From positions 434,001 through 498,000 of the forward strand of contig NZ_BBRI01000003.1 in the NCBI RefSeq assembly GCF_002090075.1: a stretch of DNA of 64,000 bases, given 5' to 3'. Position numbers and translations under genes: made by a program. The notes beneath the pieces were generated by a model, which was not told the DNA's origin, made no database searches, and worked only from the letters and a program-made list of their open reading frames with translations. This DNA comes from Demequina sp. NBRC 110052. GTDB taxonomy: Bacteria; Actinomycetota; Actinomycetes; Actinomycetales; Demequinaceae. Positions 1 through 64,000 of the stretch are shown one piece after another (within the stretch, counting starts at the first letter, position 1; each line of letters starts with the position of its first letter).

Positions 1-265
1 CCTTGAGGATGCGCACCACGCCCGACGACTTGGTGCCCGAGCCATACGACGAGATCGCCATCCAGTCCATCTGCACCGTGGGAGGCATGCGCCGCGCGAG
101 GTCGGCCATCACCATCACGGCGCCCTTGAGCACGCCGATCAGCAGCAGGTCCTTGCCCTCGTAGTCCTCGCGGATGCGCACCGCGATCTCGTCGAGCTTC
201 CGGCCGATGTCGTTCTCGCTGACGATGATCTTGGTGAAGTCGTTCATGTCGAACGTCTGGTCCAC
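1..265 (-). CDS. hpt: hypoxanthine phosphoribosyltransferase, 3' part outside window
   Basis: Purine-salvage enzyme that joins hypoxanthine or guanine to PRPP in the cytoplasm. Only about 88 N-terminal residues are present; the gene runs off the left edge. Seen: KIIVSENDIGRKLDEIA near the start, the LLLIGVLKGAVM strand with the LKGA pyrophosphate-binding loop, and the ISSYGSGTKSSG flexible loop, all typical of Hpt. I chose the GTG start because AGGAG lies 6 nt upstream; an in-frame ATG at 286 has no ribosome-binding site. It follows tilS on the same strand, the usual actinobacterial tilS-hpt order (ftsH normally follows, outside this window). Confidence 0.93.
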   Translation of the reverse strand, partial: MDQTFDMNDFTKIIVSENDIGRKLDEIAVRIREDYEGKDLLLIGVLKGAVMVMADLARRMPPTVQMDWMAISSYGSGTKSSGVVRILK

Positions 266-303
266 GGGGGGCTCCTGGGAGGTCATGCCCGCCGGGCGGG
301 CCA

Positions 304-325
304 CATGCCCGACGCGCGGGCCGGG
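304..325 (-). repeat. 3'-end motif copy (tilS side)
   Basis: Reads GCGTCGGGCATG in the sense of tilS and lies about 5 nt after its stop. One of about ten intergenic copies of the same oriented motif in the window. Confidence 0.6.
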
Positions 326-329
326 TGGG

Positions 330-1331
330 TCACTGCGCGGGCCTGTCGAGGGGGTGCGTGATGACAAGCCTGCCATATTCGCGGCGCGCCTCGTAGCCGC
401 CGGGGAGGTGCACGGCGCCCTGTCCCTTGTACTTGGATACGAGCGAGTCGAGCGCGGCGACGTGGGTGTTGGTGAGCGGTCCGGCGCCGCGTGCCTCGGC
501 GAGCATCTTGAGCATGCGGGAGCGGATCGCGTCGGGCAGTGCGGCGAGCATGTCGCAGCGCCATTCGTCGGTGCGCACGGTGGAGGCCGAGGCCTGCATG
601 GCGGTGCGGGCCTGACGTTCGAGCTCGTCGGCGTCGGCCTGCAGCAGCGCGGCGGAGCGCGCGAGCCCTGAGACGACGCCGGGGCCGAGCACGTCCACGA
701 GCGCGGGCATGACCGCGGCGCGCAACGCTGAGCGGCGCGGACCGTCGGGGTCGAGGTTGGTGGGGTCGTGCCACGGGTCGAGCCCGAGGGCCTCGCACGT
801 GGCGACCGTGTCCTTGCGCCGCACCGAGAGGAAGGGCCTGACGATGCGACCGCGCCGGGCGGGGATCCCTGACAGTGCTCGGGCTCCGGAGCCGCGTGCG
901 AGCGCGAGGAGCACGGTCTCAGCCTGGTCGTCCATGGTGTGCCCGGTGAGCACCACGGGGTTGAGCCCGCCCTCGGCGTCCACGCGTGCTTCGATCGCCT
1001 CGTACCTCGCGCGCCGGGCGGCGGCTTCGAGCCCTCCGTCACGCCCGACGGTGACCTTTTCGACGTGCACTGTGTAGAGGCCTGCGCGCCGCGCCTGCTG
1101 GGCGGCGTGCTCGGCGACCTCGGCTGAGCCGTCCTGGAGCCCGTGGTCGACGATGATCGCGCCTGTGAGGTAGCCCTCCTTGCGCCCCACGTACGCGGTG
1201 GCGGCCGCGAGCGCGAGCGAATCCGGCCCGCCGGACAGGGCGACCCACACGCGGGTGCCGATGTCGCACACGTCGAGCGCCTGGCGCACTGCGGAGCGGC
1301 ACTGGGCGACGGCGGGGTGCGGCTGGCTCAC
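330..1331 (-). CDS. tilS: tRNA(Ile)-lysidine synthetase
   Basis: Modifies C34 of tRNA-Ile2 to lysidine so that it reads AUA; an essential cytoplasmic N-type ATP pyrophosphatase. Seen: the PP-loop SGGPDSLALA within the first 45 residues, VDHGLQ, GHTMDDQAET (ATP/lysine-binding region) and HDPTN further on; about 333 residues, a normal size for the short actinobacterial form. I prefer the GTG giving VSQPHPAVAQ, which has AGAGG 8 nt upstream; a GTG at 1364 would add 11 Arg-rich residues. It sits between dacB and hpt on the same strand, probably one transcript. Confidence 0.93.
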   Translation of the reverse strand: MSQPHPAVAQCRSAVRQALDVCDIGTRVWVALSGGPDSLALAAATAYVGRKEGYLTGAIIVDHGLQDGSAEVAEHAAQQARRAGLYTVHVEKVTVGRDGGLEAAARRARYEAIEARVDAEGGLNPVVLTGHTMDDQAETVLLALARGSGARALSGIPARRGRIVRPFLSVRRKDTVATCEALGLDPWHDPTNLDPDGPRRSALRAAVMPALVDVLGPGVVSGLARSAALLQADADELERQARTAMQASASTVRTDEWRCDMLAALPDAIRSRMLKMLAEARGAGPLTNTHVAALDSLVSKYKGQGAVHLPGGYEARREYGRLVITHPLDRPAQ

Positions 1332-1370
1332 GCGCCTATCCTCTCGCACGCGTGTGACGCGCACCTTGCC

Positions 1371-2795
1371 TCAGCCCTCACACCCACATCCTGCCAAAGC
1401 GGCCACGAACTCGTCGATGGCTGCGCGCGGGTCGGCCTGGCCGTAGGGCATGCCGTCGAGCAGCGTCGCGTAGACGAGCCAGCGTCCGTCGGCGGTCTCC
1501 GCCAGGCCTGCCATCGATGTGACGCCGGTGAGGGAGCCCGTCTTGGCGAGGGCACGTCCGACCACGTCGGGGCTCGCGGCGCGGGACGTGGTGGTGCCGC
1601 TGACGCCGACGATCGCGAGCTCGTCCAGGATCGACGACAGCGACGGGTCGAGCGCGGCAGTGCGCAGCGTGCTCACGAGCGTGCGGGGAGAGATCTGGTT
1701 CTTCGTCGAGAAGCCCGCGCCGTCGTAGAGCTGCAGTCCGGCGGTGTCGATCCCGATCTCGGTGAGGGTATTGGTGATGGCGGCGGCGCCGGCCTCTGCG
1801 GTGCCCGCGCCTCCGCGGGCGACGGAGGTGAGTCGCGCGAGGGTCTCGGCGATCGTGTTGTCGGAGTCGCGGCTCACGTACTGGGAAATCACCGACAGAG
1901 GCGCGGATTCGACGCTGGCGATGGTCGTGCCCGACGCTGCGGCCCTGGTCACATGCCCGACGCTGATGCCCCGCTCCTCGAGGAGCGTCACGAAGGTCTC
2001 GGCCGCGTCGAGCGCCGGGTCGGTGGAGCGCTGGGAGTACACGTCGTCGGTCTCGCGCCCCTCGTCGATCGCGATCGCCGCGACGCGGCCCGCGTACCCG
2101 AGCTGGAGGGCGTAGCTGGGGAACTCGACGGGGTAGAGCGGACCGGAGATCAGCGTGTCGTCGAGAGCGAGCGTGTCGACCGGGGCGCCCGTGGGGAGCG
2201 CGGCGACGACGGCGTCGGCCAGGTCCGCGAGCCCCGCCCAGCCGCGCGCCGGGTGGACGCCGCCGAACTCGTGGATCTGCTCTTCGGTGGCGTCAAGCGA
2301 GCCTCCGTGGCCGTACCCGTCCGTGAGCAGCGCGTCGCCGCCGCCCACGAGCGTGAGCGTCGTCCCGTCCCAGGTGACGGACGTGGTGAACGTCGCATCG
2401 GGACCCATCTGCGCGACCGCCGCGACGGTCGTGAGCACCTTGGTGGTCGACGCGGGCACCTGCGGGTCAGCCGCATCGAGGTCAGCGAGGGTCTCGCCCG
2501 TGAGCAGATCCACGACGGAGACATTGGTCGACGTGCCGGTGCGGGAGTCGTCGCGCAGTGCCTGCGCATACCCCTGCACCACCGGTGCCGCAGGAAGCGG
2601 GGTGTCCTCGCCCAGCCCCGTCGTGGCGTCGGGCGTCAGCACCTCGATAGGCGCGGCGGTCACGAACGGGGCGGGCGCGACCCATTCGCCCTGCGCGGTG
2701 AGAAATCCCGGAACCACGTCGGCGATGTCCAAAGCCACGTACCCTGTGAGCACGACCAGGGGGGTCGCCACCGCAGTGACCACACGTGCTCTCAC
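1371..2795 (-). CDS. dacB: D-alanyl-D-alanine carboxypeptidase, PBP4/S13 family
   Basis: Secreted peptidoglycan carboxypeptidase/endopeptidase trimming stem peptides. Seen: an N-terminal hydrophobic signal/anchor (residues 5-30), then the three penicillin-binding motifs in order: STTK (Ser about 116), SDN ([10 protein letters not shown], about 310) and KTG (LAKTGSLTG, about 414). Length 474 fits the S13 family. The GTG start has GGGAGG 6 nt upstream. Divergent from ppa across a 90-nt gap that must hold both promoters; the order dacB-tilS-hpt opposite ppa is common in Actinobacteria, which supports the call. Confidence 0.93.
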
Positions 2796-2884
2796 CGGCT
2801 ACCTCCCCTTGGATGCGTCACACTAGTATCCAGTCATCTGTCAGCGCGGTCCGATCGGCCGCGTCCCCGACCGTAAGGACCGCC

Positions 2885-3403
2885 ATGGAGTTCGACGTCA
2901 CCATCGAGATCCCCAAGGGCTCGCGCAACAAGTACGAGGTGGACCACGAGACCGGCCGCATCAAGCTGGACCGCATGCTGTTCACCTCGACCCGCTACCC
3001 GGACGACTACGGTTTCATCGACGGAACCCTGGGCGAGGACGGCGACCCGCTGGACGCGCTGGTCCTGCTCGAGGAGCCCACGTTCCCCGGCTGCCAGATC
3101 CGTTGCCGCGCGCTCGGCATGTTCCGCATGCGCGACGAGGCCGGCGGCGATGACAAGGTGCTGTGCGTTCCGGTCGGCGACCAGCGTCAGACGTGGCGCC
3201 AGGAGCTGACCGACGTCTCCGACTTCCACCGACTCGAGGTGCAGCACTTCTTCGAGGTCTACAAGGACCTCGAGCCCGGCAAGTCCGTCGAGGGCGCGAC
3301 GTGGGTCAGCCGCTCCGAGGCCGAGGTCGAGATCCAGCGTTCGTTCGACCGCGCGGCGGGCACCCCGTTCGCGCACATGAACCCGCTCAACCCGCAGCAC
3401 TGA
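2885..3403 (+). CDS. ppa: inorganic pyrophosphatase (family I)
   Basis: Hydrolyses pyrophosphate to phosphate, pulling biosynthetic reactions forward in the cytoplasm. Seen: 172 residues with the family-I core, including [12 protein letters not shown] at the N-terminus, [20 protein letters not shown] (the Mg-binding Asp cluster) and [12 protein letters not shown]. The ATG has AAGGA 5 nt upstream; a longer in-frame extension to 2786 is not homologous in appearance and overlaps the dacB start. Divergent from dacB and followed by a clear hairpin terminator. Confidence 0.97.
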
Positions 3404-3419
3404 TCCGCGACTCACGAGG

Positions 3420-3446
3420 GGCCCGGACCGCACGGCCCGGGCCTTT
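3420..3446 (+). terminator. intrinsic terminator of ppa
   Basis: Perfect stem GGCCCGG/CCGGGCC with a 10-nt loop followed by TTT, 17 nt after the ppa stop. Confidence 0.75.
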
Positions 3447-3527
3447 CGCGTGTCCGCGGCGCGTTCGCTCCGCACCAACGCCCGCTGACACCCCGCACGG
3501 ATTCTGGTGCGACACGCCGGGCTTCCG

Positions 3528-3540
3528 CATGCCCGACGCA
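3528..3540 (-). repeat. 3'-end motif copy (NlpC/P60 side)
   Basis: GCGTCGGGCATG in the sense of the NlpC/P60 gene, about 78 nt after its stop; core only, without the C-run. Confidence 0.4.
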
Positions 3541-3617
3541 GTGGTCACCGGGGTGTCGCGCGCGCATCCGTGCGGGCTGCCACGAGACGCGGGGCGCGTG
3601 AAGCGCTGACGGTGCGG

Positions 3618-4988
3618 TCAGGGGCGGGCGACGTACGGCATGAGGTTCTCGATGCCCCAGTCGTCGTAGTACCTGGTGCTCGCAGGCACGCCAGGCTTGC
3701 GGGCCTCCATGACCTTGCCATTGCCGATGTAGATCGCGACGTGATAGATCTCCGACGCGATCTGGTTGTCGCCCCAGAACAGCAGGTCACCGACGCGCAG
3801 GTTCGAGAACGACACACGTGTCATCCCTGCGTACTGCGTGCGCGACGTGCGCGGGATGTTGTAGCCCGCGGCGCGCCAACTGGCCTGCGTGAGGCCGGAG
3901 CAGTCGTACGAGTCGGGTCCGCTGCCGCCGAGAAGGTAGGGCAGGCCCTGAAGGGTCAGCGAGTAGTCGGCGGCGGCGACGCCGTCCGCGGCGGACGACT
4001 TCCAGCCCGATGTCGCGCCGCCGGGCAGCGGTGTCGTGTCGTCCTCGGTGGGCTCGGGGTCGGGGGTCGAGCCGGACCCGCCGGTCGAGCCACCCGTCGA
4101 CCCACCGGTCCCACCGGTCGTCCCACCAGAGCCCCCGGACCCACCGGTCCCGCCCGAGCCGCCCGACCCACTGGACTGCGCCTGCTCGCGGTCGGCGGCG
4201 GCCTGCTCGGCCGCCGCCGCGTCGCGTGCGGCGGCGAGCCCGTCCTGACGCTCCTGCTCGAGCTCGATCGCGACGCCGCGCAGCGCGGCGAGCTGCGTGA
4301 CCGCCATCTCCTGCACGGCGCGCGCCTCGTCGATGGCGGCGACCGCGTCCGCCTGTGCCTGCTTGGCGTCGTCGAGCGCGGTGCGGGCGGTCTGCTCGGC
4401 GGCGAGGGCATCCTCGGCAGCGGAGTCGGCGTAGGTCTGCATCGTCTCGGCGACGAGCGCGGCGGCGCGCACCTGCTGGAGCTGGACGTCGGCGTTGCTC
4501 GAGGCGCGGCCGAGCGCGTCGTACCGCGCGATGACGTCCTCGAAGCCGTCGGCCTTGAGGATGGCCTCGAGCGCGTCGAGGTCGCCGCCGTTGCGGTAGG
4601 TGGCCTGTGCGACGGCGGCGAGTCCCGCGCGCGCGGTCTCGAGCGCGTCTGCGGCCTCGTCGGCCCGTGCGTTGGCGCTGAACAGTGCGCGCTGCGCATC
4701 GATGTTGGCCTGCTGGGCGTCGGCGTAGTCCTCGCCTGCGACGAGCGCGGCGACGTCGGCGTCCTCAGCGGCACGCTCGAGCGCGGCGATGGCGGCGTCG
4801 AGCTCTTCGACGGAGGCGGCCTGGTTCGCGATGGCTTCCTTGGCGGCCTCGATCTCGTCCGCTCCGGGGTAGGCGGAGGCGGCGGGAGCGTGGATCACGG
4901 CGAGCACGGTGGCAACGAGAGCAAGCACGACGGCCACCGCCGTGCGCCTGCCGGCGTCCACGGCCCATGCCCTGCGTGTGGTCTCCAC
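3618..4988 (-). CDS. secreted NlpC/P60 peptidoglycan endopeptidase with coiled-coil N-domain
   Basis: Cell-wall hydrolase of the RipA/CwlO type that cuts stem peptides during growth or division. Seen: signal peptide (hydrophobic residues about 17-40, ending SAYPG), a long Ala/Glu-rich coiled coil (about 40-260), a Gly/Ser/Thr/Pro linker (about 262-320), and a C-terminal NlpC/P60 domain with the catalytic Cys in YDCSGLTQ and His in YHVAIYIG. 456 residues, typical. The GTG start is preceded by GAGGAG. A possible partner role with cell-division machinery is inferred from the family only. Confidence 0.92.
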   Translation of the reverse strand: METTRRAWAVDAGRRTAVAVVLALVATVLAVIHAPAASAYPGADEIEAAKEAIANQAASVEELDAAIAALERAAEDADVAALVAGEDYADAQQANIDAQRALFSANARADEAADALETARAGLAAVAQATYRNGGDLDALEAILKADGFEDVIARYDALGRASSNADVQLQQVRAAALVAETMQTYADSAAEDALAAEQTARTALDDAKQAQADAVAAIDEARAVQEMAVTQLAALRGVAIELEQERQDGLAAARDAAAAEQAAADREQAQSSGSGGSGGTGGSGGSGGTTGGTGGSTGGSTGGSGSTPDPEPTEDDTTPLPGGATSGWKSSAADGVAAADYSLTLQGLPYLLGGSGPDSYDCSGLTQASWRAAGYNIPRTSRTQYAGMTRVSFSNLRVGDLLFWGDNQIASEIYHVAIYIGNGKVMEARKPGVPASTRYYDDWGIENLMPYVARP

Positions 4989-5041
4989 GTTGCTCCTCGC
5001 CGCCGCTCACGCGGCGCACTCGCCTCAGCACCCTCCGCGCC

Positions 5042-5063
5042 CATGCCCGACGCGTGGGCAGGC
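5042..5063. repeat. motif-like copy in divergent gap
   Basis: ATGCCCGACGCGTGGGCAGG resembles the recurring 3'-end motif but lies between divergent starts, the one intergenic exception to the 3'-end rule. Nothing else is evident in this 231-nt gap apart from the metX promoter. Confidence 0.35.
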
Positions 5064-5219
5064 TTCGATCGTAGGTCGCATTCGGGCACGCGTCGCGCGC
5101 GCGTGAGAATGCTCTCTTCGTTATCGGCAGGTGCGCAGAGTTCTTGAGCCTGCCTCACGCGTGGGCAGCGTCCCGTTCGGCGCGGGCGCAGCGTCGGGCT
5201 TGCCCTAGCCTGGTGGCCT

Positions 5220-6416
5220 ATGGACGACGACGGCATCGAGACCGACGCCTGGGCCGCCGATCAGGGGCCAGGGGCGGGGGCTCCCATCCCCGCGTCGGCC
5301 GCGTGGCGTGAGGGCGACCACCCGGGCCGCCGCCAGTTCTTCGCGTTGGGCGACCTGCCGCTCGAGGCGGACCCGAGCGGGAGCCTGCCGGGCGCGACGC
5401 TCGCGTATGAGACGTGGGGCGAGCTGAACGCCGCGAAGGACAATGCGGTGTACATCGCGCATGCGCTGACGGGCGACAGTCATGTTTTCGGCCCGAGCGA
5501 GCCCGGTCATCACACAGGCGGCTGGTGGAACGCGATGGTCGGCCCAGGCCGGCCGATCGACCCGAGCCGTCACTTCATCGTGTCGGCGAACGTGATCGGC
5601 GGCTGCCAGGGAAGCACCGGCCCGGCGAGCGCGCATCCGGAGGACGGCCGGCCGTGGGGCGGCCGCTTCCCGTACGTGACGATGCGCGATATGGCGCGTG
5701 CCGAGATCGCTCTCACGGACTACCTGGACATCCCGCGCTGGCGACTCATGACGGGGCCGAGCATGGGTGGGATGCGCACGCTCGAATGGGCGGCGATGGA
5801 GCCGGATCGCGTCGGCGCGATCGCCCCAGTGGGGTCGACGGGCGCGACGACGGCGGATCAGATCGCCTGGTCCACGTCGCAGATCGCGGCCATCAAGGCC
5901 GACCCGAAGTTCCGGGGAGGCGACTACTACGACGCCGCGGACGGGGACGGCCCTCACACAGGCATCGGGATCGCGCGCATGATCGCGCACACCACGTACC
6001 GCAGCGCGGGCGAGCTGAACTCCCGGTTCGACCGCAACTACCAGGGCGAGAGCGACCCGTTGGGCAAGGGCGGCCTGTTCGCGGTGCAGTCCTACCTGGA
6101 GCATCATGCGCGCAAGCTCGCGCGACGCTTCGACGCGAACACGTACGTGAGGCTCGCGCAGGCGATCCAGTCGCATGACGTGGGGCGGGGTCGCGGCGGC
6201 GTGGAGACGGCGCTCGCGCGCTACACGAACCCGGCCCTGGTCATCGCGATCGACAGCGACAGGCTCTACCCGATGCAGAACTCGCAGCGGCTCGACGCGG
6301 CGCTGTCCGGCTCAAACGGCATCAAGGTGGTGCACTCCCCCGTGGGGCACGACGGGTTCCTGGTGGAGGCGGCGCAGATGATCGCCTTCATGGACGAGTT
6401 CGAGCGGTCACTCTAG
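5220..6416 (+). CDS. metX: homoserine O-acetyltransferase, solo copy
   Basis: Alpha/beta-hydrolase-fold enzyme that acetylates L-homoserine from acetyl-CoA, first committed step of methionine synthesis. Seen: nucleophile elbow GPSMGGM (Ser about 181), catalytic Asp in IDSDRLYP and His in VGHDGF, plus GGWWN and GGCQGSTGP signatures; 398 residues, normal. Strikingly similar along its length to the second metX at 12271. No ribosome-binding site is visible; TAGCCT lies 8 nt before the ATG, so it may be leaderless. Unlike the other copy it is not next to metY. Whether both make O-acetylhomoserine cannot be told from sequence alone. Confidence 0.9.
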   Translation: MDDDGIETDAWAADQGPGAGAPIPASAAWREGDHPGRRQFFALGDLPLEADPSGSLPGATLAYETWGELNAAKDNAVYIAHALTGDSHVFGPSEPGHHTGGWWNAMVGPGRPIDPSRHFIVSANVIGGCQGSTGPASAHPEDGRPWGGRFPYVTMRDMARAEIALTDYLDIPRWRLMTGPSMGGMRTLEWAAMEPDRVGAIAPVGSTGATTADQIAWSTSQIAAIKADPKFRGGDYYDAADGDGPHTGIGIARMIAHTTYRSAGELNSRFDRNYQGESDPLGKGGLFAVQSYLEHHARKLARRFDANTYVRLAQAIQSHDVGRGRGGVETALARYTNPALVIAIDSDRLYPMQNSQRLDAALSGSNGIKVVHSPVGHDGFLVEAAQMIAFMDEFERSL

Positions 6417-6453
6417 GCACGCGCCCGACGCTGGGGCCGGGCCCGCACGTGCC
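6416..6453. terminator. convergent terminator containing 3'-end motif
   Basis: GGCACG...CGTGCC outer stem with an inner CCCG...CGGG, wholly between convergent stops of metX and the glycosyltransferase gene. It contains the motif CCCCAGCGTCGGGCGCG in the sense of the minus-strand gene. Confidence 0.6.
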
Positions 6454-7419
6454 TCACGGGCGACGTCGGAACAGCTTCTTGAGGTTGCGGCTGATCGTCT
6501 CGCCCAGTGAGTAGTACCTGATCTGAGCTTCGAGGTGGTCGGTGCGCCGCGCGAGTTCGTGCTCCAGATTGTCGATGCGTGTGCGCAGCTCGTGCTCGGT
6601 CTGGTGGGCGCGCTCGTCGATGTACTTGCTGAGGTACAGCAGGTCGCCGCCGCCGGTGCGCTCAAGGTGCTCGCGGATCTTGCGGTCTCGGACGATGCGA
6701 TCGAACAGATAGTGGCTGTCTGCCTCGGCGAACATGGAGTTGGCGTCCGCACCCTCTGCCCTGAGTCGCTGGTGCCAGAACGCGAGCGGCTCGCCGGGGA
6801 GGTAGTCGATCTGGCCAGCGGTGGCCAGGCGGATGTTGAAGTCCCAGTCACCGGTGGCAACGATGGACGGGTCGAAGCGGCCCACCTGCTCCCATGCGGA
6901 GCGCCGGAACAGGAAGGCGATCGGCACCCACCTGTTGATGAGCAGCAGGTCGAACAGGGTGACGACGTCGCGCGGAGGGCCGAAGGGGGCGCGTCCGGTC
7001 TCGCGGTATCCGTCGCCGTCTCGCTCCTCGTAGATGATGTCGGTCGCAGTCGCGACGCCGAGCGCGTCGGGGTGCTCGTCGAGGTGGGCGACAGTGGTGC
7101 TGAGGAAGGTGGGCGCCCACGTGTCGTCGTCGTCGTGGAGCACGACGTACTCGTCGTCGCGGACCTCGACAGCGCGGTTCCCAGCGCCCTGACGGCCCTG
7201 ACGTTCGGCGGGATCCACGAGGGTGATCCGGCCCGCGAGTCGCTCCTCGTACGGCGAGAGCGTCTCCTTCACGCCTGCAATGTCGTCGCCGTCGTTCAGC
7301 ACGACCATGTGCCAGGCCTCATAGTCCTGAGCGAGCACATCCTCGAGCGCGCGTCGCAGGAACCCCGGTCGATTCATCGTGCGCACGGCCACGGTGACGC
7401 GCGCGTGTGTGTCCGCCAT
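6454..7419 (-). CDS. family 2 glycosyltransferase
   Basis: GT-A fold enzyme that probably moves a sugar from a nucleotide donor onto a surface glycan; acceptor unknown. Seen: VTVAVRTMNRPGFLRRALED at the start, VVLNDGDD, LHDDDDTW (the DxD metal-binding site) and FDPSIVATGDWDFNIRL; a Glu/Arg-rich coiled-coil-like tail covers the last 60 residues. The ATG at 7419 is chosen because GAGG lies 6 nt upstream; the GTG at 7431 belongs to that ribosome-binding site. It is far from the polysaccharide cluster, so its target is open. Confidence 0.82.
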   Translation of the reverse strand: MADTHARVTVAVRTMNRPGFLRRALEDVLAQDYEAWHMVVLNDGDDIAGVKETLSPYEERLAGRITLVDPAERQGRQGAGNRAVEVRDDEYVVLHDDDDTWAPTFLSTTVAHLDEHPDALGVATATDIIYEERDGDGYRETGRAPFGPPRDVVTLFDLLLINRWVPIAFLFRRSAWEQVGRFDPSIVATGDWDFNIRLATAGQIDYLPGEPLAFWHQRLRAEGADANSMFAEADSHYLFDRIVRDRKIREHLERTGGGDLLYLSKYIDERAHQTEHELRTRIDNLEHELARRTDHLEAQIRYYSLGETISRNLKKLFRRRP

Positions 7420-7531
7420 CGGCCACCTCACCCCTCAACAGTCCCCGTGAGCGTATCGGGCGCCGCGACCCTGTTCCAAACCGCCGGGAGCGCCCGTGCC
7501 GAGCGCGGATGTCGTCGACCGTGGCGGCGCA

Positions 7532-8263
7532 TCACGGCAGCGCGTAGCCGAGCGCCTGCAACGCGCTCACAGTGGAATTGGCGAGCGCGCGGTGCCCCTC
7601 TTCATTGGGGTGGGTGCCGTCCGCCTGGATGAGGTCGGAACGGCCTGCAAGTACGTGGCCTGTCTCGACATAGGTTCCGTCCACGGCAGCGACTTCGGCC
7701 GCGACGAGTACGGACATGCGTGCGAGGTGATCGGGATACGGACTCGCATCCCATGCGGGTTCGATGGCGACGATCGACGCCTCGGGGAACGTGGCGCGCA
7801 GCGTGGCGAAGAAGTCCGGGACGCCGGGGACGTAGTCGCCGGGGTCGTCGTTGCGGCCACCGCTGACAACCACGAGGTCGAAGCCTCCCGACGCGGAAAC
7901 CGCCTGCTCGGGGTACGAGCCGTAGCCGAGCGGCGTGTCAGTCGCGTAGCCCGCGCCGCCGATCGCCACGTTCGTCGCCGTCCAGCCGAGGGCGCTTGCG
8001 ACGAGCCACGGCCATGCATCGACCCTGTCCGTCAGTCCGTCGCCTGCGGCGTAGGAGTCCCCAATGAAGAGGACGGCCGTTGCGCCGTCGGAGTCCGGTT
8101 CGGACTCCGCGGCGGTGGGAACCGCGGTCGAGCCGCCGCCCGCGAGGTCCGACCCGACGCGGGGGCCCGCCGCGCACGTCGCGAGCAGCGCCGCGAGTCC
8201 CAGCGTGACGACGATCGACGCTGCAACGGTGATCCTGCGGCCACCCAGAGTCATGGCGGCCAT
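7532..8263 (-). CDS. SGNH/GDSL hydrolase lipoprotein
   Basis: Predicted extracellular esterase/acyl-hydrolase. Seen: lipobox LLATC after a hydrophobic signal (Cys about residue 30), GDSYAAGDG (block I, catalytic Ser), VVSGGRND (block III-like) and DGTHPNEEGH (block V Asp/His). 243 residues. A second in-frame ATG lies at 8254. Only 14 nt separate it from the upstream CAP/FG-GAP gene, so the two are likely co-transcribed. Substrate unknown. Confidence 0.82.
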   Translation of the reverse strand: MAAMTLGGRRITVAASIVVTLGLAALLATCAAGPRVGSDLAGGGSTAVPTAAESEPDSDGATAVLFIGDSYAAGDGLTDRVDAWPWLVASALGWTATNVAIGGAGYATDTPLGYGSYPEQAVSASGGFDLVVVSGGRNDDPGDYVPGVPDFFATLRATFPEASIVAIEPAWDASPYPDHLARMSVLVAAEVAAVDGTYVETGHVLAGRSDLIQADGTHPNEEGHRALANSTVSALQALGYALP

Positions 8264-8277
8264 GCTAATCGTGCGGG

Positions 8278-9606
8278 TCAGCGACCGTCCCAGTTGCCGA
8301 CGATCGCGCCGTCGGTGGACCGGCCGATGCAGCGCACCTCGCCCCAGCTGTTGGTGTACGCGTCGTCGCGGAAGAAGTACCAGCAGCCGTTGCGCGAGGT
8401 GATCGTATCGATGCCGTCGCCGTCCCAGTCACCCACGACCGCACCGTCGGTGGACCGGCCGATGCCGACCACCTTTTCCCACGAGTTCGAGTAGGGCGTG
8501 TTGCGGAAGAAGTAGTGGTTGCCGTTACGCGAGGCGATGGTGTCGATGCCGTCGCCGTCCCAGTCACCCACGACCGCACCGTCGGTGGACCGGCCGATGC
8601 AGCGCACCTTGTCCCACGAGTTCGTGTAGGGAGTGTTGCGGAAGAAGTACCAGCAGCCGTTGCGGGAGGCGATGGTGTCGATGCCGTCACCGTCCCAGTC
8701 GCCCACGACCGCGCCGTCGGTGGCCTTGCCGATCGCCGCGACGTAATCCACCTTGTTGGAGCCCGGCGTGTTGTGGAAGTAATACATGTTGCCGTTGCGC
8801 GAAGCGATGGTGTCGATGCCGTCACCGTCCCAGTCGCCCACGAGGGTGCCGTCGGTGGACTTGCCGATCATGGAGACGTAGTCCCAGCTGTTCGTGTACG
8901 AGCCGTTGCGGAAGAAGTAGTGGCTGCCGTTGCGCGAGGTGATCGTGTCGGTGCCGTTCCGCGCACCGCCGTCGCCCTTGGCGCCGGAGTCGCCGGTGGA
9001 CTCGGAGCCGCTGCCTGAGGGCTCCTCGGGGGTCGTCGTCGTGTCCTCGCTGGAACCGCCGGTCGTCACTCCCGCGTCAGGGTCGACGTCGGTGTACTTC
9101 GCGAACACCTGCACTCCCCACGAGACGTTGTATTGGTCGGTGTAGAAGCCGACGCCCATGTGGGTGTACTTGGTGCTCGCGAGGTTGTCGTGGTGACCGG
9201 AGGAGTTGACCCACTGCTTCACCATCTGCGTCACGGGGTCGGGGTAGCCGGAGTTCCAGGCCACGTTCTCCCCCGCGGCCTTCCAGCCGGTGGGGATCTG
9301 GTCCGCGAAGCTCGGATTGTGCTTGAGGAAGTCCCTGGGCGAGGTGGAGGGGTTCACAGACTTCGCGGCCGCATAGTCGGAGGCGAGTTTCTCCGCCCAG
9401 GCCTGTGCGACGGCGTCCATGGCGACCGAGCGTGTGAGGCCGCCGAGACCGTCGTGGGAGGCGCGGTGCGCGTTGGTCTGCTTGATGATCTCGCCTGCGG
9501 GGTCGTCGTAACTGACCGCCTGCGCGGCGGGGGCCGCCACGAAGGTCACGGCGGTGACGAGAAGTGCCACGAGTGCGGCGGTGATCGATCGCTGGCGCGC
9601 GTACAT
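8278..9606 (-). CDS. secreted CAP/SCP-domain protein with FG-GAP-like repeats
   Basis: Secreted protein of unknown role. Seen: signal peptide ending AAQAV; a bacterial CAP/YkwD-type domain (residues about 35-180) with NAHRASHDGL, GENVAWNSGY and SGHHDNLAS; a Thr/Gly/Ser linker; then about five 45-residue units carrying VGDWDGDGIDTIASRNG, like calcium-binding FG-GAP/VCBS blades. Units 3 and 5 have a Cys pair (NGCWYFF and VRCIG) that units 1, 2 and 4 lack. The GAGGGA box 9 nt before the ATG supports the start. A surface adhesin or matrix-binding role is inference. Confidence 0.85.
   Translation of the reverse strand: MYARQRSITAALVALLVTAVTFVAAPAAQAVSYDDPAGEIIKQTNAHRASHDGLGGLTRSVAMDAVAQAWAEKLASDYAAAKSVNPSTSPRDFLKHNPSFADQIPTGWKAAGENVAWNSGYPDPVTQMVKQWVNSSGHHDNLASTKYTHMGVGFYTDQYNVSWGVQVFAKYTDVDPDAGVTTGGSSEDTTTTPEEPSGSGSESTGDSGAKGDGGARNGTDTITSRNGSHYFFRNGSYTNSWDYVSMIGKSTDGTLVGDWDGDGIDTIASRNGNMYYFHNTPGSNKVDYVAAIGKATDGAVVGDWDGDGIDTIASRNGCWYFFRNTPYTNSWDKVRCIGRSTDGAVVGDWDGDGIDTIASRNGNHYFFRNTPYSNSWEKVVGIGRSTDGAVVGDWDGDGIDTITSRNGCWYFFRDDAYTNSWGEVRCIGRSTDGAIVGNWDGR
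8283..8957 (-). repeat. 135-bp coding tandem repeats
   Basis: About five direct repeats of 135 bp (45 codons) encoding the DWDGDGID units; internal DNA identity is high enough to permit slippage or gene conversion. Confidence 0.85.
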
Positions 9607-9768
9607 CTGTGCGTTCCCTCAGTCGCGCCGGTCCGGGCGCTTGCGGGCCGGCGGCCATCTCGCCGACGCCGCCATGGTGGCAAGCGGCCGCAAGGAGCCT
9701 CAAGAGAATGTGAATCTTCCCACTTAAGGAGGATTCGTCCCATTCGGGGGCTCAAGTCTGAGCGCGCC

Positions 9769-9795
9769 TGCCCGACGCTGGGGTGGGGTCGGGCA
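9769..9795 (-). terminator. hairpin with 3'-end motif after Tat protein 1
   Basis: TGCCCGA/TCGGGCA 7-bp perfect inverted repeat around CCCCAGCG, 7 nt after the stop of the upstream minus-strand gene. One of the recurring 3'-end motif copies. Confidence 0.6.
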
Positions 9796-9801
9796 GCGAG
9801 G

Positions 9802-10488
9802 TCAGGCTGGCGGCCAGGTCTCCGGGAAGGGGACGGTGGGCCTCGTCGCGTTGGGGTGGTCGCTGCGGAGCACGTCGGCGTCGCGGGCGTCCGAAGAGGT
9901 GTCGCCGCCGGCATGCGTCGCGTTCGCGGTGACGGAGACGAGCCCGGTGGGCTGCGACGGGGATTCGACCCACACGTTGTAGAACTGCACCGATTCGCCT
10001 GCGGGGATGGACCCGACATAGGTCGCGGTCACGGTGCAGGTGGTGAGTGCGGCGTCGAAGCTCGGGGTGCCGATGGTCAGGGCAGCGATGTCGGGGCCGT
10101 GCTCGTAGACACCGATGCCGACTCGAGGCTCGCGCCCTTCGAAGTCGCCTGCGATGGGGATGACGAAGGTGGCGGTGAGGACTTCGATGGCGGGCACGCC
10201 GCTTGAGGCGCCTCCGTCGAAGTTCAGGAACCCACCGCCGCATACGACCGCTGGCACGTTGGCCTGCGAGTCCTGGCTCCAGGTGGTGTACCAGCTGCCG
10301 TAGAGGGAGGAGGCGCGCACGCCGTACTCGTCGGGCACGATCGAGGCGGCTCGCGCGGGCACGGCGGTCGCGAGCACGATAGCGGGCGCCGTCCATGCAA
10401 CGGCACCGAGAATGGTGCGTCGCCTCAGCGGGAGCGTTCGACCGCGAGGGGTCTCCGCCTCGCCGACGGTGGCATCAGAGCTGCTCAA
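9802..10488 (-). CDS. Tat-exported protein of unknown function (family member 1)
   Basis: Not recognised by function. 228 residues. Seen: an N-terminal twin-arginine signal, LRRRTILGAVAWTAPAIV then ATAVPARA, followed by a beta-rich extracellular domain with two Cys and a NVWVESPSQP/VSVTANATHAGG segment near the C-terminus. That segment (N-x-W-x-E-S ... N-A-T) also occurs in the protein at 16783, so they are paralogues. A TTG start is chosen: GGGAG lies 6 nt upstream and the longer reading has no signal logic. Probably a surface protein; no enzyme motif seen. Confidence 0.75.
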   Translation of the reverse strand: MSSSDATVGEAETPRGRTLPLRRRTILGAVAWTAPAIVLATAVPARAASIVPDEYGVRASSLYGSWYTTWSQDSQANVPAVVCGGGFLNFDGGASSGVPAIEVLTATFVIPIAGDFEGREPRVGIGVYEHGPDIAALTIGTPSFDAALTTCTVTATYVGSIPAGESVQFYNVWVESPSQPTGLVSVTANATHAGGDTSSDARDADVLRSDHPNATRPTVPFPETWPPA

Positions 10489-10701
10489 CGTCCGCTCCCT
10501 CCGACGTGTCGGCCACGTGTGGACCAGTGCGTCCACCGTATGCCAGTACCACTCACGTGGCGGGATCCTCTCGCGTTGTAACTGATTTACCAGGCATGTT
10601 GCGCAATGAGGCATCGTGCCCTAGCGTTCCAGCCATGTTCCGTCGAATGTGTCGCTGACCCGAGCGCACGTTTGGCGTGCGCCCGTATGGGCGCCGCTCG
10701 C
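10489..10701. other. divergent intergenic region
   Basis: Holds the promoters of the Tat-protein gene and metY. I see no gene in it; the first about 130 nt are less GC-rich than the surroundings. Confidence 0.5.
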
Positions 10702-10854
10702 CCGGTCCGATGAGGGACCGGAGGAGCGAGACAGCCCCTGACGGGCTCACTTCCTGAACGCCGCGCAACCGCACCCCTGGAGTCGCGGACGGTCGGCGCG
10801 CTTGCACGCCCGGTCGGACGGCGACGCAAGGCCTGGGGATGCGGATCAATCCCC
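10702..10854 (+). promoter_or_regulatory. structured metY leader, possible SAM riboswitch
   Basis: About 150 nt upstream of metY with several hairpins: CCGGTCC/GGACCGG around GATGAG, AGCCC/GGGCT, then TGAACGCCGCGCAACC, which resembles the conserved UGAA-x-GCC-xGCAACC core of SAM-I family aptamers, then an AACCG...CGGACGGT pairing, CTTGC/GCAAG and GGGGAT/ATCCCC near the start codon. Position before metY-metX fits SAM control. The match to the consensus is partial, so the class is uncertain. Confidence 0.45.
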
Positions 10855-10891
10855 CGATCAGATCCCACCCTTCCCCGCAGGAGCCACAGAC

Positions 10892-12271
10892 ATGACGAAC
10901 CCCAACTGGGCCTTCGAGACCACGCAGATCCACGCCGGCCAGACGCCGGACTCCGAGACGGGCGCCCGCGCGCTCCCCATCTATCAGACGACGAGCTTCG
11001 TGTTCGAGGACACGAACCAGGCCGCGGCCCGCTTCGCGCTGGCCGAGCTGGGTCCGATCTACACGCGCATCGGCAACCCGACGCAGGCGGCGGTCGAGGA
11101 CCGCGTCGCGGCGCTCGAGGGCGGCGTGGCCGGACTCCTCGTGGCATCCGGCTCGGCGGCGAACACGCTGGCGATCCAGAACATCGCTGAGGCCGGCGAC
11201 CACATCGTCTCCTCCCCCAGCCTGTATGGCGGCACGTACAACCTGTTCCACTACACGCTGCCCAAGTTCGGCATCGAGGTCACGTTCGTCGACAACCCCG
11301 ACGACCCTGAGGAGTGGCGCAAGGCGGCCCGCCCCAACACGAAGCTGTTCTTCGGCGAGTCCATCTCCAACCCCAAGCAGGACCTGCTGGACATCGAGGC
11401 CGTCGCGGCGGTCGCGCACGAGATCGGCGTGCCGCTGATCGTGGACAACACTGTCGCGTCGCCGTACCTGGTGCAGCCGCTCAAGTGGGGCGCCGACATC
11501 GTCACGCACTCGGCCACCAAGTACCTGGGCGGGCACGGCACGGCGATCGGCGGCGTCATCGTGGACGGTGGCTCGTTCGACTACGCCCAGTACCCCGACC
11601 GCTTCCCGAACTACAACACCCCCGACCCGAGCTACCACGGCCTCGTCTACGCCCGCGACCTTGGCGTCGGCTCGGCGTTCGGCGCGAACCTGGCGTTCAT
11701 CCTCAAGGCGCGCGTCACGCTGCTGCGCGACACGGGCGCTGCGGTGAGCCCGTTCAACGCGTTCCTCATCGCGCAGGGCATCGAGACGCTGTCGCTGCGC
11801 GTCGAGCGGCACGTGGAGAACGCGAAGGAGGTCGCGGAGTTCCTTGAGAACCGCGACGACGTCCTCAGCGTCAACTACTCGGGCCTGCCGAGCTCGCCGT
11901 GGCACCACTTGCAGCTCAAGTACGCACCCAAGGGCGGCGGCTCGGTGCTGGCGTTCGAGATCGAGGGCGGCAAGGAGGCGGGCCAGGCGTTCGTCGACGC
12001 GCTTGAGCTGCACTCGCTCGTGGCCAACATCGGCGACGTGCGCTCGCTCGCGATCCACCCCGCCACCACGACGCACTCGCAGCTCACGGCCGACGAGCAG
12101 GCGACCGCGGGCGTCACGCCCGGCCTGGTGCGCCTCGCGGTGGGCATCGAGAACATCGCGGACATCCTGGCGGACCTGGAGATCGGGTTCGCCGCCGCCG
12201 CCAAGGTGCGGGACGCGTCGGGCTCGTCCGACGCTGTGGCTGGTGTCGCGACGGAGACCGCGGGCGTCTGA
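10892..12271 (+). CDS. metY: O-acetylhomoserine sulfhydrylase (PLP enzyme)
   Basis: Makes homocysteine from O-acetylhomoserine and sulfide (direct sulfhydrylation). Seen: Cys/Met-metabolism PLP fold, with WAFETTQIHAGQ at the start, YTRIGNPTQ, ASGSAANTLA, DNTVASPYL and the PLP-lysine motif SATKYLGGHGT; about 459 residues. The ATG has AGGAG 8 nt upstream. Its TGA overlaps the metX ATG (TGATG), so the two are translationally coupled and supply consecutive steps. The leader upstream suggests SAM-linked control. Confidence 0.95.
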   Translation: MTNPNWAFETTQIHAGQTPDSETGARALPIYQTTSFVFEDTNQAAARFALAELGPIYTRIGNPTQAAVEDRVAALEGGVAGLLVASGSAANTLAIQNIAEAGDHIVSSPSLYGGTYNLFHYTLPKFGIEVTFVDNPDDPEEWRKAARPNTKLFFGESISNPKQDLLDIEAVAAVAHEIGVPLIVDNTVASPYLVQPLKWGADIVTHSATKYLGGHGTAIGGVIVDGGSFDYAQYPDRFPNYNTPDPSYHGLVYARDLGVGSAFGANLAFILKARVTLLRDTGAAVSPFNAFLIAQGIETLSLRVERHVENAKEVAEFLENRDDVLSVNYSGLPSSPWHHLQLKYAPKGGGSVLAFEIEGGKEAGQAFVDALELHSLVANIGDVRSLAIHPATTTHSQLTADEQATAGVTPGLVRLAVGIENIADILADLEIGFAAAAKVRDASGSSDAVAGVATETAGV

Positions 12272-13464
12272 TGGATGACGACTACTCGTCGTGGGTGCCG
12301 GACGCCGACGCGCCGCACGGGGGCGACCCCGTGCCCACGTCGGCGGCCTGGCGGCCGGGTGATGAGCCCGGCCGCCGCCGGTTCCTGAAGATCGACCGTC
12401 TGCCGCTCGAGGCCGATCCGCTGCAGTGGATCGACGTGACGCTCGCCTACGAGACGTGGGGCGAGCTGAACGAGGCCGGCGACAACGCGATCTACGTGGC
12501 GCACGCGTTCACGGGCGATGCCCACGTGACGGGCGCCGCGGGCGAGGGTCATCTCACGGGAGGCTGGTGGAACGGCCTGGTCGGCGAGGGCAAGCCGATC
12601 GACCCCGCGAAGTACTTCATCGTGTCCGCGAACGTGGTGGGTGGGTGTCAGGGTTCCACCGGCCCTGCGCACCCGCACCCGGTGGACGGGCGTCCGTGGG
12701 GTTCGCGCTTCCCGTGGCTGACGCTGCGCGACATGGTGCAGGCGGAGGCGCTGCTGGCGGACCACCTGGGCGTGGACTCGTGGGCACTCGTCATCGGGCC
12801 GTCCATGGGCGGCATGCGCGCGATCGAGTGGGCGGCGACGTTCCCCGAGCGCGTGCGCGCGATCGGCGCGGTCGGCACCACGGCGGCCACCACCGCCGAG
12901 CAGATCGCGTGGGGCGCGGCGCAGGCGGCGGCGATCCGCCTGGACCCGGCGTTCAGGGGCGGCGACTACTACGACGCGCCCGATGGCGCCGGCCCGTTCC
13001 TGGGGCTCGGGCTCGCGCGCGCGATCGCTCACACGACGTACCGCTCGGAGCCGGAGTTGGACGAGAGGTTCGGGCGTCGTGTGCAGGACGGCGACGTGCT
13101 GTCACCGGAGGGCATCTTCGCGGTCGAGTCCTACCTGGATCACCATGCGGAGAAGCTCGCCCGACGCTTCGACGCCAACAGCTATCTGCGCATGATCCAC
13201 GCGGTCAACACGCACGATGTGGGGCGCGGCCGCGGCGGCATCGATGAGGCACTCGCCGGCTACGAGGGCGAGGCGCTGATCTTGGCGATCGACAGCGACC
13301 GGCTGTACCCGCTGAGCAACTCGGAGCGCCTCGCGGCCGCGATCCCGCAGGCGCAGCTCACGGTGCTTCACAGTGACATCGGACACGACGGTTTCCTCGT
13401 GGACTCCACGGGGCTCAACGACGCGGTCGCGGGGCTGCTGGCGAAGGTGGGCGCGGGGGTCTAG
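12271..13464 (+). CDS. metX: homoserine O-acetyltransferase, metY-linked copy
   Basis: Second homoserine acetyltransferase, providing O-acetylhomoserine to the MetY encoded just upstream. Seen: GPSMGGMR nucleophile elbow, IDSDRLYP and IGHDGFLV catalytic Asp and His, GGWWN, GGCQGSTGP; 397 residues. Start overlaps the metY stop by one base. Very similar to the copy at 5220 but with differences such as GEGHLTGG for PGHHTGG. The operon position makes this the likely main methionine enzyme. Confidence 0.93.
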   Translation: MDDDYSSWVPDADAPHGGDPVPTSAAWRPGDEPGRRRFLKIDRLPLEADPLQWIDVTLAYETWGELNEAGDNAIYVAHAFTGDAHVTGAAGEGHLTGGWWNGLVGEGKPIDPAKYFIVSANVVGGCQGSTGPAHPHPVDGRPWGSRFPWLTLRDMVQAEALLADHLGVDSWALVIGPSMGGMRAIEWAATFPERVRAIGAVGTTAATTAEQIAWGAAQAAAIRLDPAFRGGDYYDAPDGAGPFLGLGLARAIAHTTYRSEPELDERFGRRVQDGDVLSPEGIFAVESYLDHHAEKLARRFDANSYLRMIHAVNTHDVGRGRGGIDEALAGYEGEALILAIDSDRLYPLSNSERLAAAIPQAQLTVLHSDIGHDGFLVDSTGLNDAVAGLLAKVGAGV

Positions 13465-13518
13465 TTGACGTCGGTGGACGGCTGGCCCCCGCCCACCGGA
13501 ACACCACGCCCGCCCACT

Positions 13519-15200
13519 GGCACAGCACGACGACCCCGCCCACGCGAGCCCGCCTCTCGGGCCCCTGTGCCGGGGTTGTCGTCTGCTTCAGGCCGCAGCG
13601 GCGCTGGGTTGCTCTTGCCGTCGCAGGGCTGGTCGCAGTTGGCGGGCAGGGTCGATCGTCGCGGGCGGCCGCAGGTAGATCGCCCCGTTGCGCGGGACGA
13701 TGTCCCAGGTCTCGTCGTGCACCCGATGGTGGCAGTTCGTGCACAGGAGCACACCGTTCGAGAGGTCGGTCGGACCGCCTCGCGACCACCAGGCGATGTG
13801 GTGTGTCGAGCACCAACTCGGAGGGGCTCCGCACATGACGCAGCCACCGTCCCTCTCCCCGATGGCGATGCGCTGCGCCCGGGTGAACAGCCGCTTGCGC
13901 CGCCCGAGATCCAGCACCTGGCCTTCGGTTCCGAGGACCGCAGGGATCACTGCGGCGTCGACTGCGAGTCGACGCAGCGACGCGATGCTGACAGGGGCCA
14001 TGAGAGCGTCACAGTCGGCGAGCCCCAACCCAGATTCGAGTTCGGACTGCGGCACGCGCACGACGACCTCCGTGGTCACGTTGCTCACCTGCGACTCGCA
14101 GCCGAGCCCGTGGCGCGCGAGGTCCAGCAATGCGTCGAGCCGCATGGCGCCGGGGCTGCGGTCGTCCACGCCCGCAGGGAGCCCTCGCCGGCTCTGCATT
14201 CCCACAGTGACGTGCTTGTCGACGAAGGCGATCAGGGGTGCTGCGGAGGCGGCATCCATGCGGGCGTGCAGGGTGACGGCACCGTCTTCCTCGGACTTGA
14301 CCATGAGGTAACGGTCGCGCCGGTGCGTGCGCTCACGCGCTTCCCACGCGACGGGGTCGGCGGCGGCGCGGGCGTGCAGGCACTGCTTGCGCAGTTCTGC
14401 GATGGGGCTGGTGGTCGCGATGCGGACGAGCCTCGCCTCGAGTGCGTCAGGTTCCGTCCAGGGTGCTGACTCGTGCGTTGGCGCACCCGGCCCGCCCTGC
14501 GCACGTGCCCGGGAGAGGTCGGCCCTGAGGCCGCGTACCGCGTCCAACGTACGCGTCACCAGGCTGGCCTGCTCCACGCTGATCGATCCGGCGGACGTCG
14601 CTAGGGCCACACGCCGGTACACGCCTTGCGCGGCGCCCCGGACTGGTGCGGGCCGAGAAAGCTGCGGCCCGCCGCCGGCGCCAGCACCACCAGGCTTCTC
14701 GTCGTCAGGCGGTGGATCGTCTCGAGGGGGCGTGTCGTCAGGATCTGGACTGCCTGAAGGCTGCCCGCCGCCCTGGGACGGCCCTGCCCCAGCGTCGGGC
14801 GTGTGGGCCTCTGAGGCCGCACGAGCCGCGGCGGCGAGCATGCGGCCCACCTCGATGACCTTCAGCGCTGCCCCGGCGGTGAGCCCGGTGAGCCGCGCGA
14901 TGAGGTGAACGGCGTTGCGTTGCCCATGTCGTCGTGCGAATCCTTGCGTGCCGAGCCCGGGGTCGGATCTCACGTCCGCCTCGTGCGCACCCACGGCGAG
15001 CTGCATCTCCCCCAGGCAGTTCACGAGCGAGCCGGCCTGGACGAGCTCGATCACCTCCGAGTCCCGCAGACTCGCGGACTCGCGCCCGTCGAGCCGCTCG
15101 AGCACACGCAGCGCCCGGGCGAGATCGGCGGTCCTGAGATCCATCCCTCAAGTCAACATCAAACCACTGACATTCACCTCAAATCATCTCAAACTGTCCA
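13519..15200 (-). repeat. DUF222-HNH cassette, copy 1, with conserved flanks
   Basis: Similarity to copy 2 (40262-41990) extends beyond the coding region: about 56 nt upstream (TGAATGTCAGTGG then TTGACTTGAGG before the ATG) and about 70 nt downstream (TGAAGCAGACGAC, ACCCCGGCAC, then a hairpin closed by GTCGT). The two copies are in opposite orientation 25 kb apart. Confidence 0.7.
13588..15144 (-). CDS. DUF222 / 13E12-repeat HNH endonuclease-like protein, copy 1
   Basis: Member of the multicopy actinobacterial DUF222-HNH family; nuclease activity is predicted, biological role unknown. Seen: N-terminal DUF222 helices (VNCLGEMQLAVGAHE, FARRHGQRNAVHLIARLTG), a variable Pro/Gly/Asp linker (about 118-165), then a C-terminal HNH domain with CVMCGAPPSWCSTHHIAWW and LCTNCHHRVHDETWD (two CxxC-type zinc pairs and the HH catalytic pair). 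518 residues. The homologue at 40319 is similar throughout except the linker. Confidence 0.88.
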   Translation of the reverse strand: MDLRTADLARALRVLERLDGRESASLRDSEVIELVQAGSLVNCLGEMQLAVGAHEADVRSDPGLGTQGFARRHGQRNAVHLIARLTGLTAGAALKVIEVGRMLAAAARAASEAHTPDAGAGPSQGGGQPSGSPDPDDTPPRDDPPPDDEKPGGAGAGGGPQLSRPAPVRGAAQGVYRRVALATSAGSISVEQASLVTRTLDAVRGLRADLSRARAQGGPGAPTHESAPWTEPDALEARLVRIATTSPIAELRKQCLHARAAADPVAWEARERTHRRDRYLMVKSEEDGAVTLHARMDAASAAPLIAFVDKHVTVGMQSRRGLPAGVDDRSPGAMRLDALLDLARHGLGCESQVSNVTTEVVVRVPQSELESGLGLADCDALMAPVSIASLRRLAVDAAVIPAVLGTEGQVLDLGRRKRLFTRAQRIAIGERDGGCVMCGAPPSWCSTHHIAWWSRGGPTDLSNGVLLCTNCHHRVHDETWDIVPRNGAIYLRPPATIDPARQLRPALRRQEQPSAAAA

Positions 15201-15340
15201 CAAGGAAGCCCTGTGCCGCCGAGCGCGCCAAGCAACGAGCCCCGCCGCCCGGGGGAGGGCGAGCGGGGCTCGGGCGCCGCGAGCGGCGGGGCCGCTCAGC
15301 TCAGCGCGGTGCGCATCGGCGCGAACGCGGTGGAAGAGCC

Positions 15341-15475
15341 TCAGCGAATGTCGCAGACCGAAGTGGCCTCCATCGCCGAGAGGGCCTCGTTGCGGATGGA
15401 CGCGGGCAGGTGGCCGAAGTCATTGGCGGCGGGACGCCGGGAGAAGAAGATGGTGATCTTCAGAGCGGTGGTCAT
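15341..15475 (-). CDS. small protein, 44 residues, novel paralogous family member 1
   Basis: Function unknown. Very short, but supported: AGGAG lies 8 nt before the ATG and a clear paralogue exists at 39158. Shared residues run IF-x-R, then A, then F/Y-x-x-LPA-x-IR-x-E-x-L-x-AMEATS-x-x-DIR at the C-terminus. No signal peptide or membrane segment; positively charged middle and amphipathic C-terminal half, so probably cytosolic or nucleic-acid/protein binding (inference). The leader of about 130 nt is also conserved between the two loci. It lies between rmlB and the HNH gene on the same strand. Confidence 0.7.
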   Translation of the reverse strand: MTTALKITIFFSRRPAANDFGHLPASIRNEALSAMEATSVCDIR

Positions 15476-15535
15476 CGCGGCTCTCCTCATACCGGCTGTC
15501 GTGGCCGGGAGAGGAACGTGGGTTCCGGCCTCCCA

Positions 15536-15555
15536 GTGGCCCCACGTTGGGACAA
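15536..15555 (-). promoter_or_regulatory. conserved leader element of small-protein gene 1
   Basis: TTGTCCCAACGTGGGGCCAC in gene sense, identical over 20 nt at the other locus (39357-39376) and about 60 nt before the ATG. Contains CCCA-ACG-TGGG, a small inverted repeat. Could be an operator or an RNA element. Confidence 0.6.
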
Positions 15556-15584
15556 TGGAGAGCCCCACCCTGGCCGGATGTCTT

Positions 15585-15613
15585 CATTGCCATGAGCGGG
15601 ATGCTGTTTTCCA
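15585..15613 (-). promoter_or_regulatory. second conserved upstream block, locus 1
   Basis: TGGAAAACAGCA and TGGCAATG, 21 nt apart, matching TGGAACCAGCAA and TGGCAATG at the second locus with nearly the same spacing. Confidence 0.5.
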
Positions 15614-15620
15614 GCGTAGG

Positions 15621-15645
15621 TGCCCGACGCGCGGGCTACCCGGGG
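15621..15645 (-). repeat. 3'-end motif copy (rmlB side)
   Basis: GCGCGTCGGGCAC in the sense of rmlB, about 42 nt after its stop. Confidence 0.45.
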
Positions 15646-15686
15646 TAGCGCACGTCCAGTCGCATCGGGCGTACGGATTGCGGGCC

Positions 15687-16715
<1,029 letters not shown>

Positions 16716-16748
16716 TCATCCCTGCTGGGCACGGGCGCCGCCAACTCA

Positions 16749-16772
16749 CATGCCCGACGCTGGGGCCGGGCG
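16749..16772 (-). repeat. 3'-end motif copy (Tat protein 2)
   Basis: CCCCAGCGTCGGGCATG in the sense of the upstream gene, 11 nt after its stop; the best-preserved copy. Confidence 0.6.
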
Positions 16773-16782
16773 GGCGCCGACG

Positions 16783-17421
16783 CTAGGCGGCGACGGTGGC
16801 CGAGTCGACGCGGGTGGAGGTGGCGCCGTTGCGGTACGTGGCGTTGATGGTCACCTCGATGCGTTCGTTTGCGGTGGACCCCTGGGACTCGATCCAGAGG
16901 TTCGAGAGCGAGACGCCGCCCCAAGCCCCCATGCCAGGGCCGGTGTAGACCAGGACGAGCGTGGCATGTGTGCTCGTCGTCGAGAATGAGGCGAGTGTCC
17001 AGGGCATGCCGGAGGGGATTCCTTGCTCTCCGCCGAAGCCCCAGCGGTGGTTGCTTCCACCCCGGATCGGCACCACGAGCGTGAGCGTCATGGTCGCGGA
17101 GGCGGGCACACCCTGGTTCGGGTCGAGGTTCTGGATGTACATGCCCGCGACGACGGCCTTGACCTTGCCGCCTGCCGACTCGACCCAGTGGTCCTTCGTG
17201 TACTGGGCTGTGTTGAAGGTGGGCGTGAGTCCCTGACCTTGCGGCAGGGCCCCGGCCGGCGCTACGCCGGATCCCGCAACGGCTGGCACGGCACGCGCCA
17301 CGACGATCGCGGGAGCTGCCCAGGCGAAGCCCTGGAGGGTATGGCGGCGGGTCAGCAACGGACCCCCGTCGGAGATGGGCAGTTCTTCCTGGACCGCAGG
17401 CGCGGTCATATCGTCGTACAT
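16783..17421 (-). CDS. Tat-exported protein of unknown function (family member 2)
   Basis: Not recognised by function. 212 residues: a short acidic N-terminus, a twin-arginine signal TRRHTLQGFAWAAPAIVV and AVPAVA, then a beta-rich domain ending in SNLWIESQGS and VTINATYRNGAT, shared with the protein at 9802. ATG with AGGAG 8 nt upstream. A perfect TGTGA-N6-TCACA site lies about 90 nt upstream. It follows the third family member on the same strand. Probably a secreted or surface structural protein. Confidence 0.78.
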   Translation of the reverse strand: MYDDMTAPAVQEELPISDGGPLLTRRHTLQGFAWAAPAIVVARAVPAVAGSGVAPAGALPQGQGLTPTFNTAQYTKDHWVESAGGKVKAVVAGMYIQNLDPNQGVPASATMTLTLVVPIRGGSNHRWGFGGEQGIPSGMPWTLASFSTTSTHATLVLVYTGPGMGAWGGVSLSNLWIESQGSTANERIEVTINATYRNGATSTRVDSATVAA

Positions 17422-17474
17422 CGCTCTCGCTCCTCAGCAACGCTGGAGCGCCCCTCAGCCGGACGCGTCACTGC

Positions 17475-17489
17475 CCCCCATTATGGGGG
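17475..17489. promoter_or_regulatory. perfect palindrome CCCCCAT-T-ATGGGGG
   Basis: 15-nt inverted repeat between the two Tat-protein genes; could end the upstream transcript or bind a regulator. No T-run follows, so a terminator role is doubtful. Confidence 0.4.
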
Positions 17490-17511
17490 CATTTGGCACT
17501 ATGTGACGCAA

Positions 17512-17527
17512 TGTGACAGAACTCACA
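17512..17527. promoter_or_regulatory. CRP/GlxR-type site TGTGA-N6-TCACA
   Basis: Exact match to the CRP/GlxR consensus (TGTGACAGAACTCACA), about 90 nt upstream of the Tat protein 2 start. Actinobacterial CRP/GlxR regulators bind this sequence; binding here is inferred. Confidence 0.55.
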
Positions 17528-17556
17528 TCATTCCCGATGTTGGGAACAGCGATGCC

Positions 17557-18117
17557 TCACTCGCGGCTCAGCGAGACCCCAGGCAGCTCTACGCCGCCAG
17601 CACCGGCGGTTCCCACCAGCGTCACCGAGTCGATCGACTCGTAACGCGACAGCGACCATGCGAGCGTGATCGCGTCGCTGCCGCTGAGCGAGTAGCCGCC
17701 GGACGTGGGGACGATCACCATGGTGCCCGCCAGGTTGCCCGGCACCGGGAACGTGCTCGCGTCGGCGTCGACCTCCCAGCCGGCGGTGCTGATGCCGCCC
17801 TGAGTGCCCTGGTTCTGCTGCGTCGACGTGAAGGCGATCGTGATGGACGTGATCACGAAGGGGATCGTCGAGCCAGTGTCCTGTCGGGTCACGACGAGCG
17901 ACCCGGCCTTCTGTGTGGCGCCCGGGTTCTTCAGGTCCGCGGTGAACGTGCCCGACGCGACGGGCGTCGAGGTCGACGCGTCGCCAGAGCCGACGGCGAA
18001 GGCGGGAGCAGCGGTGGCAAGCACGATCGCAGGCGCGGCCCACGCGGCGCCCTGCAGGATGCGGCGGCGGGAAAGGCCATCGTGGGCGCGCTCGGGCGCA
18101 GGGACAGTAGCAGTCAT
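17557..18117 (-). CDS. Tat-exported protein of unknown function (family member 3)
   Basis: Not recognised by function. 186 residues: twin-arginine signal LSRRRILQGAAWAAPAIV and ATAAPAFA, then a Ser/Thr-rich beta domain without Cys or catalytic motif. The signal is nearly the same as in the proteins at 9802 and 16783, and the genes at 16783 and 17557 are adjacent and co-oriented. GAGGGG lies 9 nt before the ATG. A near-perfect CRP-like site lies 68 nt upstream. Likely surface protein; export in folded form by Tat is predicted from the RR motif. Confidence 0.77.
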   Translation of the reverse strand: MTATVPAPERAHDGLSRRRILQGAAWAAPAIVLATAAPAFAVGSGDASTSTPVASGTFTADLKNPGATQKAGSLVVTRQDTGSTIPFVITSITIAFTSTQQNQGTQGGISTAGWEVDADASTFPVPGNLAGTMVIVPTSGGYSLSGSDAITLAWSLSRYESIDSVTLVGTAGAGGVELPGVSLSRE

Positions 18118-18184
18118 GGCAGTGGACCCCTCAGTCAGCGCCGCCCGGGGGTAGGCGGCGTTCCATCGAGCAAGACCATAGCGG

Positions 18185-18200
18185 TGTGACGGACATCACG
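18185..18200. promoter_or_regulatory. CRP/GlxR-like site TGTGA-N6-TCACG
   Basis: TGTGACGGACATCACG, one mismatch from the CRP/GlxR consensus, about 68 nt upstream of Tat protein 3; same arrangement as the site before Tat protein 2. Confidence 0.45.
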
Positions 18201-18288
18201 TCTACTAGCAGGAACGATGCAAATGTTGCGAAACTGGACAAACTGGCACGGCGCCGTGTGAATTCTGGGTTTCGCGGCGCGGCTTGGG

Positions 18289-18579
18289 TCAGCGCAGCTC
18301 GAGGACGCCCCGAGCCGCGAGCTCGATCACCAAGTCGCGCACCATCGCTTCAGGATCCGCGCCCTCGGGCGCGCCGAAAGTACTCATGAGGTGAGCCACT
18401 GTCTCGGCAAGAGTCGCACCATGACGCGCGGACCACACCAGCTCTGAGGCGAGCGGCGACAGCAGCACGACTTCGTCGCCAGCGAGTACCAGCAACTCTC
18501 CGTCGCGCGCGAGCGCGTCGTCGTAGCAGGTCGAGATGATGGTCGTCGAGAGGAGGTCGCTCGCGCGCGGGTCGGTCAT
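18289..18579 (-). CDS. PqqD-like protein 1 (HprK-associated)
   Basis: 96-residue PqqD-fold protein; such folds act as peptide-binding chaperones or recognition elements. Seen: STTIISTCYDDALARDGELL, then VVLLSPLASELVWSARHGAT and a helical C-terminus VRDLVIELAARGVLEL, the winged-helix pattern of the family. Its ATG overlaps the stop of the HprK-like gene by 4 nt (ATGA), so it is last in the operon and coupled to that kinase. Kinase + PqqD + nucleotidyltransferase sets are known (HPr-rel-A systems), function undetermined. Confidence 0.72.
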   Translation of the reverse strand: MTDPRASDLLSTTIISTCYDDALARDGELLVLAGDEVVLLSPLASELVWSARHGATLAETVAHLMSTFGAPEGADPEAMVRDLVIELAARGVLELR

Positions 18580-19976
18580 CGCTCCCCCAGCAGTTCCGGC
18601 ATGAGGGGCAGCACGGTCGCGGCCTCGCGGTACACGAGGCGGGTGAGACCGCCGACCATCTCGACGGTGTCGGACAGGGTGTGGAGCTTCCGCGCCAGGC
18701 GCGGCAGGTAGGAGGTCTGCTCGGCCAGCTCCGCGATGCCTCGCAGGTGTGGCAGCTCCTCGAGGTACGGCTCGTCGGGGCCGTCGGGCCGCCGGTCGAG
18801 CAGCACGAGCCGCGCGAGCCGCAGATCGCGGCCGGGCAGCGCGAGGTCGAGCGAGTCGGGACTCCACTGGAGCTTGATGCCGTGGTGCGACTCGGTGATC
18901 ACGGACAGCGGCTTGGGGTACGGCACCACGCGGTCCCCCGCGATCGCGAGCGTCTCGTCCGTGACATATCCGTAGTGCGCGCCCAGGATGCGCGAGAGCG
19001 TCGTCTTGCCCGTGCCTGAGGGGGCGACGAAGCCCACCACATCGCCCTCGCGAGACGCCACCGCACTCGCGTGCAACATCAGGAGCCGCCCCGCGCGCGC
19101 ATCGATCGCGCGCACCGTCACTGCGGACGACAGGTAATGCAGCGCCTGCTCCACGTCCGGGTAGGCGAGCGCTCCACGAGAACGCGCTGTGGCGAGCACG
19201 GTCGGGCTGGGGTCTACGCACAGCTCGATCACGTCTTCGTGCTGAGTCTCGGTCGAGGCGGGCATCAGGCATCGACTCCACGCCCGGCGGGTTGCTGCAC
19301 TCAGAGCACGCGCCCCGCTTCCCGTGCAGTTCACTTCCATGCGCACCCCGAAGGCATCCAGCAAGAAGTGCTCGCCGACGGGCCGCGCTTCGGCGGCGTG
19401 CGCGGGCTGAGGTAGCAGCGCGCTCCACAGGTCCGCAGCCCAGGCGGCCGTCTCGGAGATGCGCTCGGCAATGACGTCGCGCCGAGCGTCGGCGTCCTCG
19501 ATCGACGGCAGGTCCCAGTTCTCCGCGATCGTGCGGCCGCGGCGCATCCGGTCGAGGATGAGCGGGTGCTCGTGGAGAGGGGCTGCAATCTCGATCGCAC
19601 CCTGATAGAGCTCGGCGAGCTCGGACATGCTGAAGGCGCGTCGTGCGGTGCGTGGGAAACGGCGAACGAGCTCGTCGCGGATCTGGGAGGTGCCGGTCAG
19701 GAACACATCGGTGGTGGCGACGATCTCGGGACTGAGGGATCTGGCGATGAACCCGTCGGCGTTGCCGCCGTGCGCGACGATGAGGCGGGCCGCCTCGGGG
19801 TGGAGCTTCGCGCCGTCCCGTGCGTCGAGGCCGGCGCTGGTGACGCGAATGGCCGACGCGGGGATGGCGTTGGCGCCCAGGCTGCGGCGCAGCAGGCGCT
19901 CGCCGATGGGCCCACGGCCGATGTTGAGGTCGTCGACGATGAGCACGCGGAAGGCAACGCCGGCTCCGGTCGGCAT
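18576..19976 (-). CDS. fusion of inactive LMW-phosphatase-like domain and HprK-like kinase
   Basis: 466 residues, two domains. Residues about 8-190 match low-molecular-weight tyrosine phosphatases from start to end, but the P-loop CxGNxCRSP reads DDLNIGRGP: both Cys are gone and the DPY acid loop is NWDLPSIED. Residues about 195-466 are HprK-like, with Walker A GFVAPSGTGKTTLSRIL and YVTDETLAI. So a predicted pseudophosphatase joined to a serine-kinase-type ATPase. Start ATG with AGAGG overlapping the preceding BY-kinase stop. The gene lies between a BY-kinase and a PqqD-like gene. Substrate unknown. Confidence 0.75.
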   Translation of the reverse strand: MPTGAGVAFRVLIVDDLNIGRGPIGERLLRRSLGANAIPASAIRVTSAGLDARDGAKLHPEAARLIVAHGGNADGFIARSLSPEIVATTDVFLTGTSQIRDELVRRFPRTARRAFSMSELAELYQGAIEIAAPLHEHPLILDRMRRGRTIAENWDLPSIEDADARRDVIAERISETAAWAADLWSALLPQPAHAAEARPVGEHFLLDAFGVRMEVNCTGSGARALSAATRRAWSRCLMPASTETQHEDVIELCVDPSPTVLATARSRGALAYPDVEQALHYLSSAVTVRAIDARAGRLLMLHASAVASREGDVVGFVAPSGTGKTTLSRILGAHYGYVTDETLAIAGDRVVPYPKPLSVITESHHGIKLQWSPDSLDLALPGRDLRLARLVLLDRRPDGPDEPYLEELPHLRGIAELAEQTSYLPRLARKLHTLSDTVEMVGGLTRLVYREAATVLPLMPELLGER

Positions 19977-19984
19977 GCGAACCT

Positions 19985-21400
19985 CTACGCGTCCTTCGCA
20001 GCCTTGCGGGCAGCCGCCTTGGCGGCGCGCGCCTCCGCGCGGGTGAGCTTGCCGGGCGTGTACTCGTAGCCGTAGCCGTAGAGCTGCGAGTCCGGGCCCT
20101 TGCGGCTGACGCCGTCGAGGATCACCCCGAGCGCACGTCCCTTCACGCGGTCGAGGTTCGCGAGCGCGCGGTCCAGGAGGTCGATCGTCGTCTTGCCGGC
20201 GCGCGCCACGACGAGCGCACCGTCGGTGCGGGCGGTGAGGATCGCGGCGTCGGTGACGGGGATGAGCGGCGGAGAGTCGACGAGCACGATCGCGTCCTCG
20301 TGGAACGAGTACAGCAGCGAGTGCATGGCCTGGGAGCCGAGCAGCTCCGAAGGATTTGGCGGGATGGCCCCTGCGCCGAGGACGTGGAGAAGGCCCGTGC
20401 GCCCATAGGACTGAATCACGTCAGCGGACTGCGCGCGGCCCACGAGCACGTCGGTGAGCCCGACGCCCTCCACCAGCCCCAACGCCTTGGCGATGGTGGG
20501 GCGGCGCAGGTCCGCATCGATCAGGACGACGTTGCGGCCGGAGTCCGCGATCGCCTCGGCGAGCTTGATGGAGGTGGTGGACTTACCGTCGCCGGGCAGC
20601 GACGAGGTGATGACGATGACGCGCGGCGGGTTGTCCACGTCCATGAACTCAAGGTTGGTGCGCACCTGGCGGATCGCCTCGACCATCGCGTTGTCGGTGA
20701 CGGCCTTGCCTGCGCCCTTCCTGGCGATCGAGTCGTCGTACGGAAGCGCTCCCAGCACTGCGAGCTCGAACTCCCGCTCGACGTCCGCCGGGGTCCGCAG
20801 GCGTCGGTCGAGCGCAGCCTTGATGAGCGCGTACGCGATGCCGAGCGCGAGGCCCAGCAGCACGCCCAACGCGACATACAGCTTGGTGTTCGGCGACGAC
20901 GGAGCGCCCGGCAGAGACGCAGTGTCGAGCGTCTGGAGCGCGACGATCGTGTCGGAGCCGTCAGAGGTCTCGATACCCGCGACCACCTCTGTCATGCCGA
21001 AGATCCACGCCTCGGTCAGCGCCTGCGCCTCCTCGGGCGCGGACCCGGTCGCGCTCACCCGCAGCACCGCGGTGTCAGTCGGGTTGGAGACGGACACCCG
21101 CCCGACGAGCGAGTCGGGCGAGGCGGTCAGGCCGAGTTGCTCCGCGGCGATCTCTGCGACCTGCCGTGACTTCGCGATGTCCAGATAGGACTTCACGCGA
21201 GACTTCGCATAGTTGTCGCCGACGAGGGCGTCACCCAACGAGCTCGACCCACCCGTCGTGACGATCGCCGAGCCGGACGAGGTGTACACCTTGGGCTGGA
21301 TCGACGCGTAGCCGAAGGCCGCCCCGGCGCCGAGCGCGGTCAGGAGCAGGATGGCAACCCAATGCGCACGAACGATGCGCAGGTAGTCCTCGAGCTCCAT
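19985..21400 (-). CDS. Wzz-type chain-length regulator fused to BY tyrosine kinase 1
   Basis: Inner-membrane polysaccharide co-polymerase with cytoplasmic tyrosine kinase domain, controlling chain length/export. Seen: Wzz domain with two membrane segments (about 14-34 and 175-195), then a P-loop domain with Walker A SSLPGDGKSTTSIKLAEA, Walker A' VVLIDADLRRP, Walker B IVLVDSPP and a Tyr cluster YGYGYEYTPGK before a Lys/Ala tail. 471 residues. GGAGG precedes the ATG by 8 nt. Middle gene of the five-gene operon. Confidence 0.9.
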   Translation of the reverse strand: MELEDYLRIVRAHWVAILLLTALGAGAAFGYASIQPKVYTSSGSAIVTTGGSSSLGDALVGDNYAKSRVKSYLDIAKSRQVAEIAAEQLGLTASPDSLVGRVSVSNPTDTAVLRVSATGSAPEEAQALTEAWIFGMTEVVAGIETSDGSDTIVALQTLDTASLPGAPSSPNTKLYVALGVLLGLALGIAYALIKAALDRRLRTPADVEREFELAVLGALPYDDSIARKGAGKAVTDNAMVEAIRQVRTNLEFMDVDNPPRVIVITSSLPGDGKSTTSIKLAEAIADSGRNVVLIDADLRRPTIAKALGLVEGVGLTDVLVGRAQSADVIQSYGRTGLLHVLGAGAIPPNPSELLGSQAMHSLLYSFHEDAIVLVDSPPLIPVTDAAILTARTDGALVVARAGKTTIDLLDRALANLDRVKGRALGVILDGVSRKGPDSQLYGYGYEYTPGKLTRAEARAAKAAARKAAKDA

Positions 21401-21443
21401 TCAGCCCGCCTCCCTCACAGCGACTCGGCCAGAATTCGTGCCG

Positions 21444-21755
21444 TCAGTCTATGTGCGGCGCGGCCTCGCCCTCGCCATCGGACTCGTCGTCGTCCACGAT
21501 CAGCCCCAGACGCAGCAGCTCGGCAAGGAACTCGTGGACGTCGTGCGCGATCTGCTCGCGCGGAGCGCCATACGCCTCGACCAGCTCGTCGACGATGTGC
21601 TCCTCGGTGCGCGTGCCGTCGATGCGGGTCCAGATCTCGAAGGAGGGGCCTTCGAAGACGTAGGGGGACTGCTGCTCCTCGATGCACGGAAGATTCAGCA
21701 GGACGACCGACGCGGGGCGTTCAAGTCTTGCCAGACCGCTAGCTTGCCTCACCAC
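21444..21755 (-). CDS. PqqD-like protein 2
   Basis: 103 residues with PqqD-like pattern: NLPCIEEQQSPYVFEGPSFE, IWTRIDGTRTEEHIVDELVE and a helical FLAELLRLGLIVDD. Acidic C-terminus. GTG start overlaps the end of the upstream nucleotidyltransferase gene by 17 nt (a GTG one codon later has better GGGAG spacing). Two PqqD-like genes in one operon suggests two binding partners. Function unknown. Confidence 0.7.
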   Translation of the reverse strand: MVRQASGLARLERPASVVLLNLPCIEEQQSPYVFEGPSFEIWTRIDGTRTEEHIVDELVEAYGAPREQIAHDVHEFLAELLRLGLIVDDDESDGEGEAAPHID

Positions 21756-22752
21756 GTTCTCCCGCCCTCAACACACCTCGCTCGTGCCCCTGCCGGGCAC
21801 GGATCGTGTCCGCCGAGCGCTGCCGCCTTGCTTTGCGGCCTCCGGTCGTGACGCCCCGTACGAGCCTCATTAGCCTGTACCCCGCCAAGGTCCCAGTTCC
21901 TCGCGCATTCGGGGGTAGCGCCCCGCGAATGTCATCCGCCGAAGGCCACACCGCGCGCGCCAGCAGTAAGACGCCCCGCCGCGGCCCCGTGAGCGCGATC
22001 CGCTCGAGCGCAACTCCGAGCAGTCGCCCGCCCAGGGCCACACGAACTCGCCACAAGAAGAGTCGCGTCCGCGGCACCTCAAGGTGGGGAGCAGCGACAC
22101 CCTCCGCCAACTGAGCAAGGAATCTCCCCGCTGAGCCCAATGCCCTAAGTCGCGCCGCAGACGCAATTACCTCGTCGGTGGTGGCCGCGCAGGAACCACT
22201 TGACACGCGTGATGCGAGGTCCCGTAGAGAATCGGAAGCCAACCGATGAGTAACGGGAGTCCTGAGGTCGTGGAGTGCCATGAGGATCACTGAGTCAGAA
22301 GGCGACGGCACGCTACACGACACTCCCGCGACCTCAACGAACACCCGGTCGCGCCAAAGACTGTCGAACCACTCAGCCTGGTCTCCCAGGAGGCCGGGAA
22401 AGTCGTAGTGCGCATCTACTGACAATGGGAACGCAGCACTAGCGAGGCCAACCGAGTGGGATGCAAGGTCGTGCCAGATGTCGTCGGAGTCGGTGTTGTG
22501 GAACCCTGCCTTCCGCATAGCCACAAGGAAGTCGCTGAGCTCATCTCTCGGCACAAGAACGTCAAGGTCATAGCTCTGCCGCTCGCTGCGCAGGCCGAAC
22601 TCCGAAAGCACCGGACCCTTGAGAATGAGAGCGCGCACACCCGCCGTTTCCGCGACGTGTGCCGCGACTGCGCTCAGCAGGAGCCAAGCATCGTCGGGCG
22701 AAATGGCACTGCCCGGGCTCACAGTCTCCATGCGCACGGCGCACACCACCAC
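21739..22752 (-). CDS. nucleotidyltransferase family protein (NTP_transf_5-like)
   Basis: Predicted nucleotidyltransferase of the type found with HprK-like and PqqD-like genes and in some lasso-peptide clusters. Seen: VRALILKGPVLSEFGLR followed by RQSYDLDVLV (the D-x-D catalytic pair) and ALHDLRTPVTHRL. 337 residues. First gene of the operon. Start uncertain: run of GTG codons at 22752, ATG at 22731; neither has a convincing ribosome-binding site. Base composition is visibly less GC-rich than the housekeeping genes. Acceptor unknown. Confidence 0.68.
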   Translation of the reverse strand: MVVCAVRMETVSPGSAISPDDAWLLLSAVAAHVAETAGVRALILKGPVLSEFGLRSERQSYDLDVLVPRDELSDFLVAMRKAGFHNTDSDDIWHDLASHSVGLASAAFPLSVDAHYDFPGLLGDQAEWFDSLWRDRVFVEVAGVSCSVPSPSDSVILMALHDLRTPVTHRLASDSLRDLASRVSSGSCAATTDEVIASAARLRALGSAGRFLAQLAEGVAAPHLEVPRTRLFLWRVRVALGGRLLGVALERIALTGPRRGVLLLARAVWPSADDIRGALPPNARGTGTLAGYRLMRLVRGVTTGGRKARRQRSADTIRARQGHERGVLRAGERGEAS

Positions 22753-22936
22753 TCGCCCAGTTGGCGGTCGCCGACCTCACCTCCGCCAGACAAGGGTACG
22801 CGCAGGGCCCACTTCGACCGACCGAGGATCGCATTCGACCGACGCCTACACGTGTCCTCGGCCACATCCCCGCATGTAGGGTCTGCCTAGACTGTTCTCG
22901 GCTGGAGGGGTCCAGTCGCAGAGAGGGCAACACCAT

Positions 22937-23659
22937 ATGACCGAACCACGTCAGAGTCTGCTCGCCTTTGGGGACTCGATCTGCGAAGGACTTGGAGTCG
23001 GATCCCTTCGCTACAGCGCGCTGGCCGCGAACGCGCTCGGTCTGAAACTCGAGGACTTCAGCCACACGGGCTGGACTTGCAGGCAGTCCCTCGAGGCCTT
23101 TCGAGCCAATCCTGTCAATGGGGAGGTCGCGGTCATCGCACACGGCGTCACCGAGCCGATACTGCGTCCCGACCCGTCCACTCTCCGGTTCCTGCCGCGC
23201 CGTTGGCGCAGAGTTGGGTGGATGGACCCACGGCCCTACTATTCCCGCAGGTTACCGAAACGCGCCCTAGAGCATCTCGAGTCAATGGTCCGCTGGCGGA
23301 TCAAGAATCTTGCACTCCGCATTAGCGACTATCAGTTCATGGACCGCGATACCTACGTACAGTCGATGGCCGAGTTGATCGAGAACGTCAGCAAACACGT
23401 CGATGTGGTGCTGATTGTCGAGCCCTCCGCTATCGACGAGCGCTACTTTCCGGGAAGCCGACGGGCACAGGCCGCGTACTGGCGCGCCCTTGCCGCCAGC
23501 GGCACGGACGCCCGCACGGTGGCGGTCGACCTCGAAGAGTGGGATGACTTCTTCGCGGACCACTTCCACCCCAACGCGTCGGGGCACTCAAAGATCGCGC
23601 GCTCGCTCATCGAAGCGGTCCGTAGCGAACGACTAGCCGCGGACCGGCCAGACCATTGA
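22937..23659 (+). CDS. SGNH-type hydrolase in polysaccharide cluster
   Basis: Cytosolic-looking GDSL/SGNH esterase (no signal peptide), possibly a glycan O-acyl modifying enzyme. Seen: FGDSICEGLG (block I), AHGVTEP and DHFHPNASGH (block V Asp/His). 240 residues. Stop overlaps the start of the next gene (TTGA), so it is translated with the Wzy-like, Wzx-like and glycosyltransferase genes as one operon. Divergent from the HprK/PqqD operon across 184 nt. Confidence 0.75.
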   Translation: MTEPRQSLLAFGDSICEGLGVGSLRYSALAANALGLKLEDFSHTGWTCRQSLEAFRANPVNGEVAVIAHGVTEPILRPDPSTLRFLPRRWRRVGWMDPRPYYSRRLPKRALEHLESMVRWRIKNLALRISDYQFMDRDTYVQSMAELIENVSKHVDVVLIVEPSAIDERYFPGSRRAQAAYWRALAASGTDARTVAVDLEEWDDFFADHFHPNASGHSKIARSLIEAVRSERLAADRPDH

Positions 23660-25014
23660 GTGCTGCAAGCAATGCAAGAGCGGCACGGAAGCAACCACCC
23701 AAGCGCTCGCTTCCTCCGCCTGGACAACGGCTTGGCAGCTGGTTTGCACTCGCGTACGTGCACGTCTGGGTTCTTGAAGGCGCGTTCCGCAAGTGGATGC
23801 CCACCACTGCTCAGCCGCTCTACTTCTTTCGTGACGCCTTGATCGTTGGCGGCTTCGCTCTAGCAGTTCTTGTAGCCGCACCGAGGCTGCGGCGCTCACC
23901 GCCGCTCACGGGCGTCACGTGGGCTCTGGCGATCTTCCTCGTGGTGCAAGCGATAGCCGGCGTGACGGGTCCCGCACTCTTCGTTGCTGGTGCGCGAAGC
24001 TACCTGGCCCCGCTACTGTTCGCGCTCTTCGCCTTGACATACGCCGATGGGGAGTTCATTCGGCGCGCCAGCCGAACGCTCATTCTCTACTCACTTCTAG
24101 AAGTACCACTCGCGCTCGTCCAGGCGCAGAGCCCAGGAAGCGCACTGGTGAATCAGCAAGTCGGTGGCGAGGACGCCTATTTCGTCAACTTCGGCGTGGT
24201 GCGCGCATCCGGAACTTTCAGTGCCCCTCTCGGGTTCGTGATGTTCTTGTCGCTTGCTGCTGCCGCGGCCGGGTATCTCCTGCTCGCCAGCAACGTCAGA
24301 GCGGAACGCAGATTCGCGGGCATCGGACTTGGCCTAGCAATCGCCGGCGGCGCCCTCTCGGGATCCCGAAGCGCCCTGATCTATCTCGCGATTCTGGTTG
24401 CCGCAGTAGTCTGGCGCGCTGTCCTCGTCGGCGGGCGACGTGAGCGACGGGCGCTCGGAGTCCTCATGGCAGGAGCGCTTCTCGCAGTAGCAACAGTGCT
24501 CACCGTCGCCCGGCCCGTACTTGACTCGTTTGCGATGAGAGTTGACGACGCAAGCCGGTCCGAGGACGTGGCTGGCCGGCTGGTCCGCCAGGGCACATCC
24601 TTCGCGTCGTCAGTCGAATCTGTGCTCGGAGACGGCGCGGGCACTCACTCCCAAGTGGGGATCGCGCTCGGCTCAGTCCATGAATGGACGGAGATTGAGA
24701 CGCAGAAGTGGGCCCTTGAGCTCGGCGCACTAGGTTGGCTCGCGGCGCTCATCGTGTTTGCCGGATCTCTCGCTCTACTCTCCACTTGGTTCATGCGCGC
24801 GCGCACGATCCCCGCCGCCGCATACTCGTACGGCGCTGTCCTGTTTCCGACCCTCATCGTGGGTCAGATTACCCAGAATCCAAGCACGCAGGGCTTCATC
24901 GGCATTGCTGCGGCAGTCCTCCTCATCGATCTTCGGGACAACCGCGACCGAGGAGAGCACGTTGTAGAAGGCACCGGCGCCGGAACCGCCCCTGTCACGC
25001 GAGGCAGACGGTGA
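23656..25014 (+). CDS. O-antigen ligase/Wzy-like polysaccharide polymerase
   Basis: Integral membrane protein predicted to polymerise or ligate lipid-linked repeat units. Seen: about 10-12 hydrophobic segments, a large loop with NQQVGGEDAYFVNFGVVRAS followed by GTFSAPLGF, and GDGAGTHSQVGIALGS near the C-terminal third, the O-antigen-ligase-family pattern. 452 residues. TTG start overlapping the previous TGA by 4 nt; no other start fits. Neighbours Wzx-like flippase and glycosyltransferases support the role. Confidence 0.78.
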   Translation: MSAASNARAARKQPPKRSLPPPGQRLGSWFALAYVHVWVLEGAFRKWMPTTAQPLYFFRDALIVGGFALAVLVAAPRLRRSPPLTGVTWALAIFLVVQAIAGVTGPALFVAGARSYLAPLLFALFALTYADGEFIRRASRTLILYSLLEVPLALVQAQSPGSALVNQQVGGEDAYFVNFGVVRASGTFSAPLGFVMFLSLAAAAAGYLLLASNVRAERRFAGIGLGLAIAGGALSGSRSALIYLAILVAAVVWRAVLVGGRRERRALGVLMAGALLAVATVLTVARPVLDSFAMRVDDASRSEDVAGRLVRQGTSFASSVESVLGDGAGTHSQVGIALGSVHEWTEIETQKWALELGALGWLAALIVFAGSLALLSTWFMRARTIPAAAYSYGAVLFPTLIVGQITQNPSTQGFIGIAAAVLLIDLRDNRDRGEHVVEGTGAGTAPVTRGRR

Positions 25015-26285
25015 CCCGCCCTGTGGTTGAGCGGCTCCAAGGCCCGGCCGGGCGATATGTAGCCGCACAAACCTTGACACAGGGCGTCGGAGTTGCGACC
25101 GGAATAGTCGTGGTGCGCTCGCTCGAGAAGTCCGACTACGCACACTACGCACTTGCCGCGGCCATGATCTCCGCATCCGTCCTGATCGCAGACTCCGGGT
25201 TGCAGGCGACGCTTCTCCCTCAAGGGGCGAAGCGGCTCGAAGCCAAGGCTCCGCTTCGCCCCATATTCGCGGCTGCGTTCCGGCAACGTGCGGTGTGGGG
25301 AACCCTAGTGAGCGTCGTCGCCGCGTTCGTGCTCGCGAGTCAACTGCACGCCGCTGGGGCCTCCGTCTCTACGACCACTTGGCTGACCGCGCTCATGGTG
25401 GCAACACTGGCCACGCAACTTGTGGCGAACGTGTACGTCAACTTCTTCAGGATCACACTCCGAACGGAAGTGCTCCGGCGGGTACAACTCTCGGCGGCGC
25501 TAGCGCGACTTGCCTCGATCGCGCTGGTCGCGTACTCCTTCTCGAGGACGCCTGCGGCGCTCACGGCTGTCACAGCGGTGACAGCTCTGGGCGCGATGCT
25601 GACGTTCCGCGTGCTGTCTAGCGCAGACGCGCGGTGGGGCCCACGAGGCGAGACAGCGCCGACGCGCCCGCTGTGGCGGAACCTTAGAGCCGTTCTACCC
25701 GCAGTTCTCACGCTGATTGCCGGCGAGCAGATCTTCTTGATCTTGCTGTCATACAGGTCTACGCCCGACGTGATCGCGGAGATCTCCGCTTTCTCGCGTT
25801 TCGGCGTGGTCTTCGTGATCGTGAACTCCCTCGCGAATGACGTACTCGGCCCACGGCTCGCACGACGCACGGCAGACTCCAAAGAGGTGGGACTCGCGAT
25901 TGCCCGAGGCATCGCTGTCTATGTCGCCTTCTCTGCACTCGTCATCGTGAGCGTGATCGTCGCTAGCCCAGCGATCCTATGGATTCTGGGGGACGAGTAT
26001 CGTGGACTCGAACTCGAACTCGTGCTGGTCGCGAGCGGCTATGCGGCGATCAACCTCGGTCACACACTGAACGCATACACCCAGGCTCGGGCCTGGGTAT
26101 GGGGCTGGTGGATATACGCTCCACTCGTTGCCGCTTGGGCGATCACGGGCCTGAGTCTCAACCTGCAGTTGACTTCCAATGCCGCTCTCTTCTTCGGCGC
26201 GCAGGCGCTGCCCTACGTAGCGCTGCAGATCTACCGCACCGTCAGAGGACTCAGGCGCATGCGTTCCGGAGAGGTGAGTCCATGA
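25011..26285 (+). CDS. Wzx-type polysaccharide flippase
   Basis: MATE/MOP-like membrane protein that flips undecaprenyl-linked repeat units. Seen: about 12 membrane segments over 424 residues, starting VERLQGPAGRYVAAQTLTQG and ending in an Arg-rich tail. GTG start overlaps the previous stop (GTGA), and its own TGA overlaps the next ATG, so four genes are coupled. Sequence motifs in flippases are weak; the call rests on topology and neighbours. Confidence 0.78.
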   Translation: MTRPVVERLQGPAGRYVAAQTLTQGVGVATGIVVVRSLEKSDYAHYALAAAMISASVLIADSGLQATLLPQGAKRLEAKAPLRPIFAAAFRQRAVWGTLVSVVAAFVLASQLHAAGASVSTTTWLTALMVATLATQLVANVYVNFFRITLRTEVLRRVQLSAALARLASIALVAYSFSRTPAALTAVTAVTALGAMLTFRVLSSADARWGPRGETAPTRPLWRNLRAVLPAVLTLIAGEQIFLILLSYRSTPDVIAEISAFSRFGVVFVIVNSLANDVLGPRLARRTADSKEVGLAIARGIAVYVAFSALVIVSVIVASPAILWILGDEYRGLELELVLVASGYAAINLGHTLNAYTQARAWVWGWWIYAPLVAAWAITGLSLNLQLTSNAALFFGAQALPYVALQIYRTVRGLRRMRSGEVSP

Positions 26286-27490
26286 GAGGAGCCCCCACTG
26301 CCGGCGTCGCCACACGGGTCCACCACTACGACCATGTCGTCAGAGCGCTGGAGACTGTGGCTTCCGAGGTGACCCTCCTCAGGCGCTTCGAGGTCACGAG
26401 CCTCCAGGTCGCACGTGCCTCGCGCCTGCCAGTCCTGCGCCGCGCAGCGCCGATCATGGCCCGGCGATCCCGCAGCAAGCTCGAATTCCGCGGACAAGCC
26501 CGCGTGTTCGGGCTCGCCCAGTTGATACCTCCGATCGCGATGCGCATAGGTGTGCCCCGATCGCCCGCCATGGTGCGACTCCTCAATGCGTCGGCCGCAC
26601 GCAGAACCGCACACCTGCTCAGGCACTCCCAGATCGTGCATTTCGAGGAGGGGCTCGGTCATGCACTGCTCTCACGCAACCCGGGAGTCGCTGGCGTCAT
26701 GGAACGCCGGAATCTACACCACGCCGATTTCGAACGCCCGCTTGAGCCCATCTCAGACTTTCCCTACCGAGTATTCCGCGACCCACTGCGCGAGGTATAC
26801 AACTATGAATACGAGCAGTCGAGTGCGGTTCTTGCGTACTCACAAGTCCAGCTAGAGAGCCTCGTGCGCAATGGCGTCGATCGCGAGAAGGTCTCGGTTG
26901 TGCCTATCCCGATTGCCGCAACCCACAGGTCCGAGGGGATGGTGCGAGAGCGAGGCGTCGCGCTCTATGTGGGAAGGGTGACGGCGGACAAGGGAATCGA
27001 CGTCGCAGTCGCTGCAGCGCGCCGATCGGCATCAGTTGAGAGGCTCGTCGTAGCAGGCCCGATACCAAACCCCTCCGTCGGCGCCTGGCTACGCGCACAG
27101 CCCAAAGTCGACTACGTCGGTGTCGCGGGCCGCGCGGAGTTGGAGCACCTGTTCGCAACCTCAACATTCATGCTGGCGCCGTCGATGGAGTCGTTCGGCC
27201 TCGCCGTGTTGGAAGCTGCATCCCACGGACTGCACGTGCTCGCACGCGAAACCACCGGGGCCGCCGAGTATCTTCCGCGCCAAGCACGAACCGTCGTCGC
27301 AGGCCGCAACCCGGTGGAGTGGGCCGATGCCATCGACCGCTGGACCGCGGACGGCGCCGACCTCGCATCTTCCCCTCGTCTCGACGCAGACCACGAGAGC
27401 GCATTGAGGATGCTGAGCGCTGGCCAAGTCGAAGCGGCTCTCGCCGCCGTGTACTCAAGAGTCCTGGAACGATGTGAGGGATCGCGCTAG
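26282..27490 (+). CDS. family 4 glycosyltransferase
   Basis: GT-B glycosyltransferase predicted to build the repeat unit. Seen: VALYVGRVTADKGIDVAVAA (donor-domain start), VVAGPIPN, FMLAPSMESFGLAVLEAASH with the E-x7-E motif, and GAAEYL. About 402 residues, the first 100 poorly conserved. ATG overlaps the flippase stop (ATGA). Its stop overlaps by 4 nt the stop of the convergent gene 27487. Sugar specificity unknown. Confidence 0.83.
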   Translation: MRGAPTAGVATRVHHYDHVVRALETVASEVTLLRRFEVTSLQVARASRLPVLRRAAPIMARRSRSKLEFRGQARVFGLAQLIPPIAMRIGVPRSPAMVRLLNASAARRTAHLLRHSQIVHFEEGLGHALLSRNPGVAGVMERRNLHHADFERPLEPISDFPYRVFRDPLREVYNYEYEQSSAVLAYSQVQLESLVRNGVDREKVSVVPIPIAATHRSEGMVRERGVALYVGRVTADKGIDVAVAAARRSASVERLVVAGPIPNPSVGAWLRAQPKVDYVGVAGRAELEHLFATSTFMLAPSMESFGLAVLEAASHGLHVLARETTGAAEYLPRQARTVVAGRNPVEWADAIDRWTADGADLASSPRLDADHESALRMLSAGQVEAALAAVYSRVLERCEGSR

Positions 27491-28653
27491 CGGTACGCGC
27501 CGCCTCGCACAAAGTCTGTCTCAGGGTCGGCTCCGATGACCACCCGCCATCGTCCTGCAACGACATCCCACGAGTAGGCCCGCACAGCCAACTCGCGGAG
27601 ATCCGCAGGCACCTTCGCGTCCCTGTACATGTCGGCAAGTACCTGGACTTCATCGGCAATCGACACAGGCGTGGGCTGCGCGACGACCCTATTCGCGGCG
27701 TGCGCGACGAACCCAGCGGCGTCGACTCCATCGCTGCTGACAGTGGGCACGCCCGCCACCAGGGCTTCGGCGACCGAGATGCCGAAGTTCTCGTCCTCGC
27801 TAGGCGCAAGGAACACGTCTGCGGATGCAAGCAGAGCAGCCTTCTCGGAACCCGAAACGTGGCCTACGAAGGCTACGTGAGACGACACGCCCAGGACGCT
27901 TGCGAGTTCCTGCAGTTCGGACATCATCTCAGGGCTGCCAGTCCCGGCGACAGTGAGGGTCGCGGACTCGCCTCGCGCTCGCAACTCGGCGAGGGCACCG
28001 ACTGCGAGATCGATGCGTTTCTTGGGGGCAATCCGGGACAACGCGAGCAAGCGTATGGGCTCCCCGATCGATTTGGGGGGCCTAGGAGCACCCCCGGCGT
28101 CCGCCCCCACTCCGACTACCGCTACGGGCGGGATCCTGGCAAGAACCCTCAACTGGTCCGCCTCGTGGTTCGAAGCAACTGCCAAGCCCTTCACCGCGTG
28201 GAACACAAATCGTCCAAGCACGCTGTTCCAGACCTTCTTCCGTGCAACGCCGCGCCGAAGTTCGTACAAATTGAGCGCCCCGTGCGGCATGAGCACGGCT
28301 GGCACCCCTGCTGCCCTTGCGACGGCAACCACAAGAGGGACCCACCAGAGGAAGTAGCCGTGAACAATCACCGCATCAGAGCCCCGGATGCTCGCAATGA
28401 GACCTGGAATCGACCGCGCACGAACTCTGACTGGATCGGGCGCACCGGTAGCACCAACCGATTGCTCAACTGTCGTCACGAGTTCCGGAGCGCGGCTCCT
28501 CGTGAAGTGGAACAGCGAAACCTCGAGCCCACTCCGATTGAGCGCTCTGTTCAGTAGCCATGCGTGATGTGCCGGACCGCCATCCGCACGGTCCAGGGTG
28601 TTGACAATCTGTGTCACGCGGAAGTTGGATTCCTCAGCGCGCAGTTGGATCAC
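27487..28653 (-). CDS. family 4 glycosyltransferase
   Basis: GT-B glycosyltransferase. Seen: VNTLDRADGGPAHHAWLLNR (acceptor-domain Gly loop), MPHGALNLYELRRG, LLALSRIAPKKRIDLAVGAL, VAGTGSPE, and FLAPSEDENFGISVAEALVA with the E-x7-E pair. 388 residues with a GTG start overlapping the upstream stop (GTGA). A longer reading to 28707 would overlap the previous gene by nearly 60 nt and is less likely. End of a three-gene minus-strand operon. Confidence 0.86.
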   Translation of the reverse strand: MIQLRAEESNFRVTQIVNTLDRADGGPAHHAWLLNRALNRSGLEVSLFHFTRSRAPELVTTVEQSVGATGAPDPVRVRARSIPGLIASIRGSDAVIVHGYFLWWVPLVVAVARAAGVPAVLMPHGALNLYELRRGVARKKVWNSVLGRFVFHAVKGLAVASNHEADQLRVLARIPPVAVVGVGADAGGAPRPPKSIGEPIRLLALSRIAPKKRIDLAVGALAELRARGESATLTVAGTGSPEMMSELQELASVLGVSSHVAFVGHVSGSEKAALLASADVFLAPSEDENFGISVAEALVAGVPTVSSDGVDAAGFVAHAANRVVAQPTPVSIADEVQVLADMYRDAKVPADLRELAVRAYSWDVVAGRWRVVIGADPETDFVRGGAYR

Positions 28654-29492
28654 CCCTCGAGCCTGGCGAGTCGATCGATCTCGCGCCGCTTGAGACCGAT
28701 TTGCCAATAGTAGGCGGCCAGCGCAAAGGCATAGTCAAATCCAGCGCGGCCGTCCAGGAAGCCAAGCCGCACAACGTAGCTGTAGATGAAGAAGGCGACA
28801 GGCTTGAAAGGCGCGCGCGCAAAGGCGCGGCCTTGCGCAGACCGATTGGAGTAGACAGCGTCGCTCCGTCTCGCGCGCGCACCGACATGCGCCTCCCAGT
28901 CGGAGTACCGGTTGTGTCGTGCGAACCACGTAGAGACCGGGTCGACATCTTCGTGCCGGAGCCGGCCACCAAGCCGCGCGACCGGCCCATCGCACTTGGG
29001 CTGATAGTGGCCCTCAAGCTCGCCCATCCCGGGCACGTCAAGGTCGTCAACCGGCTCGAACCATGCATGCCCTCGGCGCAAGAGAATTGTCTTGGACACT
29101 CGGTGCCCAAAGCGAAGCATGCGTCCGGCGAAGTAGTAGTCGAGCTCCACGCTTGCAGCAGCGAATGAACCGGACTTCTCGACGAACACGCGAATATCTT
29201 CGACCAATCTCTCGCTTGGGAACTCATCAGAATCGATGAATAGGATCCAGTCGTTCCGGGTCCGCACATTCTCGAGCTGCCACTGCTTCTTCTTCGGGTA
29301 CTGCCCATCCCAAGTAAAGTTGACGACAGTTGCGCCGCATCCACGTGCAATCTCTTTCGTGGCATCGGTGCTGTCTGAGTCGACGACGATCACTTGGTCG
29401 AAGTCCTCAAGACCTTCGAGACACAAGCGGATCGCGTTCTCCTCGTTCTTCGTCTGCACAAGGACAGTGACGGGAATCAGATCACGCGCCAT
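28650..29492 (-). CDS. family 2 glycosyltransferase
   Basis: Cytosolic GT-A enzyme for polysaccharide assembly, of the WaaE/KdtX-like type. Seen: VTVLVQTKNEENAIRLCLEG, VIVVDSDSTDATKEIA (donor Asp) and ILFIDSDEFPS (DxD). 280 residues. The ATG at 29492 overlaps the upstream acetyltransferase gene by 11 nt. GC content is low for the window (32 of 60 bases in 29281-29340), suggesting acquisition. Sugar and linkage unknown. Confidence 0.85.
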   Translation of the reverse strand: MARDLIPVTVLVQTKNEENAIRLCLEGLEDFDQVIVVDSDSTDATKEIARGCGATVVNFTWDGQYPKKKQWQLENVRTRNDWILFIDSDEFPSERLVEDIRVFVEKSGSFAAASVELDYYFAGRMLRFGHRVSKTILLRRGHAWFEPVDDLDVPGMGELEGHYQPKCDGPVARLGGRLRHEDVDPVSTWFARHNRYSDWEAHVGARARRSDAVYSNRSAQGRAFARAPFKPVAFFIYSYVVRLGFLDGRAGFDYAFALAAYYWQIGLKRREIDRLARLEG

Positions 29493-30084
29493 TGTGACCA
29501 GCACCTCCCCGGTCGACGCGGTCGGCAATCGGTCGGGCCGGATTGCCAGCAACGACACGTCCAGGCTCGACTGAGTTCCTTGCGACCGAACCGGGCGACA
29601 TCAGGCTCGACCGCCCAACCATGACCCCACCGGTAACTATGCACCGCGCTGTGATCCACGCACCGGGCTCGATTACGACCGGGCGTGTGACAAGCGCCAT
29701 GTCGCGCCGATGCGCGTGGCTGCCGGTAGTGATGAAGGTCTCCTGGGAGATCACGACATCGTGCCCGATCGTCACCTGGTCCTGATTGTGGATCCAGACG
29801 CCCTCGCCGATCCAGCAGTCATCGCCGATCTCGAGCTTCCACGGGAACTTGACTCGGGTGCGCGGCCGGTAGATCACACCGCTGCCGATCTTGGCGCCGA
29901 AGGCACGGAGCGCCGCGACCCGTACACGCGACGACACTTGCAGTGCGTTCGTGACAAGAAGCCACTCGACGAGCCCCCAGAAGTACACGACGATTGCTGG
30001 CCGACCCCAGGCCACGCGCTCCCCTGGCGCATCCTTGAGAGGAATGACGGGAATGTCCGCCCCCTTGTTCTCACCCTCACTCAT
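29482..30084 (-). CDS. WcaF-like colanic-acid-type acetyltransferase
   Basis: Left-handed beta-helix acyltransferase expected to O-acetylate a polysaccharide sugar from acetyl-CoA. Seen: N-terminal VYFWGLVEWLLVTN segment, GAKIGSGVIYRPRTRVKFPW, then hexapeptide turns (IGDDCWIGEGVWI, VTIGHDVVIS) and GSHAHRRDM. 200 residues, matching WcaF size. First gene of the minus-strand trio; divergent from the WcaI-like gene at 30127. Substrate inferred from family. Confidence 0.85.
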   Translation of the reverse strand: MSEGENKGADIPVIPLKDAPGERVAWGRPAIVVYFWGLVEWLLVTNALQVSSRVRVAALRAFGAKIGSGVIYRPRTRVKFPWKLEIGDDCWIGEGVWIHNQDQVTIGHDVVISQETFITTGSHAHRRDMALVTRPVVIEPGAWITARCIVTGGVMVGRSSLMSPGSVARNSVEPGRVVAGNPARPIADRVDRGGAGHNGA

Positions 30085-30126
30085 GGGCTCGAAGTCTATC
30101 GGTCACACCTTGTCTATCCTCATCGT

Positions 30127-31353
30127 GTGACCCAGCCGACTCGCGTGACATTCCTTGGCCTGAACTTCGCTCCCGAGACGACCGGAATTGCACCGTATAC
30201 GTCCGCTGCCGCGCGCCACCTCGTCCAAGCCGGGCACAGCGTCCATGCCGTGACGGGCTTCCCCCACTATCCCCAGTGGCGCCGCGACCCCGCATTCCCC
30301 GGCTGGCGCGCGTCATCGGAGGACGCTGGCGTGGCAGTGACGAGGGTGACCCACTGGGTGCCCAACCCCCCGCGAGGTCTCAAGCGCCTGATCTCTGAGA
30401 TCACATTCGGCCTGCACCAGACCGCGACTACGTGGCGGGGGCCCGCGATCACCGTGTTCGTGACGCCGGCCCTGTTCTCCAGCGCCATGTGCATGGCGCG
30501 GTCCCGGGCCTTCTCACGTTCCAAGCGAGTGGTGTGGGTCCAGGACCTGTACTCACAGGGCATGAGCGAGACCGACGAGGGTGGCGGTCTCGCGGTGCGG
30601 ATCGCCGCCGCAGTGGAGCGGTGGACTCTTCGCTCGGCCGATGCGGTGGTCGCCATCCACCCGGCGATGGCGGACCGCATGGTTCAGGACCTAGGAGTCG
30701 AGCGTTCCAGGATCACCGTGATCCCCAACTGGTCGCACATCACCGTCGCGGAGACTGACCGCGAGGAGACCCGGAGACGGCTCGGCTGGTCAGAGTCCGA
30801 CTACGTCGTCCTGCACGCAGGCAACATGGGCAAGAAGCAGGGACTCAGCAACGTGGTGGCAGCCGCCCAGGTCGCCGAGGCGGCGAACTCGCCGGTGAAG
30901 TTCGTCATGCTCGGCGACGGCGCCGAGCGGGAACATCTCCAGGCCAGCGCCGCAGGGTGCGGGAACATCGAGTTCGTGGACCCGCTGCCGGACGAGGAGT
31001 TCACTGCAACCCTCCAGGCCGCCGATGCGCTCCTGATCAACGAGCTGCCCGGAGTGCGAGAGATGGCAGTGCCGAGCAAGCTCACGAGCTACTTCGCGAC
31101 ACGCAGGCCCGTGATTGCAGCCACGGATCCCGAGGGCATCGTCGCCTCGATCATGAATGCCGCAGGGGCTGGCCCGGTGGTGCGCAGTGGCGACCCGGAA
31201 GGCCTGGTTCAGGCAGCCGAGATGCTGCGCGACGACCCTGAGATGACGACCCGTGCCGCCGAAGGCGGCTTCCGCTACTTCGAGGAGCGTCTCAGCGCTG
31301 ACGGCGCATTCGCCGCGTGGGACACAGTGATTGCGTCACTGGATGCCCGCTGA
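30127..31353 (+). CDS. WcaI-like family 4 glycosyltransferase
   Basis: GT-B enzyme resembling the colanic-acid fucosyltransferase WcaI. Seen: FLGLNFAPETTGIAPYTSAA (the WcaI N-terminus), VTGFPHYPQW, VWVQDLYSQG, VIPNWSHI, VVLHAGNMGKKQGL and a C-terminal AVPSKLTSYFAT. About 408 residues. GTG start at 30127 with TATCCT 6 nt before it and no ribosome-binding site, so probably leaderless. Fits with the fucose-synthase gene at 37465 in suggesting a fucose-containing polymer; that link is inference. Confidence 0.83.
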   Translation: MTQPTRVTFLGLNFAPETTGIAPYTSAAARHLVQAGHSVHAVTGFPHYPQWRRDPAFPGWRASSEDAGVAVTRVTHWVPNPPRGLKRLISEITFGLHQTATTWRGPAITVFVTPALFSSAMCMARSRAFSRSKRVVWVQDLYSQGMSETDEGGGLAVRIAAAVERWTLRSADAVVAIHPAMADRMVQDLGVERSRITVIPNWSHITVAETDREETRRRLGWSESDYVVLHAGNMGKKQGLSNVVAAAQVAEAANSPVKFVMLGDGAEREHLQASAAGCGNIEFVDPLPDEEFTATLQAADALLINELPGVREMAVPSKLTSYFATRRPVIAATDPEGIVASIMNAAGAGPVVRSGDPEGLVQAAEMLRDDPEMTTRAAEGGFRYFEERLSADGAFAAWDTVIASLDAR

Positions 31354-31365
31354 CGGACCCTGCCG

Positions 31366-32844
31366 TCAGTACGCGCCGCGCCCGAACAGCACGGCGCCGA
31401 TAGTGCGCAGGATGATCACGAAGTCCCCCGCGAGCGACCAGTTCTCCGTGTAGTACAGATCGAGCCGGACTGCCTCATCCCACGAGAGGTCCGAACGGCC
31501 ACTGACCTGCCACAGGCCAGTGAGCCCCGGCTTCACGAGCTGACGGCGCGACACGCGCTCGTCCCATTGCTCAACCTCCGACGCCAACGGCGGTCGTGGC
31601 CCCACGAGAGACATCTCACCCTTCAGCACATTGATGAGCTGGGGAAGCTCATCCAGCGAGAAGCGCCGAAGGAACGCACCAATGGGTGTGACCCGGGGAT
31701 CAGACTTCATCTTGAAGTGCACGCCGTTGCCCTCGTTCTGCGAGAGCAGCGCGGCCTTCCTCGCCTCCGCGTCGATGTACATCGAGCGGAATTTGTAGAT
31801 GGTAAACGGTTCGTGATCTCGGCCGACTCGCTCCTGGCGGAAGAGAGCTGGACCCGGGCTTGTCGCGCGAATGGCGAATGCGATCAGAAGCATGGGGACG
31901 AGGCCCACGAGCAGGATGAGGCCGGCAGTGGCCCGGTCGAAGGCACCCTTGACCAGCGCCTTGGCGCCCTTGAACTCCGGCGCTTCCACATGAAGAAGCG
32001 GCAACCCCTCGACAGGGCTCATCAGAACGCGCGGGCCAGCCACATCCACCATCGCGGGCGCGACGATCAGACCGATGCCCGTACCCTCGAGCTGCCACCC
32101 CAGTTGGCGAGCCTCCCGGAGAGACATCGCATCGGTGCCGGACAGAAGCACGTACTCCGCGTCGAGTTCCTCGGCGAGACGTGCAGCCTCGTCGATGGTG
32201 CCGACCACTTGAACGTCGTCGACGTCGTCCGCCAGTTCGCCGCGGCTTGTCGACGGGAGACACACGCCAATGACGTTGTAGCCCGCCTGGCGGGACGACC
32301 TCAGCCTGCGAACCATCTGCTCGCTGGTGCGCAGGGGCCCGACCACAAGAACTTGGGCCTGGAGCCAACCGCGCTCCCGCTGGCTATGGATCCACAAGCG
32401 CCATACGCCGCGGTACGAGAGCAGCGCCACGGTTCCTACCGGAATCGCGAAGATCAGATACCCGCGGCTGATATGCCACTGCGTGAGGAACCCGACGATC
32501 GCTATCCACGCGAAGGTGCGCCAACTGGCGGAGAGCACTCGCTGGAACTCCTGCGGCCCATGGCCGAGGATGCGCGGCTCGGTACTACGCGCCCATCCGA
32601 GCTGCAGGAGCCAGAGGATCACCACGGCGACCGTGACCTGCCAGTACGCCGGGCTCGACGCGCCGGCGACGGGAGTGAAGGGGTCCCAGCCGAAGCGAAC
32701 TGCGTGGGCGCCCACCATGACGACGGCCAGCACGAACAGATCCGTGACGAAGAGCCGGACGCGATACTTGCGGGCCCACCCCTGAGGACCGTGCATCCTC
32801 TCGGTCGACGCGCCTCCGCGCGTCGACGCCCCCTCTAACGTCAT
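31366..32844 (-). CDS. polyprenyl-phosphate glycosyl-1-phosphotransferase (priming enzyme)
   Basis: Starts repeat-unit assembly by moving a hexose-1-phosphate to undecaprenyl phosphate in the membrane. Seen: four N-terminal membrane segments (about 30-155), a CoA-binding-like soluble part (VLVVGPL, VQVVGTID), a fifth hydrophobic segment, and the catalytic C-terminus with FRSMYIDAEARK, LDELPQLINVLKGEMSL, GPRPP and KPGLTGLWQVSGRS. 492 residues. ATG at 32844 is chosen: TACGCT lies 6 nt upstream, consistent with a leaderless message. Divergent from BY-kinase 2. Confidence 0.93.
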   Translation of the reverse strand: MTLEGASTRGGASTERMHGPQGWARKYRVRLFVTDLFVLAVVMVGAHAVRFGWDPFTPVAGASSPAYWQVTVAVVILWLLQLGWARSTEPRILGHGPQEFQRVLSASWRTFAWIAIVGFLTQWHISRGYLIFAIPVGTVALLSYRGVWRLWIHSQRERGWLQAQVLVVGPLRTSEQMVRRLRSSRQAGYNVIGVCLPSTSRGELADDVDDVQVVGTIDEAARLAEELDAEYVLLSGTDAMSLREARQLGWQLEGTGIGLIVAPAMVDVAGPRVLMSPVEGLPLLHVEAPEFKGAKALVKGAFDRATAGLILLVGLVPMLLIAFAIRATSPGPALFRQERVGRDHEPFTIYKFRSMYIDAEARKAALLSQNEGNGVHFKMKSDPRVTPIGAFLRRFSLDELPQLINVLKGEMSLVGPRPPLASEVEQWDERVSRRQLVKPGLTGLWQVSGRSDLSWDEAVRLDLYYTENWSLAGDFVIILRTIGAVLFGRGAY

Positions 32845-32866
32845 GCGGAAAGCGTACCCAAGCGAT

Positions 32867-32884
32867 GTGACAGACACGTGTCAC
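32867..32884. promoter_or_regulatory. inverted repeat GTGACA-N6-TGTCAC
   Basis: Perfect 6+6 inverted repeat in the 104-nt gap between the divergent priming enzyme and BY-kinase 2. It covers the expected -35 position of the priming-enzyme promoter (-10 TACGCT at 32851-32856), so it is a good candidate operator for both units. Confidence 0.5.
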
Positions 32885-32948
32885 CGCCCGGCAGGGTCCG
32901 CGTGGCAGGATGGTCCACGACCGCCATGGCCATTCACGAGGGGAACGC

Positions 32949-34316
32949 GTGGAACTTCAGGACTATCTGCGGATCCTCCGTAAGAACTGGTGGATCATCC
33001 TGATCCTCACCATCCTCGGCACCGGCCTGGGGGTCGGCTACTCGCTGCTTGCGACGCCGATGTACACCGCCTCTGCCAAGGTCTTCGTCTCGACCACGGG
33101 CGCCTCGAGCGCCGCCGAGCTTCAGCAGGGCAGCTCCTTCACGCTTCAGCGAGTGCAGACGTACCGCGACCTCGTCACGACGTCGGCCGTGCTCCAGCCC
33201 ACGATCGACTCGCTCGGACTCGACATGTCCGTAAGCGAACTGCGCGGACAGGTCACCGCCTCGTCGCCCACCAACTCCGCGACGATGAACATCACCGTCA
33301 CCGACTCGGACCGCGTCTTCGCGGCGGCGCTCGCCACCGAGGCCTCACGGCAACTCATCGAGGTCGTGGAGGACATCGAGACGACCGACGCGATGGAGGC
33401 CTCGCCCGTCTCGCTCACGATCGTCCAGGAAGCCGAGGTGCCGGCGGCTCCCTCGAGCCCGAACCTCAACCTCAACGCCGCGCTCGGGCTGTTGCTCGGT
33501 CTCGCTGCAGGCATGGCGTTCGCCCTCGTGCGCGAGACTCTGGACTCGCGGATCCGCAACGAACGCGACGTCGAGCGCGTCACGGACACACCGGTGCTCG
33601 GTGGCATCGTCTTTGACCCGAAGGCCAAGGACCGGCCGCTCATCGTGCACGCAGAGTCGCACAGCCCGCGCAGCGAGTCCTTCCGCACGCTGCGCACGAA
33701 CCTGCAGTTCCTCGATCTGGGCCGCGAGAACCGTTCGTTCGTCATCACGTCATCGATGCCGAGCGAGGGTAAGTCCACGACCGCGGCGAACCTTGCGATC
33801 GCACTCGCACATTCGGGCGCCCGCGTCCTTCTCGTGGGTGCCGACCTTCGCAAGCCGAAGATGGCCGAGTACATGTCGGTCGAAGGCGGTGTGGGGCTTA
33901 CCGACGTACTGATCGGCAAGGTGACGCTCGACCAGGCGATCCAGAGGTGGGGGCGCACCGAGCTCCATCTGCTCCCCGCAGGCCAGATCCCGCCGAACCC
34001 CTCCGAGCTGCTCGGCAGCTCCCTGATGGAGACGCTGATCGGCGAGGTCGACGCCCGCTTCGACGTGGTGCTCTACGACGCTCCTCCGCTGCTGCCCGTC
34101 ACGGACGCTGCTGTGCTCGCGCGACTGGTCGGTGGCGCGCTGGTGATCTGCGCGGCAGGCAAGACTCACGTGCCCCAGTTGGACAGCGCGCTCGCCGCTC
34201 TCGAGAACGTGGGAGCGCCCGTCTCCGGGATCGTGCTCACGATGCTTCCGACGCGCGGACCCGATGCGTACGGCTACGGACGTTACGGCTACACCTACGC
34301 GGAGTACGCCAACTAG
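32949..34316 (+). CDS. Wzz-type chain-length regulator fused to BY tyrosine kinase 2
   Basis: Second membrane co-polymerase/tyrosine kinase. Seen: Wzz domain with membrane segments (about 14-35 and 175-195), Walker A SSMPSEGKSTTAANLA, Walker B VVLYDAPP, and a C-terminal Tyr cluster YGYGRYGYTYAEYAN. The Walker A' motif reads LLVGADLRKP: the first Asp of D-x-D-x-R is Gly, unlike kinase 1, so activity may be altered. GTG start with GAGGGG 5 nt upstream; 455 residues. Transcript ends at a strong hairpin. Confidence 0.9.
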   Translation: MELQDYLRILRKNWWIILILTILGTGLGVGYSLLATPMYTASAKVFVSTTGASSAAELQQGSSFTLQRVQTYRDLVTTSAVLQPTIDSLGLDMSVSELRGQVTASSPTNSATMNITVTDSDRVFAAALATEASRQLIEVVEDIETTDAMEASPVSLTIVQEAEVPAAPSSPNLNLNAALGLLLGLAAGMAFALVRETLDSRIRNERDVERVTDTPVLGGIVFDPKAKDRPLIVHAESHSPRSESFRTLRTNLQFLDLGRENRSFVITSSMPSEGKSTTAANLAIALAHSGARVLLVGADLRKPKMAEYMSVEGGVGLTDVLIGKVTLDQAIQRWGRTELHLLPAGQIPPNPSELLGSSLMETLIGEVDARFDVVLYDAPPLLPVTDAAVLARLVGGALVICAAGKTHVPQLDSALAALENVGAPVSGIVLTMLPTRGPDAYGYGRYGYTYAEYAN

Positions 34317-34339
34317 GCAGTCCCTGGGCGCAGACGAAG

Positions 34340-34366
34340 AAGCCCCGAGCCAGCGGCTCGGGGCTT
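34340..34366. terminator. bidirectional intrinsic terminator
   Basis: 12-bp perfect stem AAGCCCCGAGCC/GGCTCGGGGCTT with a 3-nt loop between convergent BY-kinase 2 and the LPxTG gene. Confidence 0.85.
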
Positions 34367-34389
34367 CTCGTGTGATGCGTGTGTGAGAG

Positions 34390-34881
34390 CTACGCGTTGC
34401 GACGGCGGCGAGCGGCGAACGCGACAGCGGCCGCTCCACCCACGAGCAGGGCGCCCGCGCCGATGGCGAGACCCGCGTTCTCGAATCCCGTGCGCGGAAG
34501 GCTGTCGCCATCGGCGACGACCGCGATAGCAACAGCGTTGGTCGCCTGGCCGTCAACGGTCGCGGTGACGGAGATCGTGCCGAGCTCGTTCGGAGCGGTC
34601 ACGAGGAACTCTGCGTCGGTCCCGGTGATCGGACCGGACACCGTGGTGGAGCCGGCGACGTACTCCGCGGTGGGGGTACCCGTCGGGTGGCTGAAGGTCA
34701 CCTCAGCGAGCGCACCGTCGGGACCATAAACGTAGCAGGTGGCGCTCTCACCGGGTGCGAGCTCCAGGTCCTCGCACATGAGCGCCTCGCTCACAGGCGG
34801 GTACGTGTCCGCGAAGGCGATCGCAGGTGTCAGGACAAGCGCGCCCGCGGCACCAACCGCAGCGATCGTGCGACGAATCAT
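34390..34881 (-). CDS. LPxTG-type cell-wall anchored small protein
   Basis: Secreted protein linked to the wall by sortase. Seen: signal peptide (RRTIAAVGAAGALVLTPAIA), a single immunoglobulin-like domain with two Cys (about 35-115), then LPRTG, a hydrophobic segment and RRRR tail. 163 residues. ATG at 34881 with AGGAGG; an upstream in-frame start overlaps the DUF4012 gene. No sortase gene is in the window. Function unknown; placement suggests a polymer-associated surface protein. Confidence 0.85.
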   Translation of the reverse strand: MIRRTIAAVGAAGALVLTPAIAFADTYPPVSEALMCEDLELAPGESATCYVYGPDGALAEVTFSHPTGTPTAEYVAGSTTVSGPITGTDAEFLVTAPNELGTISVTATVDGQATNAVAIAVVADGDSLPRTGFENAGLAIGAGALLVGGAAAVAFAARRRRNA

Positions 34882-34936
34882 TGTTTCCTCCTCATCGGCG
34901 CGACCCCTCAGCAGCGCCACGTTTTCCGAGTTCACC

Positions 34937-36697
34937 TTAACAGCCGTCAATGGGCTGGTCGATCACCGATTTGTAAACTTCCGATGAACTGCCGGGCGTT
35001 GCCACCACTTCTGGGGGCAGGACATTTCGCCCAATGGCATTCACAGTGAATACCAGCGTGGTCGAGTCTCCAGGCTCGAGCTCCACCCATGCTTCGACGG
35101 CAGTGCGTCCGCCCTGTTCCGCCGCTGCAAGTGGCCCACGCTCGCCGTCCCGGGTCAGGTGCGACACATTGAAGCCATCCGCGGGGTAGATCATCACATT
35201 TGCGTGGAAATGACCCGCGGGCACGTACACGTCTCCACCGGAGATATACCAGGGCAACGCCTCGGGGTTTCCCGCGAACGTATGCACGAGTGTGAGCTCG
35301 ATCGTTTGGCCCGAGACGGAGCCGTCTGAGCACACGAGATTCGTCACCGTGACGTCCTCGTCGATGTAGTAGCCGATCTTCGAGCCCGAGCCATCGTTGA
35401 GGAAGACCCCTAGGCGCTCTCCATGTTCCAGGAAGGCGCCACCCACGGGCGTGGTCGCGATGAGCTCCTGTTCTGCGGCATCCGCAGACCAGACCAGGAA
35501 GCGGCCATCCTCGATCGCTCGTTCCACGCCAGCCACCGGACTCGCTCCTCCACCGAGGATCTGCGCGAAGAGCACTGCGGCCGCCTGAGCGAAGAACGCG
35601 TCCTGCTCCGCTGGGTCCTCGATGCGCAGGTACGCCTCGTTGAGCATGACGTCTGCGAGAGTGTCGGACGTGATCTGAAACCCCTGGATCTCCACGGCCG
35701 GGGAGCCCTCGAGCATGTAGCCGAGCGCCACGGGGTCCACCGAAACGACCGCGTCGGGCGTCTCGCCGTGCGAGTCCTGCCAGAAGGCACTCACAATCTC
35801 GCCGGTACGGGGGAACTCGGGGGTGAGGTTCGCGTCCTGCGGGTAGATCACCGGACGCCGAGTGAAGATGTTCTCCTCCTCGTCCGTCAGCTCCAGCACC
35901 CCGTCGTGGTTGACCATCGAGGCGGCAGAGGCGTACTCGCCCATACGCATCACTCCGTCGACTACGACGACCTCGATGAACGCCCCCGGGATGCCACCGG
36001 TCGTGCGCGGCTCGGCATTGTTCTGCACCACCACCAGGTAGTGACGTTCGCCCTCGCCGCCGAGCATGCCAGGCAGGACCTCAGCCGCGACGTGCGCGCC
36101 CTGGACGAGCTCAGCGAGGTCGTCCAATTGGCTCTCGAGCGTGAGGTACTGCTCCCGGATGAAGCCCACGGTTCCGCCAAGACTGACCTCAGCCAGAGCG
36201 TCGGACTGCTCGGCGAGGGTGGTCGCCGCGAGCGCGAGGGTCTCGCGGTACGGCTCGAGCACGTAGGGGTCGATGCGACCATCGACCACGGCTGGCGCCT
36301 CAAGCGCGCTGAGGTCGTCCAGCGCGGCCAGCGGCGCGAGCGCACCCTCGGCCATCGCCTCCACCGAGTCGCCCGCCTGCATCAGCGGCACGGCCTGGCT
36401 CTTGACCCACGGAATCTGAGACGCGAGCCACCAGTGCGGGCCACTCGTCGCGGACGCAAAAGTGTCGGCAGCCGCCTGGACCTCGACAACCTCGGCCGTC
36501 AGCGCATCGGCGTCACGTGCGGAGACCGCCGCCTGCGCCGCGGCGGCGTGAGACTTGAGGTCGTCCGCGGCGCCCAAGAGCCTCCAGCCGTCGTACGCGA
36601 ACAGCCCCGCGAGCACCAGCAGCACCAGGCCCGACGCGCCCGCCACCCAGGGCCAGACGCGCCTTCTCTGCACGGAAGCGTGCTGGTACGTTGTCAT
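34937..36697 (-). CDS. DUF4012 membrane protein
   Basis: DUF4012 proteins occur in actinobacterial polysaccharide clusters; the biochemical role is not known. Seen: an N-terminal membrane anchor (WPWVAGASGLVLLVLAGLFA), a helical region, then the DUF4012 core with VVQNNAEPRTTGGIPGAF and ITSDTLADVMLNEAY. About 586 residues. ATG at 36697 chosen over an extension to 36745. Next to an LPxTG gene on the same strand and divergent from the LMW phosphatase. Confidence 0.82.
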   Translation of the reverse strand: MTTYQHASVQRRRVWPWVAGASGLVLLVLAGLFAYDGWRLLGAADDLKSHAAAAQAAVSARDADALTAEVVEVQAAADTFASATSGPHWWLASQIPWVKSQAVPLMQAGDSVEAMAEGALAPLAALDDLSALEAPAVVDGRIDPYVLEPYRETLALAATTLAEQSDALAEVSLGGTVGFIREQYLTLESQLDDLAELVQGAHVAAEVLPGMLGGEGERHYLVVVQNNAEPRTTGGIPGAFIEVVVVDGVMRMGEYASAASMVNHDGVLELTDEEENIFTRRPVIYPQDANLTPEFPRTGEIVSAFWQDSHGETPDAVVSVDPVALGYMLEGSPAVEIQGFQITSDTLADVMLNEAYLRIEDPAEQDAFFAQAAAVLFAQILGGGASPVAGVERAIEDGRFLVWSADAAEQELIATTPVGGAFLEHGERLGVFLNDGSGSKIGYYIDEDVTVTNLVCSDGSVSGQTIELTLVHTFAGNPEALPWYISGGDVYVPAGHFHANVMIYPADGFNVSHLTRDGERGPLAAAEQGGRTAVEAWVELEPGDSTTLVFTVNAIGRNVLPPEVVATPGSSSEVYKSVIDQPIDGC

Positions 36698-36764
36698 GCG
36701 TTGCCGTCCCCCGGGCCTCAAGTTCGTGGACTGCGCACCCGGCATTGACGTCTAGGGGGAGACG

Positions 36765-37304
36765 ATGACCACGCTGCTGACTGTCTGCACCGGCAACATC
36801 TGCCGCTCCCCCGCCGGAGCGCTGCTGCTCGAAGAATACCTGGGAGACATCGCCAGTTCCGTCAGCGCGGGCGCGCACGCGATGGTGGACCACGGCATCC
36901 CCAGCGAGATGCTCACCGAGCTCGGTGCGGACGGCATCGACGGCTCGCGCCACCGCGCGCGCCAGCTCGATGCCCACCTCATGAAGTCCGCAGACCTGGT
37001 GCTGTGCATGACGCGCGACCACCGCACGCTTGCCGCCCAGACGGACCCCGCGTCGCTGCGCAAGGTGTTCACGCTCATGGAGGTCGCAGAGACTGCCCGG
37101 CGCGGCGCGAAGCTTGAGGGCTCGACGCCAGCCGAGCGACTGAGCGATGTCCCGCTCGCTGTCGCCGCCTTCCGGCCCGAGCTCGCGGGCGCCGACATCC
37201 CCGACGTGCCGGACCCCTACAAGAGGGACCTGGGCGCGTATCACGAGAGCTACGCCATGATTCGGGCTGCCGTGCGAGACATCGCGGCGTGGGTGCGCGG
37301 CTGA
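36765..37304 (+). CDS. low-molecular-weight protein-tyrosine phosphatase
   Basis: Cytoplasmic phosphatase expected to remove phosphates from BY-kinase tyrosine clusters (Wzb-like role). Seen: intact active site VCTGNICRSPAGA at residues about 7-19 and the general-acid loop VPDPYKRD. 179 residues. Serves as an active reference for the dead homologous domain at 18576. It lies between DUF4012 and the fucose-synthase gene in the polysaccharide region. Confidence 0.92.
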   Translation: MTTLLTVCTGNICRSPAGALLLEEYLGDIASSVSAGAHAMVDHGIPSEMLTELGADGIDGSRHRARQLDAHLMKSADLVLCMTRDHRTLAAQTDPASLRKVFTLMEVAETARRGAKLEGSTPAERLSDVPLAVAAFRPELAGADIPDVPDPYKRDLGAYHESYAMIRAAVRDIAAWVRG

Positions 37305-37354
37305 GGCATTCCTCACGCCGTGACCCGCATTCCGCGTCGCCGCAACTTTGTTGT

Positions 37355-37373
37355 CACATGTGGCACATATAGT
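37355..37373 (+). promoter_or_regulatory. promoter with palindrome upstream of fcl
   Basis: Palindrome CACATGTG (37355-37362) followed by a -10 box TATAGT (37368-37373), about 92 nt before the GTG. Exact -35 not clear. Confidence 0.4.
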
Positions 37374-37464
37374 GACGGCGATACCGACGCGCACCATGAG
37401 GGGGCGTGCGATCGGCGGCTATCCGCAACCGTGAGATGACCGCCCCGGCAACCGAGGGGTTCTT

Positions 37465-38481
37465 GTGAACGCTGCAGAGCACGGCACCACCGCGACCACA
37501 CAGACCGCGGAGGACGGCGTCGAGTACACGCCGGGGCCGCTGGACCGCGCCGCGCCGTTCTACGTCGCGGGCCACCGGGGACTCGTCGGTTCCGCGATCT
37601 GGCGCCGGCTCGAGGCGGGCGGCTTCACGAACCTGATCGGCCGCACTCACGCCGAGCTCGAGCTCACCGACCGCGACGCCGTGTTCGCCCACTTCGCCGA
37701 AACCAAGCCGAAGTACGTGGTGCTCGCCGCCGCCAAGGTCGGCGGAATCATGGCGAACAAGACCTACCCCGTCGACTTCCTCTCCGACAACGTGCGAGTC
37801 CAGGCCAACGTGATCGACGCAGCGATCGAGCACGGCGTGGAGCGGTTCCTGTTCCTCGGCTCCAGCTGCATCTACCCCAAGTACGCGGAGCAGCCGCTGC
37901 GCGAGGACTCGCTGCTCACCGGCTACCTCGAGCCCACCAACGACGCCTACGCCATCGCCAAGATCGCCGGCATCCTGCACATCCAGGCCGCACGCCGCCA
38001 GTATGGCCTCCCCTGGATCTCCGCCATGCCGACCAACCTGTACGGGCCCAACGACAACTTCCACCCCACCAGGTCCCACGTGCTCCCCGCACTGATCCGT
38101 CGCTACGACGAGGCCGTCAAGGCCGGTGCGGAGACGGTCACCAACTGGGGCACCGGCAGCCCGCGCCGCGAGTTCCTCCACTCCGACGACATGGCCGACG
38201 CGTGCCTGCACCTCATGGAGCACTACGACGGCCCCTCACAGGTCAACGTGGGCTCGGGCTCCGACGTCACGATCAAGGAGATCGCCGAGACCATCGCCAA
38301 GGTCGTCGGCTACGAGGGCGAGACCGAGTGGGACACCACCAAGCCCGACGGAACCCCTCAGAAGCTGCTCGACGTCTCCAAGCTCGCCGATGCCGGCTGG
38401 ACCAGCCAGATCTCTCTCGAAGAGGGCATGCAGCGCACCGTCGCCTGGTACCGCGAGAACGCCGAGACGCTGCGGGGCTGA
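37465..38481 (+). CDS. fcl: GDP-L-fucose synthase
   Basis: Converts GDP-4-keto-6-deoxymannose to GDP-L-fucose for surface glycans. Seen: NADP-binding YVAGHRGLVGSAI, VLAAAKVGGI, FLGSSCIYPKYA and the catalytic AYAIAK Tyr/Lys, NLYGPNDNF; 338 residues with a 30-residue N-terminal extension. GTG start with GAGGGG 5 nt upstream. The partner GDP-mannose dehydratase (gmd) is not in the window. Confidence 0.94.
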   Translation: MNAAEHGTTATTQTAEDGVEYTPGPLDRAAPFYVAGHRGLVGSAIWRRLEAGGFTNLIGRTHAELELTDRDAVFAHFAETKPKYVVLAAAKVGGIMANKTYPVDFLSDNVRVQANVIDAAIEHGVERFLFLGSSCIYPKYAEQPLREDSLLTGYLEPTNDAYAIAKIAGILHIQAARRQYGLPWISAMPTNLYGPNDNFHPTRSHVLPALIRRYDEAVKAGAETVTNWGTGSPRREFLHSDDMADACLHLMEHYDGPSQVNVGSGSDVTIKEIAETIAKVVGYEGETEWDTTKPDGTPQKLLDVSKLADAGWTSQISLEEGMQRTVAWYRENAETLRG

Positions 38482-38485
38482 ACCC

Positions 38486-38504
38486 GCCCCAGCGTCGGGC
38501 ATGC
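38486..38504 (+). repeat. 3'-end motif copy (fcl)
   Basis: CCCCAGCGTCGGGCATGC in fcl sense, about 4 nt after its stop; this is the plus-strand copy of the motif. Confidence 0.6.
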
Positions 38505-38511
38505 AGCCGAC

Positions 38512-38982
38512 CTACTCCGGCACCGGCGCGACGCCCTCGAACAGTTGCGAGCAGGTAGGGCCTTGGTCTGACGGCACGCACGCGACGCCGCTGACCTCCC
38601 AGCCCGGGTTCACGAGGTTCTGATAGTGGCTCGCAGAGTTGACCCAGCGGTCGAAGAGACCAGCGGGATTGCGCTCGTCGCGCACCAGGTTCTCGCCAAT
38701 CATGTTGCCCTCGGTGCAGGAGGGAGTCATCGGCTCATGCTCCAGGTACTCGAGCGTGCTGGCCGTCTGCGCGCGGGGCTCCGCCATCTGCGCGAGGCAG
38801 TCGTTCCACTCGAGGGTTCCGAGACCCTCGTCCACGCGCAGCTCGTTCGTGAGGTCGAAGAGCTCCCGGGCGTACCCGTCGTAGTCGACGGGCTCGTCGA
38901 TCGAGTAGTCGGGCGCACAGGCCGCGAGCAACAGCGCCGACGCCGCCACGACCAGCGCGGCATGCACGGGGAGGCGCCTCAT
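38512..38982 (-). CDS. CAP/SCP-domain lipoprotein
   Basis: Extracytoplasmic lipoprotein of unknown function. Seen: lipobox LLLAAC (Cys about 20), then a CAP domain with LFDLTNELRVDEGLG, GENLVRDERN and WVNSASHYQNLVNPGW; four further Cys could form disulfides. 156 residues. The ATG at 38982 has TACTCT 6 nt upstream and no ribosome-binding site, so leaderless. The second CAP-domain gene of the window (other at 8278). Confidence 0.84.
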   Translation of the reverse strand: MRRLPVHAALVVAASALLLAACAPDYSIDEPVDYDGYARELFDLTNELRVDEGLGTLEWNDCLAQMAEPRAQTASTLEYLEHEPMTPSCTEGNMIGENLVRDERNPAGLFDRWVNSASHYQNLVNPGWEVSGVACVPSDQGPTCSQLFEGVAPVPE

Positions 38983-39015
38983 GCGGCCAGAGTAGTAGCA
39001 CCCCGGACATGACAA

Positions 39016-39044
39016 ACCCCGCCGAGAGTCATCCTCGACGGGGT
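39016..39044 (-). terminator. hairpin downstream of small-protein gene 2
   Basis: ACCCCGCCGAG/CTCGACGGGGT with a short loop, 114 nt past the stop in the minus direction. Confidence 0.55.
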
Positions 39045-39157
39045 CGATGTGCAGCGGACCTTGCAGTGGTCCCGTGCGCCCGGCGTGCGGCCCTGAAGGC
39101 TCGCGTGCCGGACGCTCCTCTCGCGTCAGCCCCGTGCGGGCTGCGCGCGGTGACCGA

Positions 39158-39289
39158 TCAGCGGATGTCGGTGCGGGAGGTGGCCTCCATGGCGGCAAGA
39201 ACCTCGTCGCGGATGGGGGCGGGCAGGTTCGCGTAGCTGGTGCTGGCGGACTTGCGGTAGAAGATCGAGAAGACGTTCGATCCGATCAT
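39158..39289 (-). CDS. small protein, 43 residues, novel paralogous family member 2
   Basis: Function unknown. Paralogue of the 44-residue protein at 15341: both end LPA-x-IR-x-E-x-L-x-AMEATS-x-x-DIR and share IF-x-R and an aromatic before LPA. Strong AAGGAG 7 nt before the ATG. No membrane segment. About 140-nt leader with blocks conserved with the other locus and a promoter at 39435-39460 of SigR/SigH type. Two conserved loci with matching leaders argue against a chance reading frame. Confidence 0.72.
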   Translation of the reverse strand: MIGSNVFSIFYRKSASTSYANLPAPIRDEVLAAMEATSRTDIR

Positions 39290-39356
39290 TGTCGTGCTCC
39301 TTCATATGGTGTTCTGTGAAGCACCGGGAGCCTCGACGTGAAGGCCGGGAATCCCG

Positions 39357-39376
39357 GTGGCCCCACGTTGGGACAA
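39357..39376 (-). promoter_or_regulatory. conserved leader element of small-protein gene 2
   Basis: TTGTCCCAACGTGGGGCCAC in gene sense, identical to 15536-15555, 67 nt before the ATG; identity continues as CYGGGA. Confidence 0.6.
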
Positions 39377-39407
39377 AGAAAAACTCGCCCTTGCCGCTGT
39401 CTGCCGA

Positions 39408-39435
39408 CATTGCCAAGTGCGAGTTGCTGGTTCCA
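39408..39435 (-). promoter_or_regulatory. second conserved upstream block, locus 2
   Basis: TGGAACCAGCAA and TGGCAATG, 20 nt apart; matches the block at 15585-15613. Confidence 0.5.
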
Positions 39436-39460
39436 ACGGTAGCACGGGCACGAGTATTCC
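39435..39460 (-). promoter_or_regulatory. SigR/SigH-type promoter GGAAT-N18-GTT
   Basis: Exact match to the actinobacterial thiol/heat-stress sigma consensus (GGAAT, 18 nt, GTT), correctly oriented upstream of small-protein gene 2. With eight fixed bases a chance match somewhere in the window is likely, so position is the main support. Confidence 0.4.
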
Positions 39461-39568
39461 GAAACCCACAGTCCACGGATTTACCAGGGGTTTACCCTGC
39501 GCGCTCGGGCCTTTGCCTCCGAAACGATTCGGTGCGGGAAAAGCGGCGGCGACCCCGGCGTCGGGCGT

Positions 39569-40180
39569 TTACCGAGCGATCTCGGAGACCCCCGCGTCGG
39601 TCAGACCCGAACCGTCGCCGCAGCCGCCCTTGAGCCACACCTTCACGAACGCCCCCGACTGGTAGGCGAACATGTACGCCCAGTAGTACGGCTCGAGCTC
39701 CTGCTCGGAGTCCACCATCGCCACCTCGCCATCGAAGCACTGCTCCGTGATCGCGCGAGCGCGCGTGAGGTGCGGGGTGAAGGTGATCACGGCGGCACTG
39801 TCCCAGCCGCGCGCCTCGGACTCGGTGCGCAGCCAGCGCGCCTCACCCTGCGTGGTGAACGGCTCGGGCCTCGCGCACAGCACCGTGACGCCCTCCACGC
39901 CGAAGGTGCAGACCGCCTGCGCCTTCTCATACGCCGTCGCCTCGGGGTCCAGGGAGATCATCAGGGTGTCGGCAGTGCCTTGGTGGAGCAGCTCGAGCGC
40001 CTTGTCGACGCGGGCGTCCGCCGGCGGGCCGATCACAAAGACCACATCGGCCCGCTCGATGTCCTGCGGCGCCGTGGCGGCCGGGAAGACGAATGCAGGG
40101 ACCGCGACCGCCAGGTAAGCGAACGCGAGCGCGAGCAGAACCGCGCCGGTCACCTTGAGCCCTCGGCGCGTGCGCTGCAT
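39569..40180 (-). CDS. YdcF/SanA-like (DUF218) protein
   Basis: Single-pass membrane protein with an extracytoplasmic DUF218-like domain, a fold linked to envelope integrity in other bacteria. Seen: anchor VTGAVLLALAFAYLAVAVPA, DVVFVIGPPADARVDKALEL, and FTTQGEARWLRTESEARGW, ITFTPHLTRA. About 203 residues. ATG at 40180 preferred: TACCCT lies 7 nt upstream, leaderless pattern. Family assignment moderate. Confidence 0.6.
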   Translation of the reverse strand: MQRTRRGLKVTGAVLLALAFAYLAVAVPAFVFPAATAPQDIERADVVFVIGPPADARVDKALELLHQGTADTLMISLDPEATAYEKAQAVCTFGVEGVTVLCARPEPFTTQGEARWLRTESEARGWDSAAVITFTPHLTRARAITEQCFDGEVAMVDSEQELEPYYWAYMFAYQSGAFVKVWLKGGCGDGSGLTDAGVSEIAR

Positions 40181-40261
40181 GAGCGCGAGGGTAGCGGGCG
40201 CGGGTTGCGGGGAAGTTGCGGGGCCTGGACGTACGGAGGGCAGTGCCGCATCGGGAGTCAT

Positions 40262-41990
40262 TCGTGTGCTTTGAGGCAGTTTGGGGTGAATGTCAGTGGC
40301 TTGCTATTGACTTGAGGCATGGACATCGGGACTGCTGAGCTCATCGCCGCGGCGCGCGAGCTACAGCGGTTCGACGGCCGCGACACCGGTTCCCTGAGCG
40401 ACCAGGAGCTCGTCGAGTATGTGCGTGCCGGAGACCGCGTGGCGCATCTCGGCGGGACGCACCGGGCGGTGGGCTCGCACGAGGTGGAGGTGCGGTCCGA
40501 CTCCTCGCTGGGCGAGCGCTCCTTCGCGCGCCGGCATGGGCAGCGCACAGCCCAGCACCTGATTGCGCGACTCACTGGGATGAGCGCCGGGGCGGCCGCC
40601 AGGGTGCTCGAGGTGGGGCGAATGCTCGCCGGGGCAGCGGCAGCGTTCAGTCTCGACGGGCAGGACGCGCGCGACGACGCTTCGAGCCCGACGCAGGGTG
40701 GCGCGGCGGGTGACCGGAATACGCCCGACGGTCGGGCTGGGTGCTCGCCCACGCTCGACGGCGGCGAGGAGACAGACGACGATCCGGGGCTGGGTCCTGC
40801 GCCTGGGCCGGGACCCGGGCCAGCGCCGATGCCATCACCGACGCCGACGCCGACGCCGATAGTGCGCGGCGCTGCGGACGGCGTGTATCGGCGGGTCGCT
40901 GAGGCCACCGCGCGCGGCGCGATCAGCGGCGAGCTGTCACACCTCATCACGCGCACTCTCAACGAGGTCCGGGCCCTGCGGGCGGCGCTCGAGGAGGCTC
41001 GGGCCGTGGGCGGTCCCGGGGCGCCGACGCATCAGTCGGCGGCGTGGACCGAGCCCGACGCTCTGGAGGCGCTGCTCGTGCGCCTCGCCATCGAGAGCAC
41101 CCCCACGGACCTGCGCCGCAAGTGCCTCACGGCGCGAGCCGCGGCGGACCCCGTCGCATGGGAGGCCCGCGAGCGCAGGCACCGTGAGGAGCGGTTCCTC
41201 ATCGTGAACGCGGAAGAGGACGGGACCGTGACGTTGCGGGGCCGACTCGACGCGACCTCCGCGGCACCCCTCGTCACCTTCCTCGACGAACAGGTGCGCG
41301 CCGCGATGCAGAAGCGCCGCGGACTCCCCCGCAGCGCCGACCCGCGCGGCGCTGGCGCGATGCGACTCGACGCACTCGTGGACCTCGCGAGGCACGGACT
41401 CGGATGCTCCGAGCAGGCCACCGGCGTCACGACCACCGTCATGGTTCGCGTGGCGAAGGCGGAGCTCGACTCAGACGTCGGCCTCGCCGACTGCGACGGC
41501 CTCCTCGCACCCGTCAGCATCGGATCGCTGCGGCGCATGGCCGTCGACCTCGCCGTGCTGCCCGCCGTGCTCGGCTCCACGGGGCAAGTGCTCGACCTCG
41601 GGCGGACCGAGCGACTCTTCACCCCGGCACAGAGGCTCGCCATCGGCGAGCGCGACGGCGGCTGCGCCATGTGCGGAGCACCGCCCAGCTGGTGCGCGAC
41701 ACACCACATCGACTGGTGGGCGCGCGGCGGCCGGACGGACATCTCCAACGGGGTGCTCCTCTGCACCAACTGCCACCATCGAGTCCACGACAAGACCTGG
41801 GACATCGTGCCCCGCGACGGGGAGATCTACATCCGACCCCCTGCATCCATCGACCCTGCGCGCAGGTTGCGGCCCGCGGTGCGCAGGCGAGTCGAGCAAC
41901 CCGGCGCCACTGCGGCATGAAGCAGACGACCACCCCGGCACGGGGCCTGCGAGACGGGCCTGCGTGGACGGGGCGGTCGTGTTGCGTGCG
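40262..41990 (+). repeat. DUF222-HNH cassette, copy 2, with conserved flanks
   Basis: Shares upstream (TGAATGTCAGTGG, TTGACTTGAGG) and downstream sequence (TGAAGCAGACGACC, ACCCCGGCAC then GGGGCGGTCGT) with copy 1. The downstream block folds as an 11-bp stem, ACGACCACCCC with GGGGCGGTCGT (one mismatch), in both copies. Confidence 0.7.
40319..41920 (+). CDS. DUF222 / 13E12-repeat HNH endonuclease-like protein, copy 2
   Basis: Second DUF222-HNH family protein. Seen: FARRHGQRTAQHLIARLTGM in DUF222, a linker rich in Pro/Gly with (TP)n (about 125-180), and the HNH domain CAMCGAPPSWCATHHIDWWA, LCTNCHHRVHDKTWD. 533 residues. Similarity to copy 1 covers everything but the linker. Its 3' end lies 40-70 nt from triplicated 20-bp repeats at the end of the neighbouring oxidoreductase gene. 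Role unknown; family genes are commonly multicopy. Confidence 0.88.
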   Translation: MDIGTAELIAAARELQRFDGRDTGSLSDQELVEYVRAGDRVAHLGGTHRAVGSHEVEVRSDSSLGERSFARRHGQRTAQHLIARLTGMSAGAAARVLEVGRMLAGAAAAFSLDGQDARDDASSPTQGGAAGDRNTPDGRAGCSPTLDGGEETDDDPGLGPAPGPGPGPAPMPSPTPTPTPIVRGAADGVYRRVAEATARGAISGELSHLITRTLNEVRALRAALEEARAVGGPGAPTHQSAAWTEPDALEALLVRLAIESTPTDLRRKCLTARAAADPVAWEARERRHREERFLIVNAEEDGTVTLRGRLDATSAAPLVTFLDEQVRAAMQKRRGLPRSADPRGAGAMRLDALVDLARHGLGCSEQATGVTTTVMVRVAKAELDSDVGLADCDGLLAPVSIGSLRRMAVDLAVLPAVLGSTGQVLDLGRTERLFTPAQRLAIGERDGGCAMCGAPPSWCATHHIDWWARGGRTDISNGVLLCTNCHHRVHDKTWDIVPRDGEIYIRPPASIDPARRLRPAVRRRVEQPGATAA

Positions 41991-42047
41991 CTAGGACTTG
42001 GCGGCGTGCGCTAGGACTTGGCGGCGTGCGCTAGGACTTGGCGGCGC
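41987..42047. repeat. three tandem 20-bp repeats carrying stop codons
   Basis: Unit GTGCGCTAGGACTTGGCGGC repeated three times. The innermost copy supplies the last codons and the TAG of the oxidoreductase gene; the other two repeat its AAKS-stop end outside the gene. It abuts the HNH cassette. Confidence 0.85.
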
Positions 42048-45000
42048 GCGCGAGCAGCTCCGCGAGATGCAGACCGTCGACCCCGGCGACGTGATCGGCC
42101 TGTGTGCGGCACGAGACACCGTCCGCCATGTAGACCGCCCCTGAACCGCTCACGCCCTCCGTGCCAGGCACCACTGTGCCGCCCTTGGACAGCCCCGCCT
42201 TCTCGAGCGCCGGCACGAGCGAGGTCTTCGCGATGTCCACCGACAGGTCGTAGTGCCCCTTCTCGTAACCCCAGTTGCCTGCCAGACCGCAGCAGCCCGA
42301 AGCCTCCGTCACCGTCGCACCCGCACGAGCGAGCAGATCGCGGTCCGCGACGTAGCCCATCACCGAGTACTGGTGGCAGTGCGGCTGCACCACGACGTCC
42401 ACCCCTTCGAGGCTCGGCACCTCCCACTCGGGGCTCGGCTTCACCGGGGCGCGACCCGTGAGCACCTCGGCGAGCGTGAACGTATTGACCGCGACCGAGC
42501 GGGCGCGAGGGTCGTCGGGAAGGATCTCCGTGAGGTCACCCCGCAGCACCGCAGTGCAGGAGGGCTCGACCCCGACGATCGGGATCCCGTTGACCGCATA
42601 CGGACCCAGCACAGTGAGCAGGTGCTCAAGGTGCTTGCGCGCTCCATCCAGCTGACCCGTCGAGATCCACGTGACGCCGCAGCAGGCATCGCCCGCGACG
42701 ACGATGACCTCGAAGCCTGCGCTCTCGAGCACCTCGACGATCGCTGTCGGGATCTCCGGGTCCAGCCCATCGGTGAACGAGTCCGCCCACAGCACCACCC
42801 GGTTGTCGCTGCGCGCCGCGCCGTTGCCAGCCCCGCCGTTGCCAGCCGCGCCAGCGAGCCCGGCGAGCCCGTCGGCGGCCCTGGCCCCTGCGTCGGCGCT
42901 TGCCCGCGAGATGTCCGTGGCGCCGGACGGGCGATGCGACTTCGCGACCGCCGATCTGCTGAACGGCTTGGAGGCGAACTTCGGTAGCGAGCGTCGGCCG
43001 TCCAGGCCCGCGATGGGAAGCACAAGGCGGCGGATCCAGCCCACCCCGAGCACCCCATTGACGAGCCACGGCACCCAGCCGATCAGCTTCATCCACCTCG
43101 GCAGCCACCCGATCGAATAGTGCGCCATAGGGCGGAGCTTGCCCTGGTAGGACCGGTGGAGCACTTCGGACTTGTAGGCCGCCATGTCGATTCCGCTCGG
43201 GCAGTCCGAGGAGCACGCCTTGCAGCTGAGGCACAGGTCGAGGCTCTGACGCACCTCGGGAGCGGTGAGCCCTCCGATGAGCGAGCCATTGATCGCGTCC
43301 TGCAGCACGCGGGCGCGGCCGCGCGTCACGTCCTTCTCATCCTTGGTCGCCGCGTACGAGGGGCACATGAAGCCCGTGCCCGTGCCGGGCAGGTCCGCGC
43401 GGCACTTGCCCACGCCCGTGCAGCGGTGCACCGCCTCGGTGAGGTCGCCGTGGTCGTGCCCGAAGGCGAGACCGCCCTTCGAGGGTTCCGTCCTGGGGGC
43501 CGCGGGACGGCGGAGGTCAGCGTCCAGCGGCGCCGGATCCACGACGATGCCGGGATTCAGCAGGTGGTGCGGGTCGAACAGCGCCTTCACGCGCGAGAAC
43601 AGCTCGACCGACTCGGGCGAGTACATGGTCGCGAGCAGCTCCGAGCGGGCACGGCCGTCGCCGTGCTCACCGCTGAGGGAGCCGCCGTGCGAGACGACGA
43701 GGGCAGCCGCGTCCTCCATGAAGGCACGCAGCGGGGCCCCGTCCTCCTGCAGCGGGATGTCCAGGCGCACGTGGATGCAGCCATCGCCGAAGTGCCCGAA
43801 CGGTTGACCCTCCACACCGTGACGCTCCATGAGGGCGTCGAAGTCGCGCAGGTACGCTCCGAGCTTCTCCGGCGGCACCGCCGCGTCCTCCCAGCCCGGC
43901 CAGCACTCCTTATTGGTGACGGTGCGGCCCGCGAGCCCCGCGCCGTCGGCACGGATGGCCCACAGCTTCGCCGACTCCCCCGCGTCACGCACCACGCGAT
44001 ACGTGTCGGTGCCCGCGTCGGCAGCGAGCGCCGCCATCTTCGTCTCGGCCTCCTCGGCAGTGTCGGCACCGACCTCGACCAGCAGCCAGCCAGCCCCCGC
44101 AGGGAAGTCAGGCACGCCGTCCGCGCCCTTGGCGGCCCGCACCCTGGCGACGAGGCGGGCGTCCAGGCCCTCCACCGCGTCGGGCTTGTGCGGGAGCATC
44201 CCGACCACGGCGTCGGCTGCGGCGGGCATGTCCGGGTAGGCGAAGACGCCCGTGAGCCGCACCGGCGGGATCGGCACCAGGCGCAGCGTCGCCTCGAGGG
44301 TGGTCGCGAGCGTGCCCTCCGAGCCCACGAGGAACCGCGCGAGGTCGCTGCCGAGCTCGGGCAGCAGATGCTCCATCGAATAGCCCGAGACCTGGCGCGT
44401 AAAGCGCCCGAACTCGGTGCGGATCAGGGCGAGGTTGCCCTCGACGAGCTCGGCAAGACCAGGGACGACGCTCGGCCCGGCCGTGCCCGACGCGCTCGTC
44501 GGGGCACCCGCCGCACGCACCCCGCTCGCCTTGCCGGCACCGCTGTTGCCCTGGGCCTTCGCCCTCCCGTGCGACGCTGCGGGGGCGGCCGTGAAGCGCC
44601 TCCCGAGGCCATCGACCGCATCGAGACGCAGCACGTTGTCCGCCGTGCGGCCGAATGCGAGCGCATGCGGGCCGCACGCGTTGTTGCCGATCATTCCGCC
44701 CAGCGTCGCCCGGGTCCAGGTCGACGGGTCAGGGCCGAAGCGCAGCCCGTGCGGCGCGACCGCGCGCTGCAGGTCGCCCATGATGACGCCCGGCTGCACG
44801 CGAGCCGTGCGGTTCTCCACGTCGATCTCGAGGATCTGGTTCATGTGGCGCGACGTGTCGATGACGATGCCCGTGCCGATTGCGTTGCCCGCGACCGAGG
44901 TGCCCGCCCCGCGCATGGTGATCGGCGTGCGCGTCTCGCGCGAGATGCGGTGGACGGTGAGGACGTCGTCCGCGTCGAGCGGGAAGACGACCACCTGGGG

Positions 45001-45156
45001 CACAACCCGATAGTTGGAGGCGTCCGTCGAGAACTCGGCACGGCGTCGGGCGCTGTCATCGACCTCGCCACGCACACTCTTGCGCAGACGCTCGACGAGG
45101 TCGGTCGTGGCTGGTGCGGTCGCGGGAGTCGGTGCCGTGGTCGTCACGTTCGCCAT
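42031..45156 (-). CDS. FAD-linked oxidase fused to Fe-S (GlpC/GlcF-like) domain; D-lactate/2-hydroxyacid dehydrogenase type
   Basis: Respiratory 2-hydroxyacid dehydrogenase, probably D-lactate or glycolate, feeding quinones. Seen: FAD-binding domain (TMRGAGTSVAGNAIG, GGMIGNNACG), a Gly/Ala/Ser insert (about 190-235) unusual inside this domain, FAD-oxidase C-domain with FGHFGDGCIHVR and SGEHGDGRARSE, a 4Fe-4S site CLSCKACSSDCP, and two CCG motifs (DACCGVTW, SGCCGLAGNWG). 1041 residues. ATG at 45156 (no ribosome-binding site seen). Substrate not determinable. Confidence 0.88.
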   Translation of the reverse strand: MANVTTTAPTPATAPATTDLVERLRKSVRGEVDDSARRRAEFSTDASNYRVVPQVVVFPLDADDVLTVHRISRETRTPITMRGAGTSVAGNAIGTGIVIDTSRHMNQILEIDVENRTARVQPGVIMGDLQRAVAPHGLRFGPDPSTWTRATLGGMIGNNACGPHALAFGRTADNVLRLDAVDGLGRRFTAAPAASHGRAKAQGNSGAGKASGVRAAGAPTSASGTAGPSVVPGLAELVEGNLALIRTEFGRFTRQVSGYSMEHLLPELGSDLARFLVGSEGTLATTLEATLRLVPIPPVRLTGVFAYPDMPAAADAVVGMLPHKPDAVEGLDARLVARVRAAKGADGVPDFPAGAGWLLVEVGADTAEEAETKMAALAADAGTDTYRVVRDAGESAKLWAIRADGAGLAGRTVTNKECWPGWEDAAVPPEKLGAYLRDFDALMERHGVEGQPFGHFGDGCIHVRLDIPLQEDGAPLRAFMEDAAALVVSHGGSLSGEHGDGRARSELLATMYSPESVELFSRVKALFDPHHLLNPGIVVDPAPLDADLRRPAAPRTEPSKGGLAFGHDHGDLTEAVHRCTGVGKCRADLPGTGTGFMCPSYAATKDEKDVTRGRARVLQDAINGSLIGGLTAPEVRQSLDLCLSCKACSSDCPSGIDMAAYKSEVLHRSYQGKLRPMAHYSIGWLPRWMKLIGWVPWLVNGVLGVGWIRRLVLPIAGLDGRRSLPKFASKPFSRSAVAKSHRPSGATDISRASADAGARAADGLAGLAGAAGNGGAGNGAARSDNRVVLWADSFTDGLDPEIPTAIVEVLESAGFEVIVVAGDACCGVTWISTGQLDGARKHLEHLLTVLGPYAVNGIPIVGVEPSCTAVLRGDLTEILPDDPRARSVAVNTFTLAEVLTGRAPVKPSPEWEVPSLEGVDVVVQPHCHQYSVMGYVADRDLLARAGATVTEASGCCGLAGNWGYEKGHYDLSVDIAKTSLVPALEKAGLSKGGTVVPGTEGVSGSGAVYMADGVSCRTQADHVAGVDGLHLAELLARAAKS

Positions 45157-45244
45157 TGTGGCACTGCGCGCGCCGCGTGAGCCCGGGGACGAGGACCTAT
45201 GCGCGCGCGGCGCGCGGCCTGGCCTGCCCGGCGGTGGGTCCCCG

Positions 45245-45925
45245 CTAGACCGTCGCGGACTCCCTGGCGGCCACCTCGAGGCCGAGCTCCCCGAGCAGGC
45301 CGAGGACCCGCGCCTCGATCTGGTCGCGAGCGTTCCGCGCCCCAGCCGCGCCGCTGAGGTCGCCCTCGAACGTCCAGTCGAGGTAGCGCTTTCCCGGGTA
45401 GACGGGGCAGGCGTCACCGCAGCCCATGGTGACGATGACATCGGCCGCGCGCAGGGTCTCCTCGGTCCAAGGCTTGGGGAACTCGCCCGTGATGTCGATG
45501 CCGATCTCAGCCATGGCCGCCACGGCATCGGGGTTGATCTCGGCGCCAGGCTCGGAGCCGCCCGACCAGGCGAGCGCGCGCCCTGCCGCATACTTCTCGA
45601 ACAGTCCCAGCGCCATCTGCGACTTGCCCGCGTTATGCACGCACAGGAACAGCACGGCCGTTCGCTCGTCCCCGGTGCGACGGTGGCTCGAGGCCTGCAT
45701 GCGCTGGCGCGCGAACTTCTCGGCGAGGAGGGGCACGAACTGCGGCACGCGGGCGCGCGCCGAGAGCGTCGCATACGAGTGGTCGAGCAGCTGGCGCACC
45801 GTCTCGCGACCGAAGGTGCCGGCGAACTCCTCGATGAGACGCTCGTGCGCCCTGTCGAGCGAGTATTGAACATCGAGCGGGATGGGGTCGTGCGTCTCGG
45901 TCTGGTCGTGCTCGGGGGTGATCAT
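45245..45925 (-). CDS. arsenate reductase, LMW-phosphatase fold with N-terminal helical domain
   Basis: Reduces or transfers arsenate using a Cys nucleophile; in Actinobacteria often mycothiol-linked. Seen: N-terminal three-helix domain (about 15-75), then LFLCVHNAGKSQMALGLF (Cys-x5-Ser active site), SGGSEPG, VTMGCGDACPVYPG. 226 residues. ATG with AGAGG. Lies 59 nt after the ArsR-ArsC fusion gene on the same strand, so an arsenic-response unit. An efflux pump gene is absent here; the aquaporin gene at 55732 may be related. Confidence 0.85.
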   Translation of the reverse strand: MITPEHDQTETHDPIPLDVQYSLDRAHERLIEEFAGTFGRETVRQLLDHSYATLSARARVPQFVPLLAEKFARQRMQASSHRRTGDERTAVLFLCVHNAGKSQMALGLFEKYAAGRALAWSGGSEPGAEINPDAVAAMAEIGIDITGEFPKPWTEETLRAADVIVTMGCGDACPVYPGKRYLDWTFEGDLSGAAGARNARDQIEARVLGLLGELGLEVAARESATV

Positions 45926-45984
45926 GGTGTCCTCTCGGGGAGCCTGCGTGGGGGGTGACGGTGGGTGTGGGTCCTGGCGCGGGG

Positions 45985-46674
45985 TCAGGCGAGGGAGTCT
46001 GCGAGGCGCCCGACGCGGCGCTCGAGGCTCTCGAACGACGAGGCGAATGCGTCGGGGTCGGGGCTTGCCGCAGGGTCGGGGACGGACCAGTGCAGCAGGT
46101 CCATCTCGTCGTCGAGCTCTTCGTAGGCGTTGTCGCACACCGCGATGACGAGGTCGCCGGGCCGGAGTGCGCTCTCGAGCGTGGCGGGGCGCGCGCTGAC
46201 GGGCGCGAGGCCGTGCGCGTCGATCTGCGCGAGCGCGCGGGGATGGATCGCCTCGCCTGGGTGAGTGCCGGCCGAACCGACCTGGACCGTGCCGCGCGAC
46301 GCGAGCAGCGCGGCAGCCATCTGGCTGCGCGCCGAGTTCTCGGTGCACACGAACACGACGCGGGTCGCGTCGAGGTGACGCGAGGCGGCTGCAGTAGCGG
46401 CGACCACGGCGTCGTCCCAGCGCAGGCTCACGTAGTTGCGGCGCCCATCCCCGTCGGAGCGGCGGCGGCGCACGATGCGCGCCGCCTCGAGCGTCTTGAG
46501 GTGGTGGGCGAGCAGGCTGGAACTGAGTCCGAGCAGGTCGCCGAGTTCTCCCGGTGCGAGGTCGCGGGTCGCGAGCGAGTCCACGATCCTGAGCCGCTGG
46601 GGGTCTGCGAGGGCGCCGTGAATGGTCGCGCGGCGCGCGAGTCGCTCGTTGTCGCCTGAGATTGCCTCAACCAT
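45985..46674 (-). CDS. ArsR repressor fused to arsenate-reductase domain
   Basis: One protein joining a winged-helix ArsR-type regulator (residues about 1-95, LADPQRLRIVDSLATRD, HHLKTLEAARIVRRRR) to an LMW-phosphatase-fold arsenate reductase (VVFVCTENSARSQMAAAL, VPDPAASPDPDAF). 229 residues. Promoter TTGCTT-N17-TAATAT ends 7 nt before the ATG, so the message is leaderless, and CTCAA-N6-TTGAG overlaps the start codon: autoregulation is likely. Whether the usual Cys-based metalloid site is present is unclear; I see no Cys pair in the repressor part. Confidence 0.83.
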   Translation of the reverse strand: MVEAISGDNERLARRATIHGALADPQRLRIVDSLATRDLAPGELGDLLGLSSSLLAHHLKTLEAARIVRRRRSDGDGRRNYVSLRWDDAVVAATAAASRHLDATRVVFVCTENSARSQMAAALLASRGTVQVGSAGTHPGEAIHPRALAQIDAHGLAPVSARPATLESALRPGDLVIAVCDNAYEELDDEMDLLHWSVPDPAASPDPDAFASSFESLERRVGRLADSLA

Positions 46675-46710
46675 GATTGAGATATTAGACGCTGTCGGCG
46701 CGCGAAGCAA
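46667..46710 (-). promoter_or_regulatory. arsR-arsC promoter and overlapping operator
   Basis: -35 TTGCTT (46705-46710), 17-nt spacer, -10 TAATAT (46682-46687), start codon 7 nt on; inverted repeat CTCAA-CCATGA-TTGAG (46667-46682) spans the start codon and touches the -10. A textbook strong promoter. Confidence 0.75.
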
Positions 46711-46755
46711 CGGCACCCCCTTCCCCTCGTGGATGGGCTGCGGCAGAGTGTCGCT

Positions 46756-47673
46756 ATGACCGATTCCCCGATCGGCCGCGTGGTCGCCGTCTCCACCGGA
46801 ACCGTGCGCGTGCGACCCCAGAACATCGCCGGCGACTGGCGCCCGATGCTGTGGTGGACCGCGACCTCCCGCACCTGGTCGGAGCCCATGCCGATCTGGA
46901 CCTTCGCGATTGAGCACCCCCGCGGACTCGTCCTGTTCGACCTGGGCCAGTCCCCCGCATCGGCCGAGCCCGGCTACTACCCGGGCGGCTTCCTCGGCTG
47001 GGCATTCGCGCGCCAGGCCTCGTTCGTCGTCGAGCGCAGCCTGCCCGACGCCCTGGCTGGCGAAGGCATCGGCCTGCCCGACGCGTCGATCGCCGTGGTC
47101 TCGCACCTCCACCAGGATCATGCGGGCAACATCGCGCTTCTCGAGCCCGGCGTGCCCGTGCTCGTGAGCGCGCAGGAGCATGGCCTGCTGGACGCGAAGA
47201 CGCCCGAGATGCACGGCGTGATGCCCCGACACGTCTCCCCGAAGGGCGCGAACCTGCTGCCCGTGCCTCTCGACAATTTCGCCGATAACTCCCCGGCCAC
47301 CACCGTGGAGCCACCGGCGGCGCTGCTCGCCCTCGGGGGCGGCCCATGCGACGACCCGGAGCTCTCCGGCTTCCCCGGCGCCTGGGATCTGTATGGCGAC
47401 GGCTCGCTCGTCCTGCTATCCACGCCCGGGCACACACCCGGGTCCGCGAGCCTGCTGATCAAGCGCGGGAGCCGGTCGCCCCTGCTGCTCGTCGGCGACG
47501 TCACCTACGATCCGACTCTCATGCCCCAGGGAATCGTCCCTGGTACAGGTGCCGAAGGGCTGCAGCGCACCACCACAGCGGAGATCGTCGCGCTCGCCGA
47601 GCGACTGCCAGGTCTCGTGGTCCTCGCGGCGCACGACCCCGCCGTGCCACATCTGCTCTCGACCGCGCACTGA
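46756..47673 (+). CDS. metallo-beta-lactamase-fold hydrolase (lactonase-like)
   Basis: Zinc hydrolase of the AttM/AiiA-like lactonase or similar branch. Seen: VVSHLHQDHAGN (metal-binding HxHxDH), SAQEHG, LLSTPGHTPGSASLL and VGDVTYDPTL. About 305 residues. ATG at 46756; an ATG at 46729 would add nine residues. Divergent from arsR-arsC. Physiological substrate unknown. Confidence 0.82.
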   Translation: MTDSPIGRVVAVSTGTVRVRPQNIAGDWRPMLWWTATSRTWSEPMPIWTFAIEHPRGLVLFDLGQSPASAEPGYYPGGFLGWAFARQASFVVERSLPDALAGEGIGLPDASIAVVSHLHQDHAGNIALLEPGVPVLVSAQEHGLLDAKTPEMHGVMPRHVSPKGANLLPVPLDNFADNSPATTVEPPAALLALGGGPCDDPELSGFPGAWDLYGDGSLVLLSTPGHTPGSASLLIKRGSRSPLLLVGDVTYDPTLMPQGIVPGTGAEGLQRTTTAEIVALAERLPGLVVLAAHDPAVPHLLSTAH

Positions 47674-47871
47674 CCAGGCGCAGAGCCACAGAGAACAGAG
47701 CCGCCGCATCGGACGTTGCCCCAGGCGCCCGCCTACAGCATCGGGCAGGTGCCCCGACCCGGCCCATCGCACCCCGCGGAAGGGACCGCGAACCGGTCTC
47801 GAATGTGTCGGATTCCACAGAATCACGCCTCGGATGTTGCGTACGTCACACTTTGGCGCTTTGATTGCCCA

Positions 47872-47908
47872 CGAGGTTCCTCGGGAGCGGAGGGAGTTCC
47901 CGGCCTCG
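47872..47908 (+). promoter_or_regulatory. leader hairpin of tail protein A
   Basis: CGAGG...CCTCG outer and CGGGA...TCCCG inner pairing, 20 nt before the ATG; a related hairpin precedes tail protein B. Confidence 0.45.
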
Positions 47909-47927
47909 ACATGGGGGGAAACCACCG

Positions 47928-48902
47928 ATGAAACTACGCGACAAGATCGCGGCGGTGATCAGCGCCAGCATGCTGGCTGTCACCGCCTGGGCCATCCCGG
48001 CCTACGCCGGCGGGTCGGATGACCCGACACCGTACACCGTCGACGAGGACGGCATCACGCTCGCACCGGGCGACGTGTTCGAGGACAACGGGCACGTCAA
48101 CATTGAGGTGGACGTGGCAGGAGAGCTGAAGAAGCTCAACCTGCACTTCGAGTCGCTGAACCAGGCGCCCGACAGCCCCAAGAGCTACTACATTGGCAAG
48201 TCGTTCCTGCCGTGGTCCGCCTTCGGCCTCGAGGGCGATTTCTGCGTCACCTGGGTGCAGATCTCGCTGTACAACGAGCACTTCGGCGAAGGATCGCAGG
48301 AGAGCATGTGCATCGGCCTCGAGGGCCAGTGCCCGTCCGGCTACGACAAGCCCGCATCCGGCTGGGACAACACGTCGCTGTCGTGGACCGCCGACAAGGC
48401 GTACAAGGCAGTCATCCTCGTGGGCGGTCCGCCGAACTCGAACAACGACGACCCCGACGGCCGCTTCAAGTACTTCTACGACGTCGAGCAGGGCGAGACC
48501 ATCACGCGCGTCGCGCACGCCATCAGCCACCTGTGTGTCATTCCCTCCACGCCGCCGGACGGCGAAGAGCCCCCGGGCGGGGACGACCTCTTCATCTGCG
48601 TCTGGAACTCCGAGACCGAGACCTCCGAGAAGACCCCGGTGGAGGCGATCGGCGAGGACGACATCGAGTGGACCGAGGAGGGATGCGAGCCCGACGGCGG
48701 CGTCTCCGACAACCCGCCCAACGGGGAGACACCGGTGTTCATCTGCGAATGGGACGCCGAGCAGGAGAAGTCCGTGAAGGTCCGCGTCGACGAACTCGGC
48801 GAGAACGACATCGAGTGGACCAACGAGGGCTGCGCGCCCATCGTGGAGACCGAGGTCCTCTCCTCCGGTCCGCCGATCGCCACGCCCACCTACACGGGCT
48901 AG
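47928..48902 (+). CDS. secreted acidic protein with shared C-terminal tail (A)
   Basis: Function unknown. 324 residues: signal peptide (MKLRDKIAAVISASMLAVTA, then WAIPAYA), a Cys-containing beta-rich domain, two repeats of about 48 residues (FICVWNSETE... DDIEWTEEGC and FICEWDAEQE... NDIEWTNEGC), and a C-terminal tail VLSSGPPIATPTYTG ending exactly at the stop. Very acidic. Signal and tail match the protein at 49403 closely. No membrane segment follows the tail. Likely secreted or surface protein. Confidence 0.82.
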   Translation: MKLRDKIAAVISASMLAVTAWAIPAYAGGSDDPTPYTVDEDGITLAPGDVFEDNGHVNIEVDVAGELKKLNLHFESLNQAPDSPKSYYIGKSFLPWSAFGLEGDFCVTWVQISLYNEHFGEGSQESMCIGLEGQCPSGYDKPASGWDNTSLSWTADKAYKAVILVGGPPNSNNDDPDGRFKYFYDVEQGETITRVAHAISHLCVIPSTPPDGEEPPGGDDLFICVWNSETETSEKTPVEAIGEDDIEWTEEGCEPDGGVSDNPPNGETPVFICEWDAEQEKSVKVRVDELGENDIEWTNEGCAPIVETEVLSSGPPIATPTYTG

Positions 48903-48913
48903 CACCCACTGTC

Positions 48914-48950
48914 GCCAGCGCGGCGGTCGGTCACCGTCCGCCGCGCTGGC
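48914..48950 (+). terminator. strong hairpin after tail protein A
   Basis: 13-bp perfect stem GCCAGCGCGGCGG/CCGCCGCGCTGGC, 12 nt after the stop; no T-run. Confidence 0.7.
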
Positions 48951-49402
48951 CCAGACCAGCCGCTCGCGCCACGGTCCCCCTCCGTTCCTGAGCGCCACCG
49001 GCGGCGAAGGCTGAAGGCCGGGTCATGCGTCCCCCGAGGCGCGTGGCCCGGCCTTCGGCGTCTCGCGGGCCCGAGCAAGGCGCTAGCGGCCGCGTCTCGC
49101 GCTGCCGGGCGAGTGCTGCGGAGCCGCTGCTCCACCATGGCCAAATTGTGTGAGGTCTGCCACACTGTGAGCACGAGAGTTGCCGCCGTGGGCGCCCGAT
49201 CAGCGCCTAGGAGAGCTCCTGAAGATGGCACTGCGAGCCACCAATTGGGACGAAGCGCTCAAGTCTCGAGCCACTTACACCGATAACCGCGTTCTTGGCA
49301 ATATTCGTGTTGCATATCTCACACTCGCGGACGTACCGTGAAGCGTCGAGGCTCCACATGGGGGTGGAGGGATCCCCAGGCCTCGCAGCTGAGGTGAGTG
49401 CA
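48951..49402. other. intergenic region between tail protein genes
   Basis: About 450 nt with no convincing gene. Contains a second stem GAAGGCCGGG/CCCGGCCTTC (49013-49056), an imperfect GTGTGA...CACAC site near 49148-49165, and the leader of tail protein B. Confidence 0.5.
49347..49385 (+). promoter_or_regulatory. leader hairpin of tail protein B
   Basis: CGAGG...CCTCG outer pairing enclosing CTCCAC/GTGGAG and GGGATCCC, 17 nt before the ATG. Outer arms and the GGAGGGA-CCC-GGCCTCG stretch match the leader of tail protein A. Confidence 0.45.
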
Positions 49403-50851
49403 ATGAAACTCCGAGGAAAGATCGCGGCGATCTCAAGCGCCGCAGCGCTGGCGGTGTCCGCATGGGCCATCCCGGCGTACGCGACTCCGCCAGGTGAGTC
49501 GCCCACCACCGAGAACCCGAACCACCCCGACTACTGGGAGGTCGAGTACCCGGGTGCGACCTGTTACAAGGACGACAGCACCTACGGCGACGTCAAGACC
49601 GACGGCGACGGCAAGACCTACGTCGAACTCAAGGGCGACTACGACTACGTCTCGTTGATCGTCAAGGGCGGCAGCTCCGGCGGTGACGGCAACGGCAACG
49701 CCATCTTCGACGACCCCGTGGTCGGCGAGGCGTACTACCCGCCGCTCAACAACGGCGACCAGCAGGCCGGCGTCTCCCACTGGATCGTCTGCATCGGCGA
49801 CGGTGACGAGGAGCCCGAGTACGTCTGCGGCTGGGTCGAAGGCGAGCCCACCATGCTGCTCAAGGAGGACTACCCGAACCTTCCGCCGTGGCAGGAGGAT
49901 GGGGACTACAACGGTTGCGGTGAGCCCGAGGAGCAGGAGTACAACTACTGCGACGCCACCGAGCGCCCTGCGGGCATGTCGATCGCCGAATGGCTCGCCG
50001 AAGGCGAGTTCAACGGAGCCGACTGCTTCGAGTTCACGCCGGCGCTCCAGTGCGGCTCGTTCGACTGGACCATCGACGAGTCCCCCGAAGGCATCGGACC
50101 CTACGAGGTCAGATACCTCGAAGGTGCGGGCATGACCACCGATGCCGTCAACGGCATGATGATGCCGGCCACGTTCCCTGAGGACTACAACGGCGGTTCC
50201 GTGGTCATCACAGTGTGGCTGCAGGGCCCCGAGAAGGACTACCTGGTCGGCACTGGCCTGCCGAACTACTGGGACAACAACGGCCGCAACGTCACCATCG
50301 ACACCGACTGCCTGCCCCCCTCGGGTGGCGAGCTTCCGGTGACGATGGACGCTGAGCTCACGGGCGTCTGCATCGGCGACACCCCGTGGATCCAGTACGA
50401 CATCGAGGTCAACGACCCCGGCGAGCAGCTGCCCGTCGGCGCCAAGGCGACGATCTCGCTGAAGGACCCGAACTACCCCGGCATGCCCACTCCGTGGGAG
50501 GTCGACTTCGGCATGGGCTACCTGCTGTGGCCCGGGGCTGAGATCGCACCGGCTGAGGGACTGACCGAAGGTGACATCGATCCGACGGATCCGAGCACCT
50601 ACGTGATCCTCAACTGGCCCGGCTGGGAGAAGGTCGGCGACGCATGGGCGCAGGTCTCCCCCGAGAACTACGGGTGGTCTGCCACCGCAGCGGGAGTGCC
50701 GTACGAGATCTCGGTGAACCCGACCACGATGGGAACGCTGTTCTACCCGCCGGCCGGTGACTCCGACTCGACGAACTGCCTGCCGCCGGACGTCGACACC
50801 ACGGTGCTGTCCTCTGGACCGCCTACCGCAACGCCTAGCTACACCGGCTAG
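49403..50851 (+). CDS. secreted acidic protein with shared C-terminal tail (B)
   Basis: Function unknown. 482 residues: signal peptide (MKLRGKIAAISSAAALAVSA, then WAIPAYA) nearly the same as in tail protein A, a Gly/Asp/Tyr-rich middle with about ten Cys, a VEGEPTMLL region, Ig-like C-terminal part and a tail VLSSGPPTATPSYTG at the very end. ATG with GAGGTG 6 nt upstream. Followed by a T-tailed terminator. Pair likely arose by duplication and divergence of the middle, keeping both ends. Confidence 0.83.
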   Translation: MKLRGKIAAISSAAALAVSAWAIPAYATPPGESPTTENPNHPDYWEVEYPGATCYKDDSTYGDVKTDGDGKTYVELKGDYDYVSLIVKGGSSGGDGNGNAIFDDPVVGEAYYPPLNNGDQQAGVSHWIVCIGDGDEEPEYVCGWVEGEPTMLLKEDYPNLPPWQEDGDYNGCGEPEEQEYNYCDATERPAGMSIAEWLAEGEFNGADCFEFTPALQCGSFDWTIDESPEGIGPYEVRYLEGAGMTTDAVNGMMMPATFPEDYNGGSVVITVWLQGPEKDYLVGTGLPNYWDNNGRNVTIDTDCLPPSGGELPVTMDAELTGVCIGDTPWIQYDIEVNDPGEQLPVGAKATISLKDPNYPGMPTPWEVDFGMGYLLWPGAEIAPAEGLTEGDIDPTDPSTYVILNWPGWEKVGDAWAQVSPENYGWSATAAGVPYEISVNPTTMGTLFYPPAGDSDSTNCLPPDVDTTVLSSGPPTATPSYTG

Positions 50852-50858
50852 ACATCAA

Positions 50859-50894
50859 CGAATCGGGCCGGCGAATGCCGGCCCGATTCGTTTT
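50859..50894 (+). terminator. intrinsic terminator of tail protein B
   Basis: 14-bp perfect stem (CGAATCGGGCCGGC, loop GAAT) followed by TTTT. Confidence 0.92.
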
Positions 50895-51116
50895 CCCGGG
50901 CTGATCTCATGGCCCCTCAGAGAGACGCCAGCTGCGCATTCGCAGCGGCGCCCGTGAGATCAAGCCCCCGAGCCGGCATCGGAACTGCGCCCCCCCTTAG
51001 CGGTTTCGATGTCGGCTCGGCCCTGTCTGGCCTCGCCCATCGGGCCTGCCGCTGCTCCCCGCTGCTGCTGCGCCCCCGCTGCCCGCCGCTAGGCCCCCGC
51101 TGCTGCGCCCCCGGAT
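50895..51116. other. low-complexity intergenic DNA
   Basis: No credible gene. Includes duplicated CTGCTGCGCCCCCGCTG-type runs; past the inverted-repeat element a GTGGGCG/GGTGGCG-rich run reaches the L,D-transpeptidase stop. Confidence 0.6.
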
Positions 51117-51186
51117 CCGAAGTGACGGCTGAGGCGCGACTGTGAGCATCGTCGAGCGCGAGTTGCCCATCTGACCGTCACTTCGG
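51117..51186. repeat. 70-bp element bounded by 12-bp perfect inverted repeats
   Basis: CCGAAGTGACGG (51117-51128) and its exact complement CCGTCACTTCGG (51175-51186) enclose 46 bp. No gene inside. Could be a MITE-like relic or a structured RNA end. Confidence 0.6.
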
Positions 51187-51259
51187 CAGACAAGCGGGCA
51201 GCGTGGGCGCGGGTGGCGCGGGTGGCGTGGGCGTGGGCGTGGGTGGCGCGAGCGCGGGG

Positions 51260-52042
51260 TCAGCCCGAGATCGTCACCGGGGTGCCGAGCGGCGGGTTGA
51301 TCTCCAGCACCAGCTTCGTGATCTGGTCATTGGGAAGCCGGATGCATCCGCTCGAGACGTCCTTGCCGAACGAGTCCGCGTTGTTCGTGCCGTGGATGCC
51401 GATGATCGGCTGGCCACCGTTGAAGGAGTCGAGCACAGGCTGATAGCCCGAGAGCCCGTATGCGTAGGGGCCGTACACCGTGTTGGGGTCCGGGAGTTGA
51501 AGGACCTCGCGCAGGTAGTAGCCGCCGCCCGGGGTCGGCCGGTCCGCGCGGCCCACACCCACCGTGGTCTCCATCACGAGAGTCGCGCCCTTCCACACCT
51601 TGAGGTTGTACTCGCTGAGCGAGATCTCGATCCAGTAGTCGGTGTAGCTGAGCGTCACGTCCGAGGCCCGGATCCACCCCGTGGAGCCGTTGGGCTGAAT
51701 GGGGAGGTCCACCAGCAGCCAGTCGCCGTCGTTCTCCTGCACATGGAACACGAACGGCGTCTGGTCAGGCACCGTGAGCAGATCGCGGGCATTGAGCGTG
51801 CGCGTCACAGTGCCGCCCGCGGCGTCGTACACGTCGATCGTCATCCCGCCGACCGTCGCGATGGTGCTGATGTGGTCGTCCACGTTGACGCTGTGCGTCA
51901 CGTCCGGCATCGCGGAGCCCTCACCGGTGACCTCGCCGACAGAGGTCGCTGTCGGGTCGACCTCGATGGGGGTGTCCGGCGCGCACGCCGTCAACGCCAG
52001 CGCGACGAGCACGGCGGCGGCCACACGTTGCAGTCGACGCAT
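51260..52042 (-). CDS. L,D-transpeptidase lipoprotein (YkuD domain)
   Basis: Cell-wall cross-linking enzyme making 3-3 links, anchored as a lipoprotein. Seen: lipobox LALTAC (Cys about 20), an SH3-like region (HSVNVDDHISTIATVGG, GSTGWIRASDVTL), then YkuD with GVGRADRPTPGGGYYLRE and the catalytic IHGTNNADSF...SSGCIRLPN. About 260 residues. ATG with GGAGG. Gene faces away from DUF389. Confidence 0.93.
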   Translation of the reverse strand: MRRLQRVAAAVLVALALTACAPDTPIEVDPTATSVGEVTGEGSAMPDVTHSVNVDDHISTIATVGGMTIDVYDAAGGTVTRTLNARDLLTVPDQTPFVFHVQENDGDWLLVDLPIQPNGSTGWIRASDVTLSYTDYWIEISLSEYNLKVWKGATLVMETTVGVGRADRPTPGGGYYLREVLQLPDPNTVYGPYAYGLSGYQPVLDSFNGGQPIIGIHGTNNADSFGKDVSSGCIRLPNDQITKLVLEINPPLGTPVTISG

Positions 52043-52116
52043 CGACCCTCCCTCAGCGGCGCGGGGAAACCGGCGAGCATGCAGACGCGCCGGATCGCGC
52101 ACCTCGCAATTCTACG

Positions 52117-52132
52117 TGTGACACGCGTCACG
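52117..52132. promoter_or_regulatory. CRP/GlxR-like site TGTGA-N6-TCACG
   Basis: TGTGACACGCGTCACG in the divergent gap between the L,D-transpeptidase and DUF389 genes; one mismatch from consensus. Confidence 0.4.
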
Positions 52133-52198
52133 TCCAGGCGTCGGTCGTACGATGTGGGCACGCGCGGAAGTGGACCGCGCACGCGGGTGGAGGCGGAC

Positions 52199-53938
52199 AT
52201 GAAGCCAGGCGATTCCAGCGACGATGCCACGCCGGAGACGGGGGCGACCCCTGCGTCGGGCGCTGACGCGAACCCGCCCACAGGCGCCATCCCGAGCCTG
52301 CGCTCGGACGCCCCCACCGTCGGCGCCAGCGCACTCGACCTCGCGCGAGCGCTCGCCAACCCCGTGGCGCTGCGCGGCATCGGCTCGCTGCTCGCCGGGT
52401 CCGCGGTGCTGCTCATGCCGACCCTCACCGTGGGACTTCTGCAGCTGCTCGTGGTGCTCACGCTGCTGGGCTCGACCGCGCTCGACTTCGTCTTCGCGCT
52501 CACGGGCCGCAGCCGCTTCGGCGCGCGCAAGCGTCGGTCGCTCGTCCTGCTGCGCGGACTCGTGAGCCTCGCCTTCCTGATGTTCATGGTGGCCGAGATC
52601 ACCGTGCTGCGCGACGGCGGCCGCCTGAGCGTCGAACTGTTGATCGGGCTGGCCGGCGTCTATGTGGCCGTGCGTGCAGCGATCACGCTCGCCGTCACGC
52701 TGGTGCGCTGGAAGGACACCTCGCACCGCGCCGTCCGCATCGCGGGCGCGGTCGTCGCCGCCGCGCTGGGCGTGCTCGCCGCCGTGACCACCGCCGCGCT
52801 GATCGACGCGGTGATCGTCGGCGCGGCCGTGGTGGCGATGCTCCTGGGCGTGATCCTCATCGCGTGGTCCATCCGACGCGCGGACGGCGGGGACACCGCC
52901 GTCGAGCCCGTCGACGCGACGGTCGTCGCGATCGTGTGGGACTGGATTCGCGGCTCCGACATCGGCCGCACCGACCGGGCCGACGCGGCCGAGGGCCTCT
53001 ACTTCGAGGAGCCGGATCGGTACGGGAAGCTCGGCGCGTGGTGGGTGATGCTGGTGCTGTCGGTGGGCATCGCCACCTACGCGGTGCTCGCCGACTCGAC
53101 CGCCGTGGTCATCGGCGCCATGCTGGTGGCGCCGCTCATGATCCCGATCCTGGGTCTCGCGGGCGCGCTCGTGAACGGCTGGAGCCGGCGCGCCGCGCAC
53201 TCGACGCTGACGGTCGCGCTGGGCGTGGCGGTCGCGGTGCTGCTCAGCTACGGGCTCGCCGCGTGGGCGCCGGTCGCGGTCGCGATGGACTCGAACTCGC
53301 AGATCGTGTCGCGCATCAGCCCGAACACAGTGGACATGCTGATCGCCGTCGCGGCGGGAGCCGCGGGAGCATTCGCGACGGTCGACAAGCGCGTGTCGTC
53401 GAGCATCGCCGGCGTCGCGATCGCGGTCGCGTTGGTGCCGCCCCTCGCAGTCGTAGGCGTCTCGCTCGCGAACGACAGGCCCGATGCGGCCTGGGGGGCG
53501 TTCCTGCTGTTCCTCACGAACTTCGTCGCGATCGTGCTCTCGGCAGCGGCAGTGTTCGTCCTCACCGGCTTCGCGCGGCAGAAGGTGCTGCGCCGCAACC
53601 CGTGGGGAGTGATCGGCACGATCGCGCCGTACGCCGCGCTCGGCGCGGTCATCCTCGTGCCGTTGATGTTCACGTCGCAGGGCCTGGTCGCGAGGTCGTC
53701 CGACCAGCGCGATGCTCAGATCGTCGTCGACGACTGGCTGGGAGAGGACACCGACCTGCTGCTGCAGGCCGTCACCGTCGGCGACGGCGAGGTCACGGTG
53801 CTCCTCATCGGCTCCGACCAGGTCCCCGCGGCCGCCGAGCTGCAGACCGCGCTCCAGACGGAACTGCGGCGCAACGTGTCGGTGCGGATCGTCGTCACGC
53901 CGGTCGAGGTGATCGAGATTCCTGCGTCCGGTTCCTGA
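52199..53938 (+). CDS. DUF308/HdeD-like plus DUF389 membrane protein
   Basis: Unknown membrane protein. Seen: hydrophilic N-terminus, six hydrophobic segments resembling the HdeD/DUF308 domain (about 50-225), then after a WDWIRGSDIGRTDRADAAEG linker a DUF389 core with STAVVIGAMLVAPLMIPILG and SSIAGVAIAVALVPPLAVVG, and a soluble alpha/beta C-terminus. 579 residues. DUF389 proteins normally lack the HdeD part, so this is a fusion. ATG with GGAGG 5 nt upstream. Confidence 0.8.
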   Translation: MKPGDSSDDATPETGATPASGADANPPTGAIPSLRSDAPTVGASALDLARALANPVALRGIGSLLAGSAVLLMPTLTVGLLQLLVVLTLLGSTALDFVFALTGRSRFGARKRRSLVLLRGLVSLAFLMFMVAEITVLRDGGRLSVELLIGLAGVYVAVRAAITLAVTLVRWKDTSHRAVRIAGAVVAAALGVLAAVTTAALIDAVIVGAAVVAMLLGVILIAWSIRRADGGDTAVEPVDATVVAIVWDWIRGSDIGRTDRADAAEGLYFEEPDRYGKLGAWWVMLVLSVGIATYAVLADSTAVVIGAMLVAPLMIPILGLAGALVNGWSRRAAHSTLTVALGVAVAVLLSYGLAAWAPVAVAMDSNSQIVSRISPNTVDMLIAVAAGAAGAFATVDKRVSSSIAGVAIAVALVPPLAVVGVSLANDRPDAAWGAFLLFLTNFVAIVLSAAAVFVLTGFARQKVLRRNPWGVIGTIAPYAALGAVILVPLMFTSQGLVARSSDQRDAQIVVDDWLGEDTDLLLQAVTVGDGEVTVLLIGSDQVPAAAELQTALQTELRRNVSVRIVVTPVEVIEIPASGS

Positions 53939-54007
53939 CCCTGCATGGCTCTACCAGGAGGAGTAGCGTCGGAACCGGGGTAGAACCTCCTGGGGAGAGG
54001 ACCGATC

Positions 54008-54760
54008 ATGACCGTGCCGCCACCTGACCACCCATACGCGGACCACCCCGAGCCGGGCCGGAAGCCACTCAAGAGCCGCGGCCCAGGGATCGCGATCTTC
54101 ATCAGCGTGCTCGCACTGATCGGCGTGGTCATCATCATCTGGATGATGCTGCAGGACCGCGACGAGGCGACCGACCCCTCCGTCTCGGCCACGCCCTCGG
54201 CGACTCCCAGCGAGACCGCGACCGAGACGGCCGAACCCGAACCCACGGAGACGGCCGCCACCGGCGGCACCGGCACCCCCGACGATCCCTATTGGCTCGA
54301 CCAGGAGTTCATCTACGACTCCGCGATCGAATCCGATCAGTCCACGTCCGCGGGCGTGTGGGACATCACGGTCACCGATGTGGTGCCCGTGGACCTCACC
54401 GACACCGCCTTCGAGGACCTGGGCTGCTACGCCGTCACGGGCACGATGACGCCCACCGCCTGGACCGACGGCGAGGACGGCCCGCTCGCGACCGACATGC
54501 CGATCGTCTCTCTGGAGACCGAGGGAAGCGCTCGCGCCGTGCCCGACGACGAGGGGCTGTGCGATCTCAGCGGTTTCGATGACTACACGCCGTACACCGT
54601 CCCGCTGGCGGACGGCTGGTCGCAGGGTGCGCTCATGTTCGTGGCGCCGCTCGTGTATGTGACCTCGGTGGACAACGACGTGTTCGCCGTCGTGCTCGGC
54701 GAGGATGACTTCACCTTGGGCGAGGGGATCTACGTCTCCCCCACTGCGCGCTTCGAGTAG
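54008..54760 (+). CDS. single-pass membrane protein, unknown extracellular domain
   Basis: Not recognised. 250 residues: Pro-rich cytoplasmic N-terminus, one membrane segment (GIAIFISVLALIGVVIIIWM), a Thr/Glu/Pro linker, and an acidic extracellular beta domain with two Cys (GCYAVTGT and GLCDLSG). GGGGAGAGG precedes the ATG. Stands between DUF389 and the MTHFR-like gene. Confidence 0.7.
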   Translation: MTVPPPDHPYADHPEPGRKPLKSRGPGIAIFISVLALIGVVIIIWMMLQDRDEATDPSVSATPSATPSETATETAEPEPTETAATGGTGTPDDPYWLDQEFIYDSAIESDQSTSAGVWDITVTDVVPVDLTDTAFEDLGCYAVTGTMTPTAWTDGEDGPLATDMPIVSLETEGSARAVPDDEGLCDLSGFDDYTPYTVPLADGWSQGALMFVAPLVYVTSVDNDVFAVVLGEDDFTLGEGIYVSPTARFE

Positions 54761-54817
54761 CGGGCGAGACTCGCAGCGCCGTCTCGCGGGCGCGCCCGGA
54801 GGTGGCACCATGGGCCG

Positions 54818-55657
54818 GTGACCACCCGCGCCGACCTCCTCGACGGCGTCTCGTTCGAGATCACCTCGCGCGACGCCGACGCCCTGGCGGGTTCCGCGAC
54901 CCTCATGGCGCCCGGCACTCGCATCCACCTCACGGCGTTGAACGGCGAGGACCCTACGGCGCGTCTCGCGACCGCCGCCACGGCCCTGCGCGCGGGCCTG
55001 ACCCCGGTGGCGCACCTCGCGGCACGCAGGCTCACGGGCGAGCAGGAGCTGCGCTCGACGCTTCAGGCTCTGGCCGATCAGGGCGCCGCGACGCACCTGG
55101 TCGCCGTCGGGGGCGACCCTCGTACGCCCGCGGGGCCCTACGCGTCGGCACTGGACCTCATCCGTACCGGCCTGTTGCACGAGCACGGTGCGCAGGACGT
55201 CGCGCTCGGCGGCTACCCCGACGGCCACCCGGACATCGCCACCTCGACGCTGTGGCAGGCCCTCGTCGACAAGGTCGCCGCGCTCTCGGAGCAGGGCATC
55301 GAGGCGACGGTGCTCACGCAGTTCTCGTTCGACGCCGACGCGGTGATCGACTGGATCGCCGCACTGCGCGACCGTGGCGTCACCGCGCCCGTGCGTGTGG
55401 GCGTTCCGGGACCCACCAACGCGAAGCGACTCCTGGCGTTCGCCAAGCGCTGCGGCGTCGCCACCGGCGCGGGGGTGATCCGCAAGTACGGGCTGTCGCT
55501 GGGCAACCTGCTCGCCACGGCCGGCCCCGACGCCTTCGTCGACGAGCTCGGCGCCCGGCTCGACCCATCCGCGCACGGCGACGTTCACCTGCACGTGTTC
55601 GCGTTCGGCGGGCCCGAGGGCTCTGCGCGATGGGCGCAGGAGTACGCCGCGCACTGA
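54818..55657 (+). CDS. methylenetetrahydrofolate reductase-like protein
   Basis: TIM-barrel enzyme of the MetF family, supplying 5-methyl-THF or a relative. Seen: FEITSRDADAL near the N-terminus (family E-x-x-P-type start is modified), HLAARRLTGEQEL, LVAVGGDPRTPAGPYASAL and TVLTQFSFDADAVIDWI. 279 residues, shorter than typical MetF but known for actinobacterial forms. GTG start with GGAGG upstream; the ATG just before is out of frame. Fits the methionine theme but is not linked to it physically. Confidence 0.8.
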   Translation: MTTRADLLDGVSFEITSRDADALAGSATLMAPGTRIHLTALNGEDPTARLATAATALRAGLTPVAHLAARRLTGEQELRSTLQALADQGAATHLVAVGGDPRTPAGPYASALDLIRTGLLHEHGAQDVALGGYPDGHPDIATSTLWQALVDKVAALSEQGIEATVLTQFSFDADAVIDWIAALRDRGVTAPVRVGVPGPTNAKRLLAFAKRCGVATGAGVIRKYGLSLGNLLATAGPDAFVDELGARLDPSAHGDVHLHVFAFGGPEGSARWAQEYAAH

Positions 55658-55731
55658 ACCCGCACGCGCGCACGCCACCCTCCAGATCGCTCAACGTTGA
55701 CTGAGTTATCTCGGTGCGGAAGGATGCGAGC

Positions 55732-56457
55732 GTGACTCACCACGTGCCGGACCCCGCCGCCCCCGCGACCGCCGCTGCCGGCCAGACCCCAGAGGCCCCC
55801 ACCCTGTGGCGCCGCGCGCTCGCGGAGGGACTCGGCACTGCGCTGCTCGTGGCGATCGTCGTGGGCTCGGGCATCATGGCGCAGCAGCTGAGCGACGACG
55901 TGGGCCTCCAGCTGCTCGAGAACTCGCTCGCCACGACGCTCGGCCTCGCGGTGCTGATCCTCATGTTCCAGCAGGTCAGCGGCTCGCACTTCAACCCCGT
56001 GGTCACGCTCGTCGAGAGGGTCGTGGGCGGCATGGATCGCACGGCCGACGCGGCGGTCTACGTCGGCGCTCAGCTCCTGGGCGGGCTCGCAGGCGCGGCG
56101 CTTGCGAACGCGATGTTCGCAACGCCCACCGCATGGTCCACGACCGAGCGCGCCACGCCCGCGCATCTGCTTGCGGAGGTCGTGGCGACCGCGGGCCTGG
56201 TGCTGGTGATCCTGTCGCTGGTGCGCACGGGACGCGCCGCGATCGTGGGCCCCGCCGTGGGCGCGTACATCGGCGCCGCCTACTGGTTCACGTCTTCGAC
56301 GTCATTCGCCAACCCCGCGGTGACCGTGGGACGCATGATCACCGACACGTTCGCAGGCATCGCACCCGCGTCGGCGCTGCCGTTCATCGCCGCACAGCTC
56401 GTCGGCGGCGCCATCGCGGTCGCGCTCGCGCACGCGCTGTTCCCTCGCCGCCCCTGA
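55732..56457 (+). CDS. aquaporin/MIP family channel
   Basis: Membrane channel for water or small neutral solutes; this group is often found with ars genes and may pass arsenite. Seen: six membrane segments and two half-helix motifs SHFNPVVT and FANPAVT. 241 residues from the GTG at 55732, which has GGAAGG 8 nt upstream. Upstream palindrome TCAACGTTGA (about 55694) may be an operator. Separated by 9 kb from the arsR-arsC genes. Confidence 0.88.
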   Translation: MTHHVPDPAAPATAAAGQTPEAPTLWRRALAEGLGTALLVAIVVGSGIMAQQLSDDVGLQLLENSLATTLGLAVLILMFQQVSGSHFNPVVTLVERVVGGMDRTADAAVYVGAQLLGGLAGAALANAMFATPTAWSTTERATPAHLLAEVVATAGLVLVILSLVRTGRAAIVGPAVGAYIGAAYWFTSSTSFANPAVTVGRMITDTFAGIAPASALPFIAAQLVGGAIAVALAHALFPRRP

Positions 56458-56480
56458 CCCGCCCGGCGTACCGTGGAGGT

Positions 56481-57152
56481 ATGCGCACAGGTCGCCTCGT
56501 GGCGGCCGCGGCCCTCGCGACCGCGACCCTGGCCGCCGCATGCTCCCCCAGCCCCGTCGCCTCCCCGAGCCCCTCCGCAAGCACGACCGCCTCGTCGACG
56601 CCACAGACCACCGCGCCGGGCATCCCGTCGCCCACGCCGACCGGCGGGCCGAACTCCCCGGAGCCGACCGCGTCGGGCACATGCGAAGCCTTTGGCACGA
56701 CCACCGCAACCACCTCTTCCAGCGAGTGGGCCGCGCACCTGAGCTCAGACCTATGGGGCGCTGACATGCGCGTGGGGCGCCACGACTGCTACGACCGCTG
56801 GGTGTTCGAGTTCGCGGGCGACGGTGGCGAGCCCGGCTGGTCCGTCACGCCGCACGACGCAAGCGCGTTCGTGGTCGACCCGAGCGGCGAGATGCTCGCT
56901 CCGGTGCTGTTCGGAACGGCCTCGCTCGAGGTGAGCTTCGGCGCCTGGTACGACGGCACGCCGCTCGGCGAGGACCCGTACCTGGGTGTGAGCGGCACGG
57001 GCCTCCTGGGCGGTGGGATCACCGAGGCGCGCATCCTGAGCGGCTTCGAGGGGATCACACAGGTGGGCATCGGGCTGGATGAGGTGCGGCCCTACCGGGT
57101 GTTCTGGCTCGACGATCCGGGCCGGCTCGTCATCGACGTGTTCACCGGGTGA
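56481..57152 (+). CDS. AMIN-like domain lipoprotein
   Basis: Extracellular lipoprotein, role unknown. Seen: lipobox TLAAAC (Cys about 21), Ser/Pro/Thr linker, then an AMIN-like domain with FEFAGDGGEPGWSV, FGAWYDGTPL and RVFWLDDPGRLVIDVF at the end. 223 residues. TACCGT lies 6 nt before the ATG (leaderless). Known actinobacterial family; binding partner presumably wall polymer. Confidence 0.8.
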   Translation: MRTGRLVAAAALATATLAAACSPSPVASPSPSASTTASSTPQTTAPGIPSPTPTGGPNSPEPTASGTCEAFGTTTATTSSSEWAAHLSSDLWGADMRVGRHDCYDRWVFEFAGDGGEPGWSVTPHDASAFVVDPSGEMLAPVLFGTASLEVSFGAWYDGTPLGEDPYLGVSGTGLLGGGITEARILSGFEGITQVGIGLDEVRPYRVFWLDDPGRLVIDVFTG

Positions 57153-57157
57153 GCACA

Positions 57158-57176
57158 CGCCCGACGCGGGGCTCGA
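57158..57176 (-). repeat. 3'-end motif copy (UbiB side)
   Basis: CCCCGCGTCGGGCGTG in the sense of the minus-strand UbiB gene, about 25 nt past its stop; convergent gap. Confidence 0.5.
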
Positions 57177-57200
57177 GGCGCGCGTCACTCCCGCCGGGGG

Positions 57201-58880
57201 TCAGCGCGGCCTGCGCCGCCCGAACAGCACGTGCATCAGGGGAAATCCCGAGCCGATCATCATGACGAGCCCGATCACGCGGTCCTCCGCGTGGATGCGT
57301 GAGCCCGCGACGAGCAGCGCCGCGAAGATGAGCGCGGAGACGACGCGCCGGCCCGTGGACTCGACGCGCGACAGCATCTGCTCCATCTTGGGCACCTGCA
57401 CGGCGACACCGCCCGACTCCAGCTGGCCGAGCACTGCGTCGAGCCGCTGCGGCATGCGCCACGCGATGCGCGCCGACTCCCATGCCTGGCTCGCGAGGTC
57501 CCCCGCAATTCCCATGCCCTCGCCGCGCAGCACCTGCTCGGCGTACGGCTCCACGGAGTCCCACAGGTTGTAGTCGCGGTCGAGCGAGCTGCACAGGCCC
57601 GAGGTGAGCGAGACGGCTCTGATGATGAGCAGGAAGTCCTCGGGCATCTGGAACGGCATCTCGATCATGAGATCGGAGAACTCGAGCGCGAAGTCGCGGA
57701 ACTGGCGCGGGTCCACCTGACGCAGCTCCGCGAAGCCCATGCCGCCGAACCGCGCGAACACCTGGGACACGACGCGCTCGAGCTCGAACTGGTCGGCCGA
57801 AGGCAGCAGCACGCCGGCGTCGTTCATGGCCTTGACCATGCCGCGGCCGTCGCGCGCCGCAGCGGCGATGACCAGCTGGCGCGCGGCCTCCCGCAGCCGC
57901 GGGTGGACCTCGCCCATCATGCCGAAGTCCACGAAGGTGAGCGCGAACGCGGGGCCGGCCCCGCCGTCGGGCCTGGGCGTGACGAAGATGTTGCCGGGGT
58001 GGGGGTCGGCGTGGAAGTAGCTGTGACGGAAGAACTGGTCGAGCATCACCTCGGCGAACACCGACGCGACCCTGGCAGGGTCGATGCCTGCGGCGCGCAG
58101 GCCGTGGATGTCGGTGATCTTGATCGCCGTGACGTCCTGCAGTGTGAGGACGCGGCGCGTGGTGCGCTCCCACACGACCAGCGGTGCGCCCACGCGGGGG
58201 TCCTCGGCGAAGGCCGCGGCGAAACGCTCGGCGTTGGCGCCTTCGTGGAGGTAGTCGATCTCCTCGTTGCTCGCCTCAGCGAATTCCTCGATCAGGCCCG
58301 GCACGTCGACGCGCGTGTAGACCACGCGCAGCCGGTCCAGCCAGCGCCCGATGCGGCGCAGCGCGGCCAGGTCCACCGCGACGATGTCGCCGATGCCGGG
58401 GCGCTGCACCTTGATGACGACCTCGTCGAAGCCGACCTCGCCCGCGTCGAGCTCCGCGAGGCGCGCCCGGTATGCCTGCCCGAGCGACGCGGCGGCCACC
58501 GGCTCCTCGTCGACCCACGCGAACGCCCGCTCGAACGGCACCCCGAGCTCGGCCTCCGCGAGCGCCCTGATGTCAGCGAACGGCGCGGCGGGCACCTCGT
58601 CCTGGAGCCCCTCGAGCTCCTTGGTGATGTCCGGCGGAAGCACGTCCAGGCGCGTGGACATGAACTGGCCGAGCTTGATCATGAGCCCGCCGAGGTCCAC
58701 CGCGAGCGCACGGAAGCGGCGCGCGAGGGTGCGCATGCGGGTCGCGCGCGTGCGCTCGGCCACGCCGCCCATCCCCACGCGCGGCAGGATCAGCTCGTAC
58801 CACCAGAAACTCACGAGGTGGCGTGCGGCGAAGCGCAGGATGCGGCGGTACCGCGCTCGATCGAGCCGGGCGTCCGACAT
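57201..58880 (-). CDS. ABC1/UbiB-family atypical kinase
   Basis: UbiB/COQ8-type ATPase linked to quinone or lipid metabolism; substrate unknown. Seen: LGGLMIKLGQFMSTR (KxGQ motif), VAAASLGQAYRARL, VVIKVQRPG (Lys), HADPHPGNIF and FVDFGMMG (catalytic Asp). About 559 residues with two C-terminal membrane segments. ATG with AGGAGG 4-5 nt upstream. PadR gene precedes it on the same strand. Confidence 0.92.
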   Translation of the reverse strand: MSDARLDRARYRRILRFAARHLVSFWWYELILPRVGMGGVAERTRATRMRTLARRFRALAVDLGGLMIKLGQFMSTRLDVLPPDITKELEGLQDEVPAAPFADIRALAEAELGVPFERAFAWVDEEPVAAASLGQAYRARLAELDAGEVGFDEVVIKVQRPGIGDIVAVDLAALRRIGRWLDRLRVVYTRVDVPGLIEEFAEASNEEIDYLHEGANAERFAAAFAEDPRVGAPLVVWERTTRRVLTLQDVTAIKITDIHGLRAAGIDPARVASVFAEVMLDQFFRHSYFHADPHPGNIFVTPRPDGGAGPAFALTFVDFGMMGEVHPRLREAARQLVIAAAARDGRGMVKAMNDAGVLLPSADQFELERVVSQVFARFGGMGFAELRQVDPRQFRDFALEFSDLMIEMPFQMPEDFLLIIRAVSLTSGLCSSLDRDYNLWDSVEPYAEQVLRGEGMGIAGDLASQAWESARIAWRMPQRLDAVLGQLESGGVAVQVPKMEQMLSRVESTGRRVVSALIFAALLVAGSRIHAEDRVIGLVMMIGSGFPLMHVLFGRRRPR

Positions 58881-58899
58881 CGCGCCTCCTCGTCCTCGC

Positions 58900-58922
58900 C
58901 TGCCCGACGGGTGGGTCGCCGG
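58900..58922 (-). repeat. 3'-end motif copy (PadR side)
   Basis: CCCGTCGGGCAGG in the sense of the PadR gene, about 65 nt after its stop; degenerate C-run. Confidence 0.4.
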
Positions 58923-58986
58923 GCTTGTCACGCCCCCGCTTCTCGGGTGACGTCAGTCCTGATCGGGAACGCCTGGGAGGCGCAGA

Positions 58987-59535
58987 TCAGTCCTGAGCGA
59001 GGATCGAGTAAATCCTACGTCGCGCCGTCGTGAGGACCTCGACCACCTGCTCCTGCTGGGCGCTCGAGCCGGAGCGCGCAGCCTCCGCCGCTGCCTGGGC
59101 GAGATCGAAGCCTGCCTTTGCGAGCGGACCGTACGGGCGAGGCTCGCCTGCGGGAGTGTCCTGCCACGGCGCCGAGGCGACGTCGGCAGCCTCCTTGCCT
59201 TCGGCGGTGAGGGAGTAGATCTTGCGGTCCTCGTCGGTGGCGACGGTGACGAGGCCTTCGTCGGCGAGCATCTGCAGCGTCGGGTAGACGGAGCCGGCGG
59301 AGGGCTTCCACCTGCCGTCGGTGCGCACCTCGATCTCGCGGATCAGCTGGTAGCCGTGTCGCGGCTGCTCGGCGAGCAGGACGAGGATCGCGGAGCGCAC
59401 GTCTCCGCGGCCCATGCGCGTGCCGACCTCCTTCTTGATGCCCGAGCGCACCTGCTCGAACGCCTCCCACATCGCGTCCACCGTGGCGGACGGGTCGAAG
59501 CCCTTGCGGCTCTCGCCGCTGTGCGTGGTGCCCAT
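58987..59535 (-). CDS. PadR-family transcriptional regulator
   Basis: DNA-binding repressor of the PadR family. Seen: winged helix VRSAILVLLAEQPRHGYQLI, SAGSVYPTLQMLADEGLV, and an AEGKEAAD region, then a helical C-terminal dimerisation segment. 182 residues. AAGGAGG precedes the ATG. An imperfect inverted repeat just upstream suggests autoregulation; co-oriented with UbiB-like gene. Inducer unknown. Confidence 0.9.
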   Translation of the reverse strand: MGTTHSGESRKGFDPSATVDAMWEAFEQVRSGIKKEVGTRMGRGDVRSAILVLLAEQPRHGYQLIREIEVRTDGRWKPSAGSVYPTLQMLADEGLVTVATDEDRKIYSLTAEGKEAADVASAPWQDTPAGEPRPYGPLAKAGFDLAQAAAEAARSGSSAQQEQVVEVLTTARRRIYSILAQD

Positions 59536-59548
59536 GACTGCCTCCTTC

Positions 59549-59584
59549 AGCGATCTATCGAACGACACCGAACGATATATCGCT
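59549..59584. promoter_or_regulatory. PadR-type operator
   Basis: AGCGATCTATCG and CGATATATCGCT (11 of 12 positions complementary), 12 nt apart, upstream of the PadR gene; AT-rich arms typical of PadR sites. Confidence 0.6.
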
Positions 59585-59688
59585 AGTGTCACTCTGATGT
59601 GGCGCATGCGCAACCCCTGTGGTGGAGCGCGCCGGCATGGGCCCCAGGTCCGGTGCACGAAGCGCCGGGACCGACCTACACTCACGCC

Positions 59689-60138
59689 ATGACGCATGGT
59701 CCGGCACGCCCCCGCCTCGCGCAGACGCGCGCGGCCGTGCTGTCCGTGCTACTCGCGCTCGGCGCGGCGCTCGTCCTCACCGGATCGCCCGCCGCCGCGA
59801 CGCCCGCGGCCATGCCCGACGCGTCGATCGCCACCGCGCACGACATCACTGCCGCGGATCACACGGCCCACGCCCCCACCATGCACGCCGCGGTCCGCGA
59901 GGCCGCGTCGACCGCGACCCCCCAGCCGCTGACCTGCGCGACGTGCGGCACCGAGCAGCACGAGGCGATGGCCGCGTGCTCGCTGATGCTGTTCGCGGTC
60001 GCACTGCTGGCGCTGCCGTTCGTGACCCGCCGCCGCTGGAACCTGCCGCTACTCCGCGAGGCCCACCGCAGCGTCGGGCGTCTGACCTGGACGCCCCGCA
60101 CCCCCGACCTCACCGCTCTGTGCGTGCTGAGGACGTAA
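59689..60138 (+). CDS. small membrane protein with CxxC, upstream of cueP
   Basis: Not firmly recognised; resembles small actinobacterial copper-associated membrane proteins (DUF6153-like). 149 residues: signal/anchor (AAVLSVLLALGAALVLTGSP), His/Met-rich stretch (HTAHAPTMH), LTCATCGTEQHEAMAACSLM running into a second hydrophobic segment, basic tail. His/Met/Cys content suggests metal binding. TACACT 6 nt before the ATG (leaderless). 65 nt before cueP, likely one operon. Confidence 0.6.
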   Translation: MTHGPARPRLAQTRAAVLSVLLALGAALVLTGSPAAATPAAMPDASIATAHDITAADHTAHAPTMHAAVREAASTATPQPLTCATCGTEQHEAMAACSLMLFAVALLALPFVTRRRWNLPLLREAHRSVGRLTWTPRTPDLTALCVLRT

Positions 60139-60139
60139 A

Positions 60140-60196
60140 CCTTCCGAAAGTCCGAGAGCGCCCCTGGCGCGCCACCATTCATCTCACTTTCGAAGG
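60140..60196 (+). promoter_or_regulatory. hairpin pairing the cueP ribosome-binding site
   Basis: CCTTCCGAAAGT (60140-60151) can pair with ACTTTCGAAGG (60186-60196), whose GAAGG is the cueP ribosome-binding site; one bulged base. The upstream arm starts just after the preceding stop codon, so a ribosome finishing there would open it: translational coupling. Confidence 0.55.
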
Positions 60197-60203
60197 AACA
60201 CCC

Positions 60204-60827
60204 ATGTCACACCGCATCACCCGCCGCGCCCGCGCGGCCATCATCGCCGCTGCCGTCACCACCGCGGCCCTGACCCTCGGCGCATGCTCGGCACCCGCGT
60301 CGGACGTGCCCGAGACCACCGGAGCCACCGCGTCGGACGAACCCGGCGACCCGGCCCTCGCCGCCCTCGGCCTCGAGGACGCCGACGCGCGTACGCTCAT
60401 CGACACGCTCGACGCGCTGCCCCTCGACGAGCGCCCGACCGATCTGATGGCATCGATCCGGCCCGATGAGGTGCTCGTCACCACCGAGTCCGGCGAGACA
60501 TCGATCCCGATGCCCGAGGACGCGTTCTACGTCTCGTTCGCGCCCTACGTCGACAGCACGCACGACTGCTACTTCCACTCGCTGACCACGTGCACCGGCG
60601 AACTCGGCGACGAGGAGGTTCAGGTGCTCGTCACCGACGCCGCCACCGGCGAGGTGCTGATCGACGAGACCCGCACCACGTTCGCCAACGGCTTCGTGGG
60701 CCTGTGGCTGCCGCGCGACATCCAGGCGACGCTCACGGTCACCTACGACGGTCTCACCGCCACGCAGGAGCTCTCGACCGCGAACGCCGACGACGCCACG
60801 TGCGTCACCACCATGCAGCTCGCCTGA
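60204..60827 (+). CDS. cueP: CueP-family periplasmic/extracytoplasmic copper-binding protein
   Basis: Copper-binding protein of the CueP family, here with a lipoprotein signal (lipobox LTLGAC). Seen: ALGLEDADARTLIDTLDALP, FYVSFAPYVDSTHDCYFHSL, CTGELGDEEVQV, FANGFVGLWLPRDI and ADDATCVTTM (conserved Cys). 207 residues, typical. GAAGGA 6 nt before the ATG. In other bacteria CueP supplies copper to a superoxide dismutase and stores copper; an equivalent role here is inference. Confidence 0.92.
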   Translation: MSHRITRRARAAIIAAAVTTAALTLGACSAPASDVPETTGATASDEPGDPALAALGLEDADARTLIDTLDALPLDERPTDLMASIRPDEVLVTTESGETSIPMPEDAFYVSFAPYVDSTHDCYFHSLTTCTGELGDEEVQVLVTDAATGEVLIDETRTTFANGFVGLWLPRDIQATLTVTYDGLTATQELSTANADDATCVTTMQLA

Positions 60828-60841
60828 GGCGATACCGCTGC

Positions 60842-60880
60842 GCCCGACGCGGGGGCCGGGTTTCGGCCCGGCCTCCGCGT
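60842..60880. terminator. convergent terminator with 3'-end motif
   Basis: GCCGGG-TTTCGG-CCCGGC stem next to CCCCCGCGTCGGGCGC (sense of the tocopherol-cyclase-like gene) between convergent stops. Confidence 0.6.
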
Positions 60881-60885
60881 CGTGC

Positions 60886-61968
60886 CTACCCGCGTGAGCC
60901 CAACGCGATCAACCCCTCCAGGTCGCCGTGCACCTCAAGGCCCGCGGCCTCGCCGGTGTCCGAGAACAGGACCCTCCCGTCGGGCGCGACAAGCTCCACA
61001 CGCACCCGCGCGTCGAGCGTCTCCTCGACACGGCGATGCATCTGCGTGCGCACAGGCGCATGCAGCAGCCCGCCTCGGCGCCGCTCGGCGACGAGCCTCA
61101 GCTCCTCCCCGGAGCGCGCCCGCATCGTCCACCGCACTTCGTCGTCATCGATATCGAGAGCGGTCGTGCGCGCGCCGGTGTACGTCGCGAACTTGTGCAG
61201 GCCGCTCGTCCCGGCCGCGGCACCCGACTCAACCCCAGCGTCGGGCAGGCGAAGCCCCACGATGAAGCCCTGGAAGCTCGTGCGCCCCCACGGGATCGTC
61301 GCGATGGACGCCGAAAGGCTCGCCCCTGGCGTCCGGAAATGGTTGGTCTGCATCCACACATACCCCTGCGGAAACGCGCGACCCCAGTCCTTCTCGAGAT
61401 AGCCGCGCCCGCCCGTGAAGTCGAGCTCGCGCCCGCCGAGCGTGAGCGTGCCCTCGAGCCCATGCCCAAACGAGACGAGCCCGTGGTAGCACTCCATGAC
61501 CGGCACCCACGCGTAGCGGCCCATCACCCCGGGCTCGGTCAAGGTGACCGGCCACGGGTCCAGGGGGTCGGTGAAGCGCACGGCTCCGCGGAGGCCCGAC
61601 GCAGGGAGGTCCACCTCGAGGCCGCCCTCACCGAAGCGGTTGCCTCCCACGCGCACATCGAACCTGCGTGCGTCGCCAGCGAACTCCGACGCGGGAAAGA
61701 CTTCGTACCAAGACTCCCCCGTGACGCCGTCGAGCACCTGCACGAACGCCTCGTCCTCGCCGTCGCGACCGCCCTTGAAGATGCCAGGGATCACCGCGAC
61801 TCGGGCGCTACGGTCGGCCGAGACGAGCTTGACGTACCAGCCCTCGAAGAAGCCCACGTCGCCCTGGTAGTCGCCGTGATAGCCGGCGGGGCGCATCGTG
61901 GACGTGAACGCGCGGAACGTGCGCCTCAGCACCTGCGACGCAGGGACGAGCGGGGACACCGTTGCCAT
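60886..61968 (-). CDS. tocopherol cyclase-like protein
   Basis: Two-domain beta-barrel protein of the tocopherol-cyclase/AttH-like group; bacteria without tocopherol carry it with unknown function. Seen: GDVGFFEGWYVKLV, TGGRGYLEKDWGRAFP (W/E/D-rich core), YAWVPVMECYHGLVS. 360 residues. TACGGT 5 nt before the ATG (leaderless). No vitamin-E genes in the window, so a lipid- or pigment-related role is guesswork. Confidence 0.75.
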   Translation of the reverse strand: MATVSPLVPASQVLRRTFRAFTSTMRPAGYHGDYQGDVGFFEGWYVKLVSADRSARVAVIPGIFKGGRDGEDEAFVQVLDGVTGESWYEVFPASEFAGDARRFDVRVGGNRFGEGGLEVDLPASGLRGAVRFTDPLDPWPVTLTEPGVMGRYAWVPVMECYHGLVSFGHGLEGTLTLGGRELDFTGGRGYLEKDWGRAFPQGYVWMQTNHFRTPGASLSASIATIPWGRTSFQGFIVGLRLPDAGVESGAAAGTSGLHKFATYTGARTTALDIDDDEVRWTMRARSGEELRLVAERRRGGLLHAPVRTQMHRRVEETLDARVRVELVAPDGRVLFSDTGEAAGLEVHGDLEGLIALGSRG

Positions 61969-62006
61969 GCTTCACCGTAGCCCGCGCGAGCCGGACGTGC
62001 GGGGTG

Positions 62007-62288
62007 CTACTCGGATGCGCCCGGGTGACGGACCTCGTACACGACCCCCTCGGGGACCCGCTCACGGAGTCGGCGCACGATCTTCTGACCTCCGCGCCAC
62101 GACTTGGGCTCGACGACGAACCCCGCGCCGTGCACATCCGTCAGGTCCCAGTGCCCGCAGTGCTTGCATACGCCGGCGAGAGCGAGGCTCGCCCAGTCGA
62201 GCTCAACGAGCCCCGCGTCCCCCGCGATCAGGAGGATGCGATCGGGGTCGATGACGACCGTGACAGCGACGCGCGCGCTGCACATCAT
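62007..62288 (-). CDS. hypothetical small protein with CxxC
   Basis: Not recognised. 93 residues, one CKHCGHWDLTD motif that could bind zinc, followed by VVEPKSWRGG and a basic C-terminus. GGGAGG just before the double ATG (62288/62285). Ends before the convergent region with the tocopherol-cyclase-like gene. Low similarity to anything I know. Confidence 0.55.
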   Translation of the reverse strand: MMCSARVAVTVVIDPDRILLIAGDAGLVELDWASLALAGVCKHCGHWDLTDVHGAGFVVEPKSWRGGQKIVRRLRERVPEGVVYEVRHPGASE

Positions 62289-62417
62289 GCCTCCCCCGGG
62301 GCGGGATGCTTGCCAACGTGATCGTTCTGAAAACTCAGTGCGGCTCGCGCTCCGGTCAAGTGCAAGAGCATCGCTCGCGACCCCGACGCTGTGGAGCCCC
62401 CCAGCTACGATGCACGC

Positions 62418-62645
62418 ATGGCTACTTCGGCACCGATTGACGACGTCCCTGCGGGCGGGGGCATCATCCGCCTTGGCCAGTTCCTCCAGCTCGCAGGCCT
62501 GGTCGACTCGGGCGGCGAAGCCAAGGAGGCGATCCGTTCCGGCGACGTGACCGTCAACGGCGACGTCGATCTGCGCCGCGGTCGCCAGCTCCAGGTCGGC
62601 GATGTCGTGGAGTTCGCCGGACGCCGGGCCCGCGTCAGTCACTAG
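62418..62645 (+). CDS. S4-domain RNA-binding protein
   Basis: Small RNA-binding protein (75 residues) consisting of one S4 domain, YaaA/RlbA-like. Seen: IIRLGQFLQLAGLVDSGGEA, KEAIRSGDVTVNGDVDLRRG and LQVGDVVEF, the complete fold. TACGAT 6 nt before the ATG (leaderless; no ribosome-binding site). May act in ribosome assembly or stress; targets unknown. Confidence 0.85.
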   Translation: MATSAPIDDVPAGGGIIRLGQFLQLAGLVDSGGEAKEAIRSGDVTVNGDVDLRRGRQLQVGDVVEFAGRRARVSH

Positions 62646-62795
62646 GAGCCACGCCCCCACTCCACCCTCTCCCCCGAGCACGCGCACCCTGTGAGGCACT
62701 CAGTGCTCAGAACCGCATCCGGAGAGCACTGAACGCCTCCCAAGGCGCGGGACCAGAAGCGCAGGGTCACATCGCGGAGGACTGTGCGCAGCAGA

Positions 62796-62835
62796 AAGGC
62801 CCGGCACCCGCCACACTGTGCGGGAACCGGGCCTT
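62796..62835 (-). terminator. terminator of tRNA-Thr
   Basis: AAGGCCCGG/CCGGGCCTT 9-bp stem, followed on the minus strand by TTTC. Confidence 0.75.
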
Positions 62836-62843
62836 CCGATCGA

Positions 62844-62919
62844 TGGAGCCGCCTAAGGGAATCGAACCCTTGACCTATTCATTACGAGTGAATCGCTCTG
62901 CCGACTGAGCTAAGGCGGC
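62844..62919 (-). tRNA. tRNA-Thr (CGT anticodon)
   Basis: 76-nt cloverleaf including encoded CCA: acceptor GCCGCCT/AGGCGGC, D-loop AGTCGGC, anticodon loop CTCGTAA (anticodon at 62884-62886), T-loop GGTTCGATTC. Reads ACG codons. Confidence 0.97.
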
Positions 62920-62954
62920 GTGCGCCCGAGGGCGCGAGTAGACATATTAGCGCG

Positions 62955-64000
62955 TCAGCACACCAAACCCGAATCGGGCACCGCACCGTCCACGAAGTAC
63001 GCGTCCACGGAGTCGATGATGCACTGATTCGAGCGGCCATACGCCGTGTGGCCGTCGCCGTCGTAGGTGACGAGGACGGCGTTGCCGAGGCGCTCCGTCA
63101 GCGACTCCGCCCACCCGTAGGGCGTGGCGGGGTCGCGCGTGGTCCCGATGACGACGATCGTGCTCGCGTCGTCGGGATAGTCGAGCGACTCGACCTTCTC
63201 GTCCGCCGTCCAGGGCCAGCCGGCACAGCCGCCACCGCTCGCGAACCACCAGCCGAAGGTGGGCGAGGCCTCCTCCATCGCGGCGGCGAACTCCTGCTGG
63301 TCGGCGAGGGTCCACTCCTCGTCGTCGCCATCCAAGCAGCTGATCGCGGTGAACGCGACCGTGGAGTTCGTGAGGTACTCCCCCGAGGCGCTGTCGCGGT
63401 CGAGGTAGAAGTTCGCGAGCTCCATGAACACGGCTGCGGTGCCACTGTCGAGCACCTCCTGCAGCGCGTACTCGAGGTAGGGCCAGCTCTCCTCGGAGTA
63501 GAGCGTGACGACGATGCCGTAGACCATGAGGTTGCCGTTGACCTCGCCGCCGTTGCCGGTCGGGTACGGGTCCTCGAGCGCCGTGCGCGCGATGGTCCCG
63601 ATCTGACCGCGTGCGCGGTCGATGTCGCTCGACAGCGGGCACGTACCTTGGTCACCGCACCACTCGAGGAATGCGGTCAGCGCCTGTTCGAACCCGGCGG
63701 CCTGGCCTTCGGCCTGCTCGATGTCCGGGAGCAGGAAGTCCACGGCACCGTCCAGCACCATGCGGCCGACCGTCTCGGGGTACAGCGACGCGTAGGTGGC
63801 GCCGAGCTGCGTCCCGTAGCTGAAGCCCAGGTAGTTGAGCTGCTCGTCGCCCACGAGCGCGCGAATCACGTCCATGTCCCGCGCCGCTGAGACGGTGTCC
63901 ACGTTCTCGACGATGGCGCCCGACGCGTCGGCGCAGCCCTGCGCGAACGTCGCCGTGCGCTCGACCCAGGCGTCGAGGTCCTCCTGGGTCTCGGACGGGA
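62955..64000 (-). CDS. secreted alpha/beta-hydrolase (TAP-like peptidase), 5' end outside window
   Basis: Serine hydrolase resembling Streptomyces tripeptidyl aminopeptidases. The visible part begins in the middle: SETQEDLDAW...; nucleophile elbow NYLGFSYGTQLGATYASLY (Ser in GFSYG), and a C-terminal TAP-like segment with GTTRDPATPYGWAE and YDGDGHTAYGRSN (His). Several Cys imply disulfides and secretion. Reading frame is open to the right edge; at least 347 residues. tRNA-Thr follows on the same strand. Confidence 0.87.
   Translation of the reverse strand, partial: PSETQEDLDAWVERTATFAQGCADASGAIVENVDTVSAARDMDVIRALVGDEQLNYLGFSYGTQLGATYASLYPETVGRMVLDGAVDFLLPDIEQAEGQAAGFEQALTAFLEWCGDQGTCPLSSDIDRARGQIGTIARTALEDPYPTGNGGEVNGNLMVYGIVVTLYSEESWPYLEYALQEVLDSGTAAVFMELANFYLDRDSASGEYLTNSTVAFTAISCLDGDDEEWTLADQQEFAAAMEEASPTFGWWFASGGGCAGWPWTADEKVESLDYPDDASTIVVIGTTRDPATPYGWAESLTERLGNAVLVTYDGDGHTAYGRSNQCIIDSVDAYFVDGAVPDSGLVC

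Follow-up and report, generated by a model that had tools for sequence, protein, structure and literature searches.

The window, i.e. the whole stretch of 64,000 nucleotides analyzed here, carries five open reading frames between positions 18289 and 22752 of the minus strand whose neighbours overlap or are separated by short gaps, and which correspond to the operon of the original prediction (Table 1). These code for an NTP_transf_5 nucleotidyltransferase, a PqqD-like protein (PqqD1), a Wzz/BY-kinase, a fusion between an LMW-phosphatase-like domain and a kinase domain, and a second, divergent PqqD-like protein (PqqD2). Two genes for small proteins with a Tat-type signal lie just downstream and a third is found farther away. 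None of the three was part of the original prediction, and the same is true of a second, conventional BY-kinase and of a phosphatase with an intact CTGNICRSP motif that belong to the same cluster. A pattern scan of positions 16500-23200 returned one promoter-like site (0.4 expected), which separates the two Tat genes closest to the operon. It also returned a single terminator-like site, on the opposite strand (1.4 expected).

Table 1. The operon, its candidate client genes and further features of the cluster, with positions in the window.
Feature	Position	Strand	Remarks
NTP_transf_5 nucleotidyltransferase	21739..22752	-	337 aa; Pfam PF14907 1.4e-14; ATG 7 codons in is a possible true start
PqqD1, discrete RRE-like protein	21444..21755	-	103 aa; Pfam PqqD 2.7e-13
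Wzz/BY-kinase	19985..21400	-	471 aa; C-terminal Tyr cluster LYGYGYEY
Pseudo-LMW-phosphatase / HprK-PEPCK-fold kinase fusion	18576..19976	-	466 aa; Pfam LMWPc 2.5e-8
Pseudophosphatase domain of the fusion	19410..19952	-	Residues 9-189; P-loop VDDLNIGRGP, Asp15 instead of Cys
Kinase domain of the fusion	18579..19376	-	Residues 201-466; Walker A APSGTGKTT, TDE motif
PqqD2, divergent PqqD/RRE-like kinase partner	18289..18579	-	96 aa; Pfam only 0.076
Candidate client 1, Tat-signal protein	17557..18117	-	SRRRILQGAAWAAPAIVLATAAPAFAVGS; genome match C3:451974
Candidate client 2, Tat-signal protein	16783..17421	-	TRRHTLQGFAWAAPAIVVARAVPAVAGS; genome match C3:451254
Candidate client 3, ~8 kb away	9802..10536	-	RRRTILGAVAWTAPAIVLATAVPARAAS; genome match C3:444327
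Second, conventional BY-kinase	32910-34316		Same cluster
Phosphatase with intact CTGNICRSP	36765-37304		Same cluster

Of the 47 genomes of the family, 21 have a gene that matches the kinase gene over its full length, and conserved gene order, which had been proposed as a check of the operon, was assessed in the resulting 21 loci. The BY-kinase, the kinase gene and PqqD2 keep the same order and strand in all of them, far beyond chance, so that the BY-kinase in the middle of the operon, originally noted as an insertion, is a constant part of it in the genomes of the genus that have the kinase gene. The exact five-gene order of the window is present in 11 loci, while NTP_transf_5 and/or PqqD1 are located elsewhere in the remaining 10; at one locus (L047) the BY-kinase and NTP_transf_5 genes are each split across frames. 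Among plasmid records, two gave partial, phosphatase-like matches only, and no full-length match to the fusion.

The assignment of the BY-kinase is confirmed by TIGR01007 (138.8 bits for a cut-off of 108.05), by a Wzz domain (8.3e-7) and by the tyrosine-rich tail, and its Walker A motif is conserved in an alignment of 20 of the 21 BY-kinases (A7; L047 left out). Glycosyltransferases and a sugar transferase in the neighbourhood likewise bear out the attachment of the operon to a polysaccharide cluster. The nucleotidyltransferase also holds as predicted, through its match to NTP_transf_5, and residues K45-G46, D62, D64, D113 and H115 are invariant in 19 of the 21 sequences (A6; the split L047 and the partial L049 left out).

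The fourth gene had been described as an HprK-like kinase. It does have a domain of HprK/PEPCK fold, but a plain HprK identity is ruled out by the LMWPc match in front of this domain in the same open reading frame. Full-length homologues of this fusion number 21, the one in the window included, and an AF2 model of the whole protein has a pLDDT of 88.8. The LMW-phosphatase fold is present (Z 21.5 and 1.6 Å over 147 residues with 4etn). However, the catalytic P-loop CX5R[ST] is missing in all 21 fusions, the cysteine being replaced by Asp in 18, Gly in two and Ser in one (the sole match to the pattern, in L052, falls outside the P-loop), whereas CX5R is intact in all 19 distinct stand-alone relatives at the loci examined (L056 and L057, listed twice, were counted once). 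Similarly, the general-acid motif DP[YFW] occurs in none of the 21 fusions versus 18 of these 19 relatives in the stretch searched. The phosphatase domain of the fusion has lost the catalytic residues of a phosphatase.

Since sequence-only searches with the kinase returned mostly P-loop matches, we folded this domain alone (AF2, pLDDT 96.5) and searched with the model. All best 50 structural matches are PEPCK (Z 15.8, 4.2 Å over 250 residues), and a separate Foldseek search matched HprK 3tqf at 1.6e-4. Residues H102, G121, G123, K124, T126, D140 and E141 are invariant in 50 aligned kinases (A8; 17 of 21 sequences from the genus and 33 of 40 from other genera). By its predicted fold and P-loop the domain belongs to the HprK/PEPCK-fold superfamily, and none of the 21 fusions matches the Pfam HPr-kinase family. 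NTP_transf_5 also belongs to the HPr-rel-A system, with which the operon shares an HprK-related kinase and a PqqD-like protein (NCBIfam TIGR04352/TIGR04353). TIGR04352 matches 48 of the 50 kinase homologues at E<=0.01 (best 5.4e-9), but formal membership in this system, suggested by the original prediction, is not sustained, because the window proteins remain far under the cut-offs (20.6 bits versus 200 for the kinase, 19.2 and 15.7 versus 35 for the PqqD proteins).

The claim of two PqqD-like proteins holds fully for PqqD1 and in part for PqqD2, which stays below the Pfam cut-off (13.8 bits versus 23.4, E 0.076) but is backed by an hhalign profile match with PqqD1 (probability 91.7, E 7.7e-7) and by the many other genomes in which it is fused or adjacent to the kinase. 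The PqqD2 profile matched no RRE among solved structures. Alignment A9 consists of 23 selected PqqD rows. The PqqD1 profile matches the solved RREs TbiB1 (5v1u), PbaB1 (9x90) and LppB (9x8z), and of ten PbaB1 leader-pocket positions, mapped through the PqqD1 profile alignment and the published residue numbering with an inferred offset, five are kept in at least 18 of 21 PqqD1 sequences: I48, L65 and L87 (20/21 each), F83 (19/21) and L92. The positions poorly kept are I44 (0/21), V71 (2/21), E75 (6/21) and Y69 (11/21), together with Q79, which is Asp in 15. Judged by profile and pocket, PqqD1 is probably a discrete RRE.

The proteins encoded downstream of the operon are ~150-340 aa long and share a Tat signal class with the consensus SRRRxxxGAAWAxPAIxxATAxPAAAAS. 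This signal has the features of a Tat substrate, namely a twin arginine, a hydrophobic stretch and an AxA site, from which we predict export; the genome has a TatC (1.3e-58). It also contains WxxPx[LVI], the motif bound by PqqD-like RREs in lasso and LPP leaders. Pfam and NCBIfam gave no confident name for 10 of these proteins. Of the matches to the class, 65 were kept once three had been left out (a frame shorter than 100 aa, another truncated by the end of its locus, and a spurious match in the window), and 60 of them, without five that have short N-termini, make up our model (A1). All 60 rows have RR, in a collection whose pattern demanded RR or KR; this first pattern missed several class members that other searches recovered, including client 2 of the window and one protein each in L035, L045, L048 and L050.

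As the collecting pattern also demanded W and P, the model is biased towards both, and two further searches served as checks on this bias. The general Tat model TIGR01409 gave no match in the genome at E<=0.1 and, with 10 matches in 9 genomes, proved too insensitive as a control, and we therefore scripted a Tat definition blind to W and P and ran it on 79 loci plus the window. It collected 97 N-termini that fall into two groups, with WxxP in 71 of 74 members of the class versus 1 of 23 others, some of which may not be real Tat genes. In the second search, open reading frames of 30-260 aa with [YW]xxPx[LVIFA], a twin arginine not being required, numbered 132 in the 21 loci, and the sole coding-like family among them present in at least three loci was again the Tat class (54 frames, 20 loci). 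The W is absent from the three class members of a single genome (L120). A serine lies 14 residues past the motif proline in 72 of 81 class matches from Demequina and 15 of 17 from other genera (at +15 in client 1 of the window); this residue could merely suit signal peptidase.

The taxonomic distribution of the Tat class is tightly coupled to that of the kinase. In the family, the class is present in 23 of 47 genomes, i.e. all 21 with the fusion plus G018 and G040, the latter having a kinase without phosphatase domain; of 83 matches, 76 are at most 15 kb away from the fusion, and each fusion genome has a class gene within 5 kb. Genome searches at higher ranks scored only the best candidates per genome (25 Tat and 8 kinase candidates in the order), so that misses are possible. 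Among 297 sampled genomes of the order, at thresholds of our choosing (Tat 1e-4, kinase 1e-8, NTP_transf_5 1e-10, BY-kinase 1e-60), 57 have the Tat class, 58 the kinase and 52 both (p 3.6e-45, with related genomes not independent). By genus, each is found in 21, with 20 in common (p 3e-18, under the same dependence). NTP_transf_5 is present in 52 of these genomes, every one with the kinase, and all three occur together in 51; exceptions are 5 of 57 genomes with the class and no kinase, and 6 of 58 with the reverse. Of the 58 kinase genomes 46 lie outside the genus, and in 40 loci fetched from 39 of these a Tat gene is found within ~3 kb of the kinase in 13, and none in the fetched stretch of the other 27. 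Among 335 sampled genomes of the taxonomic class (Tat 1e-5, kinase 1e-12), 15 have the Tat class, 17 a kinase of at least 200 bits, a cut set once the scores had been seen, and 14 both; at E<=1e-12 the kinase is present in 37 genomes, again 14 of them with Tat. All seven Tat genomes of this sample from outside the order have a strong kinase.

In our view the operon probably encodes an RRE-guided system for protein modification, with the adjoining proteins of predicted Tat export as its clients. This supports the original idea of a peptide- or protein-modifying module, and points to proteins sharing an RRE-binding motif as its likely clients. A less likely scenario, to which we would give perhaps a minor share of the probability, is that the fusion and NTP_transf_5 modify the BY-kinase or another assembly protein and so set chain length, the Tat proteins being secreted matrix proteins. 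LMW-phosphatase relatives normally have BY-kinases as their targets, and here, amid polysaccharide genes, all 21 loci have a BY-kinase directly before the fusion, as several other genera have one near the kinase. Moreover, all 58 kinase genomes of the order also have a BY-kinase, which leaves room for a link between the two. However, the distribution of the kinase follows that of the Tat class and of NTP_transf_5 (52 of 58 each), whereas 168 of the 297 genomes have a BY-kinase, and 110 of these lack the kinase. Polysaccharide capacity alone therefore fails to account for the kinase/Tat coupling, and on these counts (168 versus 58) we rejected the BY-kinase as its explanation. This scenario would also leave the motif in the Tat signals and the two PqqD proteins unaccounted for. 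It is more doubtful still that WxxP is a structural trait of one surface-protein Tat subtype, coinciding with the kinase through joint transfer of a polysaccharide island and with no functional link: module and class are indeed present or absent together within the genus, as for unit islands, but other genera often have Tat genes unlinked to the kinase that still co-occur with it, and the coupling recurs outside the order.

In Bacillota, according to PMC13381572, LPP RiPPs combine a discrete RRE, an HprK-like kinase and an NTP transferase with precursors of 35-200 aa that have a conserved N-terminus and a variable C-terminus, in clusters often near capsule loci; the kinase phosphorylates core Ser3, 15 residues past the motif proline by our own count. 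The operon resembles these clusters in its RRE, HprK-like kinase and NTP transferase (the last equated through Pfam NTP_transf_5 only), and in a [Y/W]xxPx[LVIFA] leader motif, here inside the Tat signal of the client. The LPP systems have a YxxP leader, a dedicated SpI-like peptidase and an MsbA-like exporter (PMC13381572). In the operon, which occurs in Actinobacteria, the motif is a WxxP located within a Tat signal, export is presumed to proceed via Tat, there are two PqqD proteins, and the kinase is fused to a pseudophosphatase and partnered by a BY-kinase; neither such a peptidase nor such an exporter is among the 20 window neighbours scanned. In lasso peptides of paeninodin/pseudomycoidin type, an HprK homologue phosphorylates a serine and a nucleotidyltransferase puts hexoses on the phosphate (PMC8498205), and the WxxP leader is read by a PqqD-like B1 (PMC13381572). 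The kinase, nucleotidyltransferase and WxxP/PqqD pairing are common to those clusters, but the putative clients here are whole proteins. That the true substrate of the PqqD proteins and the kinase is an unrecognised small RiPP of lasso or LPP type, with the Tat proteins as bystanders or exported partners, would fit this shared enzyme set but is very improbable given that the motif-only search, blind to precursors under 30 aa or without [YW]xxPx[LVIFA], yielded no conserved coding-like family besides the Tat class and no small-peptide precursor (which lowered an already small probability and slightly raised that of the preferred reading), that the class lies within 5 kb in every fusion genome, and that no lasso (macrolactam) cyclase or B2 leader peptidase is among the 20 window neighbours scanned.

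In an RRE-guided system of this kind, one of the PqqD proteins would bind WxxPx[LVI] in the Tat signal of the client. The signal would thus have a second role as leader peptide, and retention of the client until it is modified is conceivable. The kinase would then phosphorylate the serine ~14 residues past the motif, where the mature protein begins or nearly so, NTP_transf_5 would put a sugar or a nucleotide on the serine phosphate, and the folded, marked client would exit via Tat. The putative RRE would in this respect resemble the proofreading chaperones TorD and DmsD, which keep a Tat signal from export while the protein matures in the cytoplasm, but the proteins are unrelated. Finally, the pseudophosphatase domain may dock the kinase on the Tyr-phosphorylated tail of the neighbouring BY-kinase, which would tie client marking to polysaccharide assembly.

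Among the literature matches listed, a scope with subscription papers and preprints outside it, we found no description of this combination of genes and clients. The data suggest that RRE-guided modification extends from small peptides to whole exported proteins via Tat signals, and provide the stand-alone HprK/PqqD/NTP_transf_5 sets of Actinobacteria with a concrete candidate client class. If true, the tagging of exported proteins would put to a new purpose a machinery described to date for natural products that are small peptides. More speculatively, and with a rather low probability, Actinobacteria might have recruited Tat signals as RiPP leaders, with the RRE as a Tat proofreading adaptor, the N-terminal serine phospho-sugar as a covalent exopolysaccharide anchor, and the pseudophosphatase timing the process via BY-kinase phosphotyrosine; such an anchor, if true, would imply a protein-linked phosphoglycan pathway.

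The conserved fusion of a pseudophosphatase with a kinase, next to a BY-kinase, recalls Wzc/Wzb pairs, where a BY-kinase is followed by an LMW-phosphatase fold. Unlike in these pairs, the P-loop cysteine and the DP[YFW] acid are gone in 21 of 21 members and the domain is fused to a kinase, and a normal BY-kinase/phosphatase pair is present elsewhere in the same cluster.

The five-gene operon of the original prediction proved to be real and conserved. In the window, the nucleotidyltransferase gene (NTP_transf_5) overlaps that of PqqD1, the first of two PqqD/RRE-like proteins, by 17 bases, the kinase gene overlaps that of PqqD2 by four, and the BY-kinase gene is flanked by gaps of 43 and 8 bases. 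In our family set of 47 genomes, the order BY-kinase, kinase gene, PqqD2 is kept in 21/21 loci; in 11 of them these three are immediately preceded by NTP_transf_5 and PqqD1, and the other 10 have one or both at another place in the 20 kb fetched. At one locus (L047, genome G023), BY-kinase and NTP_transf_5 are each broken across frames, so the module there may be decaying or misassembled. All five predicted genes are present, but the operon is richer than described; an LMW-phosphatase domain in the fourth gene (Pfam 2.5e-8) had been missed.

Coordinates of the operon and of neighbouring genes in the window
Feature	Position	Strand	Remarks
Operon: NTP_transf_5, PqqD1, Wzz/BY-kinase, kinase gene, PqqD2, in this order	22752 to 18289	-	
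NTP_transf_5	21739-22752	-	first operon gene
DUF222/HNH endonuclease	13588-15144	-	
Second, conventional BY-kinase	32910-34316	+	polysaccharide cluster
Small protein	34390-34950	-	within cluster; LPRTG-like C-terminal sorting signal, judged by eye
DUF4012 protein	34937-36745	-	within cluster
Second, conventional LMW phosphatase	36765-37304	+	same cluster; CTGNICRSP intact
DUF222/HNH endonuclease	40319-41920	+	

This phosphatase fold occupies residues 9-189 of the fusion (whole-protein model, pLDDT 88.8), and the modelled domain superposes on YwlE with Z 21.5 and 1.6 A over 147 residues. Its P-loop Cys is replaced in all 21 homologues (Asp in 18, Gly in 2, Ser in 1), and none of the 21 fusions carries DP[YFW]; CX5R is kept in 19/19 distinct stand-alone relatives from the loci examined, one of which is the conventional phosphatase of the window. 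Modelled separately, the 266 C-terminal residues of the fusion (pLDDT 96.5) have a predicted PEPCK/HprK fold; an alignment of 50 homologues shows no variation at H102, in the P-loop or at D140-E141. The phosphatase-kinase fusion was found in the window's own genus, Demequina, only: at the 40 fetched kinase loci belonging to other genera of the order, no phosphatase match shares the reading frame of the kinase. In genome G040, both kinase loci lack the phosphatase domain and have PqqD2 fused to the kinase; many loci in other genera have the PqqD2-kinase fusion too.

Downstream of PqqD2, the loci encode small ORFs with a twin-arginine signal, predicted Tat clients whose aligned signals give the consensus xSRRRxxQGAAWATPAIxxATAxPAAAAS. 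A model of 60 client signals, searched over the 47 family genomes, matched 23: all 21 with the fusion, plus G040 and G018. As its rows were drawn from these loci, the informative part is the absence of matches elsewhere in the same genomes and the 24 genomes without any. Of the 83 matches, 76 are no more than 15 kb from the fusion, three come from a second site in G023 (L058), where a PqqD1 relative is encoded together with a BY-kinase, and the remaining four are singles in G018, G030, G037 and G040, that of G018 (L059) being a lone class member in a genome without a kinase match.

According to PMC13381572, the RREs of lasso peptides and of linear polyphosphorylated peptides (LPPs) bind a leader motif [Y/W]xxPx[L/V/I/F/A], and LppK phosphorylates core Ser3, which we place, on that numbering (Pro at -13), 15 residues past the motif Pro. 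Client signals carry W-x-x-P-A-[I/V/L], usually with a Ser 14 residues past the Pro (72/81 own-genus and 15/17 other-genus matches; the W is present in 80/81 and 14/17). Because the pattern that collected these signals demanded W and P, the motif was checked in two further ways. Under a Tat definition that demanded neither residue, 97 N-termini were obtained in two groups, with WxxP in 71 of 74 class members versus 1 of 23 others. Conversely, 132 ORFs of 30-260 aa in the 21 loci carry the RRE motif when twin Arg is not demanded. The Tat class forms their sole large family, with 54 ORFs from 20 loci, every one of which has the twin-Arg and W..P layout; the only other families in at least three loci are two of three ORFs in three loci each, which look non-coding or mostly so. 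PqqD1 matches TbiB1, PbaB1 and LppB in profile searches, and of the ten PbaB1 pocket positions mapped onto it, five are kept in at least 18/21 sequences. At L120 (G202), three class members have AxAVPAI instead of AAWAxPAI, and the recognition residue may have changed in some genomes.

The coupling of kinase and Tat class extends beyond the family. In one common sample of 297 genomes of the order, used for all four profiles, the Tat class occurs in 57, the kinase in 58, NTP_transf_5 in 52 and BY-kinase in 168; 52 have Tat class and kinase, 52 kinase and NTP_transf_5, and 51 all three. Tat class and kinase each occur in 21 genera, 20 of them shared. The exceptions are G018, G056, G117, G252 and G273 (Tat class without kinase) and G147, G160, G199, G223, G262 and G274 (kinase without Tat class). 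BY-kinase is present in all 58 kinase genomes and in 110 without the kinase. Among 335 genomes sampled from the class, 15 have the Tat class, 17 a kinase at 200 bits or more, and 14 both; with a looser kinase cut (1e-12), 37 have the kinase and again 14 both. Outside the order, this sample holds seven genomes with the Tat class, eight with a strong kinase and seven with both. Of the 40 fetched loci outside the genus, 13 have a class member within ~3 kb of the kinase, and the stretches fetched for the other 27 contain none.

The operon probably works like an LPP/paeninodin-type RRE-kinase-nucleotidyltransferase system, with differences in its client, its presumed route of export and its pseudophosphatase fusion. 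The PqqD proteins would take the Tat signal as leader and pass the client first to the kinase and second to the nucleotidyltransferase, with the pseudophosphatase domain as a putative docking part; such leader reading and handover would be the simplest account. TorD-type chaperones hold a Tat precursor until maturation, and the proposed retention of the client precursor until it is matured would be similar. For pseudomycoidin, PMC8498205 describes hexoses put on Ser phosphate by a nucleotidyltransferase.

On its far side, the operon adjoins a cluster with glycosyltransferases, a sugar transferase and a hexapeptide-repeat transferase, which also encodes the second BY-kinase and the conventional LMW phosphatase. 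Among the five operon proteins, NTP_transf_5 diverges most (27-32% identity to relatives), and G+C drops from ~0.69 to 0.63 at its gene, which is placed as though it were part of the lower-G+C polysaccharide gene set. The two DUF222/HNH endonuclease genes lie on either side of the polysaccharide region, and the same family is found near the module in two further loci (L034 and L035).
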